Shown here piece after piece: positions 1-64,000 of a DNA stretch of 64,000 bases (its first letter is position 1; each line of letters opens with the position of its first letter). The notes under the pieces are model-generated. The model was not told the DNA's origin and searched no databases. It was given only the letters and a program-made list of their open reading frames with translations. The position numbers were made by a program, and so were the translations under genes. Origin of the DNA: Aeromicrobium ginsengisoli (GTDB lineage: Bacteria; Actinomycetota; Actinomycetes; Propionibacteriales; Nocardioidaceae); contig NZ_SDPQ02000003.1 in NCBI RefSeq assembly GCF_004134905.2, positions 868,001-932,000 of the forward strand. Reading direction: 5' to 3'.

Positions 1-25
1 ACCGTTCAACTTTCAGGGGAATCAC

Positions 26-465
26 ATGCAGAAGGCACTCTTCGTCGCGACCAGCAGCGTGGCGCTGCTCATGGCGCTCAGCGCACCGGCGTACGCCTCC
101 AACGTCACGAAGACGGCCTACAGCTCCTCGCCGGTCTACGAGACCAACGCGAACTACACGCCTGCTCCGGTCGACTGGCACTGGGCAGGTCGAGTCAGTA
201 CGTGGACTCCACCAACAACATCGTGGTGAAGGACTACACGAAGTACCGCGAGTACAAGGTCGTCGTGCGAAACCTGAGCGGGACGGCAGTGTGCTCCATC
301 GACTCGCAGTCGATCGCGACATACGGGTCGGTGCGCAAGTACTGCTCGAGCCTGGCCGAGGACGTCAAGTACAAGTTGTCGTTCTATTCGCGAAACCAGG
401 GCTCGTCGAACACGTGGTGGCTCGAGCCCAATGACGGTGCGAACCCGGTGGCGTTCTTCGCCTGA
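26..465 (+). pseudogene. Small secreted protein, frameshifted
   Basis: A good ribosome site (AGGGGAA) precedes ATG 26, which opens a typical Sec signal peptide: MQK, a hydrophobic run, then a likely cut after APAYA near residue 24. The frame runs to 229 but its last dozen residues look non-coding. A second frame, open from about 181 to 465, continues with a plausible extracellular sequence holding two cysteines and many Tyr/Ser/Asn. The two parts join into a protein of about 145 residues if one frameshift lies near 175-205. I do not recognise the family. Either a sequencing error or a recent inactivating indel explains the break. Confidence 0.6.
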
Positions 466-467
466 CC

Positions 468-542
468 CCAGAGGTCCGCTTCGATCGCGAAGGTGTTGCC
501 GTCGGGATCCCGGACTGGGTGCACGCCGGCCGCCGCGTCAAG
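468..542 (-). pseudogene. Possible tail fragment of a VOC/glyoxalase protein
   Basis: Read on the minus strand this stretch gives HPVRDPDGNTFAIEADLW, which resembles the C-terminal strand of vicinal-oxygen-chelate proteins (R-D-P-D-G-N motif, then a strand ending in acidic residues). There is no start, no upstream domain, and the frame runs on into the antisense of the neighbouring gene. It is at best a degraded remnant; chance resemblance is possible. Confidence 0.25.
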
Positions 543-569
543 GTCGCGGCGACCAGCGGGCGCTGACCC

Positions 570-1610
570 TCAGTTCAGCGTGCTGGCGTCGATGACGAAG
601 CGGTATCGCACGTCGGAGGCGAGCACTCGCTCGTACGCCTCGTTGATCTGCTCCGCGGCGATGACCTCGATCTCGGACGCGATGCCGTGTTCCGCGCAGA
701 ACTTGAGCATCTCCTGGGTCGCCGCGATGCCGCCGATCATGGAGCCGGCGAACGAGCGGCGGGCGCCGATGAGCGACATGGCGTCGACCTGGAAGGGCGT
801 CGGGGGAGCGCCGACGTTGACCAGGGTGCCGTCGACGGCGAGCAGGCCGAGGTAGGCGTTGACGTCGATCGACGCGCTGACCGTGTTGACGATCAGGTCG
901 AACTGATTGGCGAGGACGGCGAACGTGTCGGGGTCGGAAGTGGCGTAGTAGTGGTCGGCGCCCAGGCGGAGGCCGTCCTCCTGCTTCTTCAACGACTGCG
1001 AGAGCACGGTGACGTCGGCACCGAGGGCGTGCGCGATCTTGACCGCCATGTGGCCGAGCCCGCCGAGACCGACAACCGCGACCTTGGTGCCGGGGCCCGC
1101 GTTCCAGTGCTTGAGCGGTGTGTACGTCGTGATGCCCGCGCAGAGCAGCGGCGCTGCTGCGGCCGGGTCGAGGCCCTCGGGGATCGAGAGCACGAAGTTG
1201 GCGTCCACGACGACGTGGGTGGAGTAGCCGCCCTGCGTCGTGGTGCCGTCACGGTCGGTCATGGCGTACGTGCCGACCATCCCGTTGGTGCAGTACTGCT
1301 CGTCGCCCTGCAGGCAGTTGACGCACTCGCGGCACGCGTTGACCATGCAGCCGACGCCGACACGGTCGCCGACCTGGTGATGGGTCACCCCGGACCCGAT
1401 CTCCGCGACGGTGCCGACGATCTCGTGGCCCGGAACGACGGGGAAGGGCTGCGGGCCCCAGTCGCCGTTGACGGTGTGGATGTCGGAGTGGCAGATGCCG
1501 GCGTACTCGATGGCGATGAGGACGTCGTGCTCTCCGACGGCTCGCCGGTCGATCGTGGTGAGGGCGAGTGGGGCGCCGGCCTCGGGGGCGGCATAGGCGT
1601 TGACGTGCAT
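570..1610 (-). CDS. Zinc-dependent NAD(P) alcohol dehydrogenase
   Basis: A 346-residue medium-chain alcohol dehydrogenase that would oxidise alcohols or reduce aldehydes in the cytoplasm. Catalytic zinc ligands are visible at Cys40 and in GHE near 61-63. The structural zinc lobe has Cys93, Cys96, Cys99 and Cys107, and the Rossmann motif [11 protein letters not shown] follows near residue 180. The start at 1610 is chosen because AAGGAGATCC directly precedes it and the protein begins with the family's normal N-terminus. The long upstream extension of the open frame runs into merR and is not coding. It looks like the YahK/CAD-type group. A MerR regulator lies directly upstream on the same strand, so aldehyde- or electrophile-responsive control is likely. 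Confidence 0.9.
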
Positions 1611-1677
1611 GGATCTCCTTGTGGTGATGGAACTCGTGGGGTGGCGTCCGCCGGGTCGGCGGCGCGGTCCGGATGGG

Positions 1678-2142
1678 TCAGTTCTTCGCGCGCCTGAGGG
1701 CGTCGGCGAGCTTGCCGGCCTCATCGCTGATGAGCGCGGCACGCTCGGTGTCACTGGCTTCGACCGCGCGCCAGTAGTCGATCTTGAGACCGACATAGCG
1801 TTGCCGCACGGCGAGGTGCTCGGCCTCTGCTGCAAGCCGTTCTGCCTGGTTCGACAGCAGCTCGATCTGGCCGGAGGCGGCGTCCGGTCCTTGGTGACCG
1901 TTGGCGATGTATCGACGCATGTCGCTGACCGACATGCCGGTGGCCGCGAGGCACGCAATCCACATCAGCTGGTCGAGATCGTCCTCGGCATACACGCGGT
2001 GCTTGCTGCTCGCCCCGCGGCTGATCGGCGCGATCACGCCGACCGTCTCGTAGTAGCGCAGCGTGCTCGCCGGCAGCCCGGTCAGCGCGGCTGCCTCCTT
2101 GATCGTGTATGTCCGATGGGTGGCTTGGTGACTCACTCCCAC
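1678..2142 (-). CDS. MerR-family transcriptional regulator
   Basis: A 154-residue regulator. The N-terminal winged helix-turn-helix ([21 protein letters not shown], residues about 12-32) is the MerR signature and is followed by a long coiled-coil dimerisation helix with no metal-binding cysteines. This points to the AdhR/NmlR-like branch rather than a metal sensor. It is transcribed toward the alcohol dehydrogenase 67 bp downstream and is probably its activator. An 18-bp perfect palindrome sits 11 bp upstream of its start, so it likely also controls its own promoter. Confidence 0.88.
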
Positions 2143-2152
2143 AACGGTAGGA

Positions 2153-2170
2153 ACTTCAAGTACTTGAAGT
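2153..2170. promoter_or_regulatory. MerR operator palindrome
   Basis: ACTTCAAGTACTTGAAGT is a perfect 18-bp palindrome immediately upstream of the merR start. MerR proteins bind such dyads between the -35 and -10 elements of the promoter they twist, so this is the expected operator for the regulator and the downstream dehydrogenase. Confidence 0.7.
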
Positions 2171-2201
2171 CAAAGGTCTGCGCGGAGCAGGTCAACCCTC
2201 G

Positions 2202-2324
2202 TCAGCCCAGCTTCCGGTACGTGCGGTGAATCGTCTGTCGGGTCACCCCGAGGAGGGTTCCGATCTCGGCCCAGCTGAGCCCGGTGTGGCGAGCTATCTG
2301 AACCGCCGGGACCGATCGCGTGTG
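2202..2324 (-). pseudogene. Helix-turn-helix protein remnant (3' end only)
   Basis: The minus strand encodes about 40 residues ending ...LSWAEIGTLLGVTRQTIHR..KLG-stop, a clear homeodomain-like helix-turn-helix (AEIGxxLGVTRQTxHRxY) as found in small actinobacterial DNA-binding proteins. An in-frame stop at 2325 and the lack of any usable start show the 5' part is lost. It lies between merR and the promoter of the glycine-rich gene. Confidence 0.5.
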
Positions 2325-2365
2325 TCAATTGGTCATTGACAGGCTGTCCGCCTCCCGGCTATTTT
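2323..2365 (+). promoter_or_regulatory. Sigma-70-like promoter with overlapping inverted repeat
   Basis: TTGACA at 2336-2341 and TATTTT at 2360-2365 are spaced by 18 bp and lie about 50 bp upstream of the glycine-rich secreted protein start. An inverted repeat, TGTCAAT-5 nt-ATTGACA (2323-2341), covers the -35 hexamer, as expected for a repressor operator. Confidence 0.5.
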
Positions 2366-2414
2366 CGGCGAGGTGCGAGCAGGGGATGCTCCACATGAGT
2401 CGAATGGAATTGCG

Positions 2415-3059
2415 ATGAAGCCGCTGGCGAAAGTTCTGTCCGTTGTGGTCCTGGTGCTGGCGGCGGGGTGGTCGACGTCGCTCCCTGCCACCGCTGAGCC
2501 GGTGGTGACACCCACCGCGAAACCGGCGAAACCGAGCACGCTTGCCGGCCTGCTCAAGCTGCTGATCGGCAACGGCACCCCGGCAGGCGCAGGCGGCACA
2601 GGCGGCAACGGCGGGCTCTTGATCGGCAACGGCGGATCTGCCGGCGCCGGTGGCACGGGTGGCAACGGCGGACTGATCGGCAACGGCGGATCGGCGGGTG
2701 CTGGTGGTACGGGTGGCAACGCCGGGCTGATCGGCACCGGCGGCACAGCAGGCAAGGGCGGCACGGGTGGCAGCGGCGGCATCGTGGCAGGCAGCGGTGG
2801 TTCCGGTGGCACTGGCACCGCGGGCGGCTCGGGCGGCAGCGCCGGACTGATCGGGGCCGGGGGTGCGGCCGGCACCGGTGGCACCGGGGGCAGCGCGGGC
2901 CTGATCGGCAACGGTGGATCCGTCAGCGGACCCGGCAAGGGCGGAGCGGCCGGCTGGCTGATCGGCTATGGAGGCTCCACCGGTGCGGGCGGCACGGGTG
3001 GTTCCGGTGGACTGCTGTTCGGCCAGGACGGTCAGTCGGTGCTGTCTGCCCTGTTCTGA
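2415..3059 (+). CDS. Secreted glycine-rich PGRS-like protein
   Basis: A 214-residue protein with a signal peptide (MKPLAKVLSVVVLVLAAG..., likely cut near ATAEP). A short Pro/Lys/Thr linker follows, then about 150 residues of glycine-rich repeats built from units such as GAGGTGGNGG and LIGNGGSAG. Such repeats form PG-II-like glycine helices in mycobacterial PE_PGRS proteins, but no PE domain precedes them here. ATG 2415 is preferred over the in-frame start at 2373 because it places the signal peptide at the N-terminus. The ribosome site is weak. Function is unknown; an exported surface or adhesive role is inference. Confidence 0.7.
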   Translation: MKPLAKVLSVVVLVLAAGWSTSLPATAEPVVTPTAKPAKPSTLAGLLKLLIGNGTPAGAGGTGGNGGLLIGNGGSAGAGGTGGNGGLIGNGGSAGAGGTGGNAGLIGTGGTAGKGGTGGSGGIVAGSGGSGGTGTAGGSGGSAGLIGAGGAAGTGGTGGSAGLIGNGGSVSGPGKGGAAGWLIGYGGSTGAGGTGGSGGLLFGQDGQSVLSALF

Positions 3060-3069
3060 TTGCCGCAGT

Positions 3070-4251
3070 TCACGAGGGCTGCAGCTGCTCCACGACCGTG
3101 CATCTCGTGCCGGAGTAGATCGTCGGCATGCACTGGTTGCAGTGGATGCAGAGGCCGTGGGTGGTCTCGCCGGCCTGCATGCGGTTGACCAGGTCGGGCT
3201 CGCGGAGCAGCGCGCGGCCCATCGCGACGAACTCGAAGCCCTCGGCCATCGCGCGGTCCATCGTGGCCCGGTCGTTGATGCCGCCGAGCATGATCAGCGG
3301 CATCGACAGGGCGGAGCGGAAGGCGAGCGCCTTCTCGCGCAGATAGGCCTCCTCGAACGGATACGCCTTGAAGAACGCCTTCCCCACAGGCGTCCGGAGC
3401 CCGAGGCGTACGGGCAGGGGCATGTTCGCGGCGAACTCCTTGAGCGGGACGTCGCCGCGGAACAGGTACATCGGGTTGAGCAGCGAGCTGCCGGCGCTGA
3501 GCTCGAGCGCGTCGAGGTGGCCGTCGGCCTCCAGCATCTGCGCGAACTCCAGGCTCTCGGGCATCGAGAACCCGCGTGACGAGCCCTCGGTCATGCCGAT
3601 CTTCGCGGTGACCGCGACCGCGTCGCGGACCTCCTCGCGTACGACCCGGGCGATGTCGCGGGCGAACCTCGCGCGGTTGTCGAGGGAGCCGCCCCAGCCG
3701 TCCTTGCGGCGGTTCTGCCCCGGCGCGAGGAACGAGCTGAGCAGGTAGCCGTGCGCCATGTGGATCTCGAGCACGTCGAAGCCGGCGTCGACCATGATCC
3801 GCGCCGTACGTATGTAGTCCTTCGTGATCCGGGCGATGTCGGCCGCGGTCGCGGAGCGGATCATCTGCATGCTCAGCGGCGACGGCATCTTCGACGCGGC
3901 GAGGGCGTGCACGCCGTTCGACCGACCGTTGGCGACCGGCCCGGCGTGGCCGAGCTGGCCGGCGACCTTGGCTCCGGTCTCGTGGATCGCATCGGTGAGC
4001 CGCGCGAGGCCGGGCGCCGACTCGGCGTTGACGACGATGACCTCCTTCTGCGTACGCCCTTCAGGTGCGATCGCGAGATAGGCGACCGTCGTCAGGCCGA
4101 CCCCACCGCGAGCCGGCGCGAGGTGATAGTCGATCAGCTCGTCGGTGACCAGCCCGTCAGGCGTACGTCCCTCGAAGGTCGCCGCCTTGACGGTCCGGTT
4201 GCGCAGCTGCACCGGGCCGAGCTGCGCCGGCTCGAAGACGTTGGGCACCAT
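3070..4251 (-). CDS. Old yellow enzyme-family NADH:flavin oxidoreductase
   Basis: A 393-residue TIM-barrel flavoprotein of the OYE / 2,4-dienoyl-CoA reductase N-terminal-domain type. Seen motifs are the opening FEPAQLGPVQLRNR, the substrate/FMN region GQLGHAG, EIHMAHGYLLSSFLAPGQN..R-D-WGG near residues 165-190, and the FMN-phosphate region GGINDR...AMGRALLREPDL. The C-terminus has CIHCNQC...GTRC, a four-cysteine cluster that may bind Fe-S or zinc. It lacks the long FAD/NAD domain of true DCR. Its ATG overlaps the stop of a 61-codon upstream ORF (TGATG), and both lie behind the KstR box at 4470. A role in reducing an enone or enoyl intermediate of sterol breakdown is inferred. Confidence 0.85.
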   Translation of the reverse strand: MVPNVFEPAQLGPVQLRNRTVKAATFEGRTPDGLVTDELIDYHLAPARGGVGLTTVAYLAIAPEGRTQKEVIVVNAESAPGLARLTDAIHETGAKVAGQLGHAGPVANGRSNGVHALAASKMPSPLSMQMIRSATAADIARITKDYIRTARIMVDAGFDVLEIHMAHGYLLSSFLAPGQNRRKDGWGGSLDNRARFARDIARVVREEVRDAVAVTAKIGMTEGSSRGFSMPESLEFAQMLEADGHLDALELSAGSSLLNPMYLFRGDVPLKEFAANMPLPVRLGLRTPVGKAFFKAYPFEEAYLREKALAFRSALSMPLIMLGGINDRATMDRAMAEGFEFVAMGRALLREPDLVNRMQAGETTHGLCIHCNQCMPTIYSGTRCTVVEQLQPS

Positions 4252-4436
4252 CAGCGCAGCCGGGTCCTCGACATCCCGGCGCCCTGCGGTGCGTGCAGGT
4301 CGGAGATGGTCACCGGTACGTCGGTCAGCTGCAGCGTCCCGAGCCACTCCGCGATCGGCGCCGCGAGTGCGTCGATGTCCCGCTCGTGCACGGTCATCTT
4401 CGTCTCGGCGTGTACGTCGTGCTCGGCGTCCGGCAT
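4251..4436 (-). pseudogene. N-terminal remnant of a phosphotransferase-family protein
   Basis: A 61-codon ORF with a good ribosome site (GAGGAG) that ends at a TGATG junction with the OYE gene. Its final part, VPVTISDLHAPQGAGMS, resembles the N-terminal start of the aminoglycoside-phosphotransferase-like kinase fold (a strand, then a glycine-rich turn followed in intact proteins by NETL). Intact members have 330-450 residues, so this looks like a gene cut by deletion that still supplies the translational lead-in for the OYE gene. A genuine small protein cannot be excluded. Confidence 0.45.
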
Positions 4437-4469
4437 GCAGGCTCCTCGGGAGTAGCGTCCACACGATGG

Positions 4470-4483
4470 TAGAACACGTTCTA
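4470..4483. promoter_or_regulatory. KstR operator (divergent)
   Basis: TAGAACACGTTCTA matches the KstR consensus TnnAACnnGTTnnA and is a perfect palindrome. It lies between the minus-strand remnant/OYE pair and the plus-strand F420 oxidoreductase. The -10-like TACATT at 4482-4487 overlaps its end and leaves 6 nt before ATG 4494, suggesting a leaderless transcript. Confidence 0.85.
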
Positions 4484-4493
4484 CATTGGTGGT

Positions 4494-5342
4494 ATGCGTA
4501 ACGGAATCGTGCTCTTCACGTCTGACCGCGGCATCAAGCCGGCTGCCCTCGCCCAGGCTGCGGAGGAGCGCGGCTTCGACACGATCTACGTGCCCGAGCA
4601 CACCCACATCCCGGTCAAGCGCGAGGCGCTGCACCCGACGGGCGGCGAGGAGCTGCCCGACGACCGCTACATGCGCACGCTCGACCCGTGGACCACGCTG
4701 GCCACGTGCGCGGCGGTCACCGAACGGATCGGCCTGTCGACCGCCGTGTGCCTGCCGGTCGAGTCGGACCCGATCACGCTGGCCAAGACGCTGGCCACGC
4801 TCGACCACCTGTCCGGCGGCCGGCTCACGATCGGCGCCGGCTTCGGCTGGAACACCGACGAGCTGACCGACCACCACGTGCCGGCCAACAAGCGCCGCAC
4901 CGTGCTCAAGGAGTACCTCGAGGCGATGCGCGCCCTGTGGACCGAGGACGAGGCGTCGTACGACGGAGAGTTCGTGTCGTTCGGTCCCAGCTGGGCGTAC
5001 CCGAAACCGCCACAGGGCCGGATCCCGGTGATCATCGGCGCCGGCGGCGGGCCCAAGACCATGAAGTGGATCGCCCGGCACGCCGAGGGATGGATGACCA
5101 CGCCGATCGAGACCGACACGGCGGCCAAGGCCGATCTGCTCCGCAAGGAGTGGACCGATGCCGGCCGCGAGGGTGAGCCGGACGTGCGGATCCTCGTCGC
5201 CAAGAAGCTGACCGGCGAGGACTTCGCGGACTGGGCCGCCGCCGGCGCCTCGGAGCTGATCTGGGGCGTGCCGGACCTCGAGGAGGACGCCGTGCTCGGC
5301 TATCTCGACAAGCTGGCGTCGCGGATGGGGCTCGGCTCATGA
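4494..5342 (+). CDS. F420-dependent LLM-class oxidoreductase
   Basis: A 282-residue luciferase-like TIM-barrel enzyme that would use coenzyme F420 or FMN. Visible family motifs are GFDTIYVPEHTHIP near residues 26-40, LDPWTTLATCAAVTERI...TAVCLPVESDPITLAKTLATLDHLSGGR (60-105), GAGFGWNTDEL and IIGAGGGPKTMKWIARHAEGW. It resembles the KstR-regulated LLM protein Rv3520c of M. tuberculosis. The KstR box ends 10 nt before the ATG, and there is no ribosome site. It overlaps the following thioesterase gene by 4 nt (ATGA). The substrate is unknown; a steroid ketone or enone is inferred. Confidence 0.85.
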   Translation: MRNGIVLFTSDRGIKPAALAQAAEERGFDTIYVPEHTHIPVKREALHPTGGEELPDDRYMRTLDPWTTLATCAAVTERIGLSTAVCLPVESDPITLAKTLATLDHLSGGRLTIGAGFGWNTDELTDHHVPANKRRTVLKEYLEAMRALWTEDEASYDGEFVSFGPSWAYPKPPQGRIPVIIGAGGGPKTMKWIARHAEGWMTTPIETDTAAKADLLRKEWTDAGREGEPDVRILVAKKLTGEDFADWAAAGASELIWGVPDLEEDAVLGYLDKLASRMGLGS

Positions 5343-6004
5343 CGCTGTCGTCGATGTCGTTCGTCCCGTCCGAGATGACGACGGCCGAGGTCGAGGCCTC
5401 GGAGCTGCTCTACGGCGGGTTGGCCCAGGACGTACGCCACTTGGTCGACGTCGCCATCCGGACGAACGTCGACGCCGATCGCGTCGCCGCGGCCCGCGCC
5501 CTGGTCCGGCAGGCGGAGCAGGTCCTCGCCGAGGATGCGTCGACCGAGCCCGCGGGCATCCAGTTCAACACCGAAGGCCGGTCGTGGAACTGGGGCAATG
5601 CGGTCGTCGGGGTCCGCAACGCGATCGCCCCGCCGGTGATCCTGCGGTGGTCCGACGACGGGTCCGTACGCTCCGAGGTCGACCTCGGTGTCGCGTACGA
5701 GGGTCCGCCCGGCTGCGTGCACGGCGGGGTCTCGGCGCTGCTGCTCGACCACCTCATGGGTGAGACCGCCAGCGCCGCCCACACCCGGCTCATCGTGACC
5801 GGGACGTTGACGCTGCGCTATCTGCAGCCGCTGCCGCTGGGACGCGTACGCATGCAGGCGCAGGTCACGAACGAGGACGACCGCAAGGTCACGGTCACCG
5901 CTCACCTCGGGCCCGACGGTGGCGAACCTGCCGTCGAGGCGACCGGACTGTTCATCGTCCCGCGCTGGGCCCGCGAGGGATCGGTGTCGGGTTCGCTGGA
6001 CTGA
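5339..6004 (+). CDS. Hotdog-fold thioesterase (PaaI/DUF4442-like)
   Basis: A 221-residue protein with a C-terminal hotdog domain. VAYEGPPGCVHGGVSALLLDHLMGET (about residues 118-143) is the PaaI-type active-site helix, and TLTLRYLQPLPLG plus the basic strand complete the fold. The roughly 80-residue N-terminal helical extension is common in actinobacterial members. It would hydrolyse acyl-CoA, perhaps releasing stalled steroid-CoA intermediates. It is translationally coupled to the F420 oxidoreductase and so shares the KstR promoter. Confidence 0.8.
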   Translation: MTLSSMSFVPSEMTTAEVEASELLYGGLAQDVRHLVDVAIRTNVDADRVAAARALVRQAEQVLAEDASTEPAGIQFNTEGRSWNWGNAVVGVRNAIAPPVILRWSDDGSVRSEVDLGVAYEGPPGCVHGGVSALLLDHLMGETASAAHTRLIVTGTLTLRYLQPLPLGRVRMQAQVTNEDDRKVTVTAHLGPDGGEPAVEATGLFIVPRWAREGSVSGSLD

Positions 6005-6005
6005 G

Positions 6006-6485
6006 TCAGCCGCCGAGCGCGGCGAGCATCTTCTGCCCCGCGTCGCTCAGCGTGCCGTGTGCGGTCGCCACCCGGCACCAGTCGCGCGTCATGTCGGCGA
6101 ACTTCTGCGGGTTGTAGATGTCCTCCTCGCGGATCAGGTTGCCCTGGTCGTCGAACGTCAGGATCGTGAGGTTGGAGGCCTCGTGGACCGAACCGTCGCC
6201 CGGGTCGCGCATGATGTTGCGGATCTCGCAGATGACCCGGTTGGTCGGAGCATCGACGACCGACCAGGCCGCCGGGAAGTCGATCATCTCGGTGGCCGGG
6301 AACGCCGTCATGGTGCGGACGACCCACGCCCGGATCTCCTCGCGTCCGGTGAAGTCGCCGTACGCGTGCTCGCTGTAGGTCGCGTCCTCGGTGAACATGT
6401 CCGCGAACGCCGACCAGTCGCCGTTCGCCGCGATCTGCTCGACCGTCGCGGCGTAGCGGTCGAACGCCGCCTGAAGGTCCGTCAC
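6006..6485 (-). CDS. NTF2-like (SnoaL/KSI-type) protein
   Basis: A 159-residue cone-shaped alpha+beta-fold protein. The motif W.AFADMFTEDATYSEHAYGDFTGREEIRAWV is typical of nuclear-transport-factor-2-like enzymes including steroid delta-isomerase and SnoaL cyclases. GTG 6485 overlaps the stop of the tetR gene (GTGA), so it is co-transcribed with that regulator. Whether it acts on steroids cannot be told from sequence; its place beside a CYP125 paralogue makes a lipid substrate plausible. Confidence 0.75.
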   Translation of the reverse strand: MTDLQAAFDRYAATVEQIAANGDWSAFADMFTEDATYSEHAYGDFTGREEIRAWVVRTMTAFPATEMIDFPAAWSVVDAPTNRVICEIRNIMRDPGDGSVHEASNLTILTFDDQGNLIREEDIYNPQKFADMTRDWCRVATAHGTLSDAGQKMLAALGG

Positions 6486-7093
6486 GGTTGGCCGCCGCGC
6501 AGCGCGGGAGCGACCCAGCGACGGAGATAGGCCCGCAGCTCCTCGCCCGTACGCTCCGGGTCGCCGGGATCGAGCACGAGCGACTGCAGTGTGCGCAGCA
6601 GGTGCTCGACGAGCTCGAGCTGATCGTCCTCGGCGAGCCCGCCGGTCGACCAGTCGACGCCGAGTCCGGCGAGCAGCTTGCCGCCGAGGGCGATCGACGA
6701 AGGTGCCGTCAGCCCGGCGAGCGTCGTGCTGATCTGGCCCGGTGCCAGCAGCCGGTTGAGCGCGGGGTCGTCCCGGAGGTGCTCGTAGACGTACGCGACG
6801 GCTTCGACCGCTGCCTCGGCACCGTCGCCGGATCCGTCGAGGTGCTTGACGACGTGCGCGATGAGCTGCTTCTCGAGGTCGCCGGCGGCGTCGAGCGACG
6901 CGGCGTTGAGCAGGTCCTCGGTCGTGGGGAAGTGGCGGTAGACCGTCTGCCGGGTCACGCCGAGGACGTCGGCGATCTCCGAGATGCTCGTCGTGCCGGT
7001 CGAGCTCAAGCGCGCACGCGTGGCGTCGAGGATGCGGCGCCGCGCCTCGGTCGCGTCAGCCGGCGGTTGCCCGCTCCAGCCGTGTGACCTCAT
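6482..7093 (-). CDS. TetR-family regulator divergent from a CYP125 paralogue
   Basis: A 203-residue TetR protein. The N-terminal helix-turn-helix TSISEIADVLGVTRQTVYRHFPTTEDLLNAA lies near residues 35-65, followed by a variable ligand domain. ATG 7093 is chosen because GAGGAGG lies 6 nt upstream; GTG 7096 is an alternative. It diverges from the P450 gene at 7183 across an 89-bp gap with no KstR box, so it probably represses that P450 and itself. It is unlike KstR and KstR2. Confidence 0.85.
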   Translation of the reverse strand: MRSHGWSGQPPADATEARRRILDATRARLSSTGTTSISEIADVLGVTRQTVYRHFPTTEDLLNAASLDAAGDLEKQLIAHVVKHLDGSGDGAEAAVEAVAYVYEHLRDDPALNRLLAPGQISTTLAGLTAPSSIALGGKLLAGLGVDWSTGGLAEDDQLELVEHLLRTLQSLVLDPGDPERTGEELRAYLRRWVAPALRGGQP

Positions 7094-7127
7094 CACGCAC
7101 CTCCTCGCTCGATTCCTTGACGATCAT

Positions 7128-7139
7128 ACACATCTGTGT
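7128..7139. promoter_or_regulatory. Candidate TetR operator
   Basis: ACACATCTGTGT has 5-bp inverted arms within the tetR-P450 intergenic region. The wider stretch 7124-7171 also contains TCATACA and TGTATGA in opposite orientation. These are the only dyads between the divergent starts and are the likely binding region of the adjacent TetR protein. Exact boundaries are uncertain. Confidence 0.4.
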
Positions 7140-7182
7140 TTCTGTTCATACAGACTTCCAAGAGTGTATGACGAGGAGAACC

Positions 7183-8433
7183 ATGACCGCCCAGCTGCTG
7201 CCCGAGGGCTTCGACTTCACCGACCCCGACCTCAACCTCGCGGGCGTGCCGCACGACGAGTTCACCGCGCTGCGCACGGCGTCACCGATCCATTGGGTCG
7301 AGCAGGTCGACTCGGCGCGAGCCGGGATGTCCGTCGATGCCGGCAGCGGCTACTGGGCGGTGACCAAGCACGCCGACATCTCCGAGGTGTCCAAGAACAA
7401 CAAGGTGTTCTCGAGCAAGGAGAACGGCGCGATCATCCGGTTGCCGGAGACCGCGACGCGCGAGTCTCTCGAGATGACCCAGGTCGTGATCATCAACCAG
7501 GACGCGCCGGATCACACCCAGCTCCGCAAGATCATCAGTCGAGGGTTCACCCCGCGGGCGATCGGTGCCCTCGACGAGGTGCTCGAGGAGCGGGCCCGCC
7601 GCATCGTCGCCGAGGCGGTCGAGGTCGGCAGCGGCAACTTCGTCGACCAGGTCGCCTCGCAGTTCCCGCTCGAGGTCATCGGCGACATGCTGGGCATCCC
7701 GGCCGAGGACCGCAAGAAGATCTTCGACTGGACCAACCAGATGACCGGCGCCGAGGACGCTGACCTCGCCCGTGAGGACAACGATCCCGAGGCTGCGGCC
7801 GCCGAGGTGCTGATGTACTCGATGGGCCTGGCCGCCGAGCGCAAGGCCAACCCCCGCGACGACATCGTCACCAAGCTGGTGCAGTCCGGTGAGGACGGCG
7901 GCCGCGGCCTGACCGACGACGAGTTCGGCTTCTTCGTGATCGCCCTGGCGGTCGCGGGCAATGAGACCACCCGCAACGCGACGACGCACGGCATGAACGC
8001 GTTCTTCGACCGCCCCGACCAGTGGGACCTGTGGGTACGGGAGCGCCCGAGCACGATGGTCGACGAGGTCATCCGCTGGGCCACCCCGGTGACCTCGTTC
8101 CAGCGCACGGCCCTCGAGGACGTGGAGCTCAGCGGCGTGCAGATCAAGGCCGGCCAGCGGGTCGCCCTGTTCTATGCCAGCGCCAACCACGACGAGGACG
8201 TCTTCACCGATCCGTTCACGTTCGACATCACCCGCGACCCCAACCCGCACCTGTCGTTCGGCGGCCACGGCGTCCACTACTGCATCGGCGCCAACCTCGC
8301 GCGCATGGAGATCAAGCTGATCTTCGAGGCGTTGGCCGACCTCGCCCCCGACATCCGCCGCACCGGCGAGGTGTCCCGGCTGCGTTCGGGCTGGCTCAAC
8401 GGCATCAAGGAGCTCCCGGTCGTCTATCGCTGA
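7183..8433 (+). CDS. Cytochrome P450, CYP125-family paralogue
   Basis: A 416-residue soluble P450. It has the I-helix AVAGNETTRN, the K-helix EVIRWATPV, and the heme loop FGGHGVHYCIG with Cys367 as thiolate ligand. The sequence is collinear with the cyp125 gene at 46259 over its whole length, including the NGAIIR and INQD.PDHT segments. It should therefore oxidise the terminal methyl of sterol or related side chains. GAGGAG lies just before ATG 7183; the in-frame upstream extension crosses the intergenic operator region. Unlike cyp125 it has no KstR box and faces its own TetR gene, implying a different inducer. Confidence 0.9.
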   Translation: MTAQLLPEGFDFTDPDLNLAGVPHDEFTALRTASPIHWVEQVDSARAGMSVDAGSGYWAVTKHADISEVSKNNKVFSSKENGAIIRLPETATRESLEMTQVVIINQDAPDHTQLRKIISRGFTPRAIGALDEVLEERARRIVAEAVEVGSGNFVDQVASQFPLEVIGDMLGIPAEDRKKIFDWTNQMTGAEDADLAREDNDPEAAAAEVLMYSMGLAAERKANPRDDIVTKLVQSGEDGGRGLTDDEFGFFVIALAVAGNETTRNATTHGMNAFFDRPDQWDLWVRERPSTMVDEVIRWATPVTSFQRTALEDVELSGVQIKAGQRVALFYASANHDEDVFTDPFTFDITRDPNPHLSFGGHGVHYCIGANLARMEIKLIFEALADLAPDIRRTGEVSRLRSGWLNGIKELPVVYR

Positions 8434-8460
8434 GGAGCCGAATCGGCCTACGGTTCTTCC

Positions 8461-9105
8461 ATGGCCGAGCCCGGGGAGTCACTCGTTGCCACGCCGCACG
8501 GTGATGCGCGGGTGCACCTCACCGGACCCGCGTCACCGCGCGGACTGCTGATGCTCGGTCACGGCGCCGGCGGTGGCGTGAACGCTGTCGACCTGCGCCT
8601 GGCGACTGACGTCGCCCTCGGACTGGGTCTGGCCGTAGCGCTGGTCGAGCAGCCGTATCGCGTGGCGGGCCGGCGGGCACCGGCGCCAGCCGCTCACGTC
8701 GATGCGGCTTGGTGCGCCGTCGCCGAGCACGTACGCGTTGCCGAGCTCGCGGACGTGCCACTGGTCGTCGGTGGCCGCTCGTTCGGCGGCCGGGTGGCCT
8801 GTCGTACGTCCGCGGATGTCGGTGCCAGCGGGGTGCTGTGCCTCGCGTTCCCGCTGGATCCTCCCGGCCGCCCCGAAAAGTCGCGGCTGCCCGAGCTCAC
8901 GGCAGTCACCGTCCCGGCCCTGGTCGTGCAGGGCGAGCGTGACCCCTTCGGCGTGCCGGATCCTCAGACGCTGCCGTCCACCGTGACGCTCGTCGTCGTG
9001 GACGGCGACCACTCGCTCAAGAAGGATGCACCGGCGATCCGCGCCGCCATCACCGACTGGCTGGCGGGAGCACTCCCGCCCGTCCCCAACGAGGAGGGTT
9101 CATGA
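8461..9105 (+). CDS. Alpha/beta-hydrolase (dienelactone-hydrolase/KANL3-Tex30-like)
   Basis: A 214-residue hydrolase. Seen features are LMLGHGAGGG (oxyanion region, residues 31-40), the nucleophile elbow GGRSFGGRVA (Ser near 113), QGERDPFG with the acid, and GDHSLKK with the histidine. This layout fits the KANL3/Tex30-like alpha/beta-hydrolase family. Its substrate is unknown. It ends in an ATGA overlap with the next oxidoreductase. Confidence 0.8.
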   Translation: MAEPGESLVATPHGDARVHLTGPASPRGLLMLGHGAGGGVNAVDLRLATDVALGLGLAVALVEQPYRVAGRRAPAPAAHVDAAWCAVAEHVRVAELADVPLVVGGRSFGGRVACRTSADVGASGVLCLAFPLDPPGRPEKSRLPELTAVTVPALVVQGERDPFGVPDPQTLPSTVTLVVVDGDHSLKKDAPAIRAAITDWLAGALPPVPNEEGS

Positions 9106-9839
9106 AAGCACTACGGCTGCACGAAGACGGACTGCGGCTCGAGGAGATCCCGCGACCCGAGCCGGAGGGGGACGACGTCCTCGTCCGCGTCCATGCCGCG
9201 GCGATCACGCGTGACGAGCTGACCTGGCCGACCGATCGGCTGCCGGCCACGCCGTCGTACGAGCTGTCCGGTGTCGTCGAGTCCACGGGCGAAGAAGTGA
9301 TGGCGCTGACCCCGTTCGACCGCGACGGGGTGGCCGCCGAGTGGGCGAGCGTGCCGCGTTCGGTGCTCGCGCCCAAGCCGAGCGGTCTGAGTCATGTGGA
9401 GGCGGCGGCGCTGCCGATGCCCGGGCTGAGTGCTTGGCAGGGCCTCGTCGTCCACGGTGGTCTCACCGCTGGTCAGCGGGTCATGGTGACCGGTGCGGGC
9501 GGAGGCGTTGGGCATCTTGCCGTGCAGCTCGCAGCGCAGCTTGATGCCGTCGTGGCGGAGGTCGGCGAGACGTGCGATCTGCTGTTCGACACCGTCGGCG
9601 GCGAGCCGCTGACCCGCAACGCCGCCGGTGCAGGATCCATCGTCACGATCGCCGCAGAGGCACCCGGTGCGCATTACTTCATCGTCGAACCCGATGGGGC
9701 GCAGCTCGCGGCGTTGCCCGAGCTGCGCCCCCAGGTCGACAGCGTGTTCGCGCTGGCGGACTTCGACGCGGCGTTCGACCGGCTCACCCAGCGCGGCAAG
9801 CGCGGCAAGGTGGTCCTGAGCGTCGTCGACTCCGCCTGA
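9102..9839 (+). CDS. Zinc-free medium-chain quinone-oxidoreductase-like protein
   Basis: A 245-residue MDR protein resembling NADPH:quinone reductases. It has the N-terminal GroES-like domain, then AALPMPGLSAWQGL and the nucleotide motif VTGAGGGVGHLAVQLAAQL near residues 128-146. It is about 60 residues shorter than usual, because the Rossmann domain passes from AQLDAVVAEVGETCDLLFDTVGG with a strand and helix missing. It may be compacted or partly degraded. It overlaps the hydrolase gene by 4 nt. Confidence 0.75.
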   Translation: MKALRLHEDGLRLEEIPRPEPEGDDVLVRVHAAAITRDELTWPTDRLPATPSYELSGVVESTGEEVMALTPFDRDGVAAEWASVPRSVLAPKPSGLSHVEAAALPMPGLSAWQGLVVHGGLTAGQRVMVTGAGGGVGHLAVQLAAQLDAVVAEVGETCDLLFDTVGGEPLTRNAAGAGSIVTIAAEAPGAHYFIVEPDGAQLAALPELRPQVDSVFALADFDAAFDRLTQRGKRGKVVLSVVDSA

Positions 9840-9849
9840 GGGACGGTTC

Positions 9850-10287
9850 TCAGCTGAAGTACTCGAACAGCGACACGACGATGCCTTCGGGACCGCGGAC
9901 GTACGCCATCCGCACCGTTCCCTCGTAGTCGCCCATGCCGCCGACGAGTCCGTAGCCGTCCGCAGCCAGCTCATCGACCGCGGCCTGGAGGTCGCCGACC
10001 TCGAACGACACGTTGCGCAGCCCGAGCTCGTTCGCCATCGCGTGGGGCGATCCGGGCACGTGGTCAGGGGTGACGAAGCGGGCGAGCTCGAAGCGGGCGC
10101 CGTCGGGCGACTTCAGCATCACGATCTCGCAGTGCGTGCCGGGAATGCCACACACCAGCTCGGCGAACTCGCCCTGGACCGAGCCGGTGCCCTCGACCTC
10201 GAGGCCGAGCTTGACGAAGAATGCGGTCGCCGTGTCGAGGTCCGCGACGGTGATGCCGATGTGGTCGAAACGCTGAACGTGTGTCAT
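9850..10287 (-). CDS. VOC-family (glyoxalase/methylmalonyl-CoA epimerase-like) protein
   Basis: A 145-residue two-module vicinal-oxygen-chelate protein. The first module holds FDHIGITVADLDTATAFFVKLG with a likely metal His near residue 9. The second contains LRNVSFEVGDLQAAVDEL and ends VRGPEGIVVSLFEYF with a Glu ligand. ATG 10287 is preferred to ATG 10296 because AGAGGA is then correctly spaced. It may be a lyase, epimerase or dioxygenase-type enzyme; the substrate is unknown. It converges with the quinone-reductase-like gene. Confidence 0.75.
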   Translation of the reverse strand: MTHVQRFDHIGITVADLDTATAFFVKLGLEVEGTGSVQGEFAELVCGIPGTHCEIVMLKSPDGARFELARFVTPDHVPGSPHAMANELGLRNVSFEVGDLQAAVDELAADGYGLVGGMGDYEGTVRMAYVRGPEGIVVSLFEYFS

Positions 10288-10296
10288 GTGGTCCAT

Positions 10297-10626
10297 CCTC
10301 TGCGGTGTGATCGATGTGATGCTGGGACGGAGCCGATTCCGGGTTCTCGACATCGTGGTGATGAACTTTTTCGGCTGCATCTCGTCGCAGCGGCGGTGAT
10401 GATCCCGACCCTGGCGCGAAACCTCGCTGCCCAACCCCTCGCCGGACGAGTAGCAAGCTCGCTCAGCGAGCGGCGTATCGAGACCCCGTGAGTTCGCAAC
10501 CGATTCTCGTACCTTCTCGGGCTGCCGACCGTCTTGTTCACTGTCGGGTTCCAGTTCCTGGTGTTCCGGGCAGAGAATCAGGCGCGCGACGCCCAGGCCG
10601 CAGAACCGCACACCCAGTCTTGGTGC
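10297..10626. other. Gene-free interval with a dispersed repeat
   Basis: No convincing coding region is visible in these 330 bases on either strand. They hold the promoter side of the VOC gene and one copy of a 33-bp palindromic repeat (10453-10485). A plus-strand stretch from about 10501 reads like a hydrophobic peptide, but it has an immediate upstream stop and no sensible start. Confidence 0.5.
10453..10485. repeat. Dispersed REP-like repeat, copy 1
   Basis: These 33 bp occur again, identically, at 37345-37377. The core CTCGCTCAGCGAG forms a short hairpin. Both copies are intergenic. This is characteristic of repetitive extragenic palindromes in high-GC actinomycetes. Confidence 0.7.
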
Positions 10627-11688
10627 TCAGGAGATCAGCGCGGCTCGTTGCTGGTGGGGGAGGCCGAAGAGCTGGTGCAGTGCTTGCGCCCGCTTGAGGA
10701 CGAGGTGGGCGTCGTGCTCCCAGGTGATCGCGATGCCGCCATGCAGCTGGACCGTCTCGGCGGCGACGGCCATCGCGGCCTCGGAGCAGTACGACCCCGC
10801 CGCTGCGGCGAGCCGCGCGGCCTCGGGTGCGTCGTGGACGTGCGCCTGGACGGCGGCCCACGCCCCGGAACGCGACATCTGCACGCGCACGAGCATGTCG
10901 GCCATGCGGTGCTTGAGCGCCTGGAACGAGCCGATCGGCCGGCCGAACTGTTCACGCTGCTTGGCGTACGCGACGGTCATGTCGAGGCCGCGCTGGGCGC
11001 AGCCGACCTGCAGAGCGGCGGTCGCGAGGGTGCCGACGCGGTGAGTCGTCGCGAGGATCTCCGCGGCGTCGAGGCTGATCGGCTCGGCGGCCACCGCGTC
11101 GAGCTCGACACGGGCGAAGCCGGTCGTCGGGTCCATGCCGGCGAGGCGCGTACGACGCAGGCCGTCGGCGGTCGGGTCGACGAGGAAGAGTCCGGTGCCG
11201 GCATCGTGCTCGGCGACGACGAGGAGGATCTCGGCGGTGTCGCCGTTGAGGACGGGGGAGACGGTGCCGTGCAGGGCGCCGTCCCACCTCACCTCCACCG
11301 GTGCCGCGATGTCGCCGGTGACGCCGGACCACGCGAGGGTGGCGACGGCTCCGCTGGCAATGCGAGCCGAGGACTCATAATCCCTGGGTCCAAGTGCAGA
11401 GCTTGCGATGACGGAGGCCAGGAGCGGGGAGGGGGTCAGCGAACGGCCCAGCTCCTCGAGTACGACGTACGTCTCGGCGAGGCTGAACCCCGCGCCGCCG
11501 TGCTCCTCCGGGATGGCGAGCGCTGCGACGCCGACCTGGTCGCACAGCGTCGCCCAGAGGTCCGCGTCGTAGCCGCCCGGCTGCTCGATCGCGCTGCGTA
11601 CCGCCTGGCTGTCGGAGCGCCGGTCGAGCAGGTTGCGCACGGCGGCGGCGAGCTCGGTGTGCTCTCGCGTGGGGACGAGATCGGTCAT
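10627..11688 (-). CDS. fadE33: Acyl-CoA dehydrogenase subunit, FadE33-like
   Basis: A 353-residue acyl-CoA dehydrogenase. The family core ends with AYAKQREQFGRPIGSFQALKHRMADM and LHGGIAITWEHDAHLVLKRAQ. It lacks the usual GTNEIQRNIIAE FAD-contact motif near the C-terminus, so it is probably the incomplete partner of a heteromeric (alpha2beta2) dehydrogenase like other steroid FadE pairs. ATG 11688 overlaps the stop of the next FadE gene, and the start lies inside a REP-like 18-mer. It is last in the fadD3 operon; the order matches Rv3561-Rv3564 of M. tuberculosis with one extra crotonase. Its role is dehydrogenation of a C/D-ring (HIP) CoA intermediate, assigned by context. Confidence 0.75.
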   Translation of the reverse strand: MTDLVPTREHTELAAAVRNLLDRRSDSQAVRSAIEQPGGYDADLWATLCDQVGVAALAIPEEHGGAGFSLAETYVVLEELGRSLTPSPLLASVIASSALGPRDYESSARIASGAVATLAWSGVTGDIAAPVEVRWDGALHGTVSPVLNGDTAEILLVVAEHDAGTGLFLVDPTADGLRRTRLAGMDPTTGFARVELDAVAAEPISLDAAEILATTHRVGTLATAALQVGCAQRGLDMTVAYAKQREQFGRPIGSFQALKHRMADMLVRVQMSRSGAWAAVQAHVHDAPEAARLAAAAGSYCSEAAMAVAAETVQLHGGIAITWEHDAHLVLKRAQALHQLFGLPHQQRAALIS

Positions 11689-12707
11689 TTCGACGGGCTC
11701 AACGATTGGTCCGCCAGGAGCGAGGCGAGCAGGCGCTCGCGGTGAAACGACGCCGTGCCCCACGCTGACTGCAGCGCACGGATGCGGAGCAGCCAACGAC
11801 TGAGGTCGTACTCCTCGGTGTAGCCGATCGCCCCGTGGACCTGCAGGCCGACGCGGGCGGCGAGGTTGGCGGCCTCGGCAGCCTGGAGCTTCGCAGCTGA
11901 CACGGATCGTGGCGTCAGCTCGAGCGCGGCACCGAAGACGAGGGGCCGCGCGAAGTCGAGGGCAATGCGTGCGTCGGCCAGCTGGTGCTTGATGGCCTGG
12001 TACGAGCCGATGGCCCGGCCGAACTGGGTGCGCTGCTTCACGTACGCCACGGAGTCCGCCAGCACGCGCTCGCCGGCACCGAGCAGCTGCGCGGCGGTGG
12101 CGAGGACGGCGAGGTCGTAGGCCGCGTCGAGGTCACCGTGCGCGACCGGCTCGCCGGCGGTGACGGTGAAGAGATGGCGGCTGGGGTCGATCGACGTGAC
12201 GCGACGTTCGGCGGTTGCGGTGTGCAGCTCGCCGTCGACGAGGGCATAGACCTCGTCAGCGACATCGGCGTCCACGGCGTACGGCATCGCGACGGTCGTC
12301 CGCGACTCAGTGAGGTCGACGTCGGTGCGTGCGAGAGGCAGGTACGCGGCCGACTCGATCCACGGACCGGGCACCACATGGCGGCCGATCGCCTCGAACG
12401 CGATGCCGATCTCGACGGGCGTGGGGGGGGGGGGGGCGGGGGGCCCCCCCCCCGACACCCACCCCGGGCCCCGCAGGTGGGCCCGGGGGGGGCGCCCCCC
12501 CCCCCCGGGTGTCCGCTTGCCGGGGGGGGGGGCCCCGCGGCCCCCCCCCCCCACGCCCAGATCAGCGAGCCGGGACCAGAGCTTGAGCCCGGGTTCGTGG
12601 TCACCGGCGGCCCAGGCCCGGTTCGCCGCAACGGAGTCGGCCCGCGACAGCAGGTCGTCGAGGGACCGGGCGAAGCCGGACTGCTCATCGGTCAGCGTGA
12701 ACTTCAT
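11685..12707 (-). CDS. fadE32: Acyl-CoA dehydrogenase subunit, FadE32-like, with corrupted segment
   Basis: A 340-residue open frame. MKFTLTDEQSGFARSLDDLL begins the acyl-CoA dehydrogenase N-domain, and YVKQRTQFGRAIGSYQAIKHQLADARIA and VHGAIGYTEEYDLSRWLLR are the C-domain. Between RLADLGV and PVEIGIAFEAIGRH the frame passes through runs of G and C (12422-12554) encoding Gly/Pro/Arg only, where family members have about 15-20 ordinary residues. That part is almost certainly wrong sequence rather than biology. The C-terminus lacks the EIQR motif, again suggesting a heteromer with FadE31. The HIP-pathway assignment comes from its position in the fadD3 operon. Confidence 0.7.
   Translation of the reverse strand: MKFTLTDEQSGFARSLDDLLSRADSVAANRAWAAGDHEPGLKLWSRLADLGVGGGGRGAPPPGKRTPGGGGRPPRAHLRGPGWVSGGGPPAPPPPTPVEIGIAFEAIGRHVVPGPWIESAAYLPLARTDVDLTESRTTVAMPYAVDADVADEVYALVDGELHTATAERRVTSIDPSRHLFTVTAGEPVAHGDLDAAYDLAVLATAAQLLGAGERVLADSVAYVKQRTQFGRAIGSYQAIKHQLADARIALDFARPLVFGAALELTPRSVSAAKLQAAEAANLAARVGLQVHGAIGYTEEYDLSRWLLRIRALQSAWGTASFHRERLLASLLADQSLSPSK
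11688..11705. repeat. REP-like 18-mer at a gene junction
   Basis: TTTCGACGGGCTCAACGA covers the end of fadE32 and the start of fadE33. Related 18-mers lie inside fadE31 (13030-13047) and fadD17 (58799-58816). It supplies the last codons of fadE32 and the DNA around the fadE33 ATG. Confidence 0.5.
12422..12554. other. Probable assembly/sequencing artefact (G/C homopolymer tracts)
   Basis: Nearly every base is G or C, arranged in homopolymer runs of up to 14. Adjacent G-runs and C-runs are complementary and could form hairpins. Flanking sequence on both sides is normal acyl-CoA dehydrogenase coding sequence in one frame. Nothing else in the window resembles it. Confidence 0.8.
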
Positions 12708-13849
12708 CCCCTGACCTCCCGAGGGAGGCCGAGGATGCGCTCGGCGACGATGTTGCGCTGGATCTCGTTGGTGCCGGCGTAGATCGGGCCGGACAGTGAG
12801 AAGAGATAGCCGTCGGTCCAGCTCGAGGCGACCTCGGCCTCGGCGCCGAGCAGGCCGAGCGCGGTCTCGTGGAGGGCGACGTCGAGCTCGCTCCACCACA
12901 CCTTGTTGACCGATCCAGCCGCGCCGATGTCGCCGCCACCGGCGAGCTGCGTGACGGTGCCCCAGGTGTAGAGCCGGTACGCCTCGGCACGCAGCCAGGC
13001 GTCGACGACTGCAGCTGACGATGACGTCCTTTCGACAGGTTCAAGGACCGAGGCGTACAGGTCGAGGAGGCGGTCGGCCGTGGCGCAGAAGCGCCCCGGC
13101 GACCGCAGCGACAGCCCACGCTCGTTGCCGGCGGTGCTCATCGCGACCCGCCAGCCGTCACCGGGATCACCGAGCACGTCGGCGTCCGGCACGAAGACGT
13201 CGTCGAAGAACAGCTCGGCGAAGCCGGCCTCGCCGTCGAGCTGCGCGATTGGGCGTACCGTCACGCCGTCCGCGTCGAGGGGGAAGCAGAAGTAGGTCAG
13301 CCCGCGATGCCGCTCGGCCGCCGGGTCAGAGCGGAACAGGCCGAAGCCCTGGTGTGCGTACGCCGCCCGGGACGACCAGGTCTTCTGCCCGTTGAGCAGC
13401 CAGCCACCGGCCACCTGCGTGGCGGTCGAGCGCAGCGACGCGAGGTCGGAGCCGGCCTCGGGCTCGGACCACGCCTGCGCCCAGATCGTCTCGCCGGTCG
13501 CCATCGACGGCAGCCAGCGCTGCTGCTGGTCGGCAGTGCCGTGGTCGAAGATGATCGGTGCCAGCAGGAAGATGCCGTTCTGCGAGACCCGACCGGGGGC
13601 ACCGGCGCGGTAGTACTCCTCCTCGAAGATGACCCACTCGACGAGCGACGCTCCGCGCCCGCCGAACTCCTCGGGCCACGACACGACCGACCACCGCTCG
13701 TCGGCGAGGCGGCGCTCCCACTGCTGGTGCGCGGCGAATCCGTCAGCGGTGTCCATCGACGGCAACGGCTCAGCCGGTACGTTCGCCGCCAGCCAGGCCC
13801 GGGCCTCGTCGCGGAACGCGAGCTCGTCGGGGGAGAAGTCGAGGTTCAC
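12704..13849 (-). CDS. fadE31: Acyl-CoA dehydrogenase, FadE31-like
   Basis: A 381-residue full-length acyl-CoA dehydrogenase. Seen are WPEEFGGRGAS (50s), WAQAWSEPEAGSDLASLRSTA (140-160), WLLNGQKTWSSRA and the C-terminal FAD/dimer motif YAGTNEIQRNIVAERILGLP. It likely pairs with FadE32/33 to oxidise a CoA thioester from the last steroid rings. GTG 13849 overlaps the crotonase stop. An unusual segment, VLEPVERTSSSAAVV, is encoded by a REP-like 18-mer plus flanks at about 13010-13050. It is absent from the family pattern I know and sits in a surface loop region. Confidence 0.8.
   Translation of the reverse strand: MNLDFSPDELAFRDEARAWLAANVPAEPLPSMDTADGFAAHQQWERRLADERWSVVSWPEEFGGRGASLVEWVIFEEEYYRAGAPGRVSQNGIFLLAPIIFDHGTADQQQRWLPSMATGETIWAQAWSEPEAGSDLASLRSTATQVAGGWLLNGQKTWSSRAAYAHQGFGLFRSDPAAERHRGLTYFCFPLDADGVTVRPIAQLDGEAGFAELFFDDVFVPDADVLGDPGDGWRVAMSTAGNERGLSLRSPGRFCATADRLLDLYASVLEPVERTSSSAAVVDAWLRAEAYRLYTWGTVTQLAGGGDIGAAGSVNKVWWSELDVALHETALGLLGAEAEVASSWTDGYLFSLSGPIYAGTNEIQRNIVAERILGLPREVRG
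13030..13047. repeat. REP-like 18-mer inside fadE31
   Basis: TTTCGACAGGTTCAAGGA lies within the coding sequence and is part of a GTCCTT/AAGGAC inverted repeat (13026-13048). It encodes the odd VLEPVER peptide in frame. It resembles the copies at 11688 and 58799. Confidence 0.55.
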
Positions 13850-14712
13850 CCCTGCTCCTTGGTCTCGTTGTCGCGAGCCTTGGCCGCCATCGCCTTGGCG
13901 TCGAGCCCGCCGAGCGCGTTCTCACCGACCTCGGCGTTGTGGGCGTGCGCGAAGTGGTGCAGCCCGAACACCGAGTCCATGCCGGCGCGCATGCCCTGCA
14001 GGTCCTCGGCCTGGTTGACCGCCTTCTTGGTCAGCGCGAGGCCGAAGCGCGGCATCTGCGCGATGCGGCCGGCCAGCGCCAGCACCGTCGACTCGAGCTC
14101 CTCGGCGGGTACGACCTGGTTGACCATGCCGAGCGACAGTGCACGATCGGCGGTGAACCGGTCGCCGGAGTAGAGGAACTCCTTGGCGGCGCGGGGGTTC
14201 ATGACCCACGGGTGCGCGAAGTACTCGACCCCCGGGATCCCCATACGTACGACCGGGTCGGAGAAGAATGCGTCGTCCGACGCGATGATGAAGTCGCACG
14301 CCCACGCGAGCATCAGCCCGCCGGCGATGCAGGCGCCGTGCACCTGCGCGATGACCGGCTTCGGGATCTCGCGCCAGCGCCGGCACATGCCGAGGTAGAC
14401 CTCCGACTCGCGGGCGAAGCGCTGGTCGCCACCCTCCTTGTCGGTGTGGTCCCACCAGATCACGGCCTTGCGCTCGAACGTCTGGTCCACGTCCCGACCC
14501 GGTGTGCCGATGTCGTGGCCGGCGCAGAAGTGCTTGCCGTTGCCGGCCAGCACGATCACCTTGACCGCGTCGTCATCGGTCGCGCGCTGGAACGCGGCGT
14601 CAAGCGCGTACGTCATCTTGGAGTTCTGCGCGTTGCGATACTCCGGCCGGTTGAGCGTGATGCGCGCGACCTGGTCGACGACCTCGTACGTGACGACGTC
14701 TTCTTCGGTCAT
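13846..14712 (-). CDS. Enoyl-CoA hydratase/isomerase (crotonase) of the HIP operon
   Basis: A 288-residue crotonase. The oxyanion-hole motifs HFCAGHDI (near 61-68) and HGACIAGGLMLAWACDF (124-140) are intact. A long insertion with WWDHTDKEGGDQRF and a C-terminal HHFAHAHNAEVG segment set it apart from housekeeping hydratases. It lies between fadD3 and fadE31 with 4-nt overlaps on both sides. As far as I recall there is no crotonase at this place in the M. tuberculosis order. It is a candidate for the hydration step that follows FadE30 on HIP-CoA. Confidence 0.8.
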   Translation of the reverse strand: MTEEDVVTYEVVDQVARITLNRPEYRNAQNSKMTYALDAAFQRATDDDAVKVIVLAGNGKHFCAGHDIGTPGRDVDQTFERKAVIWWDHTDKEGGDQRFARESEVYLGMCRRWREIPKPVIAQVHGACIAGGLMLAWACDFIIASDDAFFSDPVVRMGIPGVEYFAHPWVMNPRAAKEFLYSGDRFTADRALSLGMVNQVVPAEELESTVLALAGRIAQMPRFGLALTKKAVNQAEDLQGMRAGMDSVFGLHHFAHAHNAEVGENALGGLDAKAMAAKARDNETKEQG

Positions 14713-16223
14713 GGGGTGCTCCTCAGCTCGGTTTTCAAGACTTTTCCGCCCAGGTTCCGCGGCAGGGCGTCGACGAAGACGACCTCGCGCGGCACCTTGA
14801 AGTTGGCCAGCCGTTCGCGGGTGAACGCGATGACGGCGTCGGCGTCCGGGCCGCCCTCACGACGTACGACGAACGCCTTGCCCACCTCGCCCAGCCGCTC
14901 GTCGGGCACGCCGATCACGGCGGTCTCGACGACGCCGTCGAGCCGGGCGAGCGCCTGCTCGACCTCGGCGGGATAGACGTTGAAGCCGCCGCAGATGTAC
15001 ATGTCCTTGAGCCGGTCGGTGATGCGCAGGTAGCCGTTGTCGTCGAGGACCCCGACGTCACCGGTGTGCAGCCAGCCGTCGGCGTCGATCGCCTCGGCGG
15101 TGGCGGCCGGGTCGTCGAGATAGCCCAGCATGACCTGCGAGCCGCGCAACAGCAGCTCGCCCTCGCTGCCCGGGGGCAGGTGCTCGCCGGTGTCCGGGTC
15201 GGCGATCGCCGTCTCCATGCCGTCGATCGCGCGGCCGCACGTCGTGGCAACAGTCTCGTTGCTGTCGCCGCGCCGACACATCGTGGCGACGACGCACTCG
15301 GTCATGCCGAACGCCGTGATGACGAGGTCGAAGCTCAGCTCGCTCTGCAGCCGCTCGACGAGGGCGACCGGTACGTTCGCGGCGCCGGTGTTGGCGAAGC
15401 GCAGCGACGACGTGTCGGTCGACGCGAACGCCGGCGACTCCAGCAGGCCGAGGAAGATCGCGGGCGCACCGGGCACCATCGTGATCCGCTCCGTCGCGAT
15501 CAGCGCGAGCGCCGCGTCGGGGTCGAACGTCGCCATCGGGTGGAGCGTGCACCCGTGCAGCAGCCCGACGAGGACGCCGACCTTGTAGCCGTACGAGTGG
15601 AAGAACGGGCTGATCACGAGGTAGCGGTCCTCGGCGCTGACCTCGCCGACGGCGCTCCACGCCGCGGCAGCGGCGACGGTCTGCCGGTGCGCGCTGAGCA
15701 CGCCCTTGGGCCGGCCGCTCGTGCCGGACGTGAAGAGGATGTCGGCGACGTCGTCGGGAGAGACCGCGTCGGCGGCGGCTTCGACCGCGGCGAGGTCGGT
15801 GTCGTCGGCGGGGAGGGATGCGAGGTCGGCGAGGTCGAGGATTGGCGCTTCGGGGGAGAGCGCGCGCAGGTCCGCGATCTGCGTACGCCCGAGGAACCCG
15901 TCGGCGATGACCACCAGCGCCGCGTGCGTACGGTCGACGAGGTCGGCGACCTCGTGTGCGGTGTAGCGCGAGTTGGCCGGCACCAGCGTGCCACCGGCGT
16001 ACGTCACGGCGAGTCCGGCCACGACCCAGTCGATGCTGTTGGGCGCCCACAGAACGACGCGGCCGCCGGGCTCGAGACCCCTGTGGTGGTAGCCCGCGGC
16101 GGTGCGGTGCACGAGGTCGTGCAGCTCGGCAAAGGTCACGGTGCGGCCGTCCATCACGTACGCCGGAGCGTCGCCGAACTCTTCGGCGGCGCGGCGTACG
16201 AGCCCCGGGACGGTGTGGGTCAC
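14709..16223 (-). CDS. fadD3: HIP-CoA ligase FadD3
   Basis: A 504-residue AMP-forming acyl-CoA synthetase. Motifs are ILFTSGTSGRPKGVLSAH (A3), FGMTE (A5), GWLHTGDVGVLDDNGYLRITDRLKDMYICGGFNVYP (A7-A8) and the C-terminal catalytic Lys in LPRNLGGKVLKTEL. Characterised FadD3 activates the 3'-propanoate of HIP, the two-ring fragment left after A/B-ring cleavage. Identity is supported by position, diverging from fadE30 at a perfect KstR2 operator. GTG 16223 is chosen because AAGGAGG precedes it closely; the in-frame TTG further upstream would lie inside the operator. Confidence 0.88.
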   Translation of the reverse strand: MTHTVPGLVRRAAEEFGDAPAYVMDGRTVTFAELHDLVHRTAAGYHHRGLEPGGRVVLWAPNSIDWVVAGLAVTYAGGTLVPANSRYTAHEVADLVDRTHAALVVIADGFLGRTQIADLRALSPEAPILDLADLASLPADDTDLAAVEAAADAVSPDDVADILFTSGTSGRPKGVLSAHRQTVAAAAAWSAVGEVSAEDRYLVISPFFHSYGYKVGVLVGLLHGCTLHPMATFDPDAALALIATERITMVPGAPAIFLGLLESPAFASTDTSSLRFANTGAANVPVALVERLQSELSFDLVITAFGMTECVVATMCRRGDSNETVATTCGRAIDGMETAIADPDTGEHLPPGSEGELLLRGSQVMLGYLDDPAATAEAIDADGWLHTGDVGVLDDNGYLRITDRLKDMYICGGFNVYPAEVEQALARLDGVVETAVIGVPDERLGEVGKAFVVRREGGPDADAVIAFTRERLANFKVPREVVFVDALPRNLGGKVLKTELRSTP

Positions 16224-16246
16224 GAATCCTCCTTCGTCGCTAGCCA

Positions 16247-16260
16247 AGCAAGTGCTTGGT
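16247..16260. promoter_or_regulatory. KstR2 operator between fadD3 and fadE30
   Basis: AGCAAGTGCTTGGT matches the KstR2 consensus AnCAAGnnCTTGnT at every fixed position. Downstream, TAGGCT (16260-16265) is a -10-like hexamer 7 nt before fadE30 ATG 16273. In other actinomycetes KstR2 represses HIP catabolism until HIP-CoA accumulates, and kstR2 itself lies 2 kb away. Confidence 0.88.
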
Positions 16261-16272
16261 AGGCTACCTCAT

Positions 16273-17424
16273 ATGAACTCCGACGACGATGCCTTCCGCG
16301 AGCAGGTGCGTGCCTGGTTGGCCGAGCATCTCGTCGGTGAATGGGCAGCCCTCAAGGGTGCCGGCGGCTCTGAGGCGTACGAGGAACGGCGCGCGTGGAA
16401 CCGTCTCCTCGCCGATCACGGCTGGACCTGCCTCGGCTGGCCGAAGGAGCACGGCGGCCGCGCGCTCAGCCTCACCAAGCAGGCCATCTTCCACGAGGAG
16501 TACGCCCGTGCGGGCGCACCCGAGACGGTCAACCACCTCGGCGAGCAGCTGCTCGGCCCGACCCTGATCGAGTTCGGCACCGACGAGCAGAAGGCGCGAT
16601 TCCTGCCGGTGATCCGGACGGTCGACGAGCTGTGGTGCCAGGGCTACTCCGAGCCCGGCGCCGGCTCCGACCTGGCCGCCGTCAAGACCCGCGCCGTGCT
16701 CGACGTGGCCGCGGACGAGTGGGTCATTGACGGCCAGAAGGTGTGGACCTCGTGGGCCCACGAGGCGGACTGGATCTTCGTCATCGCGCGGACCGAGCCC
16801 GGCTCGTCACGCCACAGCGGCCTGTCGTTCCTGCTCGTCCCGCTCGACCAGGACGGTGTCGAGATCCGGCCGATCGAGCAGATCACCGGCGACTCGGAGT
16901 TCAACGAGGTGTTCTTCACCGGAGCCCGCACGCCGGCCTCGATGATCGTCGGGGAGCCCGGCGACGGGTGGCGGGTCGCGATGGCGCTGCTGGGCTTCGA
17001 GCGCGGGGTGTCCGTGCTGGGGCAGCACGTCGGCTTCGAGAGCGAGCTCAACGACCTCATCGACCTGGCCCGCGCCAACGGCGCCCTCGACGACCCGGTG
17101 CTCCGTGATCGGCTCGCGGAGCAGAGCGCGGAGTTCGAGGTCATGCGCGTCAACGCCGTCAGGTCGCTCACCGAGGCGACGCCCGGCGCCGACAACGTCG
17201 CCAAGCTCGTCTGGGCCGGCTGGCACCGGCGGCTCGGCGAGCTCGCCATGGAGGTCTGTGGCGCGAGCTCGCTGACCGCCGACGGTGAGGCGTACGACCT
17301 CGACCGCTGGCAGCGACTCTTCCTGTTCTCCCGCGCGGACACGCTCTACGGCGGCAGCGACGAGATCCAACGCAACATCCTCGCCGAGCGTGTGCTCGGC
17401 CTTCCGAAAGAGGCCCGCGGATGA
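16273..17424 (+). CDS. fadE30: Acyl-CoA dehydrogenase FadE30
   Basis: A 383-residue acyl-CoA dehydrogenase: LGWPKEHGGRALSL, WCQGYSEPGAGSDLAAVKTRA (near 120-140), WVIDGQKVWTSWAHEADW and the C-terminal LYGGSDEIQRNILAERVLGLPKEARG. FadE30 oxidises the propionyl side chain of 5-hydroxy-HIP-CoA, the first beta-oxidation step after FadD3. ATG 16273 has no ribosome site and lies just behind a KstR2 box and -10 hexamer, so translation is probably leaderless. Its stop overlaps the next ATG. Confidence 0.88.
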   Translation: MNSDDDAFREQVRAWLAEHLVGEWAALKGAGGSEAYEERRAWNRLLADHGWTCLGWPKEHGGRALSLTKQAIFHEEYARAGAPETVNHLGEQLLGPTLIEFGTDEQKARFLPVIRTVDELWCQGYSEPGAGSDLAAVKTRAVLDVAADEWVIDGQKVWTSWAHEADWIFVIARTEPGSSRHSGLSFLLVPLDQDGVEIRPIEQITGDSEFNEVFFTGARTPASMIVGEPGDGWRVAMALLGFERGVSVLGQHVGFESELNDLIDLARANGALDDPVLRDRLAEQSAEFEVMRVNAVRSLTEATPGADNVAKLVWAGWHRRLGELAMEVCGASSLTADGEAYDLDRWQRLFLFSRADTLYGGSDEIQRNILAERVLGLPKEARG

Positions 17425-18224
17425 CCACGATGCGACCCGAGCAGCCGACGCCCGACTACGTACCGGGGCACGGCCTGCTCACCGACAAGGTCGTCGTGGT
17501 GACCGCGGCGGCCGGCGCCGGCATCGGAGCGGCCGTGGCGAGGCGCGCGCTCGAGGAGTCCGCCGCGGTCGTGATCATCAGTGACACGCACGAGCGGCGG
17601 CTGGCCGAAGCGCACGAGTCGCTGGGCGCGGAGTTCGGTGCGGACCGCGTACGTTCGCTCGCCGTCGACGTCACCGACGAGGCGCAGGTGCAAGCCCTCC
17701 TCGACATCGCCGACGAGCACGGCGGGGTCGACGTCATGGTCAACAACGCCGGCCTCGGCGGCACCGCTGACGTGCTCGAGATGACGGACGACGAGTGGTC
17801 GCGGGTCCTCGACATCACCCTGACCGGCACGTTCCGGTGCGTACGCGCTGCCGGCAACCGCATGCGCGCCGCCGGCAAGCGCGGCGTCATCGTCAACAAT
17901 GCGTCGGTCATCGGCTGGCGCGCGCAGGAGGGGCAGGCGCACTACGCCGCTGCGAAGGCCGGAGTGATGGCGCTGACCCGCTGTGCTGCGCTCGACGTCG
18001 CGCCGTACGGTATCCGGGTGAACGCGGTGGCTCCGTCGCTGGCGATGCACCCGTTCCTCGCCAAGGTCACCAGCGACGAGCTGCTGGCCGAGCTCAAGCA
18101 ACGAGAAGCGTTCGGCCGCGCGGCCGAGCCGTGGGAAGTGGCGAACGTGATGGTGTTCCTGGCGTCGGACTACTCGACGTACCTGACCGGCGAGGTCATC
18201 TCCGTGTCGAGTCAGCGAGCCTGA
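17421..18224 (+). CDS. ipdF: Short-chain dehydrogenase IpdF
   Basis: A 267-residue SDR. It has the cofactor motif TAAAGAGIGAAVARRA (near 28-43), NNAGLGG and the catalytic HYAAAKAGVMAL (YxxxK). The C-terminal HPFLAKVTSDELLAELKQREAFGRAAEPWEVANVMVFLASD region strongly recalls Rv3559c. That protein, called IpdF, oxidoreduces the hydroxyl of HIP-CoA intermediates. It lies between fadE30 and kstR2 exactly as in mycobacteria. Confidence 0.85.
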   Translation: MTTMRPEQPTPDYVPGHGLLTDKVVVVTAAAGAGIGAAVARRALEESAAVVIISDTHERRLAEAHESLGAEFGADRVRSLAVDVTDEAQVQALLDIADEHGGVDVMVNNAGLGGTADVLEMTDDEWSRVLDITLTGTFRCVRAAGNRMRAAGKRGVIVNNASVIGWRAQEGQAHYAAAKAGVMALTRCAALDVAPYGIRVNAVAPSLAMHPFLAKVTSDELLAELKQREAFGRAAEPWEVANVMVFLASDYSTYLTGEVISVSSQRA

Positions 18225-18225
18225 G

Positions 18226-18804
18226 ATGGCCGAGCAGACTCGCCGGGAGGAGCTGCTGCAGATCGCGGCCGAGCTCTTCGCGACCAAGGGCTTCAAGAAC
18301 ACGACGGTCCGCGACATCGCCGATGCGGCCGGCATCCTGAGCGGCTCGCTCTATCACCACTTCGACTCCAAGGAGTCGATGGTCGACGAGATCCTGTCGT
18401 CGTTCCAGGAGGAGCTGTTCGGCGCGTATGCCGGCATCCTCGCCGGCACCGACGACCCACGGGCCAAGCTCGAGGCCGCCGTGCGGGTGTCGTTCGAGGC
18501 GATCGACCATCACCGCGACGAGGTGGCGATCTTCCAGAACGAGGCGGACTACCTCGGTACGTTCGACCGCTTCGCCTACCTCGCCGATCGCAACCAGCAG
18601 TCGCGCGACGTGTGGCTGACGCTGCTGCGCGAAGGCGTGTCCTCGGGTGCTCTCCGCAAGGACCTCGACGTCGAGCTCGTCTATCGCTTCATCCGCGACA
18701 CCGTCTGGGTCGCGGTGCGGTGGTACCAGCCCGGCGGCAAGCTGAGTCACCACGACGTCGCCGACCAGTACCTCACCATCCTCCTCGACGGGATCACGAC
18801 ATGA
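18226..18804 (+). CDS. kstR2: TetR-family repressor KstR2
   Basis: A 192-residue TetR protein. The helix-turn-helix TTVRDIADAAGILSGSLYHHFDSKESMVDEIL (about 25-56) and the ligand-domain sequence FEAIDHHRDEVAIFQNEADYL...DRNQQSRDVW...YRFIRDTVWVAVRWYQPGG match KstR2 of M. tuberculosis closely. KstR2 binds HIP-CoA and controls the C/D-ring genes. Operators matching its consensus are at 16247 and, imperfectly, 31198. It is autoregulated through the fadE30 promoter and overlaps fadA6 by 4 nt. Confidence 0.92.
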   Translation: MAEQTRREELLQIAAELFATKGFKNTTVRDIADAAGILSGSLYHHFDSKESMVDEILSSFQEELFGAYAGILAGTDDPRAKLEAAVRVSFEAIDHHRDEVAIFQNEADYLGTFDRFAYLADRNQQSRDVWLTLLREGVSSGALRKDLDVELVYRFIRDTVWVAVRWYQPGGKLSHHDVADQYLTILLDGITT

Positions 18805-19952
18805 GCCCCAGTGCGTACATCATCGATGCTGTCCGGACACCCGTCGGCCGGCGCGGCGGATCGCTCGCCAGCGTGCACTCGGCCGACCTCGGCGGTCACG
18901 TGCTGTCGGCACTGATGGACCGTACGGGCGTCGACCCCGGTGCGGTCGACGACGTCATCATGGGGTGCTGCGACACGATCGGCTCCCAGGCCGGAGACGT
19001 CGCGCGTACGGCGTGGCTCGTCGCCGGACTGCCCGAGCACGTGCCCGGCGTGACGATCGACCGGCAGTGCGGCTCGTCGCAGCAGGCCGTGCACTTCGCC
19101 GCGCAGGGCGTGATGTCCGGGACGCAGGACCTCGTCGTCGCCGGTGGGTTGCAGAACATGAGCGCGATCCCGATCTCGGCGGCGATGCTGGTCGCCGACC
19201 AGTACGGCTTCACCACGCCGTTCGCGGAGTCGCCCGGTTGGCTCAAGCGCTACGGCGACCAGGAGGTCAGCCAGTTCACGTCGGCCGAGATGATCGCCGA
19301 GAAGTGGGACCTCAGCCGCGAGGCCATGGAGGAGTTCGCTTTGGCCTCGCACGAGCGGGCGCGCGCGGCGATCGCCGAGGGTCGGTTCGACAGCCAGGTG
19401 GTGCCGGTCGGCGAGTTCACCACTGACGAGTGCCCGCGCGAGACGTCGCTGGACAAGATGGCCGCGCTGCAGCCGCTGGCTCCCGGCGGCCGGATCACTG
19501 CCGCCGTCGCCTCGCAGATCAGCGATGCCGCGAGCGCGATGCTCATCGCGTCGGAGCAGGCGGTCAAGGACCACCAGCTCACGCCGCGCGCCCGGGTGCA
19601 CCACCTGTCCGTACGCGCCGACGACCCGATCTGGATGCTCACCGGCCCGATCGCCGCGACCCGGCACGCGCTCGGCAAGGCCGGCATGACGGTCGCCGAC
19701 ATCGACCTGTTCGAGTGCAACGAGGCGTTCGCGTCGGTCGTGCTGGCGTGGATGCAGGAGCTCGACGTGCCGCACGACAAGGTCAACGTCAACGGCGGCG
19801 GCATCGCCCTCGGCCACCCGATCGGCGCCACCGGCACCCGGTTGATGACGACTCTGCTGAACGAGCTCGAACGTACCGACGGCCGCTACGGACTGCAGGT
19901 CATGTGTGAGGGCGGCGGCCAGGCCAACGTCACGATCATCGAGCGCCTCTAG
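18801..19952 (+). CDS. fadA6: Thiolase FadA6
   Basis: A 383-residue type I thiolase. Catalytic residues are visible as Cys90 in DRQCGSSQQ, NEAFASVV, His in GGGIALGHPIGATG and the C-terminal CEGGGQANVTIIERL. FadA6 cleaves the 3-ketoacyl-CoA product late in C/D-ring breakdown. Its place after kstR2 matches Rv3556c. It ends convergently, overlapping the YciI-like gene by 4 nt. Confidence 0.88.
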   Translation: MSPSAYIIDAVRTPVGRRGGSLASVHSADLGGHVLSALMDRTGVDPGAVDDVIMGCCDTIGSQAGDVARTAWLVAGLPEHVPGVTIDRQCGSSQQAVHFAAQGVMSGTQDLVVAGGLQNMSAIPISAAMLVADQYGFTTPFAESPGWLKRYGDQEVSQFTSAEMIAEKWDLSREAMEEFALASHERARAAIAEGRFDSQVVPVGEFTTDECPRETSLDKMAALQPLAPGGRITAAVASQISDAASAMLIASEQAVKDHQLTPRARVHHLSVRADDPIWMLTGPIAATRHALGKAGMTVADIDLFECNEAFASVVLAWMQELDVPHDKVNVNGGGIALGHPIGATGTRLMTTLLNELERTDGRYGLQVMCEGGGQANVTIIERL

Positions 19953-20287
19953 CCAGGAATCGAGTCGCCCGGGAACCCGGCCCCCGGGTGCACCTCGGCG
20001 CGGATCATCCCGGCCTGCACGCACGGGTCACCGGCCATGATCTGTTCCGCTTCCTCCTGCGACACCGTCATGACTGCGACGCCGGCCAGCGTGTCGTCGC
20101 CTCCGGGGCAGAGCACCGCGATCGTCCCGTCGGCATGCAGTGACACCATGCGGCGCTGATGCTCCAGCTCGATCGCCGCGGCACCGTCCTGGTGCCGGTC
20201 CGCGCCCCACCACAGCAGGGTCAGTGTGAACGGCTTGGCCGTCGCCGCCAGCTCCTGGATCTGCTCGTCGGTGATGGCTGCCCCCAT
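19949..20287 (-). CDS. YciI-like (YCII-domain) protein
   Basis: A 112-residue ferredoxin-fold protein. The pattern LLWWGADRHQDGAA...LEHQRRMVSLHADGTIAVLCPGGDDTLAGVAVMTVSQEEAEQIMAGDPCVQAGMIRAEVHP fits YCII-related or muconolactone-isomerase-like dimers. It probably has a small enzymatic or binding role in the cytoplasm; no substrate can be assigned. Its 3' end overlaps fadA6 tail to tail. Confidence 0.65.
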   Translation of the reverse strand: MGAAITDEQIQELAATAKPFTLTLLWWGADRHQDGAAAIELEHQRRMVSLHADGTIAVLCPGGDDTLAGVAVMTVSQEEAEQIMAGDPCVQAGMIRAEVHPGAGFPGDSIPG

Positions 20288-20367
20288 GGCGTACTCCTCT
20301 GCTCTGCGGTCGATGCCCCGCCAGCCTGCTCAGGCAAGGAGTGACTGTCAACGCCGAACCTGCCGGT

Positions 20368-20628
20368 TCAGCTGCCGTAGTGGTAGCGACAGGCAGCGAT
20401 GCGAATCTCGTCCTCGACGACCTTGTAGACGAGGCGATGCTCGTCGGTGATGCGGCGCGACCAGTAGCCCTGAAACCCGTGCTTCAACGGCTCAGGCTTG
20501 CCGATGCCTTCGTTGCCATTGCGGGCGATGTCCTTCAACAGCGTGTTGATTCTCCTGACGAGCTTGCGGTCCTGCTGCTGCCACCAGAGGTAGTCGTCCC
20601 ATGCCGACTCGTCCCAGACAAACGTCAC
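20368..20628 (-). CDS. yoeB: Toxin YoeB (Txe/YoeB family mRNA interferase)
   Basis: An 86-residue RelE-superfamily toxin. It has WDESAWDDYLWWQQQDRKLVRRINTLLKDIARN, then the basic core GIGKPEPLKHGFQGYWSRRITDEHRLVYKV and the C-terminal IAACRYHYGS carrying the catalytic His and Tyr. YoeB cleaves mRNA at the ribosomal A site. It overlaps the antitoxin gene by 4 nt, the usual order (antitoxin first). Confidence 0.92.
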   Translation of the reverse strand: MTFVWDESAWDDYLWWQQQDRKLVRRINTLLKDIARNGNEGIGKPEPLKHGFQGYWSRRITDEHRLVYKVVEDEIRIAACRYHYGS

Positions 20629-20876
20629 TCGGCGAGCTCTCGCTCGACGCCGGCCCCACTCTCGAGTCGATCGATCGAGGCGAGAAGTCGGCGCGCGTTC
20701 ACCGGGTTCTTCAGGAGGAAGGCGGTCTCCTTGAGCGATTCGTAGTCGTCCAAGGACACGATGACGACAGGCTCGTGGCCTGCACGGGTCACGACGACTT
20801 CTTCGCGATCATCAGTGACAGCGTCCAACGTCGCTGCAAGGTTGGCTCGGGTCTGCGAATAGCTCAGGGTCTTCAT
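20625..20876 (-). CDS. yefM: Antitoxin YefM (Phd/YefM family)
   Basis: An 83-residue antitoxin. The N-terminal MKTLSYSQTRANLAATLDAVTDDREEVVVTRAGHEPVVIVSLDDYESLKETAFLL is the DNA-binding Phd/YefM fold, and the C-terminal tail wraps YoeB. It represses its own operon through the inverted repeat just upstream. Confidence 0.92.
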   Translation of the reverse strand: MKTLSYSQTRANLAATLDAVTDDREEVVVTRAGHEPVVIVSLDDYESLKETAFLLKNPVNARRLLASIDRLESGAGVERELAE

Positions 20877-20891
20877 GGCGTCCTCTCGCGT

Positions 20892-20911
20892 ACGTACAGG
20901 AAATTGTACGT
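20892..20911. promoter_or_regulatory. YefM operator
   Basis: ACGTACA-6 nt-TGTACGT is a perfect 7-bp inverted repeat 15 bp upstream of the yefM start. It contains two TGTAC cores, the sequence element recognised by YefM antitoxins. Confidence 0.65.
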
Positions 20912-21110
20912 TTGACGGAGAGGTGGAGCAAGGATCTGATCCCTCAACGCGGCGCATTCGCTCGCCCCCGCTCGAACACGAGACCCAGCCGGGTGCCGAC
21001 GACCGTGCCAGCCGGAAACCACTCTGCCGTCCGCCGGATCAGGGCGACCGCCTCTGACATGGGTTCTGAAGTGGTCGACGGTCGTGCCGAGGGTCGATAC
21101 TGTTCCGGTC

Positions 21111-21545
21111 ATGGCCGTATCTGGCACCACCGAGTTCGATGTCGCCGCCACGCCCGCGCAGGTCTTCGATGCCGTCGCCGCGATCGAGGATCTGCCCCAG
21201 CGCTCGAGCGCGCACAAGTCCGCCACGGTCGAGTCCCGGCACGACGACGGCCGGCCCAAACGCGTACGCGCCAAGGTCGCGGCAGCCGGGTTCACCGACG
21301 AGGAAGTCACCGACTACACATGGGACGAGCCGCACTCCGTGACGTGGACCTTGGCCGAGAGCTCGGTGCAGTCCACGCAGGTGGCTACCTACACACTCAC
21401 GCCGACCGACGGTGGCACCCACGTCAAGCTCGACCTCGAGATCGGTGTCAAGGTGCCGATGCCCGGCTTCGTGCTCAAGCGCGTCCTCAAGAGCGCCCTC
21501 GACACCGGCAGCAAGAGCTTCAAGGCGTACGTCGAGGGTCGCTAA
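21111..21545 (+). CDS. SRPBCC (polyketide-cyclase-like) protein
   Basis: A 144-residue START/SRPBCC fold protein. It has GTTEFDVAATPAQVFDAVAAIEDLPQRSSAHKSATV at the N-terminus, a middle set of beta strands, and the long C-terminal helix of VPMPGFVLKRVLKSALDTGSKSFKAYVEGR. These proteins bind hydrophobic ligands; no substrate is evident. ATG 21111 is preferred over GTG 21084 because it begins at the first fold element. It converges with the SHOCT gene. Confidence 0.8.
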   Translation: MAVSGTTEFDVAATPAQVFDAVAAIEDLPQRSSAHKSATVESRHDDGRPKRVRAKVAAAGFTDEEVTDYTWDEPHSVTWTLAESSVQSTQVATYTLTPTDGGTHVKLDLEIGVKVPMPGFVLKRVLKSALDTGSKSFKAYVEGR

Positions 21546-22015
21546 CCCAGAACCTTTGCTTTCTGCGCAGAGAACTCGGCTTCAGTGATCGCGCCGCTGT
21601 CGCGCAGCGCGGCGAGGCGCTCCAGTCGACTGATGACGTCGTCGTCGGCCGCGTCGACCGGCTCCCCCCGAAGTAGGGCGGCGACGCTTTCCGCCTTGGC
21701 GCGTGCGGCTTCCTTGGCTGGCGTGACCTGGTCCCACAGGATCCGATAGCCGGCCGGATTGTCGGGGTCGACCAGGATCGGCAGTACGGCGCCCGGTGCG
21801 GGCCAGACCTTCCGCTTCACGGGGCCGGAGAACTCGACCGCGAGTGGCGCGACACCAGGAGCGCTGATCACGAGGTGCATCTCGCAGATCTGGTTGACCG
21901 TGTCGCCGTGATTCACCGAGACCGTCACGACGTGGGCCTTGCCTGGCACGCCGTCTGCGGTGGTCGCCGGAGCGGATCGGCCGCTGGACGTCACAATCAG
22001 CGACCGGCCGGACAC
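21542..22015 (-). CDS. SHOCT-domain protein
   Basis: About 157 residues. The first 100 form beta-rich sequence (VVTVSVNHGDTVNQICEMHLVISAPGVAPLAVEFSGPVKRK) and the last 33 (ISRLERLAALRDSGAITEAEFSAQKAKVLG) are a SHOCT motif, a short C-terminal helical pair found on many bacterial membrane or stress proteins. The start is uncertain: GTG 22015 and GTG 21994 are both possible. The first leaves only 8 nt to the divergent sigma factor start. Function unknown. Confidence 0.6.
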   Translation of the reverse strand: MSGRSLIVTSSGRSAPATTADGVPGKAHVVTVSVNHGDTVNQICEMHLVISAPGVAPLAVEFSGPVKRKVWPAPGAVLPILVDPDNPAGYRILWDQVTPAKEAARAKAESVAALLRGEPVDAADDDVISRLERLAALRDSGAITEAEFSAQKAKVLG

Positions 22016-22023
22016 TATGGGGT

Positions 22024-22557
22024 ATGACCGGGCCGGACGATCGACGCGATGCGGAGTTCTCGCGTTGCTTCGAGGAGGAGATGCCCCGGGTCCTTCGCTA
22101 TGCCCAGAGACACGTGGGGTGGGAGCTGGCACAGGACGTCGTCGCCGAGACCTTCCAGATCGCCTGGCGCAAGTGGGACAAGCTCCCCGCGGAGAAGTTC
22201 CCGTGGCTCGTCGGTACGGCTCGCAAGGTCATCGGCAATCACGTACGTGCGACGATGCGCCGGAGGCGACTGGCCACGCGTCTCGCCCTCTACTCAGAGG
22301 TGACCGCCGACTCCTCGGAGGAGAGCAGCGCGCGCATGGAGGCCCTGCACCGGCTGGCAATGCTCAGTGAGGTGGAGCGGGAAGCGCTGCTCCTCACGGC
22401 GTGGGACGGGCTGACGTCCGATGCAGCCGCCGAGGTGTTGGGGATCAGTCCGGCGACCTTTCGCAAGCGGTTGAGCCGAGCGCGCCAGTCCGTGCTCGTC
22501 GCAGAGGAGTCCCACGAGACGGCAGGCCTGGTCATCGGAGCGGAGGAGGGGCGATGA
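22024..22557 (+). CDS. ECF-type RNA polymerase sigma factor
   Basis: A 177-residue sigma-70-family protein. Region 2 is seen in EEEMPRVLRYAQRHVGWELAQDVVAETFQIAWRKWDKLP...WLVGTARKVIGNHVR. Region 4 is the C-terminal LSEVEREALLLTAWDGLTSDAAAEVLGISPATFRKRLSRARQSV. Its ATGA overlap with a membrane-anchored gene suggests that protein is its regulator or anti-sigma factor. Confidence 0.85.
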   Translation: MTGPDDRRDAEFSRCFEEEMPRVLRYAQRHVGWELAQDVVAETFQIAWRKWDKLPAEKFPWLVGTARKVIGNHVRATMRRRRLATRLALYSEVTADSSEESSARMEALHRLAMLSEVEREALLLTAWDGLTSDAAAEVLGISPATFRKRLSRARQSVLVAEESHETAGLVIGAEEGR

Positions 22558-23321
22558 CGAACATCATCGAGCGGCTGGCGCCGGGCCCGGCAGATCCGAA
22601 ACAGCAGTGGGCCCAGACGACTCTGCAGCGCATCAAGGCCTCGAAGGTGCCGAGGCGGCGTCGGCGCCGGTTCATCGTGACCGGGGTGATCGCGGGCGCG
22701 GTGCTGGGTGGGGGCGTGGCGGTGGCACAGACCGCCTTGGCTCCAGACGAGGTGACCCATTCGATCGGGAGCCTCCAGAAGGAAACGGGCCTGCGTCCCA
22801 CCACGGCGCCGGTCAAGATCGCCGACATCCACCTCAGCGATGGCACCCGTTGGCAGGTCTGGCGGGGATACAACGACCACGACGGTTCGTGCTGGACCGT
22901 CGGCGACCCCGACAAGGGAGACATCGATCCGCACGACATCTTCGGGTCAACGGCACCAAGCTGCACCTGGATGCCCGATGAGGATCAGGCGCGGAAGATG
23001 GGGCTCCCCTCCAGCACGAAGCGCATGGATTTGCATGAACAGGAGAGCGACTTCGTCAGGCTCGACTTCTGCGGTCAGGATGAGCGCAAGGGCTTGCCGG
23101 TCGTGTTCGGCCAGGTCGTGCAGCCGGCGGTGAAGGCCGTGCGGGTCGTTGGCCCTGGTTACGTCAAGAACCTGAGGATTGATCCTGAGACTGGCGGATT
23201 TGGGGCGGAGCTGCCCTATCGGCTGGCGCACCTCAAGCCGGGCTACCTCTTCGACGGGGTGCATGTGGAGTTCCTCGACGAGGACGGCCATGTCGTGCAC
23301 ACGGCGTTCGAGGGCGGATAG
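22554..23321 (+). CDS. Membrane-anchored protein paired with the sigma factor
   Basis: A 255-residue protein with a short cytoplasmic N-terminus rich in basic residues (SKVPRRRRRRF), one transmembrane helix at about 43-65 (IVTGVIAGAVLGGGVAVAQTAL), and an extracytoplasmic domain with paired cysteines. The order sigma factor then single-pass protein is typical of sigma/anti-sigma pairs, but I see no zinc-binding HxxxCxxC anti-sigma motif in the N-terminal part. The assignment as regulator is contextual only. Confidence 0.6.
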   Translation: MTNIIERLAPGPADPKQQWAQTTLQRIKASKVPRRRRRRFIVTGVIAGAVLGGGVAVAQTALAPDEVTHSIGSLQKETGLRPTTAPVKIADIHLSDGTRWQVWRGYNDHDGSCWTVGDPDKGDIDPHDIFGSTAPSCTWMPDEDQARKMGLPSSTKRMDLHEQESDFVRLDFCGQDERKGLPVVFGQVVQPAVKAVRVVGPGYVKNLRIDPETGGFGAELPYRLAHLKPGYLFDGVHVEFLDEDGHVVHTAFEGG

Positions 23322-24092
23322 CTAGACGTCCCAGCCCTCCGGGGCTCTCGGGTGCAGCATCGCATCGGTGCCGCCGTCGGCATACACGACGGAGCCCACC
23401 ATCAGGCTGCTGGCGTCCGACAGCAGGAACGCGATTAGAGCCGCCACCTCCTGAGGCTGCCCGAGGCGACCGATCGCCGTCGGGTACGCCTCGACGAGCG
23501 GGCCGATCTCCGGGTCGGCGAGCAGCCGGTCCGTCATGGGGCTGGCGATCATGCCCGGCGCGACGGCGTTGAGCCGGATGCCAGCACCGATCCAGTTGGC
23601 AGTGACGCCCTCCCGGCGAGCCCACCACGCCAGCGCAGCCTTGGTCGCCGGATAGACCATGACGGACTCGGCCAGGTCGGCATCCGCGCGGGCGGCTGCC
23701 TCGTCGCCGGCGAGGCAGTGGTCGGCGACCGACGCACGCCAGCCCGGCATACCGGTGATCGAGTTCGAGGCCAGCAGCACGACGCTTGCGGAGCCGGCGG
23801 CGGCAAGCTGCGGCCGGAGACCCTCGACCAACGCGACCGCGCCGAAGAAGTTGACCGACACGACGAGCGACGACGCGACGCCCGATGAGCCGGCGATCCC
23901 GGCGCACGGCACCACGCCGTGGACGATGGCGGCCAGCTGCTGGACGCCGGCGACCGCGTCGGCCCGACCAGCAGGCGTCGACAGGTCCGCCATGACGTCG
24001 GCATCGCGCTGGTCGACCGTGATCACCCGGTCGCCCTGCTCACGCAGCAGCGCCGCCGTGGCCGCACCGATCCCGCTCGCGGCCCCACTCAC
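23322..24092 (-). CDS. Short-chain dehydrogenase (3-alpha-hydroxysteroid-dehydrogenase-like)
   Basis: A 256-residue SDR with SGAASGIGAATAALL at the N-terminus, short DxxD-containing strands, and VYPATKAALAWWARRE as the catalytic YxxxK. The large loop before the catalytic Tyr (GWRASVADHCLAGDEAAARADADLAES) recalls bacterial 3-alpha-HSDs. Oddly, the only usable start (GTG 24092) falls inside the first beta strand. The upstream in-frame codons read AKTYVV as expected for the fold, but no ATG, GTG or TTG precedes them before a stop near 24169. A non-canonical start or a mutation may be involved. It diverges from cysD at a KstR box. Confidence 0.7.
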   Translation of the reverse strand: MSGAASGIGAATAALLREQGDRVITVDQRDADVMADLSTPAGRADAVAGVQQLAAIVHGVVPCAGIAGSSGVASSLVVSVNFFGAVALVEGLRPQLAAAGSASVVLLASNSITGMPGWRASVADHCLAGDEAAARADADLAESVMVYPATKAALAWWARREGVTANWIGAGIRLNAVAPGMIASPMTDRLLADPEIGPLVEAYPTAIGRLGQPQEVAALIAFLLSDASSLMVGSVVYADGGTDAMLHPRAPEGWDV

Positions 24093-24168
24093 GACGTACG
24101 TCTTCGCGAGCCGACTGTAGGCGTCGAGAGCGAGAAGTGGTTGCGGTTCTCGTCGCCGCCTGCAAAAC

Positions 24169-24182
24169 TAGAACATGTTCTA
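24169..24182. promoter_or_regulatory. KstR operator between an SDR and cysD
   Basis: TAGAACATGTTCTA is a perfect palindrome matching TnnAACnnGTTnnA. It is the only dyad between the SDR (minus) and cysD (plus). On the plus strand TATTTC (24181-24186) overlaps its end as in the other KstR promoters of this window, predicting transcription start near 24193, 17 nt before cysD. On the minus strand TAGTTT plays the same part. Confidence 0.85.
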
Positions 24183-24209
24183 TTTCGGCATCCCTCGCGA
24201 GTGCTCGGC

Positions 24210-25121
24210 ATGACCCAGACGTACGTGCTGACCGATCTCGACAAGCTCGAGGCCGAGGCCGTCCACATCTTCCGCGAGGTCGCCGCGACGATCGAGCGTC
24301 CCGCGCTGCTGTTCTCCGGCGGCAAGGACTCGGTCGTCATGCTGCACCTTGCGGCCAAGGCGTTCTGGCCCGCGCCCGTGCCGTTCCCCGTGATGCACAT
24401 CGACACGGGGCAGAACTTCGACGAGGTCATCGAGTTCCGTGACCGTACGGTCGAGCGCTTCGGGCTGCGGCTCATCATCGCCAGTGTCCAGGACGACATC
24501 GACGCCGGCCGCGCCAAGGAGATCGGCGGCCCGCTGGGTCCGCGCAACAAGCTGCAGACCGTCTCGCTGCTGCGCGGCATCAAGGAGAACCAGTTCGGCG
24601 CCGTGTTCGGCGGTGCTCGGCGCGACGAGGAGAAGGCCCGCGCCAAGGAGCGCGTCTTCAGCTTCCGCGACGAGTTCGGCCAGTGGGATCCCAAGAACCA
24701 GCGGCCTGAGCTCTGGAGCCTCTACAACGGGCGGCACCACAAGGGCGAGAACATGCGCGTCTTCCCGCTGTCCAACTGGACCGAGCTCGACATCTGGAAC
24801 TACATCCTCCGCGAGGAGATCGAGCTCCCCGAGCTCTACTACGCGCACGAGCGGACCGTCGTCGCGCGCGACGGCATGCTGCTCGCGGTCAACCGCTTCA
24901 TCCAGCCCCAGGGCGACGAGGAGCCGTTCGACGTCATGGTCCGGTTCCGCACGATCGGCGACGCCACGTGCACCGGCTGCGTCGAGTCGCACGCGACGAC
25001 CCCAGCGGACGTGGTGACCGAGGTCGCCGCCGCCCGCATCACCGAGCGAGGTGCCACCCGCGCGGACGACGCGATCTCCGAGGCCGGCATGGAAGACCGC
25101 AAGAAGGAGGGCTACTTCTGA
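24210..25121 (+). CDS. cysD: Sulfate adenylyltransferase subunit 2 (CysD)
   Basis: A 303-residue PP-loop ATP pyrophosphatase. It has PALLFSGGKDSVVMLHL (near 31-47), HIDTGQNFDEVIEFRD, GGARRDEEKARAKERVFS and the C-terminal RFRTIGDATCTGCVESHATTP. It forms adenosine 5'-phosphosulfate (APS) from sulfate and ATP together with CysN. It is followed by cysNC with AAGGAGG inside its 3' end and a TGATG overlap. The KstR box 27 nt upstream is unusual for a sulfate-assimilation gene. Confidence 0.93.
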   Translation: MTQTYVLTDLDKLEAEAVHIFREVAATIERPALLFSGGKDSVVMLHLAAKAFWPAPVPFPVMHIDTGQNFDEVIEFRDRTVERFGLRLIIASVQDDIDAGRAKEIGGPLGPRNKLQTVSLLRGIKENQFGAVFGGARRDEEKARAKERVFSFRDEFGQWDPKNQRPELWSLYNGRHHKGENMRVFPLSNWTELDIWNYILREEIELPELYYAHERTVVARDGMLLAVNRFIQPQGDEEPFDVMVRFRTIGDATCTGCVESHATTPADVVTEVAAARITERGATRADDAISEAGMEDRKKEGYF

Positions 25122-26959
25122 TGTCGCAGCTTCTCCGCATCGCGACGGCCGGCAGCGTCGACGACGGCAAGTCCACCCTCATCGGCCGGTTGCTGTTCGA
25201 CGGCAAGGCGATCTTCGAGGACCAGCTCGGCGCGATCGAGACGGCGAGCGCCGCTCGTGGCTTCGACGGCCCCGACCTCGCTCTGTTCACCGACGGCCTG
25301 CGGGCCGAGCGGGAGCAGGGCATCACGATCGACGTGGCGTACCGCTACTTCGCGACGCCCAGGCGCAAGTTCATCATCGCCGACACCCCTGGCCACATCC
25401 AGTACACGCGCAACATGGTCACCGGCGCCTCGACCGCCGACGTCGCCCTGATCCTGATCGATGCCCGCCACGGCGTGCTGGAGCAGTCCCGCCGGCACGC
25501 GTTCCTCGCGACGCTGCTCGGCATCCCGCACCTCGTGCTGTGCGTCAACAAGATGGACCTCGTCGACTACTCGCAGGAGCGGTTCAACGAGATCCGCGCA
25601 GAGTTCGAGGCGTTCGCGTCCAAGCTCGAGGTCCCGGACCTGACGTTCATCCCGGTCTCGGCGCTCACCGGCGACAACGTCGTCACCCCGAGCACCGCGA
25701 TGCCCTGGTACGAAGGGCCGGCCCTACTGGGCTACCTCGAGGACCTGCACGTCGCGTCCGACCGCAACCTCATCGACGCGCGTATGCCGGTGCAGTACGT
25801 CATCCGGCCGCAGCAGGCCGACTTCCACGACTTCCGTGGCTACGCCGGTACGGTCGCCGGTGGTGTGTTCCGGCCCGGCGACGAGGTCGTCGTCCTGCCG
25901 TCGGGGTTCTCGACGATGGTGACGAACGTATGGGGCCCCGGTGGGTCGAAGCTCGACGAGGCGTTCACCGGCCAGGCCGTGACGATCGAGCTCGCCGACA
26001 ACCTCGACATCAGCCGCGGCGACATGCTGTGCCGGCCCAACAACCGGCCGACCAGCACGCAGGACGTCGACGCGATGATCTGCTGGATGGACGGCGACCT
26101 GACGCTGGACACCGACACGACGTACGCAATGCTCCACACGACTCGCGACACCCGGGTGTCGGTCAAGGAGCTCGAGTACCGCCTCGACATCAACACGCTG
26201 CACCGCGTCGAGGACGCCCCGACGCTGGCGCTCAACGAGATCGGCCGGGTGCGGCTGCGGACGCAGAAGCCGCTGCACCTCGACCCCTATCGCCGCAACC
26301 GCGACACCGGCAGCTTCATCCTGATCGACGAAGCGACCAACAACACCGTCGCCGCCGGCATGCTGTTGGGTGCGAGCCAGAACGAGCCCAACATCGTCTG
26401 GCACAGCGGCGCCGTGACGCGCGAGCACCGCAAGACCAAGGGCATGACGCTGTGGCTGACCGGGCTGTCCGGCTCGGGCAAGTCGAGCGTCGCCGTCGAG
26501 ATCGAACGGCGCCTCGTCGCGTCGGGCCGGCCCGCGTACATCCTCGACGGCGACAACTTGCGGCACGGCCTCAACGCCGATCTCGGGTTCAGCCCGGAGG
26601 ACCGCAAGGAGAACGTCCGCCGGGTGACCGAGGTGGCGCGGCTGCTGGCCGACGCCGGTGTCGTCGCCATCGTGTCGCTCGTCAGCCCCTACCGCGCCGA
26701 CCGCGATGCGGCCCGCGCGGCCCACGAGGACGACAGCCTGCCGTTCCTCGAGATCTTCATGGACACCCCGCTCGAGGTCGCCGAGGCGCGCGACACCAAG
26801 GGGTTGTACGCCAAGGCGCGCGCCGGCGAGATCAAGGACTTCACCGGCATCAACGCCCCGTACGAGGCGCCGATGCGGCCGGACCTGTTGCTGCGGCCCA
26901 GCGACGGTGACGCCGGTACGCTCGCCGGAATCGTGATCGACCGAGTGGAGCAGACATGA
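25121..26959 (+). CDS. cysN: Bifunctional sulfate adenylyltransferase GTPase / APS kinase (CysNC)
   Basis: A 612-residue fusion. The N-terminal GTPase has ATAGSVDDGKSTLIGRL (8-24), TPGHIQYTRNMVTGAS and NKMDLVDY, followed by EF-Tu-like beta barrels. From about residue 445 a CysC domain begins: LWLTGLSGSGKSSVAVEIERRL, LDGDNLRHGLNADLGFSPEDRKEN and DTKGLYAKARAGEIKDFTGINAPYE. CysN drives APS synthesis by GTP hydrolysis, and CysC phosphorylates APS to PAPS, the sulfuryl donor for sulfotransferases. The fused kinase matters because most actinomycetes reduce APS directly and need PAPS only for sulfation. Confidence 0.93.
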   Translation: MSQLLRIATAGSVDDGKSTLIGRLLFDGKAIFEDQLGAIETASAARGFDGPDLALFTDGLRAEREQGITIDVAYRYFATPRRKFIIADTPGHIQYTRNMVTGASTADVALILIDARHGVLEQSRRHAFLATLLGIPHLVLCVNKMDLVDYSQERFNEIRAEFEAFASKLEVPDLTFIPVSALTGDNVVTPSTAMPWYEGPALLGYLEDLHVASDRNLIDARMPVQYVIRPQQADFHDFRGYAGTVAGGVFRPGDEVVVLPSGFSTMVTNVWGPGGSKLDEAFTGQAVTIELADNLDISRGDMLCRPNNRPTSTQDVDAMICWMDGDLTLDTDTTYAMLHTTRDTRVSVKELEYRLDINTLHRVEDAPTLALNEIGRVRLRTQKPLHLDPYRRNRDTGSFILIDEATNNTVAAGMLLGASQNEPNIVWHSGAVTREHRKTKGMTLWLTGLSGSGKSSVAVEIERRLVASGRPAYILDGDNLRHGLNADLGFSPEDRKENVRRVTEVARLLADAGVVAIVSLVSPYRADRDAARAAHEDDSLPFLEIFMDTPLEVAEARDTKGLYAKARAGEIKDFTGINAPYEAPMRPDLLLRPSDGDAGTLAGIVIDRVEQT

Positions 26960-27708
26960 TCGAGCGGGACGCGGCGTTTGCGGCTGAGATCGCCGAGCGG
27001 GCGGGGGCACTGCTGCTCGACCTGCAGCGCGCCTCCGGGCTGACCGGCAAGGAGCTCGGCAAGGCCGGCGACGCCAAGGCCAACGAGCTGCTCCTCGCGC
27101 TGCTCGCCGAACGGCGACCGGGCGACGCGGTGCTCTCAGAGGAGTCGGCCGACTCACCGGCGCGGCTCTCCGCCGACCGGGTCTGGATCATCGATCCCCT
27201 CGACGGCACCCGGGAGTACGGCATGCCGGGTCGTCCGGACTGGGCGGTCCACGTCGCTCTCTGGGAGCGGGGTGCGCCCGGCTCAGCGATCACCGCGGCA
27301 GCCGTGGCTCAGCCGGCGCTGTCGACGGTCTACTCGACCGGCAGGTCGACGGTCATGCGTGGCCCGCACGAGCGGCCGATCTTCCTGGTCAGCGACAGCC
27401 GGCCGCCGGATTTCGCCGCCGCCGTGGCGAAGGACCTCGACGCCGACCTGCAGCCCATGGGCTCGGCCGGGGCCAAGGCGATGGCCGTGCTGCGAGGCGA
27501 CGCCGACGCGTACCTGCACGCCGGAGGCCAGTGGGAGTGGGACTCAGCGGCGCCGGTCGGCGTGGCCCTCGCCGCCGGCCTGCACGCGTCACGGGTCGAC
27601 GGCTCGACGCTGACCTACAACGCCGCACACCCTTACCTGCCGGACCTTGTGATCTGTCGCGCCGACCTGGCCGACAAGATCCTCACGGCGATCGCGGCAG
27701 CTGGCTAG
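26956..27708 (+). CDS. cysQ: 3'(2'),5'-bisphosphate nucleotidase CysQ
   Basis: A 250-residue inositol-monophosphatase-fold enzyme. The metal-binding motifs EESAD (near 58-62), WIIDPLDGTREY (77-88) and WEWDSAAPVGVALAAG are intact. It dephosphorylates PAP, the by-product of PAPS-dependent sulfation, to AMP. It is third in the cysD-cysNC-cysQ operon with a 4-nt overlap. It converges with ipdC. Confidence 0.9.
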   Translation: MIERDAAFAAEIAERAGALLLDLQRASGLTGKELGKAGDAKANELLLALLAERRPGDAVLSEESADSPARLSADRVWIIDPLDGTREYGMPGRPDWAVHVALWERGAPGSAITAAAVAQPALSTVYSTGRSTVMRGPHERPIFLVSDSRPPDFAAAVAKDLDADLQPMGSAGAKAMAVLRGDADAYLHAGGQWEWDSAAPVGVALAAGLHASRVDGSTLTYNAAHPYLPDLVICRADLADKILTAIAAAG

Positions 27709-27732
27709 AGCCCGCCGACGAACGGCAGTGCC

Positions 27733-28800
27733 TCAGACGACGTAGCCGCTGGCGCGCTTCAGTGCGGTCGCGGCCTCGGTGACGACCCGGTCGATGAGCT
27801 CCTCGCACGTGGGCAGGTCGTCGATGACGCCGACGACCTGACCCGAGGCGAGGACGCCGACGGTCGCGTCGCCCTCGACGAGACCGGCCTTGAGCATCAT
27901 CGGGGTGTTGGCGGCGAGGGCGAGCTGACCGAGCGTACGGCCCTGCTCCTTGCGCATCGCGCGGCCGTCGACGGCGAGCTGTTTCCAGGTCATCCCGGCC
28001 ATGCGCTTGAACTCCAGGGTGCGCCGCGCCGTCGGGACGAGGCGGCGCATGCCTGCGCCGCCCTCGACCTGCTCGACGAGCTCGGTGCGGAGCATGCGGT
28101 GCGGCATGCCGTCGACCTTCTTGGTGACGACGGTGTCGTCGAGGCCGGCAATCAGGTAGCGCTGCTTCACCGCATCCGGCACCCGGCTGTCAGCCGTCAG
28201 CAGGAACCGGGTGCCCATGCCCACGCCGGCGGCGCCGTACGAGAGCGCAGCCGCGAGCCCGCGACCGTCGAAGAACCCGCCGGCGGCGATCACCGGGATG
28301 TCGACCGCGTCGAGGACCGTCGGCAGCAGCAGCGTCGTCGGCACCGAGCCGGTGTGCCCGCCGCCCTCGCCGCCCTGGATCATCACCGCGTCGGCGCCCC
28401 ACGACGCGACCTTGACCGCATGCTTGGGCAGCCCGACGCTCGGGATCACGACGATGTCGTGCTCCTTGAGCCTGGCGATCAGCTCGGGCTTGGGCGCGAG
28501 CGCGAACGACGCGACCTTGACGCCGTATGAGATGAGCAGCTCGCACCGGGCTGGGGCGTCGGCCGCGTCAGCGCGCAGGTTGACCCCGAACGGCTCGTCG
28601 GTGCGCTCCTTGACCTCGATGATCGCCTGCTCGAGCTCCGGCAGCGTCATCGTGGCCGACGCGAGGATGCCGAGGCCTCCGGCGTTCGCGGTGCCACTGA
28701 CCAGGCTAGGGCCGGCGACCCAGCCCATGCCGGTCTGCACGACCGGATGGCGTACGCCGGTCAGATCGGTCAGCGGGGTGGACAGCAGCTGCTCGATCAT
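27733..28800 (-). CDS. ipdC: IpdC, nitronate-monooxygenase-like flavin reductase
   Basis: A 355-residue FMN TIM barrel. It has PVVQTGMGWVAGPSLVSGTANAGGLGILAS (20-50), VMIQGGEGGGHTGSVPTTLLLP and IPVIAAGGFFDGRGLAAALSYGAAGVGMGTRFL. IpdC acts in C/D-ring catabolism after FadE30/IpdF, before ring opening by EchA20 and IpdAB. It overlaps ipdB by 4 nt in the order echA20-ipdA-ipdB-ipdC, the same as Rv3550-Rv3553. Confidence 0.9.
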   Translation of the reverse strand: MIEQLLSTPLTDLTGVRHPVVQTGMGWVAGPSLVSGTANAGGLGILASATMTLPELEQAIIEVKERTDEPFGVNLRADAADAPARCELLISYGVKVASFALAPKPELIARLKEHDIVVIPSVGLPKHAVKVASWGADAVMIQGGEGGGHTGSVPTTLLLPTVLDAVDIPVIAAGGFFDGRGLAAALSYGAAGVGMGTRFLLTADSRVPDAVKQRYLIAGLDDTVVTKKVDGMPHRMLRTELVEQVEGGAGMRRLVPTARRTLEFKRMAGMTWKQLAVDGRAMRKEQGRTLGQLALAANTPMMLKAGLVEGDATVGVLASGQVVGVIDDLPTCEELIDRVVTEAATALKRASGYVV

Positions 28801-29558
28801 TCGCTCGGCACTTCCCGCTCGCGGAGCTTCGTGGGGTCCAGCAGCTCGCGGATCAGGACCAGCTCGCCGTCGGTCGGCGTGCGCGTCTCGGGCACGTCAT
28901 TGTCGGCATGGATCTCGCAGCCGCTGGCCGCGCGCACCTCGTCGACGGTCACGCCGGGGTGCACGGACACGAACCGCATCGTGTGCCCCGGTCCGCCGAA
29001 GTCGAACACCCCGAGGTTCGTGACGAGCCGGTGCACGTCATGGAACTTCGTCGCGGCAGGCCCCGCGGCCTCGGCCCGCGCACGGCCGATGCCCGACGCG
29101 ATGTCGACCTGTTCGACCACGACCCGAGGCGAGTGCTTGGGCACCCAGTAGGACGTCCGGTTGTTGACGGTGTTGCCAGGCGCACCGCGTACGCCCAGCA
29201 GTTGGCGGGTCGGCTGCTCCCACGGGCCGATCGCCGAGATGTTCTGGTTGCCGTGTCGGTCGATCTGGGTCGCGCCCATCATGACGTGCCGCTTGCCGTA
29301 CGGGACTACGGACTCGAGCACCAGCCGGAACGGCATCCAGCCCTCGATGACGTCGCCGGACTGGCCGAGCGGCGGGGTGCCGCGCAGGATCCGGGCCTCG
29401 CCGTCGGTCAGCATCAGCGCCGGGTTGGACGTGTTCTTGGCCAGTCTGGCGCCGAGCGTCGGCAGCAGTCCCATGGGGCTGCCCATGATCTCGCCGTCGT
29501 CGGCGAAGCAGTCGGCAATGGCGACGGCGCAGTACTCCGAGCGGGTCACGTCGTTCAT
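28797..29558 (-). CDS. ipdB: IpdB, beta subunit of COCHEA-CoA hydrolase
   Basis: A 253-residue class I CoA-transferase-fold protein. It has AIADCFADDGEIMGSPMGLLPTLGARLAKN, PYGKRHVMMGATQIDRHGNQNISAIG and VHPGVTVDEVRAASGCEIHADND. With IpdA it forms a heterotetramer that hydrolytically opens the last steroid ring of COCHEA-CoA rather than transferring CoA. Overlapping genes on both sides support 1:1 expression. Confidence 0.92.
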   Translation of the reverse strand: MNDVTRSEYCAVAIADCFADDGEIMGSPMGLLPTLGARLAKNTSNPALMLTDGEARILRGTPPLGQSGDVIEGWMPFRLVLESVVPYGKRHVMMGATQIDRHGNQNISAIGPWEQPTRQLLGVRGAPGNTVNNRTSYWVPKHSPRVVVEQVDIASGIGRARAEAAGPAATKFHDVHRLVTNLGVFDFGGPGHTMRFVSVHPGVTVDEVRAASGCEIHADNDVPETRTPTDGELVLIRELLDPTKLREREVPSE

Positions 29559-30427
29559 GCGGAAGCCGCCTCGCGGAACGCCGTGACTGCGGCTTGATAG
29601 GCCGCCTCGTCGCCGGACAGGAATCGTTCGTGGAACGCGGCCCAGTCCTCGGGGGTCTTCGCCGCGGTGGCGTACGCCTTCTGGAACTTCTCGTCGCGGC
29701 CGTACGTCGGCGTGCAGTCGGTGAAGTGTGCGCCGTTCGGCGTCTCGACCACTCCGGTCACCATGGTGCGGTTGAGCAGCAGGCTCTGCAGGGGCGCGTC
29801 GACCGTCAGACCGGCGGTGTCGATGATCTGCTCGGTCGACACGTACGCCTCACGGGCGGCCATGCAGAACAGGTCGTCGAAGTAGGGGTCCGGCCCGAGG
29901 TACTGCCCGTTGCCGAGCTCGTCCGCGCGATTCATGTGCACCAGGGCGACGTCGAGGTTGAGCGCCGGCACCGCGACGAGCTCCTCCTGGTCGTCGTACG
30001 GCGAGCGCACGGTGTGCAGGTCGGGGTCGTTCTCGAGCACGGCCGAGCCGAGGCCCGCACGCATCGGCAGGAACGAGATGCGCTGGGCCGCGGCACGGAG
30101 CCCCGTCTGGAACATGCCCTCGTCCCACTCGCGGAACTCCGCGGTGCCGTCGACGCGGGCCTTGCTGAACAGCGGCTCGAGCGGAATCGAGTCGAGGGTC
30201 GCGAACGCGTAGGTCACCCGGCTGGCCTTGCCGGCGGCGAGCAGCAGGCCGACGTCGGGGCCGGCGTACGACACGACGTGCAGGTCGGTGAGGTCGCTGC
30301 GCAGGATCGCCCGGACCAGTGCCATGGGCTTGCGCCGCGAGCCCCAGCCGCCGATCCCGACGGTCATCCCGCGCTCGATGCGGCCGACGACCTCGTCGAT
30401 CGTCAGCTCCTTCGACGGTGCCCTCAC
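29555..30427 (-). CDS. ipdA: IpdA, alpha subunit of COCHEA-CoA hydrolase
   Basis: A 290-residue class I CoA-transferase-fold protein. It has ELTIDEVVGRIERGMTVGIGGWGSRRKPMALVRAILRS at the N-terminus, FREWDEGMFQTGLRAAAQRISFLPMRAGLGS (98-128), and LVHMNRADELGNGQYLGPDPYFDDLF. Glu103 in the WDEGMF stretch lies where characterised IpdA proteins carry their catalytic glutamate (about 105). GTG 30427 overlaps the echA20 stop. Confidence 0.92.
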   Translation of the reverse strand: MRAPSKELTIDEVVGRIERGMTVGIGGWGSRRKPMALVRAILRSDLTDLHVVSYAGPDVGLLLAAGKASRVTYAFATLDSIPLEPLFSKARVDGTAEFREWDEGMFQTGLRAAAQRISFLPMRAGLGSAVLENDPDLHTVRSPYDDQEELVAVPALNLDVALVHMNRADELGNGQYLGPDPYFDDLFCMAAREAYVSTEQIIDTAGLTVDAPLQSLLLNRTMVTGVVETPNGAHFTDCTPTYGRDEKFQKAYATAAKTPEDWAAFHERFLSGDEAAYQAAVTAFREAASA

Positions 30428-31185
30428 TGCTGACCCTTCGCCTTCTCGGTGCCGGCGAAGTCATCGCGGAGCTCGTCGCTCACGCCCATCAGGTTGAGCT
30501 CCATCGTGAATCCTTGCTCGAAGCGATAGCTGGTGTTGACGTCGACCGGGTCGATGCCGTTGAGCGCCTCCTTGGCGGCGCGGATGACCCGGGTGTCCTT
30601 GGCGGCGATCTCGGCGGCGAGGCCGAGCGCCAGGGCGTCGAGCTCGTCGCGTGGCACGACGGCATACACCGAGCCGTGCTGCACCAGATCGGCCGCCGGG
30701 ATCGTGCGGGCGGTGAAGTAGAGGGTGCGCATCAGGTGCTGCGGCACGAGCCGGGCGAGGTGCGTCGCGGCGCCGAGCGCGCCCTGGTTGACCTCGGGCA
30801 CGCCGAAGTACGCATCGTCGCTGGCGACGATGACGTCGGAGTTGCCGACCAGGCCGACGCCGCCGCCGAGGCAGAACCCGTGCACCGCCGCAATCACCGG
30901 GACGGCGCACTCGTACACCGCCTTGAACGCGGCGAAGCAGCCCTTGTTGGCGCCGATCAGGGCGTCGAACCCCGTGGTGTTCTGCATCTCCTTGATGTCG
31001 ACGCCCGCGTTGAACCCCTTGCCGTCGGCGCGGAGCACGACGACCTTCGTGGCGGGGTCGGCACCGGCCGCGTCGAGGACCCTCGCGAGGTCGAACCAGC
31101 CTTGGACTGTGAGCGCGTTGACCGGGGGCTGGTCCATCGTGACGACGCGGACCCCGTCGTCGCGGAGTTCAGAACGTATGGTCAT
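30424..31185 (-). CDS. echA20: Ring-opening hydrolase EchA20 (crotonase family)
   Basis: A 253-residue crotonase. It has GFNAGVDIKEM (57-67) and HGFCLGGGVGLVGNSDVIVASDDAYFGVPEVNQGALGAATHLARL (100-144). EchA20 cleaves the D ring of HIEC-CoA by a retro-Claisen-like hydrolysis. It is first in the ipd operon. ATG 31185 follows TAGGTT by 7 nt with no ribosome site, and an imperfect KstR2 half-site dyad lies behind it. The five-base spacer GCAGC and the start context are identical to the reductase at 36190-37281. Confidence 0.88.
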   Translation of the reverse strand: MTIRSELRDDGVRVVTMDQPPVNALTVQGWFDLARVLDAAGADPATKVVVLRADGKGFNAGVDIKEMQNTTGFDALIGANKGCFAAFKAVYECAVPVIAAVHGFCLGGGVGLVGNSDVIVASDDAYFGVPEVNQGALGAATHLARLVPQHLMRTLYFTARTIPAADLVQHGSVYAVVPRDELDALALGLAAEIAAKDTRVIRAAKEALNGIDPVDVNTSYRFEQGFTMELNLMGVSDELRDDFAGTEKAKGQQ

Positions 31186-31197
31186 GGCTGCCAACCT

Positions 31198-31211
31198 AAC
31201 ATTTGCTTGGT
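31198..31211. promoter_or_regulatory. Imperfect KstR2 operator between echA20 and an SDR
   Basis: AACATTTGCTTGGT keeps one perfect half (CTTGnT) and the A-C-A of the other; two bases differ from AnCAAGnnCTTGnT. On both strands a -10-like hexamer overlaps its edge: TAGCCT (31211-31216) 6 nt before ATG 31223, and TAGGTT (complement of 31193-31198) 7 nt before ATG 31185. The place matches the mycobacterial KstR2-controlled Rv3549c/Rv3550 region. Confidence 0.6.
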
Positions 31212-31222
31212 AGCCTGTCAGC

Positions 31223-31990
31223 ATGACTCTGGCCCTGGACCTCTCCGGACGCGTCGCCCTGGTCACCGGCGGCTCGCGCGGGATCGGCCGCGGCATCGCT
31301 GCCGTGCTGGTCGAGGCCGGTGCCACGGTGGTCACCTGCGGGCGGTCGCCGGTCGACGATCCGGTCGCGGGCACGGAGCACCAGACCTGCGACGTACGCG
31401 ATCCGGGCGCCGTCCAGGCACTGGTCGCCGGCATCGTCGAGACCCACGGTCGTCTCGACGTCCTGGTCAACAACGCTGGCGGTGCGCCGTACGCCCTGGC
31501 GGCCGACTCGAGCTCACGGCTCGACGACAAGATCCTCGGCCTCAACCTCTCCGCCGTGCTGACGGTGTCCAAGGCCGCCAACGCGGTCATGCAGCAACAG
31601 CCTGACGGTGGCGCCATCGTCAACATCTCGTCGGTCTCGGCCCTGCGGCCATCGCCCGGCACCGCGTCGTACGGCGCCGCCAAGGCTGGGGTCGACTCGC
31701 TGACCAAGACGCTCGCCGTCGAGTGGGGTCCCCGCGTACGCGTGAACAGCATCGACGTCGGTCTGTGCCGGACCGAGCTGACCGCCGACCACTACGGCGA
31801 CGATGCGACGGTCGCAGCGGTCGAGGCCACCATCCCGCTGGGCCGCATGGCCGAGCCCGAAGAGGTGGGCCGGGTCGTCGCGTTCCTGACGTCGGACCTC
31901 GCGTCGTACGTCTCGGGCGCGACCGTCGCCTGCCACGGCGGTGGCGAGCCGCCCGTCTTCCTGCACGTCGTCACCAAGGAGAACCAGTGA
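31223..31990 (+). CDS. Short-chain dehydrogenase, Rv3549c-like
   Basis: A 255-residue SDR. It has VALVTGGSRGIGRGIAAVL (11-29), NNAGG, ISSVSAL and the catalytic SYGAAKAGVDSLTKTLAVEWG. It diverges from echA20 as Rv3549c does in M. tuberculosis, so a hydroxyacyl-CoA or ring-keto redox step in C/D-ring breakdown is likely. The leaderless ATG is 6 nt behind TAGCCT. It overlaps the next SDR by 4 nt. Confidence 0.82.
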   Translation: MTLALDLSGRVALVTGGSRGIGRGIAAVLVEAGATVVTCGRSPVDDPVAGTEHQTCDVRDPGAVQALVAGIVETHGRLDVLVNNAGGAPYALAADSSSRLDDKILGLNLSAVLTVSKAANAVMQQQPDGGAIVNISSVSALRPSPGTASYGAAKAGVDSLTKTLAVEWGPRVRVNSIDVGLCRTELTADHYGDDATVAAVEATIPLGRMAEPEEVGRVVAFLTSDLASYVSGATVACHGGGEPPVFLHVVTKENQ

Positions 31991-32871
31991 GCATTCTCGA
32001 AGGTCGCATCGCGATCGTCACCGGAGCCGGCCGCGGCATCGGCCGGGCCCACGCGCTCGAGCTGGCGCGGCAGGGCGCCAAGGTCGTGGTCAACGACTTC
32101 GGCGTCTCTCTGGCAGGGGAGGCCGACGCCGAGTCGCCCGCTGAGGCCGTGGTGTCCGAGATCAAGACGCTCGGCGGCGAGGCCGTGGTCAACGGCGCGG
32201 ACGTCGCCGACTTCGGCCAGGCCGAGGCGATGGTGCAGCAGGCGATCGACACGTTCGGCGGCCTCGACATCCTCGTCAACAACGCCGGCTTCGTCCGCGA
32301 CCGGATGCTCGTCAACACGTCCGAGGAGGAGTGGGACGCGGTCATCCGGGTGCACCTCAAAGGTCACTTTGCGCCACTGCGGCATGCGGGGGCGTACTGG
32401 CGGACCGAGTCCAAGGAAGGGCGTACGCGCGCGGCCCGCGTCATCAACACGTCGTCGGGTGCGGGTCTCCAGGGCTCGATCGGCCAGACGACGTATTCCG
32501 CCGCCAAAGCGGGCATCGCCGGCATGACCTTGGTGGCCGCCGCGGAGATGGGCCGGTACGGCGTGACTGTCAACGCCATCGCGCCGGTCGCCCGCACGCG
32601 GATGACCGAAGGGGCGTTCGACACCTCGGCGATGCCCGAGCCCGAGGACAACTCACCGGTCGTGGCCTGGCTCGCCTCGGTCGAGGCCGGTGACATCACC
32701 GGCCGGGTCATCGAGATCGAGGGCGGCCAGATCTGCCTCGAGCAGGGCTGGACCCACGGCCCGCGCCGCGATGCCGGTCGTCGCTGGGAGACCACGGAGG
32801 TTGGGCCCGCGCTGCGCGAGCTCATCGCCGAGGGCGCCGATCCCGAGCCGGTGTACGGAGTGGCGCCGTAG
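31987..32871 (+). CDS. Short-chain dehydrogenase, Rv3548c-like
   Basis: A 294-residue SDR of the peroxisomal-multifunctional-type. It has IAIVTGAGRGIGRAHALELARQGAKVVVNDFG (8-39), NNAGFVRDRMLVNTSEEEWD and the catalytic TYSAAKAGIAGMTLVAAAEMGRYGVTVNAIAP. Such enzymes oxidise (3R)- or (3S)-hydroxyacyl-CoA. GTG 31987 is required by the overlap with the preceding SDR. Its position matches Rv3548c. Confidence 0.82.
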   Translation: MSILEGRIAIVTGAGRGIGRAHALELARQGAKVVVNDFGVSLAGEADAESPAEAVVSEIKTLGGEAVVNGADVADFGQAEAMVQQAIDTFGGLDILVNNAGFVRDRMLVNTSEEEWDAVIRVHLKGHFAPLRHAGAYWRTESKEGRTRAARVINTSSGAGLQGSIGQTTYSAAKAGIAGMTLVAAAEMGRYGVTVNAIAPVARTRMTEGAFDTSAMPEPEDNSPVVAWLASVEAGDITGRVIEIEGGQICLEQGWTHGPRRDAGRRWETTEVGPALRELIAEGADPEPVYGVAP

Positions 32872-32880
32872 TCTTCGGGC

Positions 32881-33351
32881 ATGGGACTGCTCACTCCGCT
32901 CGCGGTCAAGATCGGCTCGATCCCGTGGTTGCCTCGCTACCTCCGGCAGATCATGTGGGTGGACAACCTGATCCGGCGGGTGACCCGTGGCCGGCTGACG
33001 CTGCTCGACCTTGCCGGGCTGCCCAACCTCGTGCTGACCGTGCCCGGCCGCAAGAGCGGGATCCCGCGCAGCACGCCGTTGCTGTGCGCCCCTGACGGCC
33101 CGGACATCCTGATCGCCGGCTCGAACTTCGGCGGCGCCAAAGAACCCATCTGGGTCAAGAACATCGAGGCGACGCGCGAGGTCACGGTCTTCTTCCGCCG
33201 GCGCGAGACGCCCATGGTCGTACGCCCGCTCGAGGGGGACGAACGCGCCGCTGCCTGGTCGCTGTTGGTCGAGACGTGGCCCAACTTCCTGATGTACGAG
33301 AAGCGCACCGACCGCCAGATCAAGCTGTTCCGCCTGACGGCCCAGCCCTGA
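32881..33351 (+). CDS. Deazaflavin (F420)-dependent nitroreductase-family protein
   Basis: A 156-residue split-barrel FDOR protein. The segment TLLDLAGLPNLVLTVPGRKSGIPRSTPLLCAPDGPDILIAGSNFGGAKEPIWVKNIEATREVTV (42-105) is the F420-binding fold of Ddn (Rv3547), with the signature GRKSG and SNFGG..P.W. In mycobacteria ddn stands in the same place next to Rv3548c. It may reduce quinones or a steroid-derived enone with F420H2. It follows the SDR pair by 9 bp. Confidence 0.85.
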   Translation: MGLLTPLAVKIGSIPWLPRYLRQIMWVDNLIRRVTRGRLTLLDLAGLPNLVLTVPGRKSGIPRSTPLLCAPDGPDILIAGSNFGGAKEPIWVKNIEATREVTVFFRRRETPMVVRPLEGDERAAAWSLLVETWPNFLMYEKRTDRQIKLFRLTAQP

Positions 33352-33420
33352 CGTAGGTGCCGAGGGTCACGTAGCTTTCACACGGTTCTCTCAGGTCTGC
33401 CTCCTATTCTAGGTAGTTCT

Positions 33421-33437
33421 GCCGATCCATGATCGGC
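33421..33437. promoter_or_regulatory. Inverted repeat upstream of the LCP gene
   Basis: GCCGATC-CAT-GATCGGC is a perfect 7-bp inverted repeat 25 bp upstream of the LCP start codon. It may be an operator or leader hairpin. No clear -35/-10 pair could be fixed. Confidence 0.35.
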
Positions 33438-33461
33438 CCTCGACCTGCAGGAGATCCGTCC

Positions 33462-34847
33462 GTGACGAGCACTGCCACGCCACCCACACCCCGGCGAGCG
33501 GTACGCCGCCCGAAGCGGATCTGGCGACGCCTGGTGATCGGCATCGGCGTGTTCGCGCTGGTGATCGGCATCGGCGGCGCCGCGGCGTTCTGGAAGCTCA
33601 ACGGCAACATCGCGTCGGCGGCGCTGGACAAGAAGGATCACGTCGTCAAGGACGACACCCCCAAGGGTGCGACCAACATCCTGTTCATCGGCTCGGATTC
33701 CCGCAAGCTCAAGTCCAAGGGCTACGGCAACGAGCTCGGTCAGCGCAGCGACGCCCTGATGCTGGTGCACTTCGCCAAGGACAACAAGCGAGTCGAGGCG
33801 GTCCAGATCCCGCGTGACACGCTCACCACGCTGCCCGCTTGCAAGAACACCGGGAGCGGTGCCTTCCCCGGCGGCGCCAACCTGATGATCAACTCGGCGC
33901 TGGCCGGCGGCCCGGCGTGCTCCGTGCGCGCGGTCGAGGCCCTGAGCAACGTCCACATCGACCACTTCGTGCAGCTGGACTTCGACGGCTTCGCCTCGAT
34001 GGTCAACGCCCTCGGCGGCGTCAACGTATGTCTCGACAAGCCCATGGTCGACCCCGATGCCAAGCTCAACCTGCCGGCAGGTGAGCAGCACATCAATGGC
34101 AAGAACGCACTTGCCCTGGCCCGCACGCGCCACGCGGTCGGCGACGGCAGCGACATCGGCCGGCTGGGCCACCAGCAGGTCGTCATGTCGTCGATCATCA
34201 GCCGCGCCCGGAGCGCGGGGGTGCTGACCCGCCCCGACCGGCTGTTCAGGTTCCTCAACGCCCTGACCTCGTCGATCACGGTCGACAAGGGGATCTCGTC
34301 GATCTCCAAGCTCACGGGCCTCGCCAAGCGCGCCCGGGCTGTGCCGGACTCCAAGATCCGGTTCATCACGATGCCCAACGGCACGGCGCCGACCGACCCC
34401 AACCGGGTCGTCAAGACGGCTGACGCGGACGTGCTCTTCGCCGCGATCGCCAAGGATCACGAGGTCCCGGTCGAGAGCGAGGACGCCCAGTCCACGACTC
34501 CCAAGACGCCGGTCAAGGTGCTCAACGCTGCCGGCACCCAGGGCCTGGCCTCCTCGGCCCAGGTCGCGCTGGTCAAGGAGGGCTACGTGGTCTCCGGTGT
34601 CGAGACGGCGCAGAAGACCTCGGCCAAGACGCGCATCTTCGTCGACAGCACGCCCGAGGCGCTCAAGACCGCCAAGGCGCTCAACAAGAAGTTCGGCTTC
34701 AAGGCCCAGATCGTCGTGCAGCCCAGCGGTATGACCGGCGTCTGGCTGATCGTCGGGAGCGACCGGGTGTCGGCCGGTTTCGAGCCGGTCACCCCTGACG
34801 CGATCAAGGCGACGACCCGCACGGCCAGCGGCTCGCTCTGCACCTGA
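33462..34847 (+). CDS. LytR-CpsA-Psr (LCP) family wall-polymer ligase
   Basis: A 461-residue protein with a basic cytoplasmic N-terminus, one membrane helix (LVIGIGVFALVIGIGGAAAFW, about 26-46), then the LCP domain. That domain has ILFIGSDSRKL, RSDALMLVHFAKDNKRVEAVQIPRDT and NGKNALALARTRHAV, whose arginines and aspartates bind the polyprenyl pyrophosphate. A LytR_C domain follows (KVLNAAGTQGLASSAQVALVKEGYVV). It transfers arabinogalactan or teichoic-acid-type polymers to peptidoglycan outside the cell. GTG 33462 is chosen because GGAG lies about 8 nt upstream. It is unrelated to the flanking steroid genes. Confidence 0.9.
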   Translation: MTSTATPPTPRRAVRRPKRIWRRLVIGIGVFALVIGIGGAAAFWKLNGNIASAALDKKDHVVKDDTPKGATNILFIGSDSRKLKSKGYGNELGQRSDALMLVHFAKDNKRVEAVQIPRDTLTTLPACKNTGSGAFPGGANLMINSALAGGPACSVRAVEALSNVHIDHFVQLDFDGFASMVNALGGVNVCLDKPMVDPDAKLNLPAGEQHINGKNALALARTRHAVGDGSDIGRLGHQQVVMSSIISRARSAGVLTRPDRLFRFLNALTSSITVDKGISSISKLTGLAKRARAVPDSKIRFITMPNGTAPTDPNRVVKTADADVLFAAIAKDHEVPVESEDAQSTTPKTPVKVLNAAGTQGLASSAQVALVKEGYVVSGVETAQKTSAKTRIFVDSTPEALKTAKALNKKFGFKAQIVVQPSGMTGVWLIVGSDRVSAGFEPVTPDAIKATTRTASGSLCT

Positions 34848-34886
34848 CGGCCGCCGGGGCGGTGGATGGGTCGCCTTTCGCCGGGC

Positions 34887-34940
34887 CTGATGGGCGAGCA
34901 GGTCACCGCTCCGCGACCTGATGGGCGAGTAGGTCACCGC
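34887..34940. repeat. Tandem intergenic repeat (two 23-bp units)
   Basis: CTGATGGGCGAGCAGGTCACCGC at 34887-34909 recurs at 34918-34940 with one change. Related units lie at 57556-57577 and 57587-57608, also between convergent genes. A preceding GGCGGTGG...GTCGCC stretch is partly complementary, so the region may fold as a terminator. Confidence 0.6.
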
Positions 34941-34952
34941 CCACGGGTGAGG

Positions 34953-35708
34953 TCAGCCGGCGAGGTGGCCGTGGTCGACCATCTGGATGCTGCCGTGCAC
35001 CGACGCGGCGTCGTCTGACGCCAGGAACACGACGACGGCCGCGACGCTGTCGGCGCTCATCAGCCCGCGCTTCGCCGCGACGCGCATGATCAGCTCCCAG
35101 TCCGCGCCGTCAGGGACGCTGATGGTCTGTGCCTGCGGGGTGTCCATGCCGCCGGGGCAGACGCAGTTCACCCGCAGCGGCGAGTCGAGGTACTCCACCG
35201 CCAGAGCCTTCGTGAGCCCGACGATGCCGTGCTTGGCTGCGGTGTATGCCGCCGAGTACGCCTCACCCATGACGCCGGCGACCGACGCGACGTTGACGAT
35301 GTTGCCGCCGGTCTCCAGCAGGTGCGGGATCGCGGCCTGACTGAGGTGGAATGCACCGCTCAGGTTGAGGGTGATGTCGTGGTCCCACTCCTCCTCGGTG
35401 ACGTCCGCGGTCCGCCGGAAGTCGTGGCGGCCGGCATTGTTGACCAGCACGTCGAGCCGCCCGTACGCCTCGACAGCCGCAGCGACGGCGTCTCGGCACG
35501 AGTCGCGAGACGCCACGTCGAGGTGGCCGAACCGGACCTCGCCGGGCAGGCCCGCGCAGGACGCTGCGACCTCGGCGAGCTTCGCCTGGTCCCGCGACGC
35601 GGCATGGACAAGGCCGCCACCGGCGGCGAACCGTCGTACGGCCGCGGCGCCGAGTCCTGAGGACGCACCGGTGACGAGGATGCTCCGCCCGTCGAACGCG
35701 CCGGTCAT
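34953..35708 (-). CDS. Short-chain dehydrogenase
   Basis: A 251-residue SDR: ILVTGASSGLGAAAVRRFAAGG (8-29), NNAGRHDFRRTADVTEEEWD, VASVAGVMG and AYTAAKHGIVGLTKALAVEYL with catalytic YxxxK. It is the last gene of a three-gene operon behind the KstR box at 37293 and overlaps the AhpD-like gene by 4 nt. Steroid or hydroxyacyl-CoA redox work is inferred from the operon. Confidence 0.82.
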   Translation of the reverse strand: MTGAFDGRSILVTGASSGLGAAAVRRFAAGGGLVHAASRDQAKLAEVAASCAGLPGEVRFGHLDVASRDSCRDAVAAAVEAYGRLDVLVNNAGRHDFRRTADVTEEEWDHDITLNLSGAFHLSQAAIPHLLETGGNIVNVASVAGVMGEAYSAAYTAAKHGIVGLTKALAVEYLDSPLRVNCVCPGGMDTPQAQTISVPDGADWELIMRVAAKRGLMSADSVAAVVVFLASDDAASVHGSIQMVDHGHLAG

Positions 35709-36193
35709 GAGGTGCGGTGCGTCGGCAGGACGCAGGCGGTGTCGAGCCCGAGCACGCGGTTGAGCCGGCCGAACGACAGCCACGAGCCGAGGCACATGCT
35801 GAGCTCGACGATCTCGCGCTGGTCGTACTCGGTCAGCATCCGCTGCCAGAACGCGTCGTCGATGCTGTGGTGGTCGGCCGCGTAGAGCTCGGCATACTCC
35901 GCCGCCAGGCGCGTCCGTGCGTCGAACGCGTCGGTCGTACGCCAGTTCTGCACCGCCTCGTCGAACGTGTCCTCGACCTTCTCGCCGTCACGCTCGGTGC
36001 GCCAGTCCTGGCAGAACAGGCAGCCGTTGATCTGCGCGATCCGCAGGCGCGCCGCCTCGAACTCGCGGAGCCCGAGCGTCGAGTCGGAGTAGACCTTGAG
36101 CGCCAGCGTCGCCGCGGCGCCGCCGATCTCCGGGACCATCTCGCCCCACACGTAGGTGATGGGGTCCTTGCCCTCGGGCACGTCGATGATCAT
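35705..36193 (-). CDS. Carboxymuconolactone-decarboxylase/AhpD-like protein
   Basis: A 162-residue all-helical protein with INGCLFCQDWRTERDGE, the CxxC redox/catalytic motif of AhpD-like members (Cys near 55 and 58), followed by TRLAAEYAELYAADHHSIDDAFW. It may act as a peroxidase partner or a decarboxylase; sequence does not decide. It overlaps both neighbours by 4 nt and lies in a KstR-box operon. Confidence 0.78.
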   Translation of the reverse strand: MIIDVPEGKDPITYVWGEMVPEIGGAAATLALKVYSDSTLGLREFEAARLRIAQINGCLFCQDWRTERDGEKVEDTFDEAVQNWRTTDAFDARTRLAAEYAELYAADHHSIDDAFWQRMLTEYDQREIVELSMCLGSWLSFGRLNRVLGLDTACVLPTHRTS

Positions 36194-37281
36194 GCGGTGG
36201 CCAATCTCGAGAGCTTGCCGACGCCGGGCGTCAGGGGGACCTGGAGGGCGTCGTAGAGGCCGGGTTCGGCCTCGACGAGCCAGGGGATCGCGTTGACGAT
36301 GCGGCCCACCGCGGTGGCGTTGCCGCCGGCGGCGCGATTGCCGCCCTCGTCGGTCGCCTCGATGTTGACCTCGATGCGCGGGCGTCCCTCGATGATGACG
36401 CGATGCACGCCATCGCCTCCGTCGGGCGGCGACGGCCAGTCGGGCGCGCACGACGGGTGGATGCGGGTCACGTGCTCGACGACGATGCGCGCCTCGCCGT
36501 CAACGATGCCCTGCACCTCGAAGCGCAGCGCGCCCTGGGTGCCCTTCTCGAACGTGCCCATTGCGGCGTTCTCGACGGTCTCGTCGAGCTCGCGACGCTC
36601 GACGTGCTCGGTGATCTCGTCGAGCTCGACGCCGAGCGCCTTCGCGATGAGCCGCACCTGGCCGCCCCACACCATGGTCGGGATCGTCGGCGCCACCATC
36701 GGCGGATCCTCCGTCATCGGCTGGCCCATCCCGATGAGATAGCGCACGGAGTCCTGCTGGTCGTACGTCGTGTAGTCGAAGATCTCCTGGCACCGGATCT
36801 GGTCGATCGTCGAGGCGAGGCCGCTGATCAGCACGGGGAGGATGTCGTTGCCCCAGCCCGGGTCGATGCCCGACACGAACAGCGAGCCACCGCCGGCGGC
36901 GATCGTGGCGTGCACCGGGTCGCGGAGCTCCGGCGGCGCCGAGTCGGGGTCGTACATGCCATAGAGCGACGGCGTCACCACCACGATGCCGAGGGCGATC
37001 GCCCGGTTGATGTCGGCCAGTGCGTCGTCGGGCCGGATCTCGCCGGAGGCGGCGTAGACGAGGGCGTCGATGGCGCCGAGTGTGCCCTCGATGTCGTCGC
37101 TCGCGGCGACGCCGAGCGTACGGTCGAGGTCCGCGAGCTCGCCGGAGTCGCGGCCCACCTTGGCGGGATCGTGGACGATCACGGCCGTCAGCTCGAGCCC
37201 GGGGTGCGCGTCGACGGCGCGGATCGCCGCGCGCCCGACGTTGCCGGTGCCCCACACGGCGGTGCGAATCGGTACGGTCAT
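36190..37281 (-). CDS. Dihydrodipicolinate-reductase-like NAD(P) oxidoreductase
   Basis: A 363-residue protein with an N-terminal Rossmann fold (RTAVWGTGNVGRAAIRAVDAHPGLELTAVIV, 6-36) and a C-terminal substrate domain as in DapB-type or 2,4-diaminopentanoate-dehydrogenase-like proteins. The pathway substrate is unknown. ATG 37281 is 7 nt behind TAGATT with a KstR box overlapping it, so the mRNA is likely leaderless. First gene of a three-gene operon. Confidence 0.75.
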   Translation of the reverse strand: MTVPIRTAVWGTGNVGRAAIRAVDAHPGLELTAVIVHDPAKVGRDSGELADLDRTLGVAASDDIEGTLGAIDALVYAASGEIRPDDALADINRAIALGIVVVTPSLYGMYDPDSAPPELRDPVHATIAAGGGSLFVSGIDPGWGNDILPVLISGLASTIDQIRCQEIFDYTTYDQQDSVRYLIGMGQPMTEDPPMVAPTIPTMVWGGQVRLIAKALGVELDEITEHVERRELDETVENAAMGTFEKGTQGALRFEVQGIVDGEARIVVEHVTRIHPSCAPDWPSPPDGGDGVHRVIIEGRPRIEVNIEATDEGGNRAAGGNATAVGRIVNAIPWLVEAEPGLYDALQVPLTPGVGKLSRLATA

Positions 37282-37292
37282 GGCTGCCAATC

Positions 37293-37306
37293 TAGAACGT
37301 GTTCCA
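37293..37306. promoter_or_regulatory. KstR operator for the reductase/AhpD/SDR operon
   Basis: TAGAACGTGTTCCA matches TnnAACnnGTTnnA. The hexamer TAGATT on the minus strand (complement of 37289-37294) overlaps it and precedes ATG 37281 by 7 nt. Confidence 0.82.
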
Positions 37307-37344
37307 GTTTTTGAGAAGCCTGAGAGGAATCCGCCGGTCGAGTG

Positions 37345-37377
37345 GCAAGCTCGCTCAGCGAGCGGCGTATCGAGACC
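37345..37377. repeat. Dispersed REP-like repeat, copy 2
   Basis: Identical over 33 bp to 10453-10485, with the hairpin core CTCGCTCAGCGAG. It lies between the reductase operon promoter and the end of the next SDR gene. Confidence 0.7.
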
Positions 37378-37410
37378 TCGCGAGGTTCGAGCGTGCCCGG
37401 GAAGGGTCGC

Positions 37411-38196
37411 TCAGACGGTGTAGCCGCCGTCGACGTCGAGCTTCTGGCCGGTGATGAATCCGGCTCGGCTCGAGGCCAGGAAGCACACCGCCTCGGCGAT
37501 GTCGGCGGCGTCGCCGAAGCGCCGCAGCGGGATGTTGCCGCGGGTGATGTCGAGCGCCTCGTCGTCGAGCTCGCCCGACTCGATGAGCCGCGCCGCCATG
37601 CCGTCGGTCAGCATGCCGGGGCCCACGGCGTTGACCCGCACGCCGAAGCGGCCTTCCTCTGCGGCGAGCCCGCGGACGAGCTGCTCGACGGCGCCCTTGG
37701 GGGCTGACGAGAGCCCGTCCCGCACGGGGAACCGTGCGGTCGCGGCGGTGGTGACGGCGACGATCGAGCCCTTGGTCTCGCGCAGCAGCGGCAGGGCGGG
37801 GTGCGCCAGGTTGAAGAAGCCGACGGTGTCCTGGCGCAGCTGCTCGGCGAAGTCGGCCGGCGACACCCGCGACAGGTGCACCATCGGCACGTGCGGGCCG
37901 GCCGCGTAGATGAGCGTGTGCAGCCCGCCGTACGTCTCGGCGATCTCGGCCAGCAGCGCGGCCGAGTCGTCGGCTGACGTGACGTCGAGCGCGTGCGCCG
38001 ACGACCGTGCTCCGAGGTCGGCCGCGGCCGACGCCACCGCACTTCCGGCGTCGGCATTGCCGCGGTACGTCACGGCGACATCGCTGCCGCGCGAAGCCAG
38101 CAGTCGCGCGATCTCGGCGCCCAGCCCACCGCTGCCCCCGACCACGAGCGCGGCGCCGGCGAGGCCGGCGAAGTCGGTCGAGAGGTCGTTGCTCAT
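37411..38196 (-). CDS. Short-chain dehydrogenase (FabG/EntA-like)
   Basis: A 261-residue SDR. It has ALVVGGSGGLGAEIARLLASRGSDVAVTYRGNADAG (16-51) and IYAAGPHVPMVHLSRVSPADF, then SIVAVTTAATARFPVRDGLSSAPKGAVEQLVRGLAAEEG. The catalytic tyrosine position of YxxxK appears to be Ser (SSAPK), so the enzyme may be altered or act like an enoyl reductase. It ends in the usual SDR tail ASSRAGFITGQKLDVDGGYTV. It diverges from the DUF1214 operon at the KstR box 38244. Confidence 0.78.
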   Translation of the reverse strand: MSNDLSTDFAGLAGAALVVGGSGGLGAEIARLLASRGSDVAVTYRGNADAGSAVASAAADLGARSSAHALDVTSADDSAALLAEIAETYGGLHTLIYAAGPHVPMVHLSRVSPADFAEQLRQDTVGFFNLAHPALPLLRETKGSIVAVTTAATARFPVRDGLSSAPKGAVEQLVRGLAAEEGRFGVRVNAVGPGMLTDGMAARLIESGELDDEALDITRGNIPLRRFGDAADIAEAVCFLASSRAGFITGQKLDVDGGYTV

Positions 38197-38243
38197 GAGG
38201 TGCCGAACTCTACCGACCGGTTGTCCGATGTGTGCGAAACTGG

Positions 38244-38257
38244 TAGAACGTGTTCTA
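38244..38257. promoter_or_regulatory. KstR operator for the DUF1214/sulfotransferase operon
   Basis: TAGAACGTGTTCTA matches the KstR consensus fully. TAGATT (38256-38261) overlaps its end and lies 5 nt before GTG 38267. The SDR at 38196 diverges on the other side. Confidence 0.85.
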
Positions 38258-38266
38258 GATTTCACC

Positions 38267-39367
38267 GTGGAGGTGCCAACAGTGGGGCAGAACGGCGACG
38301 GGGCCGCAGAGGTGTCCTCCGGGCAGGCATGGACCGATTTCTGCCGTGCGCTGGAGCAGGCGGGCGAGGTCATCTTGCGCGACACCGCGCCCGACACACC
38401 TCTTGATCGCGCCGAGGGCTACCGCTACCTGACCCGTCTGTTGCGGGAGATGCTCTACACGACGGTCGAGAACGCCGACCCCGACTTCCCGAGGCTGCAC
38501 GAGCTCGACCGGGTCAAGCTCGGCGCCGACAACCCCGACAACGTCTACCTGTCGGCCAACATCCGTGGCGACCGGACGTACCGGATCACCGGGACCCGCG
38601 GCTCGATCGCCTACTTCAGCATCGGGTCCAAGGCCAACCGCTACGCGATCGACGGGACGATGGCGTCGACCGGCGAGATCTCCGACCGCGACCTCGTGGT
38701 GGAGCCCGACGGCACCGTCGAGATCGTCGCGAGCGCCACGCCGCACGACAAGAACTGGCTGCCCCTGGCCCCCGACTCGACCGGTCTCGTGGTCCGCCAG
38801 ACGTACCTCGACCGTACGACCGAGGTCCCCGGCCAGTGGCGCATCGAACGGATCGGTGACCCGATCGAGCGCAAGGAGCTCGACCCGGCTCACCTGGCCA
38901 AGGCGCTCGCCACGGCGGCCTTCTCGCTGCACGGCACCGCGGCGCTGTTCGCGAGCTGGACCGAGATGTTCATGACCCGCCCCAACGAGATGCCTGACTT
39001 CGGCCAGGAGATGTTCCAGAAGGCCGGCGGCGATCCCGAGATCTTCTACCTGCACGGCTACTGGACGCTCGAGCCCGGGCAGGCCTGGGTCATCGAGACC
39101 GAGGTGCCGGACTGCCCCTACTGGAACTTCCAGCTCGACAACTGGTGGATGGAGTCGCTCGACCACGAGCGCACGATCACGATCAACAAGCACACCGCGA
39201 CGCTTGACGACGGCCGGCTGACGATCGTGGTCGCCGACAAGGATCCGGGCTGGGGCAACTGGATCGACACCTGTGGCCACACGAGCGGGACGGCGTTGCT
39301 GCGCTGGCTCGGCGCCGACCACCACCCCTTGCCGGAGTGCAAGGTCATCGACCTGGAGGCACCATGA
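38267..39367 (+). CDS. DUF1214-family protein, Rv3531c-like
   Basis: About 366 residues. The C-terminal part YLHGYWTLEPGQAWVIETEVPDCPYWNFQLDNWWMESLDHERTITINKHTATLDDGRLTIVVADKDPGWGNWIDTCGH is the DUF1214 domain; no enzyme activity is established for it. In M. tuberculosis the homologue Rv3531c is in the KstR regulon next to Rv3529c/Rv3530c, as here. GTG 38267 fits the leaderless pattern behind the KstR box; GTG 38282 preceded by GGAGG is a second possibility. It overlaps the sulfotransferase gene by 4 nt. Confidence 0.78.
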   Translation: MEVPTVGQNGDGAAEVSSGQAWTDFCRALEQAGEVILRDTAPDTPLDRAEGYRYLTRLLREMLYTTVENADPDFPRLHELDRVKLGADNPDNVYLSANIRGDRTYRITGTRGSIAYFSIGSKANRYAIDGTMASTGEISDRDLVVEPDGTVEIVASATPHDKNWLPLAPDSTGLVVRQTYLDRTTEVPGQWRIERIGDPIERKELDPAHLAKALATAAFSLHGTAALFASWTEMFMTRPNEMPDFGQEMFQKAGGDPEIFYLHGYWTLEPGQAWVIETEVPDCPYWNFQLDNWWMESLDHERTITINKHTATLDDGRLTIVVADKDPGWGNWIDTCGHTSGTALLRWLGADHHPLPECKVIDLEAP

Positions 39368-40518
39368 CCACTGCCGAGACCGCCCGCGCGCTCGACGTCG
39401 ACGGGTTGCTCGCCGCAGCCCGCGACAAGACCGGGCTCCACGACTACGGCGACGACTGGTTCGTCGAGCCGCTCTCGGTGCTGACGAACGCGCTTGCCGA
39501 CGAGGCCAACCTGTCGGACCTCGGCCTCGACCTGACCCGTCGCCGCCTCGTTGCGTCGCTGGCCGACCGGCTGCGGCTCAAGCAGCTGCAGGCCGAGCAC
39601 CCCGCGATCCTCGACGAGGAGGTCGTGGTCGCCGCCGAGATCTGCGGCCTGCCACGTACGGGCTCCACCCTCCTGCATCGCCTCCTCGCGTCGTCGCCGG
39701 AGGTCACCTCGACGCTGTCGTGGGAGACGTCGTACCCGCTCCCGTTCCCCGGCGAGAGCCCCGACGCGGAGCTGCGCAAGCAGAAGGCGCGCGACCGCTA
39801 CGAGATGTTCCTCGAGATGGCGCCCGACTTCGGCGACATCCACACGATCGAGTGGGACGGTCCCGAGGAAGACGTCATCCTGCTCGACCGCACGTTCACC
39901 TCGATGAGCTACGACTCGTTCTACTGGGTCCCGACGTACGGACTGTGGCTGCGCGAGTTCGACCAGGCGCCGGCCTATCGCGACCTCAAGGAGTGGCTGC
40001 AGGTCCTGCAGTGGCAGAGCCCCGACCGCGACGGCAAGCCGTGGATCCTCAAGTCGCCGCACCACCTCACCGCGGTCGACACGGTGCTCGACACGTTCCC
40101 GGGCTGCAAGATCGTCATGACGCACCGCTCGCCGACCAAGGCGGTGCCGTCGTACGCGTCGATGGTCGGTGCGATCTCGTCGCAGTACAGCAACGACGTC
40201 GATCCCAAGGCGGTCGGGCCCTACTGGCGCGACCGGTTCGTCACGGCGCTGCAGGAGTACGCCGTCGTGCGCGCCGCCCGGCCTGACCGGTTCGTCGACG
40301 TGACGTTCCAGGACACCGTCTCCGACCCGGTCGGCACCGCGACGAAGGTCATGGGTGAGCTCGGGCTGCCGGCGGACCGCGAGGCCCTGGAGGCGTACAT
40401 GGAGCGCAACCAGGAGCAGCGGCACGGCTCTCACACGTACACCGCCGAGGACTTCGGACTCACCGAAGCCGGGCTCGAGCAGGACTTCGCGTTCTATGAG
40501 AAGGAGCTGGCGTCATGA
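39364..40518 (+). CDS. Sulfotransferase-family protein, Rv3529c-like
   Basis: A 384-residue P-loop protein. The 5'-phosphosulfate loop AEICGLPRTGSTLLHRLLASSPEV (91-114) and the 3'-phosphate region KIVMTHRSPTKAVPSYASM (near 250-270) fit the sulfotransferase_3 family that uses PAPS. KSPHH near 225 resembles the catalytic lysine/histidine strip. It is part of a KstR-box operon with DUF1214 and SDR genes, the same trio as Rv3529c-Rv3531c. The acceptor is unknown; a sterol-derived alcohol is plausible. Confidence 0.82.
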   Translation: MTTAETARALDVDGLLAAARDKTGLHDYGDDWFVEPLSVLTNALADEANLSDLGLDLTRRRLVASLADRLRLKQLQAEHPAILDEEVVVAAEICGLPRTGSTLLHRLLASSPEVTSTLSWETSYPLPFPGESPDAELRKQKARDRYEMFLEMAPDFGDIHTIEWDGPEEDVILLDRTFTSMSYDSFYWVPTYGLWLREFDQAPAYRDLKEWLQVLQWQSPDRDGKPWILKSPHHLTAVDTVLDTFPGCKIVMTHRSPTKAVPSYASMVGAISSQYSNDVDPKAVGPYWRDRFVTALQEYAVVRAARPDRFVDVTFQDTVSDPVGTATKVMGELGLPADREALEAYMERNQEQRHGSHTYTAEDFGLTEAGLEQDFAFYEKELAS

Positions 40519-41291
40519 TCCTCAAGGACGAAGTCGTCATCGTGTCGGGCGTCGGGGCCGGGCTGGGGGCCAAGCTGTCCGCGCGCGCCGCGGCCGAGGG
40601 TGCCAAGGTCGTGCTGGCCGCACGCTCTGACGGGGTCACCGGGCAGGTGGTCAAGGAGATCATCGCGGCCGGCGGCGACGCCGTCGCGGTGCAGTGCGAC
40701 GTACGCAAGGAGGAGGACGTCGAACGCGTCGTGGCCACCGCCGTCGAGCGCTATGGCAAGGTCACCGGCCTGGTCAACAGCGCGTACGGGCACCCTGGCT
40801 TCACCGATCTCCTCGACACTCCCGACAAGGCACTGCGCCGGGCGATGGACATCATTCTGTACGGATCGCTGGGAATGAGCCGCGCTGTCGTCCCGCACAT
40901 GACCGAGGGCGGCTCGATCGTCAACGTCGGCACGATGTCCACGCGTGTCCCGATGCGTGGTGAGGGCGGGTACGCGATGGCGAAGGCCGCCATGGGGTGC
41001 GCGTCCCAATACATGGCTCTCGAGCTCGGTGAGAAGGGCATCCGCGTCAACCAGACGATCATGGGCTGGCTCGACGGCCCCGGTGTGCGGTTCTACTTGA
41101 CGATGACCGCCGAGGAGAAGGGCATCACGGAGCAGGAGGTCTACGACGACATCGCATCGCGCAACCCTCTGGGCCGGATCCCGACCGACGAGGCCTGCGC
41201 CGGCGCGATCCTCTACCTGCTGTCCGACCTGGCCTCGGAGGTCACCGGCGCGGTGCTCGACGTCAACGGCGGGGAGCACATGCCGGCATGA
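40515..41291 (+). CDS. Short-chain dehydrogenase, Rv3530c-like
   Basis: A 258-residue SDR. It has VIVSGVGAGLGAKLSARAAAEGAKVVLAARS (8-38), NSAYGHPGF instead of the usual NNAG, and catalytic GYAMAKAAMGCASQYMALELGEKG. It overlaps its neighbours by 4 nt each. The gene order matches the KstR-controlled Rv3529c-Rv3531c set, but the reaction is not established. Confidence 0.82.
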   Translation: MILKDEVVIVSGVGAGLGAKLSARAAAEGAKVVLAARSDGVTGQVVKEIIAAGGDAVAVQCDVRKEEDVERVVATAVERYGKVTGLVNSAYGHPGFTDLLDTPDKALRRAMDIILYGSLGMSRAVVPHMTEGGSIVNVGTMSTRVPMRGEGGYAMAKAAMGCASQYMALELGEKGIRVNQTIMGWLDGPGVRFYLTMTAEEKGITEQEVYDDIASRNPLGRIPTDEACAGAILYLLSDLASEVTGAVLDVNGGEHMPA

Positions 41292-41749
41292 GCCACGTGA
41301 TCACGTCGGTGACGGTGGAGATCGAGGCGCCGGCGGCGTTCGTCTGGGACGTGCTGGTCGACTACCCGCGCTATTCGGAGTGGAACCCGTACACGATAGC
41401 CGTCGAGACGAGCCTCGAGCTCGACGACCGGATCGACCTGACGCTCAACAACCCTGACGGCTCGGCCGGCACGTTCGTCAACCGCGAGTTCATCCGCATC
41501 GTCGACCCGCCGCACCACCTGCGCTACGACACCGGCGACGAGATGGAGGGCATCTTCGCGGTCCGCGACCAGTGGATCAATGAGCTCGGCCCCGATCGCT
41601 GCTCCTACTACACGACCGACACCCTCAGCGGCGAGCACGCGGGACTGGTCATGGAGCTCAACGGCGAATGGGTCCGGGCCGGCTTCGACTCCGTCGCGCA
41701 CGCCCTGAAAGCCCGAGCCGAGGCCCTGATCGCCGGAGCGGTGACCTAG
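41288..41749 (+). CDS. SRPBCC-family lipid-binding protein
   Basis: A 153-residue SRPBCC fold. It starts with VTVEIEAPAAFVWDVLVDYPRYSEWNPYTIAVETSLELDDRI and ends in a long helix (GEWVRAGFDSVAHALKARAEALIAG). It could bind or carry a hydrophobic substrate for the preceding SDR and sulfotransferase. It is the last gene of the four-gene KstR-box operon and is followed by a hairpin. Confidence 0.8.
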   Translation: MSHVITSVTVEIEAPAAFVWDVLVDYPRYSEWNPYTIAVETSLELDDRIDLTLNNPDGSAGTFVNREFIRIVDPPHHLRYDTGDEMEGIFAVRDQWINELGPDRCSYYTTDTLSGEHAGLVMELNGEWVRAGFDSVAHALKARAEALIAGAVT

Positions 41750-41777
41750 CGTCCACTCCAGCCGGCGAAGTGGACGC
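41749..41777. terminator. Bidirectional hairpin between convergent operons
   Basis: GCGTCCACT-11 nt-AGTGGACGC is a perfect 9-bp stem placed exactly between the SRPBCC stop and the ALDH stop on the other strand. There is no T-tract, as is usual in high-GC actinomycetes. Confidence 0.6.
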
Positions 41778-41804
41778 CACCTCACCGCCCCTGATCCGTA
41801 CCGC

Positions 41805-43361
41805 CTAGCGCAGGCGGGTCTTGCGCATCCACCTCAGACCCGACTGGGTCTGCTTCGCATAGGCCTCGTACGACTGACCGGCCTTCGGCTCCATGACCTG
41901 TTTCTTGAGCAGCGCGATGTTCTGTGCGTCGGTGTACTTGAGCAGGCCCTGGTCGCCGTGACGGGCGCCGACGCCCGACTGCTTCAGGCCACCGGACGGT
42001 GAACCTTTCGAGGCGTACGCCGTGGCCAGGATGTCGTTCACGTTGACGTTGCCCGAGTCGATGCGCCGGGCGACGGCGAGGCCGCGCTTGACGTCCTTGC
42101 TCCAGACGCTGGCGTTGAGGCCGTAGTCGGTGTCGTTGGCGAGGGCGATCGCCTCGTCCTCGGTCGAGAAGCGGTAGAGCCCGACGACCGGACCGAACGT
42201 CTCGGTCGAGCCGGCGAGCATGTCCTTGGTGACGCCCTCGAGGATCGTCGGCTCGTAGAACGCCGGGCCGAGGTCGGGGCGCGCCTTGCCGCCGGTCAGC
42301 ACCGTGGCGCCCTTGGCGCGAGCGTCGTCGACGTGCGAGGCGACGCGGTCGCGGTGATCGACCGAGACGAGCGAACCGATGTCGGGGCCGAAGTCGTACG
42401 TGGCACCGATCTGCATCGCCTCGGTGGCGGCGACGAACTTGTCGCGGAACTCGTCGTAGATCGAGTCGTGGACGTACAGGCGCTCGATGTGCATGCAGAT
42501 CTGCCCGGAGTTGCCGAACCCGCCGAACAGCGCCGCGTGCACGGCCTCGTCGACGTTGGCGTCCTCAAGCACCAGCATGGGGTTCTTGCCGCCGAGCTCG
42601 AGGCACGCGCCGATGAGGTGCTTGCCGGCGAGCTCGCCGATGATCCGGCCGGTGGCCGTGGAGCCGGTGAACATGACGTAGTCGGCGTTCGCCAGCATCG
42701 GTCCGCCGACGTCGGGTCCCTCGCCGCAGATGACCTGCACGAGGCCCTTGGGCATGCCGGCCTGCTCCAGGAGGCGTACGCCGAACAGAGGCGACAGTGC
42801 GGTCTTGTTGTCGGGCTTGACCACGACGCCGTTGCCCGCGATCAGCGCCGGGATCGTGTCGGAGATGCCGGTCGCGAACGGGAAGTTCCACGGCGCGATG
42901 ATCGCGACGACGCCCTTGGGGCGCCGCACCTCGGTCGAGTGCGACAGCACGGGGATCGGACCAGCGTGCTTGCGGTCCTTGAGCACCGACGGCGCACGCT
43001 TGATGTAGTGGCTCGTGCCCATCGGCACGTCGCAGGACTCCTCGAACGCCATGCGCCGGTTCTTGCCGCTCTCGGCCTGGATGAGGTCGGTGATGAGGTA
43101 CTGGTTGTCGAGCACGAGCGCATGGAACTTCTTGAGGACCTTGAGCCGCTTGCGCAGCGGCCACGAGCCCCAGATCTGCTGTGCCGTGCGAGCGGTGTCG
43201 AAGGCCCGCTCGATGTCGGCCGGCGACGACTGCGGCAGCTCGACGAGCAGGTCGCCGGTGTAGACCTCCGTCAGCTTCCACGTGTTGCCGGTGGTGCCGG
43301 GTACGCGCTGGACGAGGCCGTCGAGGAACTCCGGCGTCAGGCTCGCAGGTCGTTGCGTCAT
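41805..43361 (-). CDS. NAD(P)-dependent aldehyde dehydrogenase
   Basis: A 518-residue ALDH. It has APWNFPFATGISDTIPALIAGNGVVVKPDNKT (140s-170s), FTGSTATGR, LELGGKNPMLV (general base Glu) and the nucleophile FGNSGQICMHIERLYV. It is closest in style to succinate-semialdehyde-type ALDHs. ATG 43361 overlaps the GMC gene stop; the long upstream open extension is antisense noise. It lies downstream of fadA5 and the GMC oxidoreductase and so likely oxidises the aldehyde that enzyme makes, perhaps a sterol side-chain aldehyde. Confidence 0.88.
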   Translation of the reverse strand: MTQRPASLTPEFLDGLVQRVPGTTGNTWKLTEVYTGDLLVELPQSSPADIERAFDTARTAQQIWGSWPLRKRLKVLKKFHALVLDNQYLITDLIQAESGKNRRMAFEESCDVPMGTSHYIKRAPSVLKDRKHAGPIPVLSHSTEVRRPKGVVAIIAPWNFPFATGISDTIPALIAGNGVVVKPDNKTALSPLFGVRLLEQAGMPKGLVQVICGEGPDVGGPMLANADYVMFTGSTATGRIIGELAGKHLIGACLELGGKNPMLVLEDANVDEAVHAALFGGFGNSGQICMHIERLYVHDSIYDEFRDKFVAATEAMQIGATYDFGPDIGSLVSVDHRDRVASHVDDARAKGATVLTGGKARPDLGPAFYEPTILEGVTKDMLAGSTETFGPVVGLYRFSTEDEAIALANDTDYGLNASVWSKDVKRGLAVARRIDSGNVNVNDILATAYASKGSPSGGLKQSGVGARHGDQGLLKYTDAQNIALLKKQVMEPKAGQSYEAYAKQTQSGLRWMRKTRLR

Positions 43362-44977
43362 CGGAGCACCAGCTCCGCGCACTTGTCGCCGATCATGATC
43401 GACGGGGCGTTCGTGTTGCCGCCGATGATCGAGGGCATGATCGACGCGTCGGCGACCCGAAGGCCGTCGATGCCGCGCACGCGGAGGTCCGGCCCGACGA
43501 CAGCTCGCTCGTCGACGCCCATCCGGCACGTGCCGACACCGTGATAGACCGTCGTGGCCCGGTTGAGGACCTCGGCCTTCATGTTGGCTGCGTCGTACTC
43601 CGGGCCGGGGTGCAGCTCGGCGGTGACGTTGTTGCCGAAGGCGGCCGACTTCATGATCTCCCTGATCATCTCGACGCCCTCGGCAAGGACCTGCTGGTCG
43701 CCGGGCTCCGCGAGGTAGTTCATGTCGATCAGCGGTGCCGCCGACGGGTCGCTGGACGCGAGCCGCAACGTGCCGCGGCTGCGGGGATAGATGAGCGTCG
43801 ACATCACGGTCAGCGCGCGCCGCTTGTCGACCTTGTGACGTACGGGTGCGTCCTGGTTGGGCGACGGGTACGCCCAGGGCAGCACGTGGATCTGCAGGTC
43901 GGGCACGTCGGTGGCCAATGACGTACGGACGAAGCCGACGGTCTCGAAGACCGAGTTCTCGAGGAACGAGTGGCCGACCGTGAGCTCCTTGGCGAGTCCG
44001 CGGGCGAAGTAGGACGCCTTGCCGCGGTGCACGGCGTTGGGCATGATCCACGTGGTCGGTACGAAGAGGTGGTCGTGCAGGTTGTCGCCCACGGGAAGGT
44101 CGGCCTTGACCTCGATGCCGTGCTCGGCGAGATGCGCGGCCGGGCCGACGCCTGACAGCATCAGGATCTGCGCCGAGCCGAACACGCCGGCCGAGAGGAT
44201 GACCTCCTTGCCGGCGCGGATCGTCCGCCGCTCGCCACCCTTGTCGGTGACCTCGACGCCGGTCGCCCGGCCGTTCTCGATCACGACCTTGCGGACGAGG
44301 ACCTCGGGCTGCACCTGGAGCGTCGGGACGTCGCCGTTGGTGATGTAGCCGCGCGACGACGAGTAGCGCTTGCCGCCGAGCGCACTCTGCTGGAAGTGGC
44401 TGATTCCCTCCTGCTCGGCGGCGTTGTAGTCCTTGAGGATCTTGACGCCGAGGGTGTCCGCGGTGGCCTGCTCGAACTGCTCAGAGGCCTCGGTCCGCTG
44501 GGTGTGCCGGGTGACCTTGATCGGGCCGCCTGCGCCGCGGTAGTCGTTGGCACCGTCCTCGAAGTCCTCGACCCGCTTGTAGACCTCGTTGACCGAGTCG
44601 GCGTCCCAGCCGGTGTTGCCCTCGGCCGCCCAGGAGTCGTAGTTGGCGCGGTTGCCGCGTACCCACAACAGCCCGTTGATCGAGCTCGATCCGCCGACGA
44701 CCTTGCCGCGGGTCTGCGGGATGACGCGGTTGTTCATGTGCTTCTGCGGCGTCGTGTAGTAGCCCCAGTCGACGCGCTTCTTGATGTTGGGGTCGGCGTG
44801 CATCGGCCCGATCATGCCGGGCTTGGTGACCAGCATCGAGGTGTCCTTCTTGCCCGCCTCGAGCAGGATCACCGACGCACCGGACTCGGCGAGTCGTGAG
44901 GCGGCGGCGGCCCCCGCACTGCCGGCCCCGACGACGACGTAGTCGGCTTCGTCGCGCAGTGTCTTCTTGTCGGTCAT
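43358..44977 (-). CDS. GMC-family FAD alcohol oxidoreductase
   Basis: A 539-residue flavoenzyme of the glucose-methanol-choline family. It has DYVVVGAGSAGAAAASRLAESGASVILLEAG (12-42), GGSSSINGLLWVRGNR (95-110), the C-terminal YHGVGTCRMG and DASIMPSIIGGNTNAPSIMIGDKCAELVL. It has no Tat signal, so it is cytoplasmic, and it does not resemble secreted cholesterol oxidase. It oxidises a primary or secondary alcohol to aldehyde or ketone. AAGGA precedes the start. It sits 15 bp after fadA5 and overlaps the ALDH gene, suggesting an alcohol-to-acid relay. Confidence 0.88.
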   Translation of the reverse strand: MTDKKTLRDEADYVVVGAGSAGAAAASRLAESGASVILLEAGKKDTSMLVTKPGMIGPMHADPNIKKRVDWGYYTTPQKHMNNRVIPQTRGKVVGGSSSINGLLWVRGNRANYDSWAAEGNTGWDADSVNEVYKRVEDFEDGANDYRGAGGPIKVTRHTQRTEASEQFEQATADTLGVKILKDYNAAEQEGISHFQQSALGGKRYSSSRGYITNGDVPTLQVQPEVLVRKVVIENGRATGVEVTDKGGERRTIRAGKEVILSAGVFGSAQILMLSGVGPAAHLAEHGIEVKADLPVGDNLHDHLFVPTTWIMPNAVHRGKASYFARGLAKELTVGHSFLENSVFETVGFVRTSLATDVPDLQIHVLPWAYPSPNQDAPVRHKVDKRRALTVMSTLIYPRSRGTLRLASSDPSAAPLIDMNYLAEPGDQQVLAEGVEMIREIMKSAAFGNNVTAELHPGPEYDAANMKAEVLNRATTVYHGVGTCRMGVDERAVVGPDLRVRGIDGLRVADASIMPSIIGGNTNAPSIMIGDKCAELVLR

Positions 44978-44992
44978 GGCAGTCCTTCTGGG

Positions 44993-46165
<1,173 letters not shown>

Positions 46166-46166
46166 C

Positions 46167-46180
46167 TAGAACACGTTCTC
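46167..46180. promoter_or_regulatory. KstR operator for fadA5 operon
   Basis: TAGAACACGTTCTC matches the KstR consensus except for the last base. TAGTTT on the minus strand (complement of 46163-46168) overlaps it by two bases and is 6 nt from ATG 46156. Confidence 0.75.
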
Positions 46181-46227
46181 GTCTTGCACAAGCCTTCCGA
46201 ATCGCCGCAACTCGTGTCAGGATGAAC

Positions 46228-46241
46228 TAGAACGTGTTATA
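46228..46241. promoter_or_regulatory. KstR operator for cyp125
   Basis: TAGAACGTGTTATA matches TnnAACnnGTTnnA. It lies 17 nt upstream of the cyp125 start, 61 bp from the fadA5-side box, so each divergent promoter has its own operator. Confidence 0.82.
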
Positions 46242-46258
46242 GAAATCTAGGAGCCCAT

Positions 46259-47503
46259 GTGACCGCGTCGCCCGCTGCCCCCGCCATTCCCGCCGGTTTC
46301 GACCCCACCGACCCTGACCTCTGTCAGACGGGTGTGCCGCTCGACCAGTTCGCGGAGCTGCGGCGCACGGCCCCGGTGTGGTGGGTCGAGCAGTCGCCCG
46401 AGTCCCGCGCCGGCTTCAACGGCGAAGGTTTCTGGGCGATCAGCAAGCACGCCGATGTCGCCGCCGTCTCCAAGAACAGCAAGGACTTCTCCAGCCAGGA
46501 GAACGGCGCGATCATCCGGTTCGCGCCCGACATGACCCGCGAGCAGGTCGAGCTGCAGGGCATCATGCTGATCAACCAGGATCCGCCGGACCACACCAAG
46601 ATCCGCCAGATCATCAGTCGTGGCTTCACGCCCCGCTCGATCAACGCGCAGCACGACGTGCTCGTCCAGCGCGCCAACAACATCGTTGACGAGGCCATCG
46701 CCAAGGGCTCGGGTGACTTCGTCAACGAGGTCGCGTCGGAGCTGCCGCTGCAGGCGATCGCCGACCTCATGGGCGTGCCGCAGGAGGATCGCGGCAAGCT
46801 CTTCGACTGGTCCAACACGATGATGTCGTTCGACGATCCCGACTTCGAGGGCAACCCGGACGAGGCTGCTGCCGAGATCCTGGTCTACGCCATGGGCCTC
46901 GCGGAGGAGCGCCGCAAGAACCCTCAGGACGACATCATCACCAAGCTCATCACCGCCGACGTCGACGGACACGGCCAGCTCGGCGAGGACGAGTTCGGCT
47001 ACTTCGTCATCATGCTGGCGGTCGCCGGCAACGAGACCACCCGCAATGCGATCACGCACGGCATGAACGCGTTCTTCCAGCACCCCGACCAGTGGGAGCT
47101 GTGGAAATCCGAGCGCCCCTCCACGATGGTCGACGAGGTCATCCGCTGGGCGACCCCGGTGACGACGTTCCAGCGCACCGCGATCAACGACGTCATGGTC
47201 GGCGATGTCGAGGTCAAGAAGGGCGAGCGTGTGGGCCTCTACTACGCCAGCGCCAACCACGACGAAGAGGTCTTCACCGACCCCAACACGTTCGACATCA
47301 CCCGCAGCCCCAACCCGCACCTGTCGTTCGGCGGACACGGCGCGCACTACTGCATCGGCGCCAACCTGGCCCGGCTGGAGGTCGAGATCATGTTCAACAC
47401 GCTCGCCGACCGGCTCCCCGACATCAAGCAGCTCGGCGAGGCCAAGCGCCTCCGCCACGGCTGGATCAACGGCATCAAGGAGCTCCCGGTCCAGTACGTC
47501 TGA
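46259..47503 (+). CDS. cyp125: Steroid C26-monooxygenase CYP125
   Basis: A 414-residue P450. I-helix LAVAGNETTRN, K-helix EVIRWATPV and heme loop FGGHGAHYCIG with Cys365. It matches CYP125, which oxidises the cholest-4-en-3-one side chain at C26 through alcohol and aldehyde to acid. The start is GTG 46259 behind AGGAG; the overlapping ATG two bases earlier is followed at once by TGA. It diverges from fadA5 with its own KstR box. A paralogue is at 7183. Confidence 0.93.
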   Translation: MTASPAAPAIPAGFDPTDPDLCQTGVPLDQFAELRRTAPVWWVEQSPESRAGFNGEGFWAISKHADVAAVSKNSKDFSSQENGAIIRFAPDMTREQVELQGIMLINQDPPDHTKIRQIISRGFTPRSINAQHDVLVQRANNIVDEAIAKGSGDFVNEVASELPLQAIADLMGVPQEDRGKLFDWSNTMMSFDDPDFEGNPDEAAAEILVYAMGLAEERRKNPQDDIITKLITADVDGHGQLGEDEFGYFVIMLAVAGNETTRNAITHGMNAFFQHPDQWELWKSERPSTMVDEVIRWATPVTTFQRTAINDVMVGDVEVKKGERVGLYYASANHDEEVFTDPNTFDITRSPNPHLSFGGHGAHYCIGANLARLEVEIMFNTLADRLPDIKQLGEAKRLRHGWINGIKELPVQYV

Positions 47504-47515
47504 CCGACCCCGGCG

Positions 47516-47558
47516 CCTCGCCGGTCGAGTAGGCGGCCTCACCACTCGACCGGCGAGG
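47516..47558. terminator. Long hairpin between convergent genes
   Basis: CCTCGCCGGTCGAGT-13 nt-ACTCGACCGGCGAGG is a perfect 15-bp inverted repeat between the cyp125 stop and the ltp4 stop. It would terminate both transcripts. The CCGGTCGAGT arm also occurs beside the REP copy at 37334-37343, suggesting a shared repeat family. Confidence 0.7.
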
Positions 47559-47573
47559 TGGTCGACCACCGAC

Positions 47574-48740
47574 TCAGTGAGTCGGCTTGTCGGCTCCGAC
47601 GACCCACATCGCGAAGAACTGGGAGCCGCCGCCGTACGCGTGGCCCAGGGCCTTGCGGGCGCCGTCGACCTGGTGCTCGCCGGCCTCGCCCATGACCTGC
47701 AGCGCCGCCTCGCCGAAGCGCAGCATGCCGCTGGCGCCGATCGGGTTGGACGACAGGACGCCGCCGCTCATGTTGACGGGGATGCGGCCGCCGATCGCGG
47801 TCTCGCCGGCCTCGGTGAGCTTCCAGCCGCCACCCTGCTCGGCGAACCCGAGGTTCTCGAGCCACATGGGCTCGAACCACGAGAACGGCACGTAGATCTC
47901 GGCGCAGTCGATCTCGTCGATCGGCGACGTGATGCCGGCCTGCTTCCAGAGCGCGGCAGCTGCCTCGCGGCCGGCGTGCGGGTTGACCTGGTCGCGCTCG
48001 GCCGCTGTCGTGGGCTCGCTGCGCATCTGGGTGCCGTGGATCCACGCCGGATTCTTGATGCCGGAGCGCTGGACAGCGTCCTCCGACGCGATCACGAGGG
48101 CGCAGGCACCGTCGGATGACGGGCACGTCTCGTCGTAGCGGATCGGGTCCCACAGCATCTGTGACGCCATCACCGACTCGAACGTCGTGTCGGGGTTCTG
48201 CAGGTGGGCGAACGGGTTCTTGAGTGCGTTCTGCCGGTCCTTCGCGGCGACGATCGCGCCGATGTGGGTCGGTGCACCGGAACGCCGGATGTACGACCGG
48301 ACGTGGGGCGCGAAGTAGCCGCCGGCGCCCGCGTGCACCGGCATGATGAACGGCACCGGGATCGACAGCGCCCACATCGCGTTGGACTCCGACTGCTTCT
48401 CGAAGGCGACCGTGAGCACGCGCTCATGGATGCCCGCCTCGACGAGGGAGGCCGCGACGATCGCGGTCGAGCCGCCGACCGAACCGGCGGTGTGCACCCG
48501 CAGCAACGGCTTGCCCGGTGCCCCCAGCGCCTCGGCGAGATAGAGCTCGGGCATCATGACGCCCTCGAAGAGGTCAGGCGCCTTGCCGATGACGATCGCG
48601 TCGATGTCGTCGAACGTCAGCTCGGCATCGGCCAGCGCGCGGTCGACGGCCTCCCGCAGGAGACCGGCCATCGACACGTCTCCGCGCTTGGCCCGGTGGT
48701 GGGTCTGGCCTACGCCGACCACGGCAGCGAGAGTCGTCAT
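47574..48740 (-). CDS. ltp4: Thiolase-like lipid-transfer protein Ltp4 (sterol side-chain aldolase type)
   Basis: A 388-residue thiolase-fold protein. The thiolase nucleophile cysteine is missing (VHTAGSVGGSTAIVAAS at about 81-97), as in Ltp2-type steroid aldolases. C-terminal ANMSGG-like (PVNMSGGVLSSNPIGASGMLRFGEA) and AYGGGSQFFAMWV complete the fold. In characterised relatives such proteins with a DUF35 partner catalyse retro-aldol cleavage of side-chain CoA. The order ltp4-ltp3-DUF35 matches Rv3521-Rv3523. It overlaps ltp3 by 4 nt. Confidence 0.85.
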   Translation of the reverse strand: MTTLAAVVGVGQTHHRAKRGDVSMAGLLREAVDRALADAELTFDDIDAIVIGKAPDLFEGVMMPELYLAEALGAPGKPLLRVHTAGSVGGSTAIVAASLVEAGIHERVLTVAFEKQSESNAMWALSIPVPFIMPVHAGAGGYFAPHVRSYIRRSGAPTHIGAIVAAKDRQNALKNPFAHLQNPDTTFESVMASQMLWDPIRYDETCPSSDGACALVIASEDAVQRSGIKNPAWIHGTQMRSEPTTAAERDQVNPHAGREAAAALWKQAGITSPIDEIDCAEIYVPFSWFEPMWLENLGFAEQGGGWKLTEAGETAIGGRIPVNMSGGVLSSNPIGASGMLRFGEAALQVMGEAGEHQVDGARKALGHAYGGGSQFFAMWVVGADKPTH

Positions 48741-49795
48741 GAACGGGCCTCCATCGTCATCACGAGATTCTGTTGCAGGGCGGGGCCTGAGGTGGCGTGG
48801 GCGAGAGCGCGCTGGGAGCCGCCTGACCACACCTGTCGGGCGGCTTCGCCGATCCGGTTGAGTCCTGCGGTGAACATCGGGTTGGCGGTGAGCGCCCCGC
48901 CCGACGGGTTGATCCGTACGTCGTCGCCCAGGCCGAGGGCCGAGCCGAGGATCAGCTCCTGGTGGGAGAACGGAGCGTGCAATTCGGCCAGGTCGACCCC
49001 GTCGACACCAGCGGCGGCGCCAGCGGCAGCGGTGCTCGTCGAGACCGTGAGGTCGCGGCTGTTGAGGGCGCCGGGCTCGATGCGGTGCTCGAACCCGGTG
49101 ATCCACGCCGACTGTCCGGGGAACCGGTCGAATGCCGGGGTGTCGGCAGCCGAGATGACGATCGCCGCGGCGCCGTCAGAGACCGGGGCACAGTCCCACC
49201 GGCGCAGCGGATCGGCATACATCGGCTGCGCCAGGACGTCCTCGACAGTGGTCGTCCTCGACCGGATCGCGTGCTCGTTGCCCGTGGCGTCGCTCATCGA
49301 GCGGGCGACGACGGCCGCCATCTGCTCCTCGTCCCAGGCGCCGCCCTCCAGGCCGGCGCGGGCTTGCAACCCCGCCACCGACACGGCATCAGCCCACAGC
49401 GGGGTGACCGTATAGGGATCCATCTGCAGCGACATGACGCGACGGAGCTGGCCGGCGCTCGACTTGCCGAAGCCGTAGACCAGCGCGGTGTCGACGAGCC
49501 CGGTCTGGATCTTGACCCAGGCTTCATACAGCGCCCAGGCAGCGTCCATCTCTACGTGCGACTCCATGACCGGCGGCAGCGCACCGATCGCGTCGACCGC
49601 CGAGACGAACGAGAACGCCCGCCCGGCGAGGTAGTCGCTCGACCCGGAGCACCAGAAGTCGATGTCGGACTTGGTCCAACCGGTCTGCTCGAACAGTTCG
49701 GCGAAGATCGGGACGAGCAGCTCCACGCACGTGGGGGAGCCGTCGAACTCCTTCATCTGGCGCTGGGCGAACCCAACGATCGCTACGTCTCTCAT
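48737..49795 (-). CDS. ltp3: Thiolase-like lipid-transfer protein Ltp3
   Basis: A 352-residue thiolase-fold protein. The catalytic Cys position is replaced (VEMDAAWALYEAWVKIQTG), while RRWDCAPVSDGAAAIVIS, LAELHAPFSHQELI and NPSGGALTANPMFTAGLNRIGEAARQV keep the fold. Ltp3 and Ltp4 were reported to be needed for C24-branched (phytosterol) side chains in Rhodococcus. It probably forms a heteromer with Ltp4 and the DUF35 protein. Confidence 0.85.
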   Translation of the reverse strand: MRDVAIVGFAQRQMKEFDGSPTCVELLVPIFAELFEQTGWTKSDIDFWCSGSSDYLAGRAFSFVSAVDAIGALPPVMESHVEMDAAWALYEAWVKIQTGLVDTALVYGFGKSSAGQLRRVMSLQMDPYTVTPLWADAVSVAGLQARAGLEGGAWDEEQMAAVVARSMSDATGNEHAIRSRTTTVEDVLAQPMYADPLRRWDCAPVSDGAAAIVISAADTPAFDRFPGQSAWITGFEHRIEPGALNSRDLTVSTSTAAAGAAAGVDGVDLAELHAPFSHQELILGSALGLGDDVRINPSGGALTANPMFTAGLNRIGEAARQVWSGGSQRALAHATSGPALQQNLVMTMEARS

Positions 49796-49877
49796 CCTGC
49801 CGACACCTCCGTGGAAAGGGCACGGTACGGATGAGTCGGCAGGAACCCTGCCTCGTGGTTCGTTCGCTGACGCTCTC

Positions 49878-50834
49878 TCACAGGTGCACCTTGTATGTCT
49901 CGAAGTCGGCGTCCGGTTCACCCGTCGGCTCGAAGTGGCTGATGTTGGCGATCGTCGTGCCCCATTCGTCGCGTGGCTTCCACACCGCCTTGACCCGCAG
50001 GCCCATGCGCACGTCCGCGGCGTCGATGCCGAGGATCAGGTGCAGGAACGCGATGTCGGCGCCGTCGAGGAGGACGTAGGCCGACACGTACGGAATCGGG
50101 ATCTGCTGGCCGGTGAACGGCACGTTGACGATGCAGAACGTGGTGACAGTGCCGCGGTCGGCGACCTCGACCTCGTCGGTGGTCGGCACACCGTCGACGG
50201 GGCAGGCACCACGCGGCGGGACGTAGACCTTCTCGCACACGGGGCAGCGCTGGCCGATGAGCTTGCCGTCGGCCAGGCCGCGGAAGAACTTCGACTCCTC
50301 CGGCGAGGCGGCGTAGTCGTACGAGAGATTGACCGGGGCGATGATGCCGTTGACGGCCTCGCCCTCGGGTCCGGGGACTGTCGCAGGGCCGTCGCCCTCG
50401 GGCTCGAACCAGCGGATGTCCGTGATCGCTCCGACGGTCTCCTCGGCCCACACCGCGCGTACACGTTGGCCGGTCGCGATCTGATCCGGCGCCTCAACCG
50501 CGACCGCGTGCAGCAGCGGCCGGTCGGTGCCGTCGAGGACGATCTGGGCGAACGCGAACGGCTTGTCGAGCGGCTGCCCGGGCACGGGTTCCGGCACCCA
50601 GACCCAGCTCTGCACGACGCCCTCGCTGCCGACCGGCACCAGCTCGGTGATCGGGTCGTACGTCTGGGGGTCGAACTCCGGCGGAGGCACGGCGACGGTC
50701 CCGTCGGCGAGCTTCCCGCCGAGGATCTGGCGCCGCTTGAGGCCGGTCATGAACTCCGAGAGGGTGGGGCCGAGCGACCGGGTGTAGTCGAACTCGACCT
50801 TCATGGGTGCGTGCAGGGTCCCGACGTCAGTCAT
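49878..50834 (-). CDS. Double OB-fold DUF35 protein, Rv3521-like
   Basis: A 318-residue protein with two DUF35-like parts. The C-terminal half has the rubredoxin-like zinc ribbon FFRGLADGKLIGQRCPVCEKVYVPPRGACPVDG (near 185-217) and an OB fold. The N-terminal half (FMTGLKRRQILGGKLADGTVAVPPPE) copies the layout but has lost the cysteines. DUF35 proteins bind and activate thiolase-like aldolases, so this should be the partner of Ltp3/Ltp4. ATG 50834 has no ribosome site and is 9 nt from a KstR box. Confidence 0.85.
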   Translation of the reverse strand: MTDVGTLHAPMKVEFDYTRSLGPTLSEFMTGLKRRQILGGKLADGTVAVPPPEFDPQTYDPITELVPVGSEGVVQSWVWVPEPVPGQPLDKPFAFAQIVLDGTDRPLLHAVAVEAPDQIATGQRVRAVWAEETVGAITDIRWFEPEGDGPATVPGPEGEAVNGIIAPVNLSYDYAASPEESKFFRGLADGKLIGQRCPVCEKVYVPPRGACPVDGVPTTDEVEVADRGTVTTFCIVNVPFTGQQIPIPYVSAYVLLDGADIAFLHLILGIDAADVRMGLRVKAVWKPRDEWGTTIANISHFEPTGEPDADFETYKVHL

Positions 50835-50843
50835 GCGACAAAG

Positions 50844-50857
50844 TGAAACATGTTCTA
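50844..50857. promoter_or_regulatory. KstR operator for the DUF35-ltp3-ltp4 operon
   Basis: TGAAACATGTTCTA matches TnnAACnnGTTnnA. A minus-strand TCACTT (complement of 50841-50846) overlaps it and is 6 nt from ATG 50834. Confidence 0.8.
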
Positions 50858-50890
50858 GTTTTGGCGGCAAGGGGAGATCTACCTCAAAAG

Positions 50891-50904
50891 TAGAACGTGT
50901 TCTA
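50891..50904. promoter_or_regulatory. KstR operator for the SnoaL-DECR-ligase operon
   Basis: TAGAACGTGTTCTA is a full consensus match. TACAAT (50903-50908), a near-ideal -10, overlaps it by two bases and is 6 nt before ATG 50915. Confidence 0.87.
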
Positions 50905-50914
50905 CAATCGCGAC

Positions 50915-51376
50915 ATGATCTCGTCCGACGCCATCACCTGGAACGCGCCCAACGACCCGCATCCGGCCCGCGCCGCCTCGCAACGCTCCTACTCCGCCGT
51001 CGCCAAGGGTGACCTCGACGAGTGGCTCACGGTCTATGCCGAGGACGCGGTGATCGAGGACCCGGTCGGTCCGTCGATGTTCGACGCCGAGGGCAAGGGC
51101 CACCACGGCCATGACGGCATCCGCGCGTTCTGGAATGCCGCGATCGCGCCTGTCGACCGGTTCGACTTCGAGATCAACGACTCGTTCGCGAACCCCGAGG
51201 GCAACACCTGCGCCAACATCGGCCGGATCAGGACGACGTTCGCGGACGGCAGCTACAGCACGACCGACCTGATCATGGTCTACGCCGTCAACGACGACGG
51301 ACGAGTGGCCTCGATGAAGGCCTATTGGGAGCCCGAACGTGCGATGGCGTCGTTCACGAAGGGGGATCAGGCATGA
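50915..51376 (+). CDS. SnoaL/KSI-like NTF2-fold protein
   Basis: A 153-residue NTF2-like protein: YSAVAKGDLDEWLTVYAEDAVIEDPVGPSMFDAEGKGHHGHDGIRAFWNAAIAPVDRFDFEINDSF. This resembles ketosteroid-isomerase-type pockets with an Asp near 50. It may isomerise or hydrate a steroid-derived enone or enoyl group. It is the first gene behind a KstR box and is likely leaderless (no ribosome site before ATG 50915). Confidence 0.78.
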   Translation: MISSDAITWNAPNDPHPARAASQRSYSAVAKGDLDEWLTVYAEDAVIEDPVGPSMFDAEGKGHHGHDGIRAFWNAAIAPVDRFDFEINDSFANPEGNTCANIGRIRTTFADGSYSTTDLIMVYAVNDDGRVASMKAYWEPERAMASFTKGDQA

Positions 51377-51405
51377 GCGAGCGCCAGCGAGCGAACAAAG
51401 GGGCT

Positions 51406-51457
51406 GTCATGCCATCGCCTTCATATCGTTGGTTTCTCAGGAAGGTGATGGCATGAC
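51406..51457 (+). promoter_or_regulatory. Hairpin with 15-codon leader ORF over the start of the dienoyl-CoA-reductase-like gene
   Basis: Bases 51406-51422 pair with 51441-51457 over 17 bp (one G-U), with an 18-nt loop. The right arm contains the ribosome site GAAGG and ATG 51453 of the next gene. A small ORF (51409-51456, MPSPSYRWFLRKVMA) with its own AAAGGGG site starts in the left arm and stops at TGA overlapping that ATG. Translating it would open the hairpin, so the layout suggests coupled translation. Confidence 0.5.
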
Positions 51458-52301
51458 GGTGTTCGGAGAGAACGTCCTCGAGGGCAAGGTCGCGTACGTC
51501 GCCGGTGGCACGCGCGGCTTCAACCTCGCGATCGCCAAGCGCTACGCCGAGCAGGGCGCCAAGGTCGTGGTGATGAGCCGCGACGTCGAGCGCTGCGCGT
51601 CGGCGGCCAAGGAGATCCGCGAGGCCGGTGGCGAGGCGCTCGGCCTTCCCGCCGACGCTCGCGACTACGACCGCATCGCCGAGACGATGCAGGAGACCGC
51701 CGACACGTTCGGCGGCATCGACATCGTGGTCGCCGGCCAGGCCGGCAACTTCTATGCTCCGGCGCTCGGGATGTCGTCCAAGGCGTTCCAGTCCGTCGTC
51801 GACATCGACCTCATGGGCACGTTCAACCTCTACCGCGCGAGCTTCGAGCACCTCCGCGCCCCTGGCGCCTCGCTGATCGCGATCACGGCACCGGAGGCGG
51901 TCAAGCCGCTCGCGTTCCAGAGCCACGTCTGTGCGTCCAAGGCCGCGGTCAACATGCTGACCAAGTGCCTCGCGATCGAGTGGGGACCCGCGGGCGTACG
52001 CGTCAACGGCATCAGCCCCGGCCCGATCGAGGACACCTGGGGCATGGACAACGTGATCGCGACGATGCCCGGCATCAAGGAGACCATCACGGCGTCGACC
52101 CCGCTGCGCCGCTGGGGCACGCACGCCGACATCGCCGACGCGGCGCTGTTCCTCGCGTCGGACGCCTCGTCGTACGTCACCGGCACGATCCTCGACGTCG
52201 ACGGCGGCATCACGATCAACACCGTGGGCGCATCGGAGCGCGACGCGATCAACTTCAAGGACGATCCGCGGGTCAAGGGCCCGGGCAAGGGAGCACGCTA
52301 G
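51453..52301 (+). CDS. 2,4-dienoyl-CoA reductase-like SDR (no YxxxK tyrosine)
   Basis: A 282-residue SDR. VAYVAGGTRGFNLAIAKRYAEQGAKVVVMSRD, AGQAGNFYAPALGMSSKAFQSVVDIDLMGTFNLYRAS and HVCASKAAVNMLTKCLAIEWGPAGVRVNGISPGPI line up with the peroxisomal/mitochondrial dienoyl-CoA reductase group. Like them it has the lysine but lacks the catalytic tyrosine (Val at that position). It should reduce dienoyl-CoA, for example from unsaturated phytosterol side chains. It lies in a KstR-box operon, and its start is held in a hairpin. Confidence 0.8.
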   Translation: MTVFGENVLEGKVAYVAGGTRGFNLAIAKRYAEQGAKVVVMSRDVERCASAAKEIREAGGEALGLPADARDYDRIAETMQETADTFGGIDIVVAGQAGNFYAPALGMSSKAFQSVVDIDLMGTFNLYRASFEHLRAPGASLIAITAPEAVKPLAFQSHVCASKAAVNMLTKCLAIEWGPAGVRVNGISPGPIEDTWGMDNVIATMPGIKETITASTPLRRWGTHADIADAALFLASDASSYVTGTILDVDGGITINTVGASERDAINFKDDPRVKGPGKGAR

Positions 52302-53870
52302 ATGACACTCGATCGGGACATCCACCGCGGACCGCACTCGGGGCAGATGCTCCTCGACTCGCTCAAACGACACCGCGAGGCCTCGGTCCTCCAGCTCGGT
52401 GACCGCAACATCACGGGCCAGGAGATGGCCGACGAGATGAGCCGGTACGTCCGCGCGCTCGAGGACCTCGGTGCCGGGACGGGTGCGGCGGTGGGCCTGC
52501 TCGCCGCGAACCGGCCGGAGGTGCTGTTCCTGATCGGTGCCGGCCAGACGCAGGGCTATCGGCGTACGGCGCTGCACCCGCTCGGCTCGCTCGACGACCA
52601 CGCGTACGTGCTCGACGATGCCGGCGCGACCGCGCTGATCGTCGACAACATCCCGACGTTCCTCGAGCGGGCGGAGGCGCTGCAGGAAAAGGTGCCGTCG
52701 CTGACGACCGTCATCACGATCGACGACCTCGCTGCCAAGGCCGCGACGTACGACATCCAGCCGCTCGTCGCCAAGGACCTGCCGCCCGACCACGTCGTCG
52801 GCGTCACCTACACGGGCGGCACGACCGGCAAGCCCAAGGGCGTCATCGGCACGGCCTCGAGCATCGCCGCGATGACCCAGGTGCAGCTCGCCGAGTGGGA
52901 GTGGCCCGAGGCGCCGACGTTCCTCATCTGCACGCCGCTGTCGCACGCCGGTGCCGCGTTCTTCGCCCCGACGGTCGCCAAGGGTGGCCGGCTGGTCGTG
53001 CTGCCGGGCTTCGACCCGGCGACGGTGCTGCGCACGATCGAGGAGGAGCGGATCACCGCGACGATGCTCGTGCCGAGCATGTTGTACGCCCTGATGGACC
53101 ACCCGGACTCGCACACGCGTGACCTGTCGAGCCTCGAGACGGTCTACTACGGCGCGGCGGCGATCAACCCCACGCGGCTGGCCGAGGCGATCGACCGGTT
53201 CGGCAAGATCTTCGCCCAGTACTTCGGCCAGTCCGAGTGCCCCATGGTCATCTCCTACCTCGCCAAGGCGGACCACACGCCCGAGCGGCTCGCGAGCTGC
53301 GGGCGGCCCAGCGCGTTCCTGCGCACCGCGCTGCTCGGCGAGGACGGCCAACCCGTCGAGCCGGGGCAGCCCGGCGAGATCTGCGTCGCCGGACCCGTGC
53401 TGGCCGGCGGCTACTGGAACAAGCCCGAGGAGACCGCCGAGGCGTTCCACGACGGCTGGCTGCACACCGGCGACGTGGCGCGGGAGGACGAGGACGGGTT
53501 CTGGTACATCGTCGACCGCATCAAGGACATGATCGTCAGCGGTGGCTTCAACGTCTTCCCGCGCGAGGTCGAGGACGTCGTCGCCGAGCACCCCGCAGTC
53601 GCCCAGGTCGGCGTGATCGGCACGCCGCACGAGAAGTTCGGCGAGGCCGTCACGGCGATTGTCGTGCTGCGCGAGGACGCGAAGCGTGATGGCCGGTCGG
53701 TTGCCGACCTGAAGGCCGAGATCCAGGCGCTGGTCAAGGAGCGCAAGGGTGCCGTGCAGGCGCCCAAAGAGGTCATCGTCGCGGACTCGCTGCCGCTGAC
53801 CCCCCTCGGCAAGCCCGACAAGAAGGCCCTGCGCGCCAAGTTCTGGACCGGCGACAGGGCCGTCGGCTGA
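52302..53870 (+). CDS. Acyl-CoA synthetase (AMP-forming)
   Basis: A 522-residue ANL enzyme: VGVTYTGGTTGKPKGVIGT (A3), QYFGQSEC (A5), DGWLHTGDVAREDEDGFWYIVDRIKDMIVSGGFNVFPREVEDV (A7-A8) and the catalytic Lys in LTPLGKPDKKALR. It is distinct from FadD3, FadD17 and FadD19. Being third in the SnoaL/dienoyl-reductase operon under KstR control, it probably activates a steroid or side-chain carboxylate; the exact acid is unknown. Its start follows the SDR stop directly. Confidence 0.85.
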   Translation: MTLDRDIHRGPHSGQMLLDSLKRHREASVLQLGDRNITGQEMADEMSRYVRALEDLGAGTGAAVGLLAANRPEVLFLIGAGQTQGYRRTALHPLGSLDDHAYVLDDAGATALIVDNIPTFLERAEALQEKVPSLTTVITIDDLAAKAATYDIQPLVAKDLPPDHVVGVTYTGGTTGKPKGVIGTASSIAAMTQVQLAEWEWPEAPTFLICTPLSHAGAAFFAPTVAKGGRLVVLPGFDPATVLRTIEEERITATMLVPSMLYALMDHPDSHTRDLSSLETVYYGAAAINPTRLAEAIDRFGKIFAQYFGQSECPMVISYLAKADHTPERLASCGRPSAFLRTALLGEDGQPVEPGQPGEICVAGPVLAGGYWNKPEETAEAFHDGWLHTGDVAREDEDGFWYIVDRIKDMIVSGGFNVFPREVEDVVAEHPAVAQVGVIGTPHEKFGEAVTAIVVLREDAKRDGRSVADLKAEIQALVKERKGAVQAPKEVIVADSLPLTPLGKPDKKALRAKFWTGDRAVG

Positions 53871-53883
53871 CCGACCGAGATGT

Positions 53884-53930
53884 GGATCCTGGTGCACCAC
53901 GGCCACGCTCGGCGTGGTGCATCAGGATCC
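53884..53930. terminator. 18-bp hairpin between convergent genes
   Basis: GGATCCTGGTGCACCACG-11 nt-CGTGGTGCATCAGGATCC pairs with one mismatch and lies between the ligase stop and the echA19 stop. It is probably a bidirectional terminator. Confidence 0.7.
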
Positions 53931-53944
53931 AAACCTCGGCGCGC

Positions 53945-54739
53945 TCAGCGACCCTGGAACTGGGGGGCTCGGCGCTCGGCGAACGCGCGGGGGCCCTCCT
54001 TGGCGTCCTCGGACGCGAACACCGCGGCACCGACCTCGGCGTCGGCCTTCCAGCAGTCGTCCTCGTGCTTGCCCTCGGAGTCGCGGATCGTCTTGAGCAC
54101 GGCCTGCACCGCGAGTGGCCCGTTCGCGGCGATCATGTCGGCGATCTCGTGCGCCTTGGCCAGCGCCTCGCCGTCGGGGACGACGTGCCCGATCAGCCCG
54201 ATCTCCTTGGCCTCCGGCGCCTTGATGTGCCGGCCGGTCAACAACAGGTCGGCCGCGACGGTGTACGGAAGCTGGCGCGGGAGGCGTACGGCTGAACCGC
54301 CGAGGGGATAGAGCCCCCACTTCGGCTCGGACACGCCGAACCGCGCGGACTCGCCGGCGACGCGGATGTCGGTGGCCTGCAGGATCTCGGTGCCGCCGGC
54401 GATCGCGGGGCCCTCGACGGCGGCGATGAGTGGCTTGGTCAGCCGGAAGCCCTTGAGCAGCGGCTTGATGATCGTGGGGTCGAACTCGCCGGACTCGAAC
54501 TTGTCCGACGGCGACGAGGACGACATCGACTTGAGGTCCGCGCCGGCGCAGAAGTAGCCGCCAGCACCGGTCAGGATCACGACCTTGACGTCGGGATCGG
54601 AGTTGGTCCGGTCCCAGGCCTCGCCCATGATCTGGAGCATCTCGCCGGACAGGGCGTTGCGCGCCTCCGGACGGTTCATCGTGACGACGAGGGTGTTGCC
54701 TTCGAGCTCGACGAGGCAGTGGGCAGCGTTGGTGGACAT
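53945..54739 (-). CDS. echA19: Steroid side-chain enoyl-CoA hydratase EchA19
   Basis: A 264-residue crotonase matching EchA19: [94 protein letters not shown], and the C-terminal [23 protein letters not shown]. EchA19 hydrates the side-chain enoyl-CoA made by ChsE dehydrogenases. It diverges from fadD19, like Rv3516/Rv3515c. Confidence 0.92.
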
Positions 54740-54761
54740 GAGGGAGAGCGTAGTCAAAAAC

Positions 54762-54775
54762 GAGAACGTGTTCTA
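54762..54775. promoter_or_regulatory. KstR operator between echA19 and fadD19
   Basis: GAGAACGTGTTCTA matches the consensus except its first base. TAGTCT (54774-54779) overlaps its end and lies 7 nt before fadD19 ATG 54787. Confidence 0.75.
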
Positions 54776-54786
54776 GTCTTGGGCTC

Positions 54787-56421
54787 ATGCCACTGAACAT
54801 TGCCGACTTGTTCGAGCACGCCGTCGACGCCGTACCCGACCGTCCGATCCTCCAGGTCGGGCCTCGCAAGCTGACCTACGCCGAGCTGGAGGCGCAGTCC
54901 AACCAGCTCGCACATTTCCTCTCCTCCCAGGGCATCGGCAAGGGTGACCACGTCGGGATCTACGCCAAGAACAGCCTCGAGCACGTCGTGGCACTGCTGG
55001 CGATCTTCAAGATCCGCGCGGTCGCGATCAACGTGAACTACCGCTACGTCGAGAACGAGCTCAGCTACCTCATCGAGAACTCCGACATGGTCGCCCTGCT
55101 GCACGAGCGCCCGTACGCCGGCATGGTCGCCCGTACGGTGCCGCAGCACCCCGCCGTCAAGACGATCGTGGCGATGCCCGACCCGACGGACCCCGACAGC
55201 GATGCCGACCTGACGCCGTTCGGCGGCATCACCTGGGACGAGGCGCTGGCCGGCCAGAGCGCCGATCGCGACTTCGAGGCGCGCAGCGGCGACGACCTCT
55301 ACATCGTCTACACCGGCGGCACGACGGGCTTCCCCAAGGGCGTCATGTGGCGCCACGAAGACTTCTGGCGCGTGTTGGGCGGCGGCATCGACTTCATGAC
55401 CGGCGAGCGGATCGAGGAGCTCACCCAGTCCGAGAACGCCAAGACGACCGACCCGATGGTGACGTTCCCGCTCAGCCCCCTGATGCACGGTGGCGCACAG
55501 GCCGCGATGTTGATGCACCTGTTCGCGGGCCACCTCACGATCCTCGAGCCGACGTTCAACGCCGACGAGACCTGGCGCATCATCGACCGGGAGAAGGTGC
55601 AGCTGATCTTCATGACCGGTGACGCCATGGCGCGACCGCTCATCGAGGCGTACGGGGCCGGCAGCTACGACGGCAGCTCACTCGTCGCGATCGCCAGCAG
55701 CGCCGCGATCTTCAGTCGGCCGGTCAAGGAGGTCTGGATGAAGGCGTTCCCCAACGCGTTCTTCACCGACTCGATCGGCTCGTCAGAGACTGGATTCTCC
55801 GGCACCGGCCTCCAGGACAGCGACAACATCCAGGGCCAGGGCCCCGTCGTCGCGCTCGGCGCCGAGACCGTCGTGCTCAACGACCACAACCAGCCGATCG
55901 ACCCGGCCAGCATCGGCGCGATCGGCCGGCTAGCTCGCTCCGGCAGCGTGCCGCTCGGCTACTACCGCGACGAGGAGAAGTCGGCGCGTACGTTCCTCGA
56001 GGTCGACGGCGTCCGCTACTCCGTGCCGGGCGACTACGCCCGCATCGAGCAGGACAACAAGGTGACGCTGCTCGGCCGTGGCTCCAACTGCATCAACACC
56101 GGCGGCGAGAAGGTCTACCCCGAAGAGGTCGAGATGGCGCTCAAGAGCCACCCCGACGTCTATGACGCGCTCGTGGTCGGCCTGCCCGACGAGAAGTGGG
56201 GCCACCATGTCTCGGCGGTCATCCAGTCGCGCTCCGACGAGCCGCCCACGCTGGAGGACCTGCAGACGCACCTCCGCACGCTGCTGTCGGGCTACAAGCT
56301 GCCCCGCTCCGTCGCGTACGTCGAGGAGATCCCGCGCACCGCCACGGGCAAGGCCAACTACCCGGCGGCCAAGGACATCGCCGAGGCCGCGCACCAGGGA
56401 GCTGTCGCTGATGCGCACTGA
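54787..56421 (+). CDS. fadD19: Steroid C26/C24-branched side-chain CoA ligase FadD19
   Basis: A 544-residue ANL enzyme collinear with FadD19 from the first residues (LNIADLFEHAVDAVPDRP). Motifs are LYIVYTGGTTGFPKGVMWRHEDF (A3), TDSIGSSETGFSGTG (A5), VPGDYARIEQDNKVTLLGRGSNCINTGGEKVYPEEVE (A7-A8) and the lysine in TATGKANYP. FadD19 activates the cholestenoate side chain and is needed for C24-branched phytosterols. No ribosome site precedes ATG 54787, which fits a leaderless KstR promoter. Confidence 0.93.
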   Translation: MPLNIADLFEHAVDAVPDRPILQVGPRKLTYAELEAQSNQLAHFLSSQGIGKGDHVGIYAKNSLEHVVALLAIFKIRAVAINVNYRYVENELSYLIENSDMVALLHERPYAGMVARTVPQHPAVKTIVAMPDPTDPDSDADLTPFGGITWDEALAGQSADRDFEARSGDDLYIVYTGGTTGFPKGVMWRHEDFWRVLGGGIDFMTGERIEELTQSENAKTTDPMVTFPLSPLMHGGAQAAMLMHLFAGHLTILEPTFNADETWRIIDREKVQLIFMTGDAMARPLIEAYGAGSYDGSSLVAIASSAAIFSRPVKEVWMKAFPNAFFTDSIGSSETGFSGTGLQDSDNIQGQGPVVALGAETVVLNDHNQPIDPASIGAIGRLARSGSVPLGYYRDEEKSARTFLEVDGVRYSVPGDYARIEQDNKVTLLGRGSNCINTGGEKVYPEEVEMALKSHPDVYDALVVGLPDEKWGHHVSAVIQSRSDEPPTLEDLQTHLRTLLSGYKLPRSVAYVEEIPRTATGKANYPAAKDIAEAAHQGAVADAH

Positions 56422-57508
56422 GCTCTGCGACCGCTTTGGGATCCAGTACCCGATCTTCGCCTTCACCCCGTCCGAGCACGTCGCCGCGGCCGTCTCGCGC
56501 GCCGGTGGCCTGGGCGTGCTCGGCGCCGTGCGTTTCAACGAGGCTGACGAGCTCGACCGCACCCTCGACTGGCTCGACGACAACACGGACGGCAAGCCGT
56601 ACGGCGTCGACGTCGTGATGCCGATGAAGGTGCCGACCGAGGGCAAGGCCATCGACCTCAAGGCGATGATCCCCGACGAGCACATCAGCTTCGTCGAGCG
56701 CACCCTGCAGCAGCTGGGCGTGCCGCCGCTGCCCGAGGGCGAGGGTCGTGACGGCGTCCTGGGTTGGCTGCACTCCGTGGCCCGGTCGCACGTCGACGTG
56801 GCGCTCAACCACCGACCCGTGCTGATCGCCAACGCGCTCGGCTCGCCGCCCAAGGACGTCATCGACCAGGCGCACGCGGCCGGCGTGCAGGTCGCAGCGC
56901 TGGCCGGAGCGGCGAAGCACGCGCTCTCGCACGTGGCCAACGGCGTCGACATCATCATCGCCCAGGGCTACGAAGCCGGCGGGCACACCGGTGAGATCGC
57001 CAGCATGGTGCTGACACCGGAGATCGTCGACGCGGTCGGACCCGACGTCGCGGTGCTCGGTGCCGGCGGCATCGGTCGCGGCCGTCAGGTCGCCGCGTCG
57101 CTCGCACTCGGCGCTCAGGGCGTGTGGACCGGGTCGGTGTGGCTCACGACCGAGGAGTACCAGAACCTCAACACCAACGCCGGCATGACCGAGGCGTTCC
57201 TGCGGGCATCGAGCGCCGACACCGTGCGTACGCGCATCTACACCGGCAAGCCGGCCCGTCTGCTCAAGACCAAGTGGACGGAGGCATGGGACGAGGAAAA
57301 GGCACCGTCGCCGCTGCCGATGCCGCTGCAGAACTTGCTGGTCGCCGACGCGCACAGTCGCATGAACTCCGCCGGCAATCCTGACGTCATCTCGATGCCG
57401 GTGGGCCAGATCGTCGGCTCGATGAACGAGGTCCGTCCCGTCGCTGAGGTCATGGCCGATCTGATCAACGAGTACGAAGAGACCGTCAAGCGCCTGTCGT
57501 CGCTCTAG
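56411..57508 (+). CDS. Nitronate-monooxygenase-family flavoprotein
   Basis: A 365-residue FMN TIM barrel related to IpdC and FabK-type enoyl reductases: FGIQYPIFAFTPSEHVAAAVSRAGGLGVLGAVRF, VDIIIAQGYEAGGHTGEIASMVLTPEIVDAV and VAVLGAGGIGRGRQVAASLALGAQGVWTGSVWL. It overlaps fadD19 by 11 nt and so shares the KstR promoter. A side-chain enoyl-CoA or dienoyl reduction is possible; the sequence alone does not show it. Confidence 0.82.
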   Translation: MRTELCDRFGIQYPIFAFTPSEHVAAAVSRAGGLGVLGAVRFNEADELDRTLDWLDDNTDGKPYGVDVVMPMKVPTEGKAIDLKAMIPDEHISFVERTLQQLGVPPLPEGEGRDGVLGWLHSVARSHVDVALNHRPVLIANALGSPPKDVIDQAHAAGVQVAALAGAAKHALSHVANGVDIIIAQGYEAGGHTGEIASMVLTPEIVDAVGPDVAVLGAGGIGRGRQVAASLALGAQGVWTGSVWLTTEEYQNLNTNAGMTEAFLRASSADTVRTRIYTGKPARLLKTKWTEAWDEEKAPSPLPMPLQNLLVADAHSRMNSAGNPDVISMPVGQIVGSMNEVRPVAEVMADLINEYEETVKRLSSL

Positions 57509-57524
57509 GCCCGCCATCCGCTGG

Positions 57525-57612
57525 GGCGGTGGGTTGGTCGCCTGTCCGAGGGTTCGATGGGCGAGCAGGTCACCGCCCGTCGAAGGGATGGGCGACCAGG
57601 TCACCGCCCAGC
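57525..57612. repeat. Intergenic repeat pair, probable terminator
   Basis: GATGGGCGAGCAGGTCACCGCC at 57556-57577 recurs at 57587-57608 with one change. It matches the pair at 34887-34940. Together with the preceding GGGGCGGTGGG...GTCGCC it can fold into a hairpin between two convergent genes. Confidence 0.6.
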
Positions 57613-57614
57613 AC

Positions 57615-59219
57615 CTAGGCGTACGTCGTGCCGCGCTCTTCTCGGGTCCAGGTCGCTTCGGCGATGCCGGCAGCCGTGAGGTCGCGGTGCAGCACCTTGT
57701 GCGTCGCCGTACGCGGGAGGTCGTCGACCAGGCGTACGTAGCGAGGGCGCGCCTTCGGCGACAGGTCGGCCTGCTCGTCGAGGAACTCCTCGAAGCCCGA
57801 AGGTCCCAGCTCACCGCGCAGCACCAGTGCCGCCGCCACCTGGTCGCCTGACCGCTCGTCCGGCACGGCGTAGACCGCCGCCTGGTCGATCGCGGGGTGC
57901 CGCAGCAGGATCCGCTCGATCGGGGCGCACGCGAGGTTCTCTCCGTCGACCCGGAGCCAGGCGGCCGTACGCCCGGCGAACCAGACCCACCCCTCGGCGT
58001 CGCGGTAGGCGAGATCGCCCGACCAGTACATGCCGCCGCGCATCCTCTCGGCGGTCGCCTCGTCGTCGTTGTAGTAGCCCGCGAACTGGCCGGCGCCGGT
58101 GGTGTTGACGAGCTCGCCGACGCACTCCTCGAGGTTGAGCACCTGCCCGTCGGGGGCGAGCTCGGCGCGTGGGCACTCGGCGCCGGTCTCGGGGTCGAGC
58201 ACCGCCACGCCGTCGCCCGGCCAGCCCAGCGCTCCGGCCGGCGTGCCCTCGATCCGGCTGACAATGACGGCGTTCTCGGTCGACCCGAACCCGTCGACGA
58301 CCACGCAGCCGAACCGCTCGCCGAACGCGCGGATGTCGCGGTCACCGGCCTCGTTGCCGAACACCAGCCGCAGGGGGTTGTCCGCGTCGTCGGGGCGCTC
58401 CGGAGTGGCCAGCACGTACGTCAGGGGCTTCCCCACGTACGACGCGTAGGTGGCGCCGAACCGGCGTACGTCGGGCAGGAACTCCGACGACGAAAACTTC
58501 TCCCGCAGGGCGACCGCGGCACCGGTGACGAGCGCCGGCGCCCACCCGGCCATCACCGCGTTGGAGTGGAACAGCGGCATCGCGACGTAGTGCACGTCGT
58601 CGGCAGTCAGCCCGAACCGTTCGCTGAGGTACGCCCCGGGGTGGGTCACCTTCTCGTGCGTGATGCGCACCGCCTTGGGTCGGCCACTCGTTCCTGACGT
58701 GAAGATCAGCATGAAGAGCGACTTGTCGGTCATTGAGCTCTGGGGGTCCCCCCAACGAGAAGGGCGTAGCCGTTGGGGGAGCGAACTGACGGACGTCGCT
58801 TCGACGCGCTCAACGACCCCTACCGCACCCGCCCAGTCGGCACTGTCGGTGTCGATCACCTGGATGCCGGGCAGGTCGAGGCCTGCCAGGAGGTGCCGCT
58901 GCGTCGCATCCGTCAGCAGGACCTGCACGTCCGCCCGCGCGAGGTCGGCGACGATCGCCTCGCCGCGCCGGGTGCTGTTGATCCCGACGGCGACGTGCCC
59001 GCCGAGACCCGCAGCGGCGAGGCCGAGGAGCATCTCGGCGGTGTTGTCCATCAGCAGACCGACGTGCGGCGGGCGCTCCGGGTCGAGCAGCCGACCCAGC
59101 GCCGCAGCTCGCGCCGACGCATCCGCGACGAGCTCCCGCCACGTCCACGTACGTTCGCGGGTCAGCAGTGCCGGGGTGTCCTGGTCGGCACGGGCCAGGA
59201 GAAGGTCCCGAATGGTCAC
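57615..59219 (-). CDS. fadD17: Steroid side-chain acyl-CoA ligase FadD17, with a repeat-derived insertion
   Basis: A 534-residue ANL enzyme: LFMLIFTSGTSGRPKAVRITHEKV (A3), VVDGFGSTENAVI (A5), MYWSGDLAYRDAEGWVWFAGRTAAWLRVDGENLACAPIE (A7-A8) and the lysine in LPRTATHKVLHRDL. It is grouped with fadE27 and fadE26 as in Rv3504-Rv3506; FadD17 activates shortened side-chain acids. Just before A3 there is an extra stretch of about 30 residues (VERVEATSVSSLPQRLRPSRWGDP) encoded by a REP-like palindrome. GTG 59219 overlaps the fadE27 stop. Confidence 0.85.
   Translation of the reverse strand: MTIRDLLLARADQDTPALLTRERTWTWRELVADASARAAALGRLLDPERPPHVGLLMDNTAEMLLGLAAAGLGGHVAVGINSTRRGEAIVADLARADVQVLLTDATQRHLLAGLDLPGIQVIDTDSADWAGAVGVVERVEATSVSSLPQRLRPSRWGDPQSSMTDKSLFMLIFTSGTSGRPKAVRITHEKVTHPGAYLSERFGLTADDVHYVAMPLFHSNAVMAGWAPALVTGAAVALREKFSSSEFLPDVRRFGATYASYVGKPLTYVLATPERPDDADNPLRLVFGNEAGDRDIRAFGERFGCVVVDGFGSTENAVIVSRIEGTPAGALGWPGDGVAVLDPETGAECPRAELAPDGQVLNLEECVGELVNTTGAGQFAGYYNDDEATAERMRGGMYWSGDLAYRDAEGWVWFAGRTAAWLRVDGENLACAPIERILLRHPAIDQAAVYAVPDERSGDQVAAALVLRGELGPSGFEEFLDEQADLSPKARPRYVRLVDDLPRTATHKVLHRDLTAAGIAEATWTREERGTTYA
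58749..58816. repeat. REP-like insertion inside fadD17
   Basis: It contains a 9-bp inverted repeat CCCCCAACG (58749-58757) / CGTTGGGGG (58771-58779) and the 18-mer CTTCGACGCGCTCAACGA at 58799-58816, related to copies at 11688 and 13030. The insertion keeps the reading frame. Confidence 0.6.
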
Positions 59220-60298
59220 GCGGGCCCGGCGGCGAGGAGCCGGCCGAGGCGCAGCGCCTGCTCCGTCGCTCCGCCGTACTCCTGCTCGTAGCGCGTTGCC
59301 GCGGTGAAGTAGCGGTGCGCCACACCGTCGAGGTCGACGCCGACGCCACCGTGGACGTGCACGGTCGTGTGCGCGATGCGGTGACCGGCGTCCGCCGCCC
59401 ACAGCTTGGCCGTGGCGATCGCCTCTTCGGCGGGCAGGCCCTCGGCGAGCCGCCAGGCCGCCTGCCACAGCGTGAGCGCCTGGAACCTGGTGTCGATGTA
59501 GCCGTCGGCGAGACGCTGCGAGACCGCCTGGAACGTCGCGATGGGCCGGTCGAACTGCTGGCGGGTCTTGGCGTACTCCGCCGTCAGCGCGACCGCACCC
59601 TCGGTGATGCCGAGCTGGACGGCGCAGGATGCGACGGTGAGCAGGTCGACCAGGCGCGCCGCTCCGTCGATGCGCCGGTCGGCCGGCACGCGAACGTCGT
59701 CGAGCTCCACGAGTCCCGCGACGTCGCCGTCGCTGAGGTGCTGTTCCTGCACGCTGAGGCCTCTGGTGCCGGCGTTGACGAGGAACACCGCAGTGCCGTC
59801 GGCCGTCGAGGCGGTGACGAGGAACGCGGTCGCGACGGTGGCCGCGGGGACGAGGTACTTGGTGCCCGTCAGCACGTACGCCTCACCGTCGGCGATCGCC
59901 GTGGTCGTCGGCGCCGTCGGGGCATGGTCGTGCTCCTCGATGATCGCGCAGCTCAGCACGTCGGCGTCGAAGCCGATCCGCTCCTGCTCGGCGCTGCCGT
60001 GCTCGCTGAGGAAGAGACGTGCAGCGGCGTCGGTGGCCAGCGGCACCGGGGCGACCGTCCGGCCAACCTCGACGAGCACGCGGCACAGCTCGACGAAGCC
60101 GAGTCCCGCCCCGTCGTACGCCTCTGGGGTCGTGAGGCTGCGCAGCCCTGCGTCGCCGAGCGCCCGCCAGAGCACGGGGTCGAAGCGGTTGCCGGCGGCC
60201 TCGACCTCGGCCAGCCGCTCGGGCTTGGTGTGGTCGGCCAGGATCGTCGCCGCCAGCGCGGCGGCGTCGTCGGCCTCGGGGGAGAAGGTGAAGTCCAT
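59216..60298 (-). CDS. fadE27: Acyl-CoA dehydrogenase subunit FadE27 (ChsE5-like)
   Basis: A 360-residue acyl-CoA dehydrogenase: SPEADDAAALAATIL, AYDGAGLGFVELCRVLVEVGRTV, YVLTGTKYLVPAATVATAF and YAKTRQQFDRPIATFQAVSQRLAD. The C-terminus HVHGGVGVDLDGVAHRYFTAATRYEQEYGG lacks the EIQR motif that FadE26 has, as expected for the ChsE4-ChsE5 heterotetramer that dehydrogenates steroid side-chain CoA. It follows fadE26 by 8 bp. Confidence 0.88.
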   Translation of the reverse strand: MDFTFSPEADDAAALAATILADHTKPERLAEVEAAGNRFDPVLWRALGDAGLRSLTTPEAYDGAGLGFVELCRVLVEVGRTVAPVPLATDAAARLFLSEHGSAEQERIGFDADVLSCAIIEEHDHAPTAPTTTAIADGEAYVLTGTKYLVPAATVATAFLVTASTADGTAVFLVNAGTRGLSVQEQHLSDGDVAGLVELDDVRVPADRRIDGAARLVDLLTVASCAVQLGITEGAVALTAEYAKTRQQFDRPIATFQAVSQRLADGYIDTRFQALTLWQAAWRLAEGLPAEEAIATAKLWAADAGHRIAHTTVHVHGGVGVDLDGVAHRYFTAATRYEQEYGGATEQALRLGRLLAAGPA

Positions 60299-60306
60299 GC
60301 GATGTC

Positions 60307-61491
60307 CTAGCGCTGCGCGGCCGGGAGGCCGAGTCCGACGTAGCCGATGATGTCGCGCTGGATCTCGTTGGTACCGCCACCGAACGTCATCACGAGCGAT
60401 GAGCGGAAGTAGCGCTCGAGCCGTCCGGCGAGCACGGCGCCGGGGGAGTCGGCGGCGATGCCGGCGGCGGGGCCGACGACCTCCTTGAGGGCGCGATAGA
60501 CCTCGATCGCGAGCTCCGAGCCGTAGACCTTGATCGCCGAGGCGTCCGCCGGCGAGAGGGTGTCGATCTCGGTCGCGAGCTTCCAGCCCATCAGCGTCAG
60601 GGCATCCGTACGCGCCTGCGCCCGGCCCAGCAGGATCTGCACCCACTCGTGGTCGATGACGCGTACGCCGTAGGCGTCCTTGGTCTGCTGCGCCCAGTCG
60701 GTGACGAGCTCGATCGAGTGCACCAGCGGCGCCGACGAGGTGAGGGCGACGCGCTCCCGGTTGAGCTGGTTGGTGATGAGTGCCCAGCCGCCGCCGCGAC
60801 CACCGATGAGGTTGTCGGCCGGCACGCGTACGTCGTCGTAGTAGGTCGCGCTCGTGCCGACGCCGGCGATCGTGTGGACCGGGGTGTAGGAGAACCCCTT
60901 GGCGTCTGCCGGGACCAGGATCATCGACAGGCCCTTGTGGCGCGGCAGGTCGGGGTCGGTGCGGCAGGCCATCCAGATCCAGTCGGCGTACTGGATCAGC
61001 GAGGTCCACATCTTCTGGCCGTTGATGACCCACTCGCCGGTCGACTCGTCGAGCTCGGCGCGCGTGCGGAGCGACGCCAGGTCGGTGCCGGAGCCGGGCT
61101 CGGAGTAGCCGATCGAGAAGTGCAGCTCGCCCTGGACGATCCGGGGCAGGAAGTACTCCTTCTGCTCCTGCGTGCCGTAGCGCATGATCGTCGGGCCGAC
61201 CGTGTTGAGCGTCAGGTAGGGGATCGGCACGCCGGCGACGGCCGCGACGTTGGTGAAGATCAGCTCGTCGACCATCGAGCGGTTCTGCCCGCCCCACTCC
61301 TCGGGCCAGCCCATGCCGAGCCAGCCGTCGGTGCCGAGCTGGCGGATGACGTCCTTGTAGACCGTGACGTCCCCGAACTCGCCGGAGGACGCCGCGAGCG
61401 CCGCCCTTCGCTCAGGGGTGACCAGCTCGGAGAAGTAGCCCTTCAGCTCGTCACGAAGGCGAAGCTGGTCGGCTGTCAGGGCGACGTACAT
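60307..61491 (-). CDS. fadE26: Acyl-CoA dehydrogenase subunit FadE26 (ChsE4-like)
   Basis: A 394-residue acyl-CoA dehydrogenase matching FadE26: GWPEEWGGQNRSMVDELIFTNVAAVAGVPIPYLTLNTVGPTI, LHFSIGYSEPGSGTDLASLRTRA, WVINGQKMWTSLIQYADW and the C-terminal TFGGGTNEIQRDIIGYVGLGLP. With FadE27 it forms the first dehydrogenase of side-chain beta-oxidation. ATG 61491 is 6 nt behind TAGTTT, which overlaps a KstR box; no ribosome site is seen. Confidence 0.92.
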   Translation of the reverse strand: MYVALTADQLRLRDELKGYFSELVTPERRAALAASSGEFGDVTVYKDVIRQLGTDGWLGMGWPEEWGGQNRSMVDELIFTNVAAVAGVPIPYLTLNTVGPTIMRYGTQEQKEYFLPRIVQGELHFSIGYSEPGSGTDLASLRTRAELDESTGEWVINGQKMWTSLIQYADWIWMACRTDPDLPRHKGLSMILVPADAKGFSYTPVHTIAGVGTSATYYDDVRVPADNLIGGRGGGWALITNQLNRERVALTSSAPLVHSIELVTDWAQQTKDAYGVRVIDHEWVQILLGRAQARTDALTLMGWKLATEIDTLSPADASAIKVYGSELAIEVYRALKEVVGPAAGIAADSPGAVLAGRLERYFRSSLVMTFGGGTNEIQRDIIGYVGLGLPAAQR

Positions 61492-61501
61492 GTGGTAAAA
61501 C

Positions 61502-61515
61502 TATAACGTGTTCTC
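61502..61515. promoter_or_regulatory. KstR operator between fadE26 and kshA
   Basis: TATAACGTGTTCTC matches the KstR consensus except its last base. The minus-strand TAGTTT (complement of 61498-61503) serves fadE26. kshA on the other side starts 39 nt away and has a normal ribosome site. Confidence 0.75.
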
Positions 61516-61554
61516 GTTTTGGTCCACTGCGGCCTGTGATTTCGGAGGCAAATC

Positions 61555-62721
61555 GTGACTGAGACCCGCGTACTCGACGCCGGCTCCGTGCCGGAGCGCT
61601 TCGCTCGTGGCTGGCACTGCCTCGGCCTCGAGCGCGACTTCACCGACGGCAAGCCGCACTCCGTGCAGGCCTTCGGTGGCAAGCTCGTCGTGTGGAGCGA
61701 CTCCGAGGGAGAGCTGCACGTCCTCGACGGCTACTGCCGGCACATGGGCGGCGACCTGACGCAGGGCACCGTCAAGGGCGACGAGATCGCCTGCCCGTTC
61801 CACGACTGGCGCTGGGGCGGCGACGGCAAGTGCAAGGCCATCCCCTACGCCAAGCGTGTCCCCCTGCGCGCCCGTACGCAGCGCTACGAGAGCGTCGTCC
61901 GCAACGGCATGCTGATGATCTGGCACGACCCCGAGGGCAGCGCGGCCGACCACGAGAGCCTCCCACCCGTCCTCGAGGGCGTCGGCACCGACGCGTACAC
62001 CGCGTGGACCTGGAACGTCATCGAGGTCGACAACGCGCACTGCCGCGAGATCATCGACAACGTCGTCGACATGGCGCACTTCTTCTACATCCACTTCGCG
62101 TTCCCGACGAACTTCCGCAACGTGTTCGAGGGCGACAAGGCCACGCAGTTCATGGAGTCGACCGGCCGGCCCGACATGAAGGCCGAGGGCTACGGCGACG
62201 AGGACCTGGTGCTCAAGTCCGAGGCGACCTACTTCGGGCCGTCGTACATGATCAACTGGCTCGACACCGACTACAAGGGCTTCCTGACCAAGGTCATCTT
62301 GATCAACTGCCACATCCCGACGGGGCCCAACTCGTTCAACCTGCAGTACGGCCTGTGCGTCGAGAAGCCCGAAGGTGTCGACGAGGCCACGGCGAAGTAC
62401 ATCGGCGACAAGTACGCCGAGACGTTCGAGCAGGGCTTCCTGCAGGACGTCGCGATCTGGCAGAACAAGGCGCCCGTCCAGAACCCCCTGCTCTGCGAGG
62501 AGGACGGCCCGGTCTACCAGCTGCGCCGCTGGTACGAGCAGTTCTACGTCGACCAGGCCGACATCGAGCCCGAGATGGTCGAGCGGTTCGAGTTCGAGGT
62601 CGACACGACCAAGGCCAACGAGAACTGGCGGGCCGAGGTGGCCGAGAACCTCGCGCGCAAGGAGGCCGAGGATCGTGCCGCCGCGGAGGCCGGCAGCGCC
62701 GTCGAGACGGCTGACGCCTGA
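61555..62721 (+). CDS. kshA: 3-ketosteroid 9-alpha-hydroxylase oxygenase KshA
   Basis: A 388-residue Rieske non-heme iron oxygenase. The Rieske ligands are Cys61, His63, Cys80 and His83 (YCRHMGGDL...CPFHDWRWGGDGKC). The mononuclear iron site includes His175 and His180 in NVVDMAHFFYIHFAFPTNFRN. It hydroxylates C9 of androstadienedione-type steroids or steroid-CoA, which opens ring B. GTG 61555 follows GGAGG by 6 nt. It is first in an operon with a small Cys protein and kshB. Confidence 0.95.
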   Translation: MTETRVLDAGSVPERFARGWHCLGLERDFTDGKPHSVQAFGGKLVVWSDSEGELHVLDGYCRHMGGDLTQGTVKGDEIACPFHDWRWGGDGKCKAIPYAKRVPLRARTQRYESVVRNGMLMIWHDPEGSAADHESLPPVLEGVGTDAYTAWTWNVIEVDNAHCREIIDNVVDMAHFFYIHFAFPTNFRNVFEGDKATQFMESTGRPDMKAEGYGDEDLVLKSEATYFGPSYMINWLDTDYKGFLTKVILINCHIPTGPNSFNLQYGLCVEKPEGVDEATAKYIGDKYAETFEQGFLQDVAIWQNKAPVQNPLLCEEDGPVYQLRRWYEQFYVDQADIEPEMVERFEFEVDTTKANENWRAEVAENLARKEAEDRAAAEAGSAVETADA

Positions 62722-63056
62722 TGGCGTACATCGTCCCGTCCCTCCGGGAGACCCTGGAGGACCGGGAGCTCTACACCCGCAGCAGCCTGTCCGACGTGAC
62801 GTGCCGGCAGTGCCAGGCGCGGGTCATGGTGCGCAAGAACAGCGAGCACCACACCTCGATCCAGTGGACCCGCGAGGCGGTCGAGACGTGTGCGGTGTTC
62901 TCCGACCTCGACCAGCGGGAGGACGGCCGGCCCGTCCACTCGGCCTGCCCGCAGCTGGTGGCATCGATCGAGTACGCCGTGAGCGAGGGCATGGTCACGG
63001 TCGGCGCCGGGGTCGACCCGGCCGGGCTCGACCGGGACCGCAGGGCCGATGACTGA
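62721..63056 (+). CDS. Small four-cysteine protein between kshA and kshB (Rv3527-like position)
   Basis: A 111-residue protein of unknown function. It has CRQC (Cys28, Cys31), Cys57 and Cys76 along with His43, His44 and His73, which could bind zinc or an Fe-S cluster. Its start shares a base with the kshA stop and its end overlaps kshB by 8 nt, so all three are tightly coupled. In M. tuberculosis an uncharacterised gene, Rv3527, follows kshA. An assembly or electron-transfer accessory for KshAB is a reasonable inference, not shown. Confidence 0.75.
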   Translation: MAYIVPSLRETLEDRELYTRSSLSDVTCRQCQARVMVRKNSEHHTSIQWTREAVETCAVFSDLDQREDGRPVHSACPQLVASIEYAVSEGMVTVGAGVDPAGLDRDRRADD

Positions 63057-64000
63057 CGACTCGTTCGAGCTGGAAGTGCTCGACGTCATCGAGGAGACCG
63101 GCGAGGCGCGCTCGGTCGTCCTCGATCCTGGCGAGCACCGCGAGCACTTCGGCTACACGCCGGGTCAGTTCCTCACTGTCGCCGTGCCGAGCGACCGCAC
63201 GGGCCTCGTCGCGCGCAGCTACTCCCTCTCCTCGACGCCGGCCGAGGACGGGCCACTGACCATCACGGTCAAGCGCACCCCCGACGGGTACGCCTCGGGG
63301 TGGATCTGCTCCGAGCTGCGCCCCGGCGACCGGCTCCGGGTGCTCCCGCCGAGCGGCATCTTCACTCCCAAGAACCTCGACGCCGACCTGCTGCTGTTCG
63401 CCGGCGGCAGCGGCATCACGCCGGTCATGTCGATCATCCGTACGTGCCTGGCCCGCGGGACGGGTCGCATCGTGCTGTTCTACGCCAACCGGGACGAGCG
63501 CTCCGTGATCTTCGGGGCAGCCCTCAAGGAGCTCGCCGCGGAGCACCCCGAACGCCTGCTCATCGTGCACTGGCTCGAGTCGGTGCAGGGACTCCCGTCG
63601 CAGGACCAGCTCCGCGCGTTCGCCGCCCAGTACGTCGACCGTGACGCGTTCGTCTGCGGTCCGGGACCGTTCATGGCGGCCACCGTGTCCGCGCTCAAGG
63701 AGCTCGAGTTCCCCCGCGAGCGCCGCCACCAGGAGAAGTTCGTCTCGCTGGGCGGCAACCCGTTCGAGACCAGCGCCGAGCGCGAGCCCGGCGCGGACGA
63801 GGACGAGACGCCCGCTCCCGCCCCGTCGTCCGTCGGGCAGACGCACCTGCAGGTCGACCTCGACGGCGTCGACTACGAGTTCGACGACTGGCAGCCCGGC
63901 ACGACTCTGCTGGAGCACCTCGAGAGCAAGGGCATCAAGGCGCCCTACTCGTGCCGTGAGGGCGAGTGCTCCGCATGCGCGATCCGGCTGCTGGAGGGCG
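63049..64000 (+). CDS. kshB: 3-ketosteroid 9-alpha-hydroxylase reductase KshB (3' end outside the window)
   Basis: 317 residues are visible. The order is FAD domain (ARSYSLSSTP, near 55-64), NAD domain (LLLFAGGSGITPVMSIIR, about 115-132, and FVCGPGPFM) and a C-terminal plant-type 2Fe-2S ferredoxin domain beginning LQVDLDGVDYEFDDWQPGTTLLEHL with the cluster motif SCREGECSAC. It passes electrons from NADH to KshA. The last cysteine and the stop lie beyond 64000. ATG 63049 overlaps the preceding gene. Confidence 0.93.
   Translation, partial: MTDDSFELEVLDVIEETGEARSVVLDPGEHREHFGYTPGQFLTVAVPSDRTGLVARSYSLSSTPAEDGPLTITVKRTPDGYASGWICSELRPGDRLRVLPPSGIFTPKNLDADLLLFAGGSGITPVMSIIRTCLARGTGRIVLFYANRDERSVIFGAALKELAAEHPERLLIVHWLESVQGLPSQDQLRAFAAQYVDRDAFVCGPGPFMAATVSALKELEFPRERRHQEKFVSLGGNPFETSAEREPGADEDETPAPAPSSVGQTHLQVDLDGVDYEFDDWQPGTTLLEHLESKGIKAPYSCREGECSACAIRLLEG

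Follow-up and report, generated by a model that had tools for sequence, protein, structure and literature searches.

In mycobacteria, the TetR repressor KstR controls lipid and sterol genes through the palindrome TAGAAC(N2)GTTCTA, and its gene sits beside fadE with the motif between the two (Kendall et al. 2007, PMC1995591); the main text of that paper has none of the terms cysD, sulph, Rv1285 and Rv3529. In Bacteroides thetaiotaomicron, the cluster BT_0411-BT_0416 has a sulfotransferase gene next to genes of putative PAPS synthesis, with Bt_0412 and Bt_0416 increasing in response to cholesterol (PMC9417993, passages on this cluster). The mycobacterial protein Stf1 (Rv3529c) is termed a sulfotransferase in PMC8882603, and Rv3529c is listed among cholesterol genes in PMC6429209, in the passages that name it.

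Here we analyzed a 64,000-nt window from the sterol-degrading soil actinobacterium Aeromicrobium ginsengisoli (GCF_004134905.2, NZ_SDPQ02000003.1 positions 868,001-932,000, forward strand); coordinates are positions in this window unless contig C3 or L073 is named. Our main reading, to which we give a probability of about 80%, is that its cys operon, repressed by KstR and inducible by sterol, supplies PAPS specifically to a sulfotransferase that sterol also induces. The described aerobic sterol pathway has, to our knowledge, no sulfated intermediates, and none from aerobic sterol breakdown were found in the open-licence literature. No paper making cys genes KstR targets was found in that literature either, in line with an earlier note on this DNA, which took these genes to lie outside the described regulon; two papers mention both KstR and cysD, separately, and neither names cysD as a KstR target in the passages concerned.

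Results

The cys operon consists of three plus-strand genes with overlapping reading frames: cysD, the ATP sulfurylase small subunit (24210..25121; NCBIfam CysD 445 bits, cut-off 396.6), cysNC, the GTPase subunit fused to an APS kinase (25121..26959), and cysQ, a predicted PAP phosphatase of the inositol-monophosphatase/CysQ type (26956..27708). All parts for PAPS synthesis were found by profile and structure-sequence matches, namely CysD, CysN with its G-domain and the APS kinase domain, and matches of CysNC to bifunctional CysN/APS kinase profiles bear out the earlier claim that it holds an APS kinase. A genome profile search found this kinase domain to be the only one in the genome. CysQ scored 77.9 bits against the NCBIfam CysQ equivalog, under the cut-off of 228.8, and its best solved relative is the 3'-phosphoadenosine 5'-phosphate phosphatase 5djf (E 1.5e-73).

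The cysD promoter region contains the 14-bp palindrome TnnAACnnGTTnnA. Motif scanning and open reading frame coordinates confirmed a perfect KstR palindrome, TAGAACATGTTCTA, as a predicted operator on the plus strand (24169..24182), separated from the cysD ATG at 24210 by the 27 nt that the earlier note had given. Seven matches to TNNAACNNGTTNNA occur in the window, against a mean of 0.05 in shuffled sequence, and a genome-wide TNGAACNNGTTCNA scan returned 13 sites compared to 2 for a reversed control pattern. Ten of the 13 lie around sterol genes on C3 at 835-943 kb, and the seven sites genome-wide that are within one mismatch of the cysD box are all on this stretch. Immediately upstream, an alignment of seven genomes revealed a putative cysD promoter (24141..24168, plus strand) with a conserved TTGC block and TGYAAAACT running into the operator; TTGC and TG.AAAACT are invariant while the flanking sequence diverges. 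The genome also encodes KstR itself, as L073:3143-3943 matches KstR structures (E about 6e-61) and scores 271.3 bits against the NCBIfam KstR profile, just below the cut-off of 280. This gene adjoins an acyl-CoA-dehydrogenase-like gene (judged by eye), with a KstR motif match between the two.

Thirty cysD loci were fetched and read up to 520 nt upstream of the P-loop. A KstR-type TAGAACNNGTTCTA box precedes cysD in all seven Aeromicrobium genomes with a window-type cysD and at none of the other 23 loci, so that the operator is conserved in relatives. In the CysD tree, the seven boxed Aeromicrobium genomes form one lineage.

On the minus strand, a divergent SDR resembling 3-alpha-hydroxysteroid dehydrogenase (23322..24119, start codon uncertain; 2dkn E 2.5e-44, 1fjh E 5e-39) may share the cysD operator in the window genome. 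The earlier note had weighed whether the box acts on this SDR only, a case in which its closeness to cysD would be accidental. The SDR does start right beside the box in the window and in one relative (G115). In the other five of the six relatives, however, the distance from SDR to box exceeds 2 kb and the box is still 18-38 nt before cysD, showing that the box serves cysD and making the SDR-only explanation highly improbable. Assignment of the box to a TetR-like gene (by eye) found 5' of cysD in four relatives is also unlikely, since the window and G115 have the SDR in that place and keep the box.

A second plus-strand operon, whose sulfotransferase gene is 12 kb downstream of the cys operon, lies behind its own predicted KstR operator, TAGAACGTGTTCTA (38244..38257, plus strand, motif scan), which is also upstream of a divergent SDR ending at 37411. 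Its genes encode a DUF1214 protein (38282..39367; PF06742 36.3 bits, cut-off 25; 6ans E 2.9e-100) with an uncertain start codon (GTG at 38267, 38273 or 38282), a Sulfotransfer_3 sulfotransferase (39364..40518; PF13469 128.3 bits, cut-off 27), an SDR oxidoreductase identified by sequence matches (40515..41291) and a polyketide-cyclase-like (SRPBCC) protein (41288..41749; PF10604 37.2 bits, cut-off 27.4). The earlier description of a KstR-box sulfotransferase at 39364 thus holds for the operon but not for the gene, which is second in line, the box preceding the DUF1214 gene. The sulfotransferase is the single PF13469 match in the genome by a profile search for this one family. Across 13 aligned sequences 42 of its residues are invariant, including R98, R255 and S263, which we take to be PAPS contacts. 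Among 394 sampled genomes of the class, 13 match it at E 1e-60, and identity outside the genus is 35-38%, except for 69% in G326.

Sulfotransferase and kinase occur together within the genus. Eight of 49 Aeromicrobium genomes have a window-type sulfotransferase, and all eight have a full APS kinase (Fisher p 5.4e-5 for co-occurrence, kinship uncorrected); in seven this is the boxed CysNC, while the eighth, G128, has the sulfotransferase and KshA with a different kinase located with an unboxed cysDN set. G142, the one relative that has KshA but not this sulfotransferase, has no full APS kinase. For these counts, 14 genomes matched PF13469 at E 0.001, from which the eight window-type enzymes at 75-100% identity were kept, and 31 matched the APS kinase at E 0.001, from which the 17 with a full domain were counted, leaving aside short matches that spanned profile positions 2-94 at E 2.7e-6 or weaker. 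KshA was matched in ten genomes, nine above the cut-off, excluding a weak fragment in G144.

The earlier note had raised the possible presence of a second cysD/cysN set, and one was found on another contig, a cysH-cysD-cysN-cysG cluster whose CysN has no kinase domain; the idea that the window operon is the only cysDN set in the genome is thereby rejected. The CysH of this cluster scored 224.6 against the APS reductase profile, under its cut-off of 235.3, and 247.1 against PRK02090 (named phosphoadenylyl-sulfate reductase), above its cut-off of 154, and its cysteine pairs are presumably those of APS reductases. Among 21 Aeromicrobium cysD loci read that have a like CysH beside cysD, 20 belong to genomes that lack a full APS kinase. 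Together, the cysteine pairs and these loci indicate that cysteine synthesis there is independent of PAPS.

These data bear on an alternative in which KstR serves general sulfur and CoA demand, sterol breakdown costing much CoA and cysteine, by boosting APS for the CysH of the other cluster, with the kinase incidental. The window operon, however, has a kinase and a CysQ that APS reduction does not need, and contains no cysH, cysI or cysG. An assimilatory operon would either adjoin cysH or genes of siroheme and sulfite reduction or be the sole set, and neither is the case here, those genes lying with the second set. Also against general demand, G142 has KshA and a single cysD match with no APS kinase and no PF13469 match. 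The arrangement in Pimelobacter simplex, where a box lies 19 nt before a cysD-cysN operon without a kinase and no like sulfotransferase was seen in the 20 kb read around it, fits general sulfur supply equally well. In G235, from another genus, a box 47 nt from the start of cysD is followed by cysD, cysN and a sulfotransferase as one run; the cysN is again kinase-less, as general demand would have it, but the run ends in a sulfotransferase. A box, a DUF1214 gene and an SDR gene adjoin this run, and the other cysD of that genome has no box. Overall, we consider general demand an unlikely reason for the box.

A KstR-type box before predicted PAPS-supply genes is also seen in another family. In G326, a box lies 16 nt before a cysD-cysNC pair 49% and 52% identical to that of the window, and this cysNC holds the only APS kinase of that genome, with DUF1214, sulfotransferase and SDR genes on a different contig. 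On the CysD tree, the box label requires five changes, gains or losses (4-5 in bootstraps), of which at least three are forced by well-supported branches. An all-genome pattern scan found a box with cysD in at least four places (three Aeromicrobium and Pimelobacter simplex), a lower bound given its gap of 10-40 nt from box to start and its one P-loop form; these settings missed G235, for its 47-nt gap, and G326, for its YSVGKDS P-loop. Several findings count against our main reading: the single lineage of the boxed Aeromicrobium genomes, the unboxed kinase set of G128, the CysH and KstR scores given above and, in G097, G099, G143 and G166, a sulfotransferase near a cysD that has no KstR box before it. 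DUF1214, sulfotransferase and SDR relatives cluster in other genomes too; DUF1214 relatives are beside like sulfotransferases in G365, G247 and G257, not in G541, and no KstR motif was present in the 15-20 kb read near these distant pairs or the G541 sulfotransferase, which likewise counts against that reading.

Discussion

The earlier reading of the cys operon as a sulfation module at a KstR operator gained support from a kinase and a Sulfotransfer_3 enzyme that are each unique in the genome, a separate kinase-less cys set and boxes before other cysD genes. These sequence comparisons suggest that the bacteria attach sulfate to some molecule during sterol growth. In the mechanism that we infer, from KstR binding and sterol induction to PAPS flux to the sulfotransferase and the identity of the acceptor, KstR would occupy the palindrome and keep the cysD promoter repressed when sterol is absent. 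A sterol metabolite would release KstR and turn the cys operon on, CysD and CysN would then make APS, the fused kinase would convert APS to PAPS, and CysQ would destroy the by-product PAP. The same release would open the DUF1214-sulfotransferase-SDR-SRPBCC operon, whose sulfotransferase would spend PAPS on a hydroxyl of a steroid or other lipid made during sterol growth, with cysteine synthesis proceeding separately via the kinase-less cysH-cysD-cysN-cysG set.

Sulfotransfer_3 enzymes accept varied acceptors, so the same PAPS module could instead act on a non-steroid, such as a cell-envelope or storage lipid sulfated during sterol growth. We regard this as possible but the less probable case: the sulfotransferase gene lies within the sterol gene region, in one operon with genes for a DUF1214 protein and an SDR, and relatives of the three occur together in other genomes, although neither observation names an acceptor. 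More tentatively, and with considerable doubt, sulfation might be an integral part of the way actinobacteria degrade sterols aerobically, in which the DUF1214-sulfotransferase-SDR set sulfates a hydroxyl of a steroid, perhaps to create a leaving group or for solubility of an intermediate, and PAPS-poor lineages have put a PAPS operon under KstR more than once. If so, other families that carry this set would have such an overlooked step as well. On our main reading of a dedicated PAPS supply, an orphan sulfotransferase in a sterol-degradation region is now tied to a purpose-built cofactor source under the sterol switch, yielding a testable hypothesis: which sterol metabolite gets sulfated, and why.

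Compared to known systems, the window operon encodes the same enzymes as assimilatory cysDN(C) operons but, unlike them, is unlinked to cysH and cysG, which sit with the second set. Stf1, whose structure we take to be 2zq5 and whose gene has as its neighbor Rv3531c, presumably a DUF1214 protein, is probably an enzyme of the same type and is likewise encoded in a sterol gene region, although the resemblance of the window sulfotransferase to 2zq5 is distant (E 1.2e-40). We know of no KstR or sterol-degradation regulon acting on the Bacteroides cholesterol sulfation cluster. In our comparison this cluster is nevertheless the nearest known system, sharing putative PAPS synthesis genes near a sulfotransferase, a likeness drawn from gene content; as its published description has it, B. 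thetaiotaomicron is a gut commensal that turns cholesterol into its sulfate, unlike the sterol-degrading host of the window (PMC9417993). Finally, the window genome shares with the mycobacterial KstR regulon, as set out in the main text of PMC1995591, the palindrome and the repressor-acyl-CoA-dehydrogenase-type neighborhood with the motif between, and differs from it in adding sulfate activation as a predicted target.

A predicted KstR box precedes the sulfate-activation operon

The KstR palindrome has been described as TAGAAC(N2)GTTCTA (PMC1995591), and the predicted box TAGAACATGTTCTA at 24169-24182, 27 nt before cysD, fits that description by sequence comparison, bearing out the perfect palindrome reported in the earlier note. 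A loose version of the motif had 7 matches in the window against 0.05 expected, and 10 of the 13 genome-wide matches (4.0 Mb) to TNGAACNNGTTCNA fell within 108 kb of contig C3, which carries the sterol gene region. The genome also has a KstR gene (within L073:3140-3943), adjoined by an acyl-CoA dehydrogenase-like gene (by eye) with a motif match, TGAAACACGTTCTA, between both. The KstR2 motif AnCAAGnnCTTGnT had one match, 16247-16260, at the start of an acyl-CoA ligase-like frame (by eye).

As previously claimed, cysD, cysNC and cysQ overlap (by one base and four bases) and CysNC carries an APS kinase, the only such domain in the genome. All three products match their families, with CysQ scoring below its equivalog cut-off. 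The genome's only Sulfotransfer_3 protein, in a search limited to that family, is likewise located in the window, in a run of overlapping genes (DUF1214-sulfotransferase-SDR-SRPBCC) starting at a box at 38244-38257. The sulfotransferase at 39364 had been described as having its own KstR box; the boxed run does hold it, but the box precedes DUF1214, first in the run. An alignment of 13 sulfotransferase sequences showed 42 invariant residues, including G95, R98, G100, T102, R255 and S263, which we take to have roles in the PAPS site, and this invariance is in keeping with an intact site. The sterol region also contains a LytR-CpsA-Psr cell-envelope gene (33429-34847) and a GMC oxidoreductase (43358-44977) with sub-cut-off similarity to choline dehydrogenase and, to a lesser degree, to mycofactocin MftG.

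APS is made by CysD/CysN from sulfate, ATP and GTP, APS kinase makes PAPS, a sulfotransferase transfers the sulfuryl group, and CysQ removes the PAP. In the window, CysD/CysN would thus supply APS to the fused kinase, the sulfotransferase would spend the resulting PAPS and CysQ would clear PAP. With both operons under KstR control, sulfate donor and enzyme would be produced at the same time when cells grow on sterol. Our first guess for the acceptor is a steroid hydroxyl generated by the SDR in the sulfotransferase operon, the main alternative being another lipid.

Conservation of the box points to cysD as its target

When 245 family genomes were searched for cysD and 30 cysD loci fetched, window-type cysD (85-100% identical) turned up in 7 Aeromicrobium genomes, counting the window's own, and genome G099 had a relative at 80%. 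The TAGAACNNGTTCTA box lies 18-38 nt before cysD in all 7 window-type genomes and is kept while the flanks diverge; the loose motif was absent from the 520 nt upstream of the P-loop in all 23 other fetched loci. The box could instead act only on the SDR that adjoins it in the window, a possibility raised earlier, but this SDR is 2.2 kb off in five of six relatives. In four of those five (L037, L039, L045, L049), a TetR-like gene (by eye) runs toward cysD from ~640 to 36 nt before the box, ending at most 66 nt from it, in the place occupied by the SDR in the window and in genome G115. Together, the distant SDR and this TetR-like gene suggest that cysD is the natural target of the box in relatives where the SDR lies far off.

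The window operon is not the assimilatory set

A whole-genome check for another cys set showed that the window does not hold the only cysDN set: contig C1 has a second one, in which cysH, cysD, cysN and a gene resembling siroheme-type cysG (by eye) follow one another. The C1 CysN is without a kinase, and the C1 CysD shares 70% identity with the window's. By gene content, the window operon is not the assimilatory set.

The C1 CysH has the CC and CxxC pairs that mark APS reductases, but profile searches give a mixed picture: it scores 224.6 with the APS reductase model (cut-off 235.3), 164.8 with the PAPS reductase model (cut-off 254.2) and 247.1 with PRK02090 (cut-off 154), which is named phosphoadenylyl-sulfate reductase. 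With a PAPS reductase as CysH, cysteine synthesis would depend on the window kinase. That reading is disfavoured: each of the 21 Aeromicrobium loci read on this point has a similar CysH, with both cysteine pairs, next to cysD, and 20 of the 21 genomes, several of them incomplete, have no full APS kinase.

Among 49 Aeromicrobium genomes, KshA scored above cut-off in 9, the window-type sulfotransferase occurred in 8 and a full APS kinase domain in 17. The kinase was present in 8/8 sulfotransferase-bearing versus 9/41 other genomes (Fisher p 5.4e-5, not corrected for kinship; seven of the eight are one lineage by cysD). Genome G142 has KshA with motif matches nearby, and a profile search of it found no PF13469 match and no APS kinase. 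Genome G128 has both sulfotransferase and kinase, the latter with a cysDN set that has no box.

Boxed and unboxed cysD loci in other genomes

Judged from gene order, the boxed arrangement is not confined to the window's lineage. In G235, from another genus, a box stands 47 nt ahead of a run of cysD, cysN and a sulfotransferase gene, and the run after it consists of box, DUF1214 and SDR; the other cysD of this genome, which is nearest to the boxed one on the tree (support 96/79), lacks a box. In G326, from another family, a box lies 16 nt before cysD-cysNC, which encodes that genome's only APS kinase; the two products share 49% and 52% identity with those of the window. Nearby are part of a P450 and a thiolase with 64% identity to the steroid-type thiolase of the window. 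The DUF1214-sulfotransferase-SDR genes of G326 are on another contig (sulfotransferase 69% identical to the window's), where 20 kb of sequence contains four motif matches, the closest of them 1.3 kb upstream of DUF1214. In Pimelobacter simplex ATCC 6946, a box 19 nt before a kinase-less cysD-cysN, among genes that resemble sugar genes (by eye), may mean that sterols control sulfate activation in this organism as well, or may be a coincidence. A 656-residue frame 3-4 kb from that cysD-cysN (L133:4004-6207 and 9591-11561) carries the single APS kinase domain of that genome.

Mapping the box label onto a tree of 25 CysD proteins takes 5 changes, of which at least 3 fall on well-supported branches; the position of G326 is uncertain owing to its long branch. 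Repeated gain of the box before cysD is the likelier history, not a proven one, since the changes counted are gains or losses.

Besides the 7 window-type genomes, five family genomes gave two cysD matches (G097, G099, G143, G166, G235), and all of them have a Sulfotransfer_3 gene no more than ~5 kb from a cysD, a count covering two-cysD genomes alone; for G097 this is the cysD read in L071, its second match not being among the matches listed. Relatives of DUF1214 and SDR are also nearby in G099 and G166, and the KstR box is absent from these cysD-sulfotransferase loci in 4/5 genomes. The G166 locus (L117:279-15218) combines cysD-cysN with SDRs, two DUF1214 genes, three sulfotransferases and a KshA relative (54%), with no KstR motif match in 20 kb; it may be another type of steroid-sulfation cluster, controlled by a different regulator. 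In G099 (L047:7818-15219), an SDR, a TetR-like gene (by eye), cysD-cysNC-cysQ, DUF1214 and a sulfotransferase form one run, also with no KstR motif match.

Comparison with known systems

Our search of open-licence papers found none joining KstR with a sulfotransferase, KstR with cysD, or sterol catabolism with a sulfotransferase, in line, for the main texts, with the earlier note, which places cys genes outside the described KstR regulon. In the papers that contain both names, KstR and cysD are treated separately; one reports that M. tuberculosis cysD and cysN rise in all stresses studied. The main texts of Nocardioides simplex transcriptome papers and of papers on Mycobacterium sp. VKM Ac-1817D and M. 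smegmatis have no word beginning with sulf, and their supplementary tables could still list induced cys genes. The closest parallel is in Bacteroides thetaiotaomicron, where putative PAPS genes BT_0411-0415 adjoin the cholesterol sulfotransferase BT_0416, and cholesterol raises Bt_0412 and Bt_0416 (PMC9417993). BT_0411-BT_0416 works alike in outline to the system predicted here from sequence, although its host is a gut commensal.
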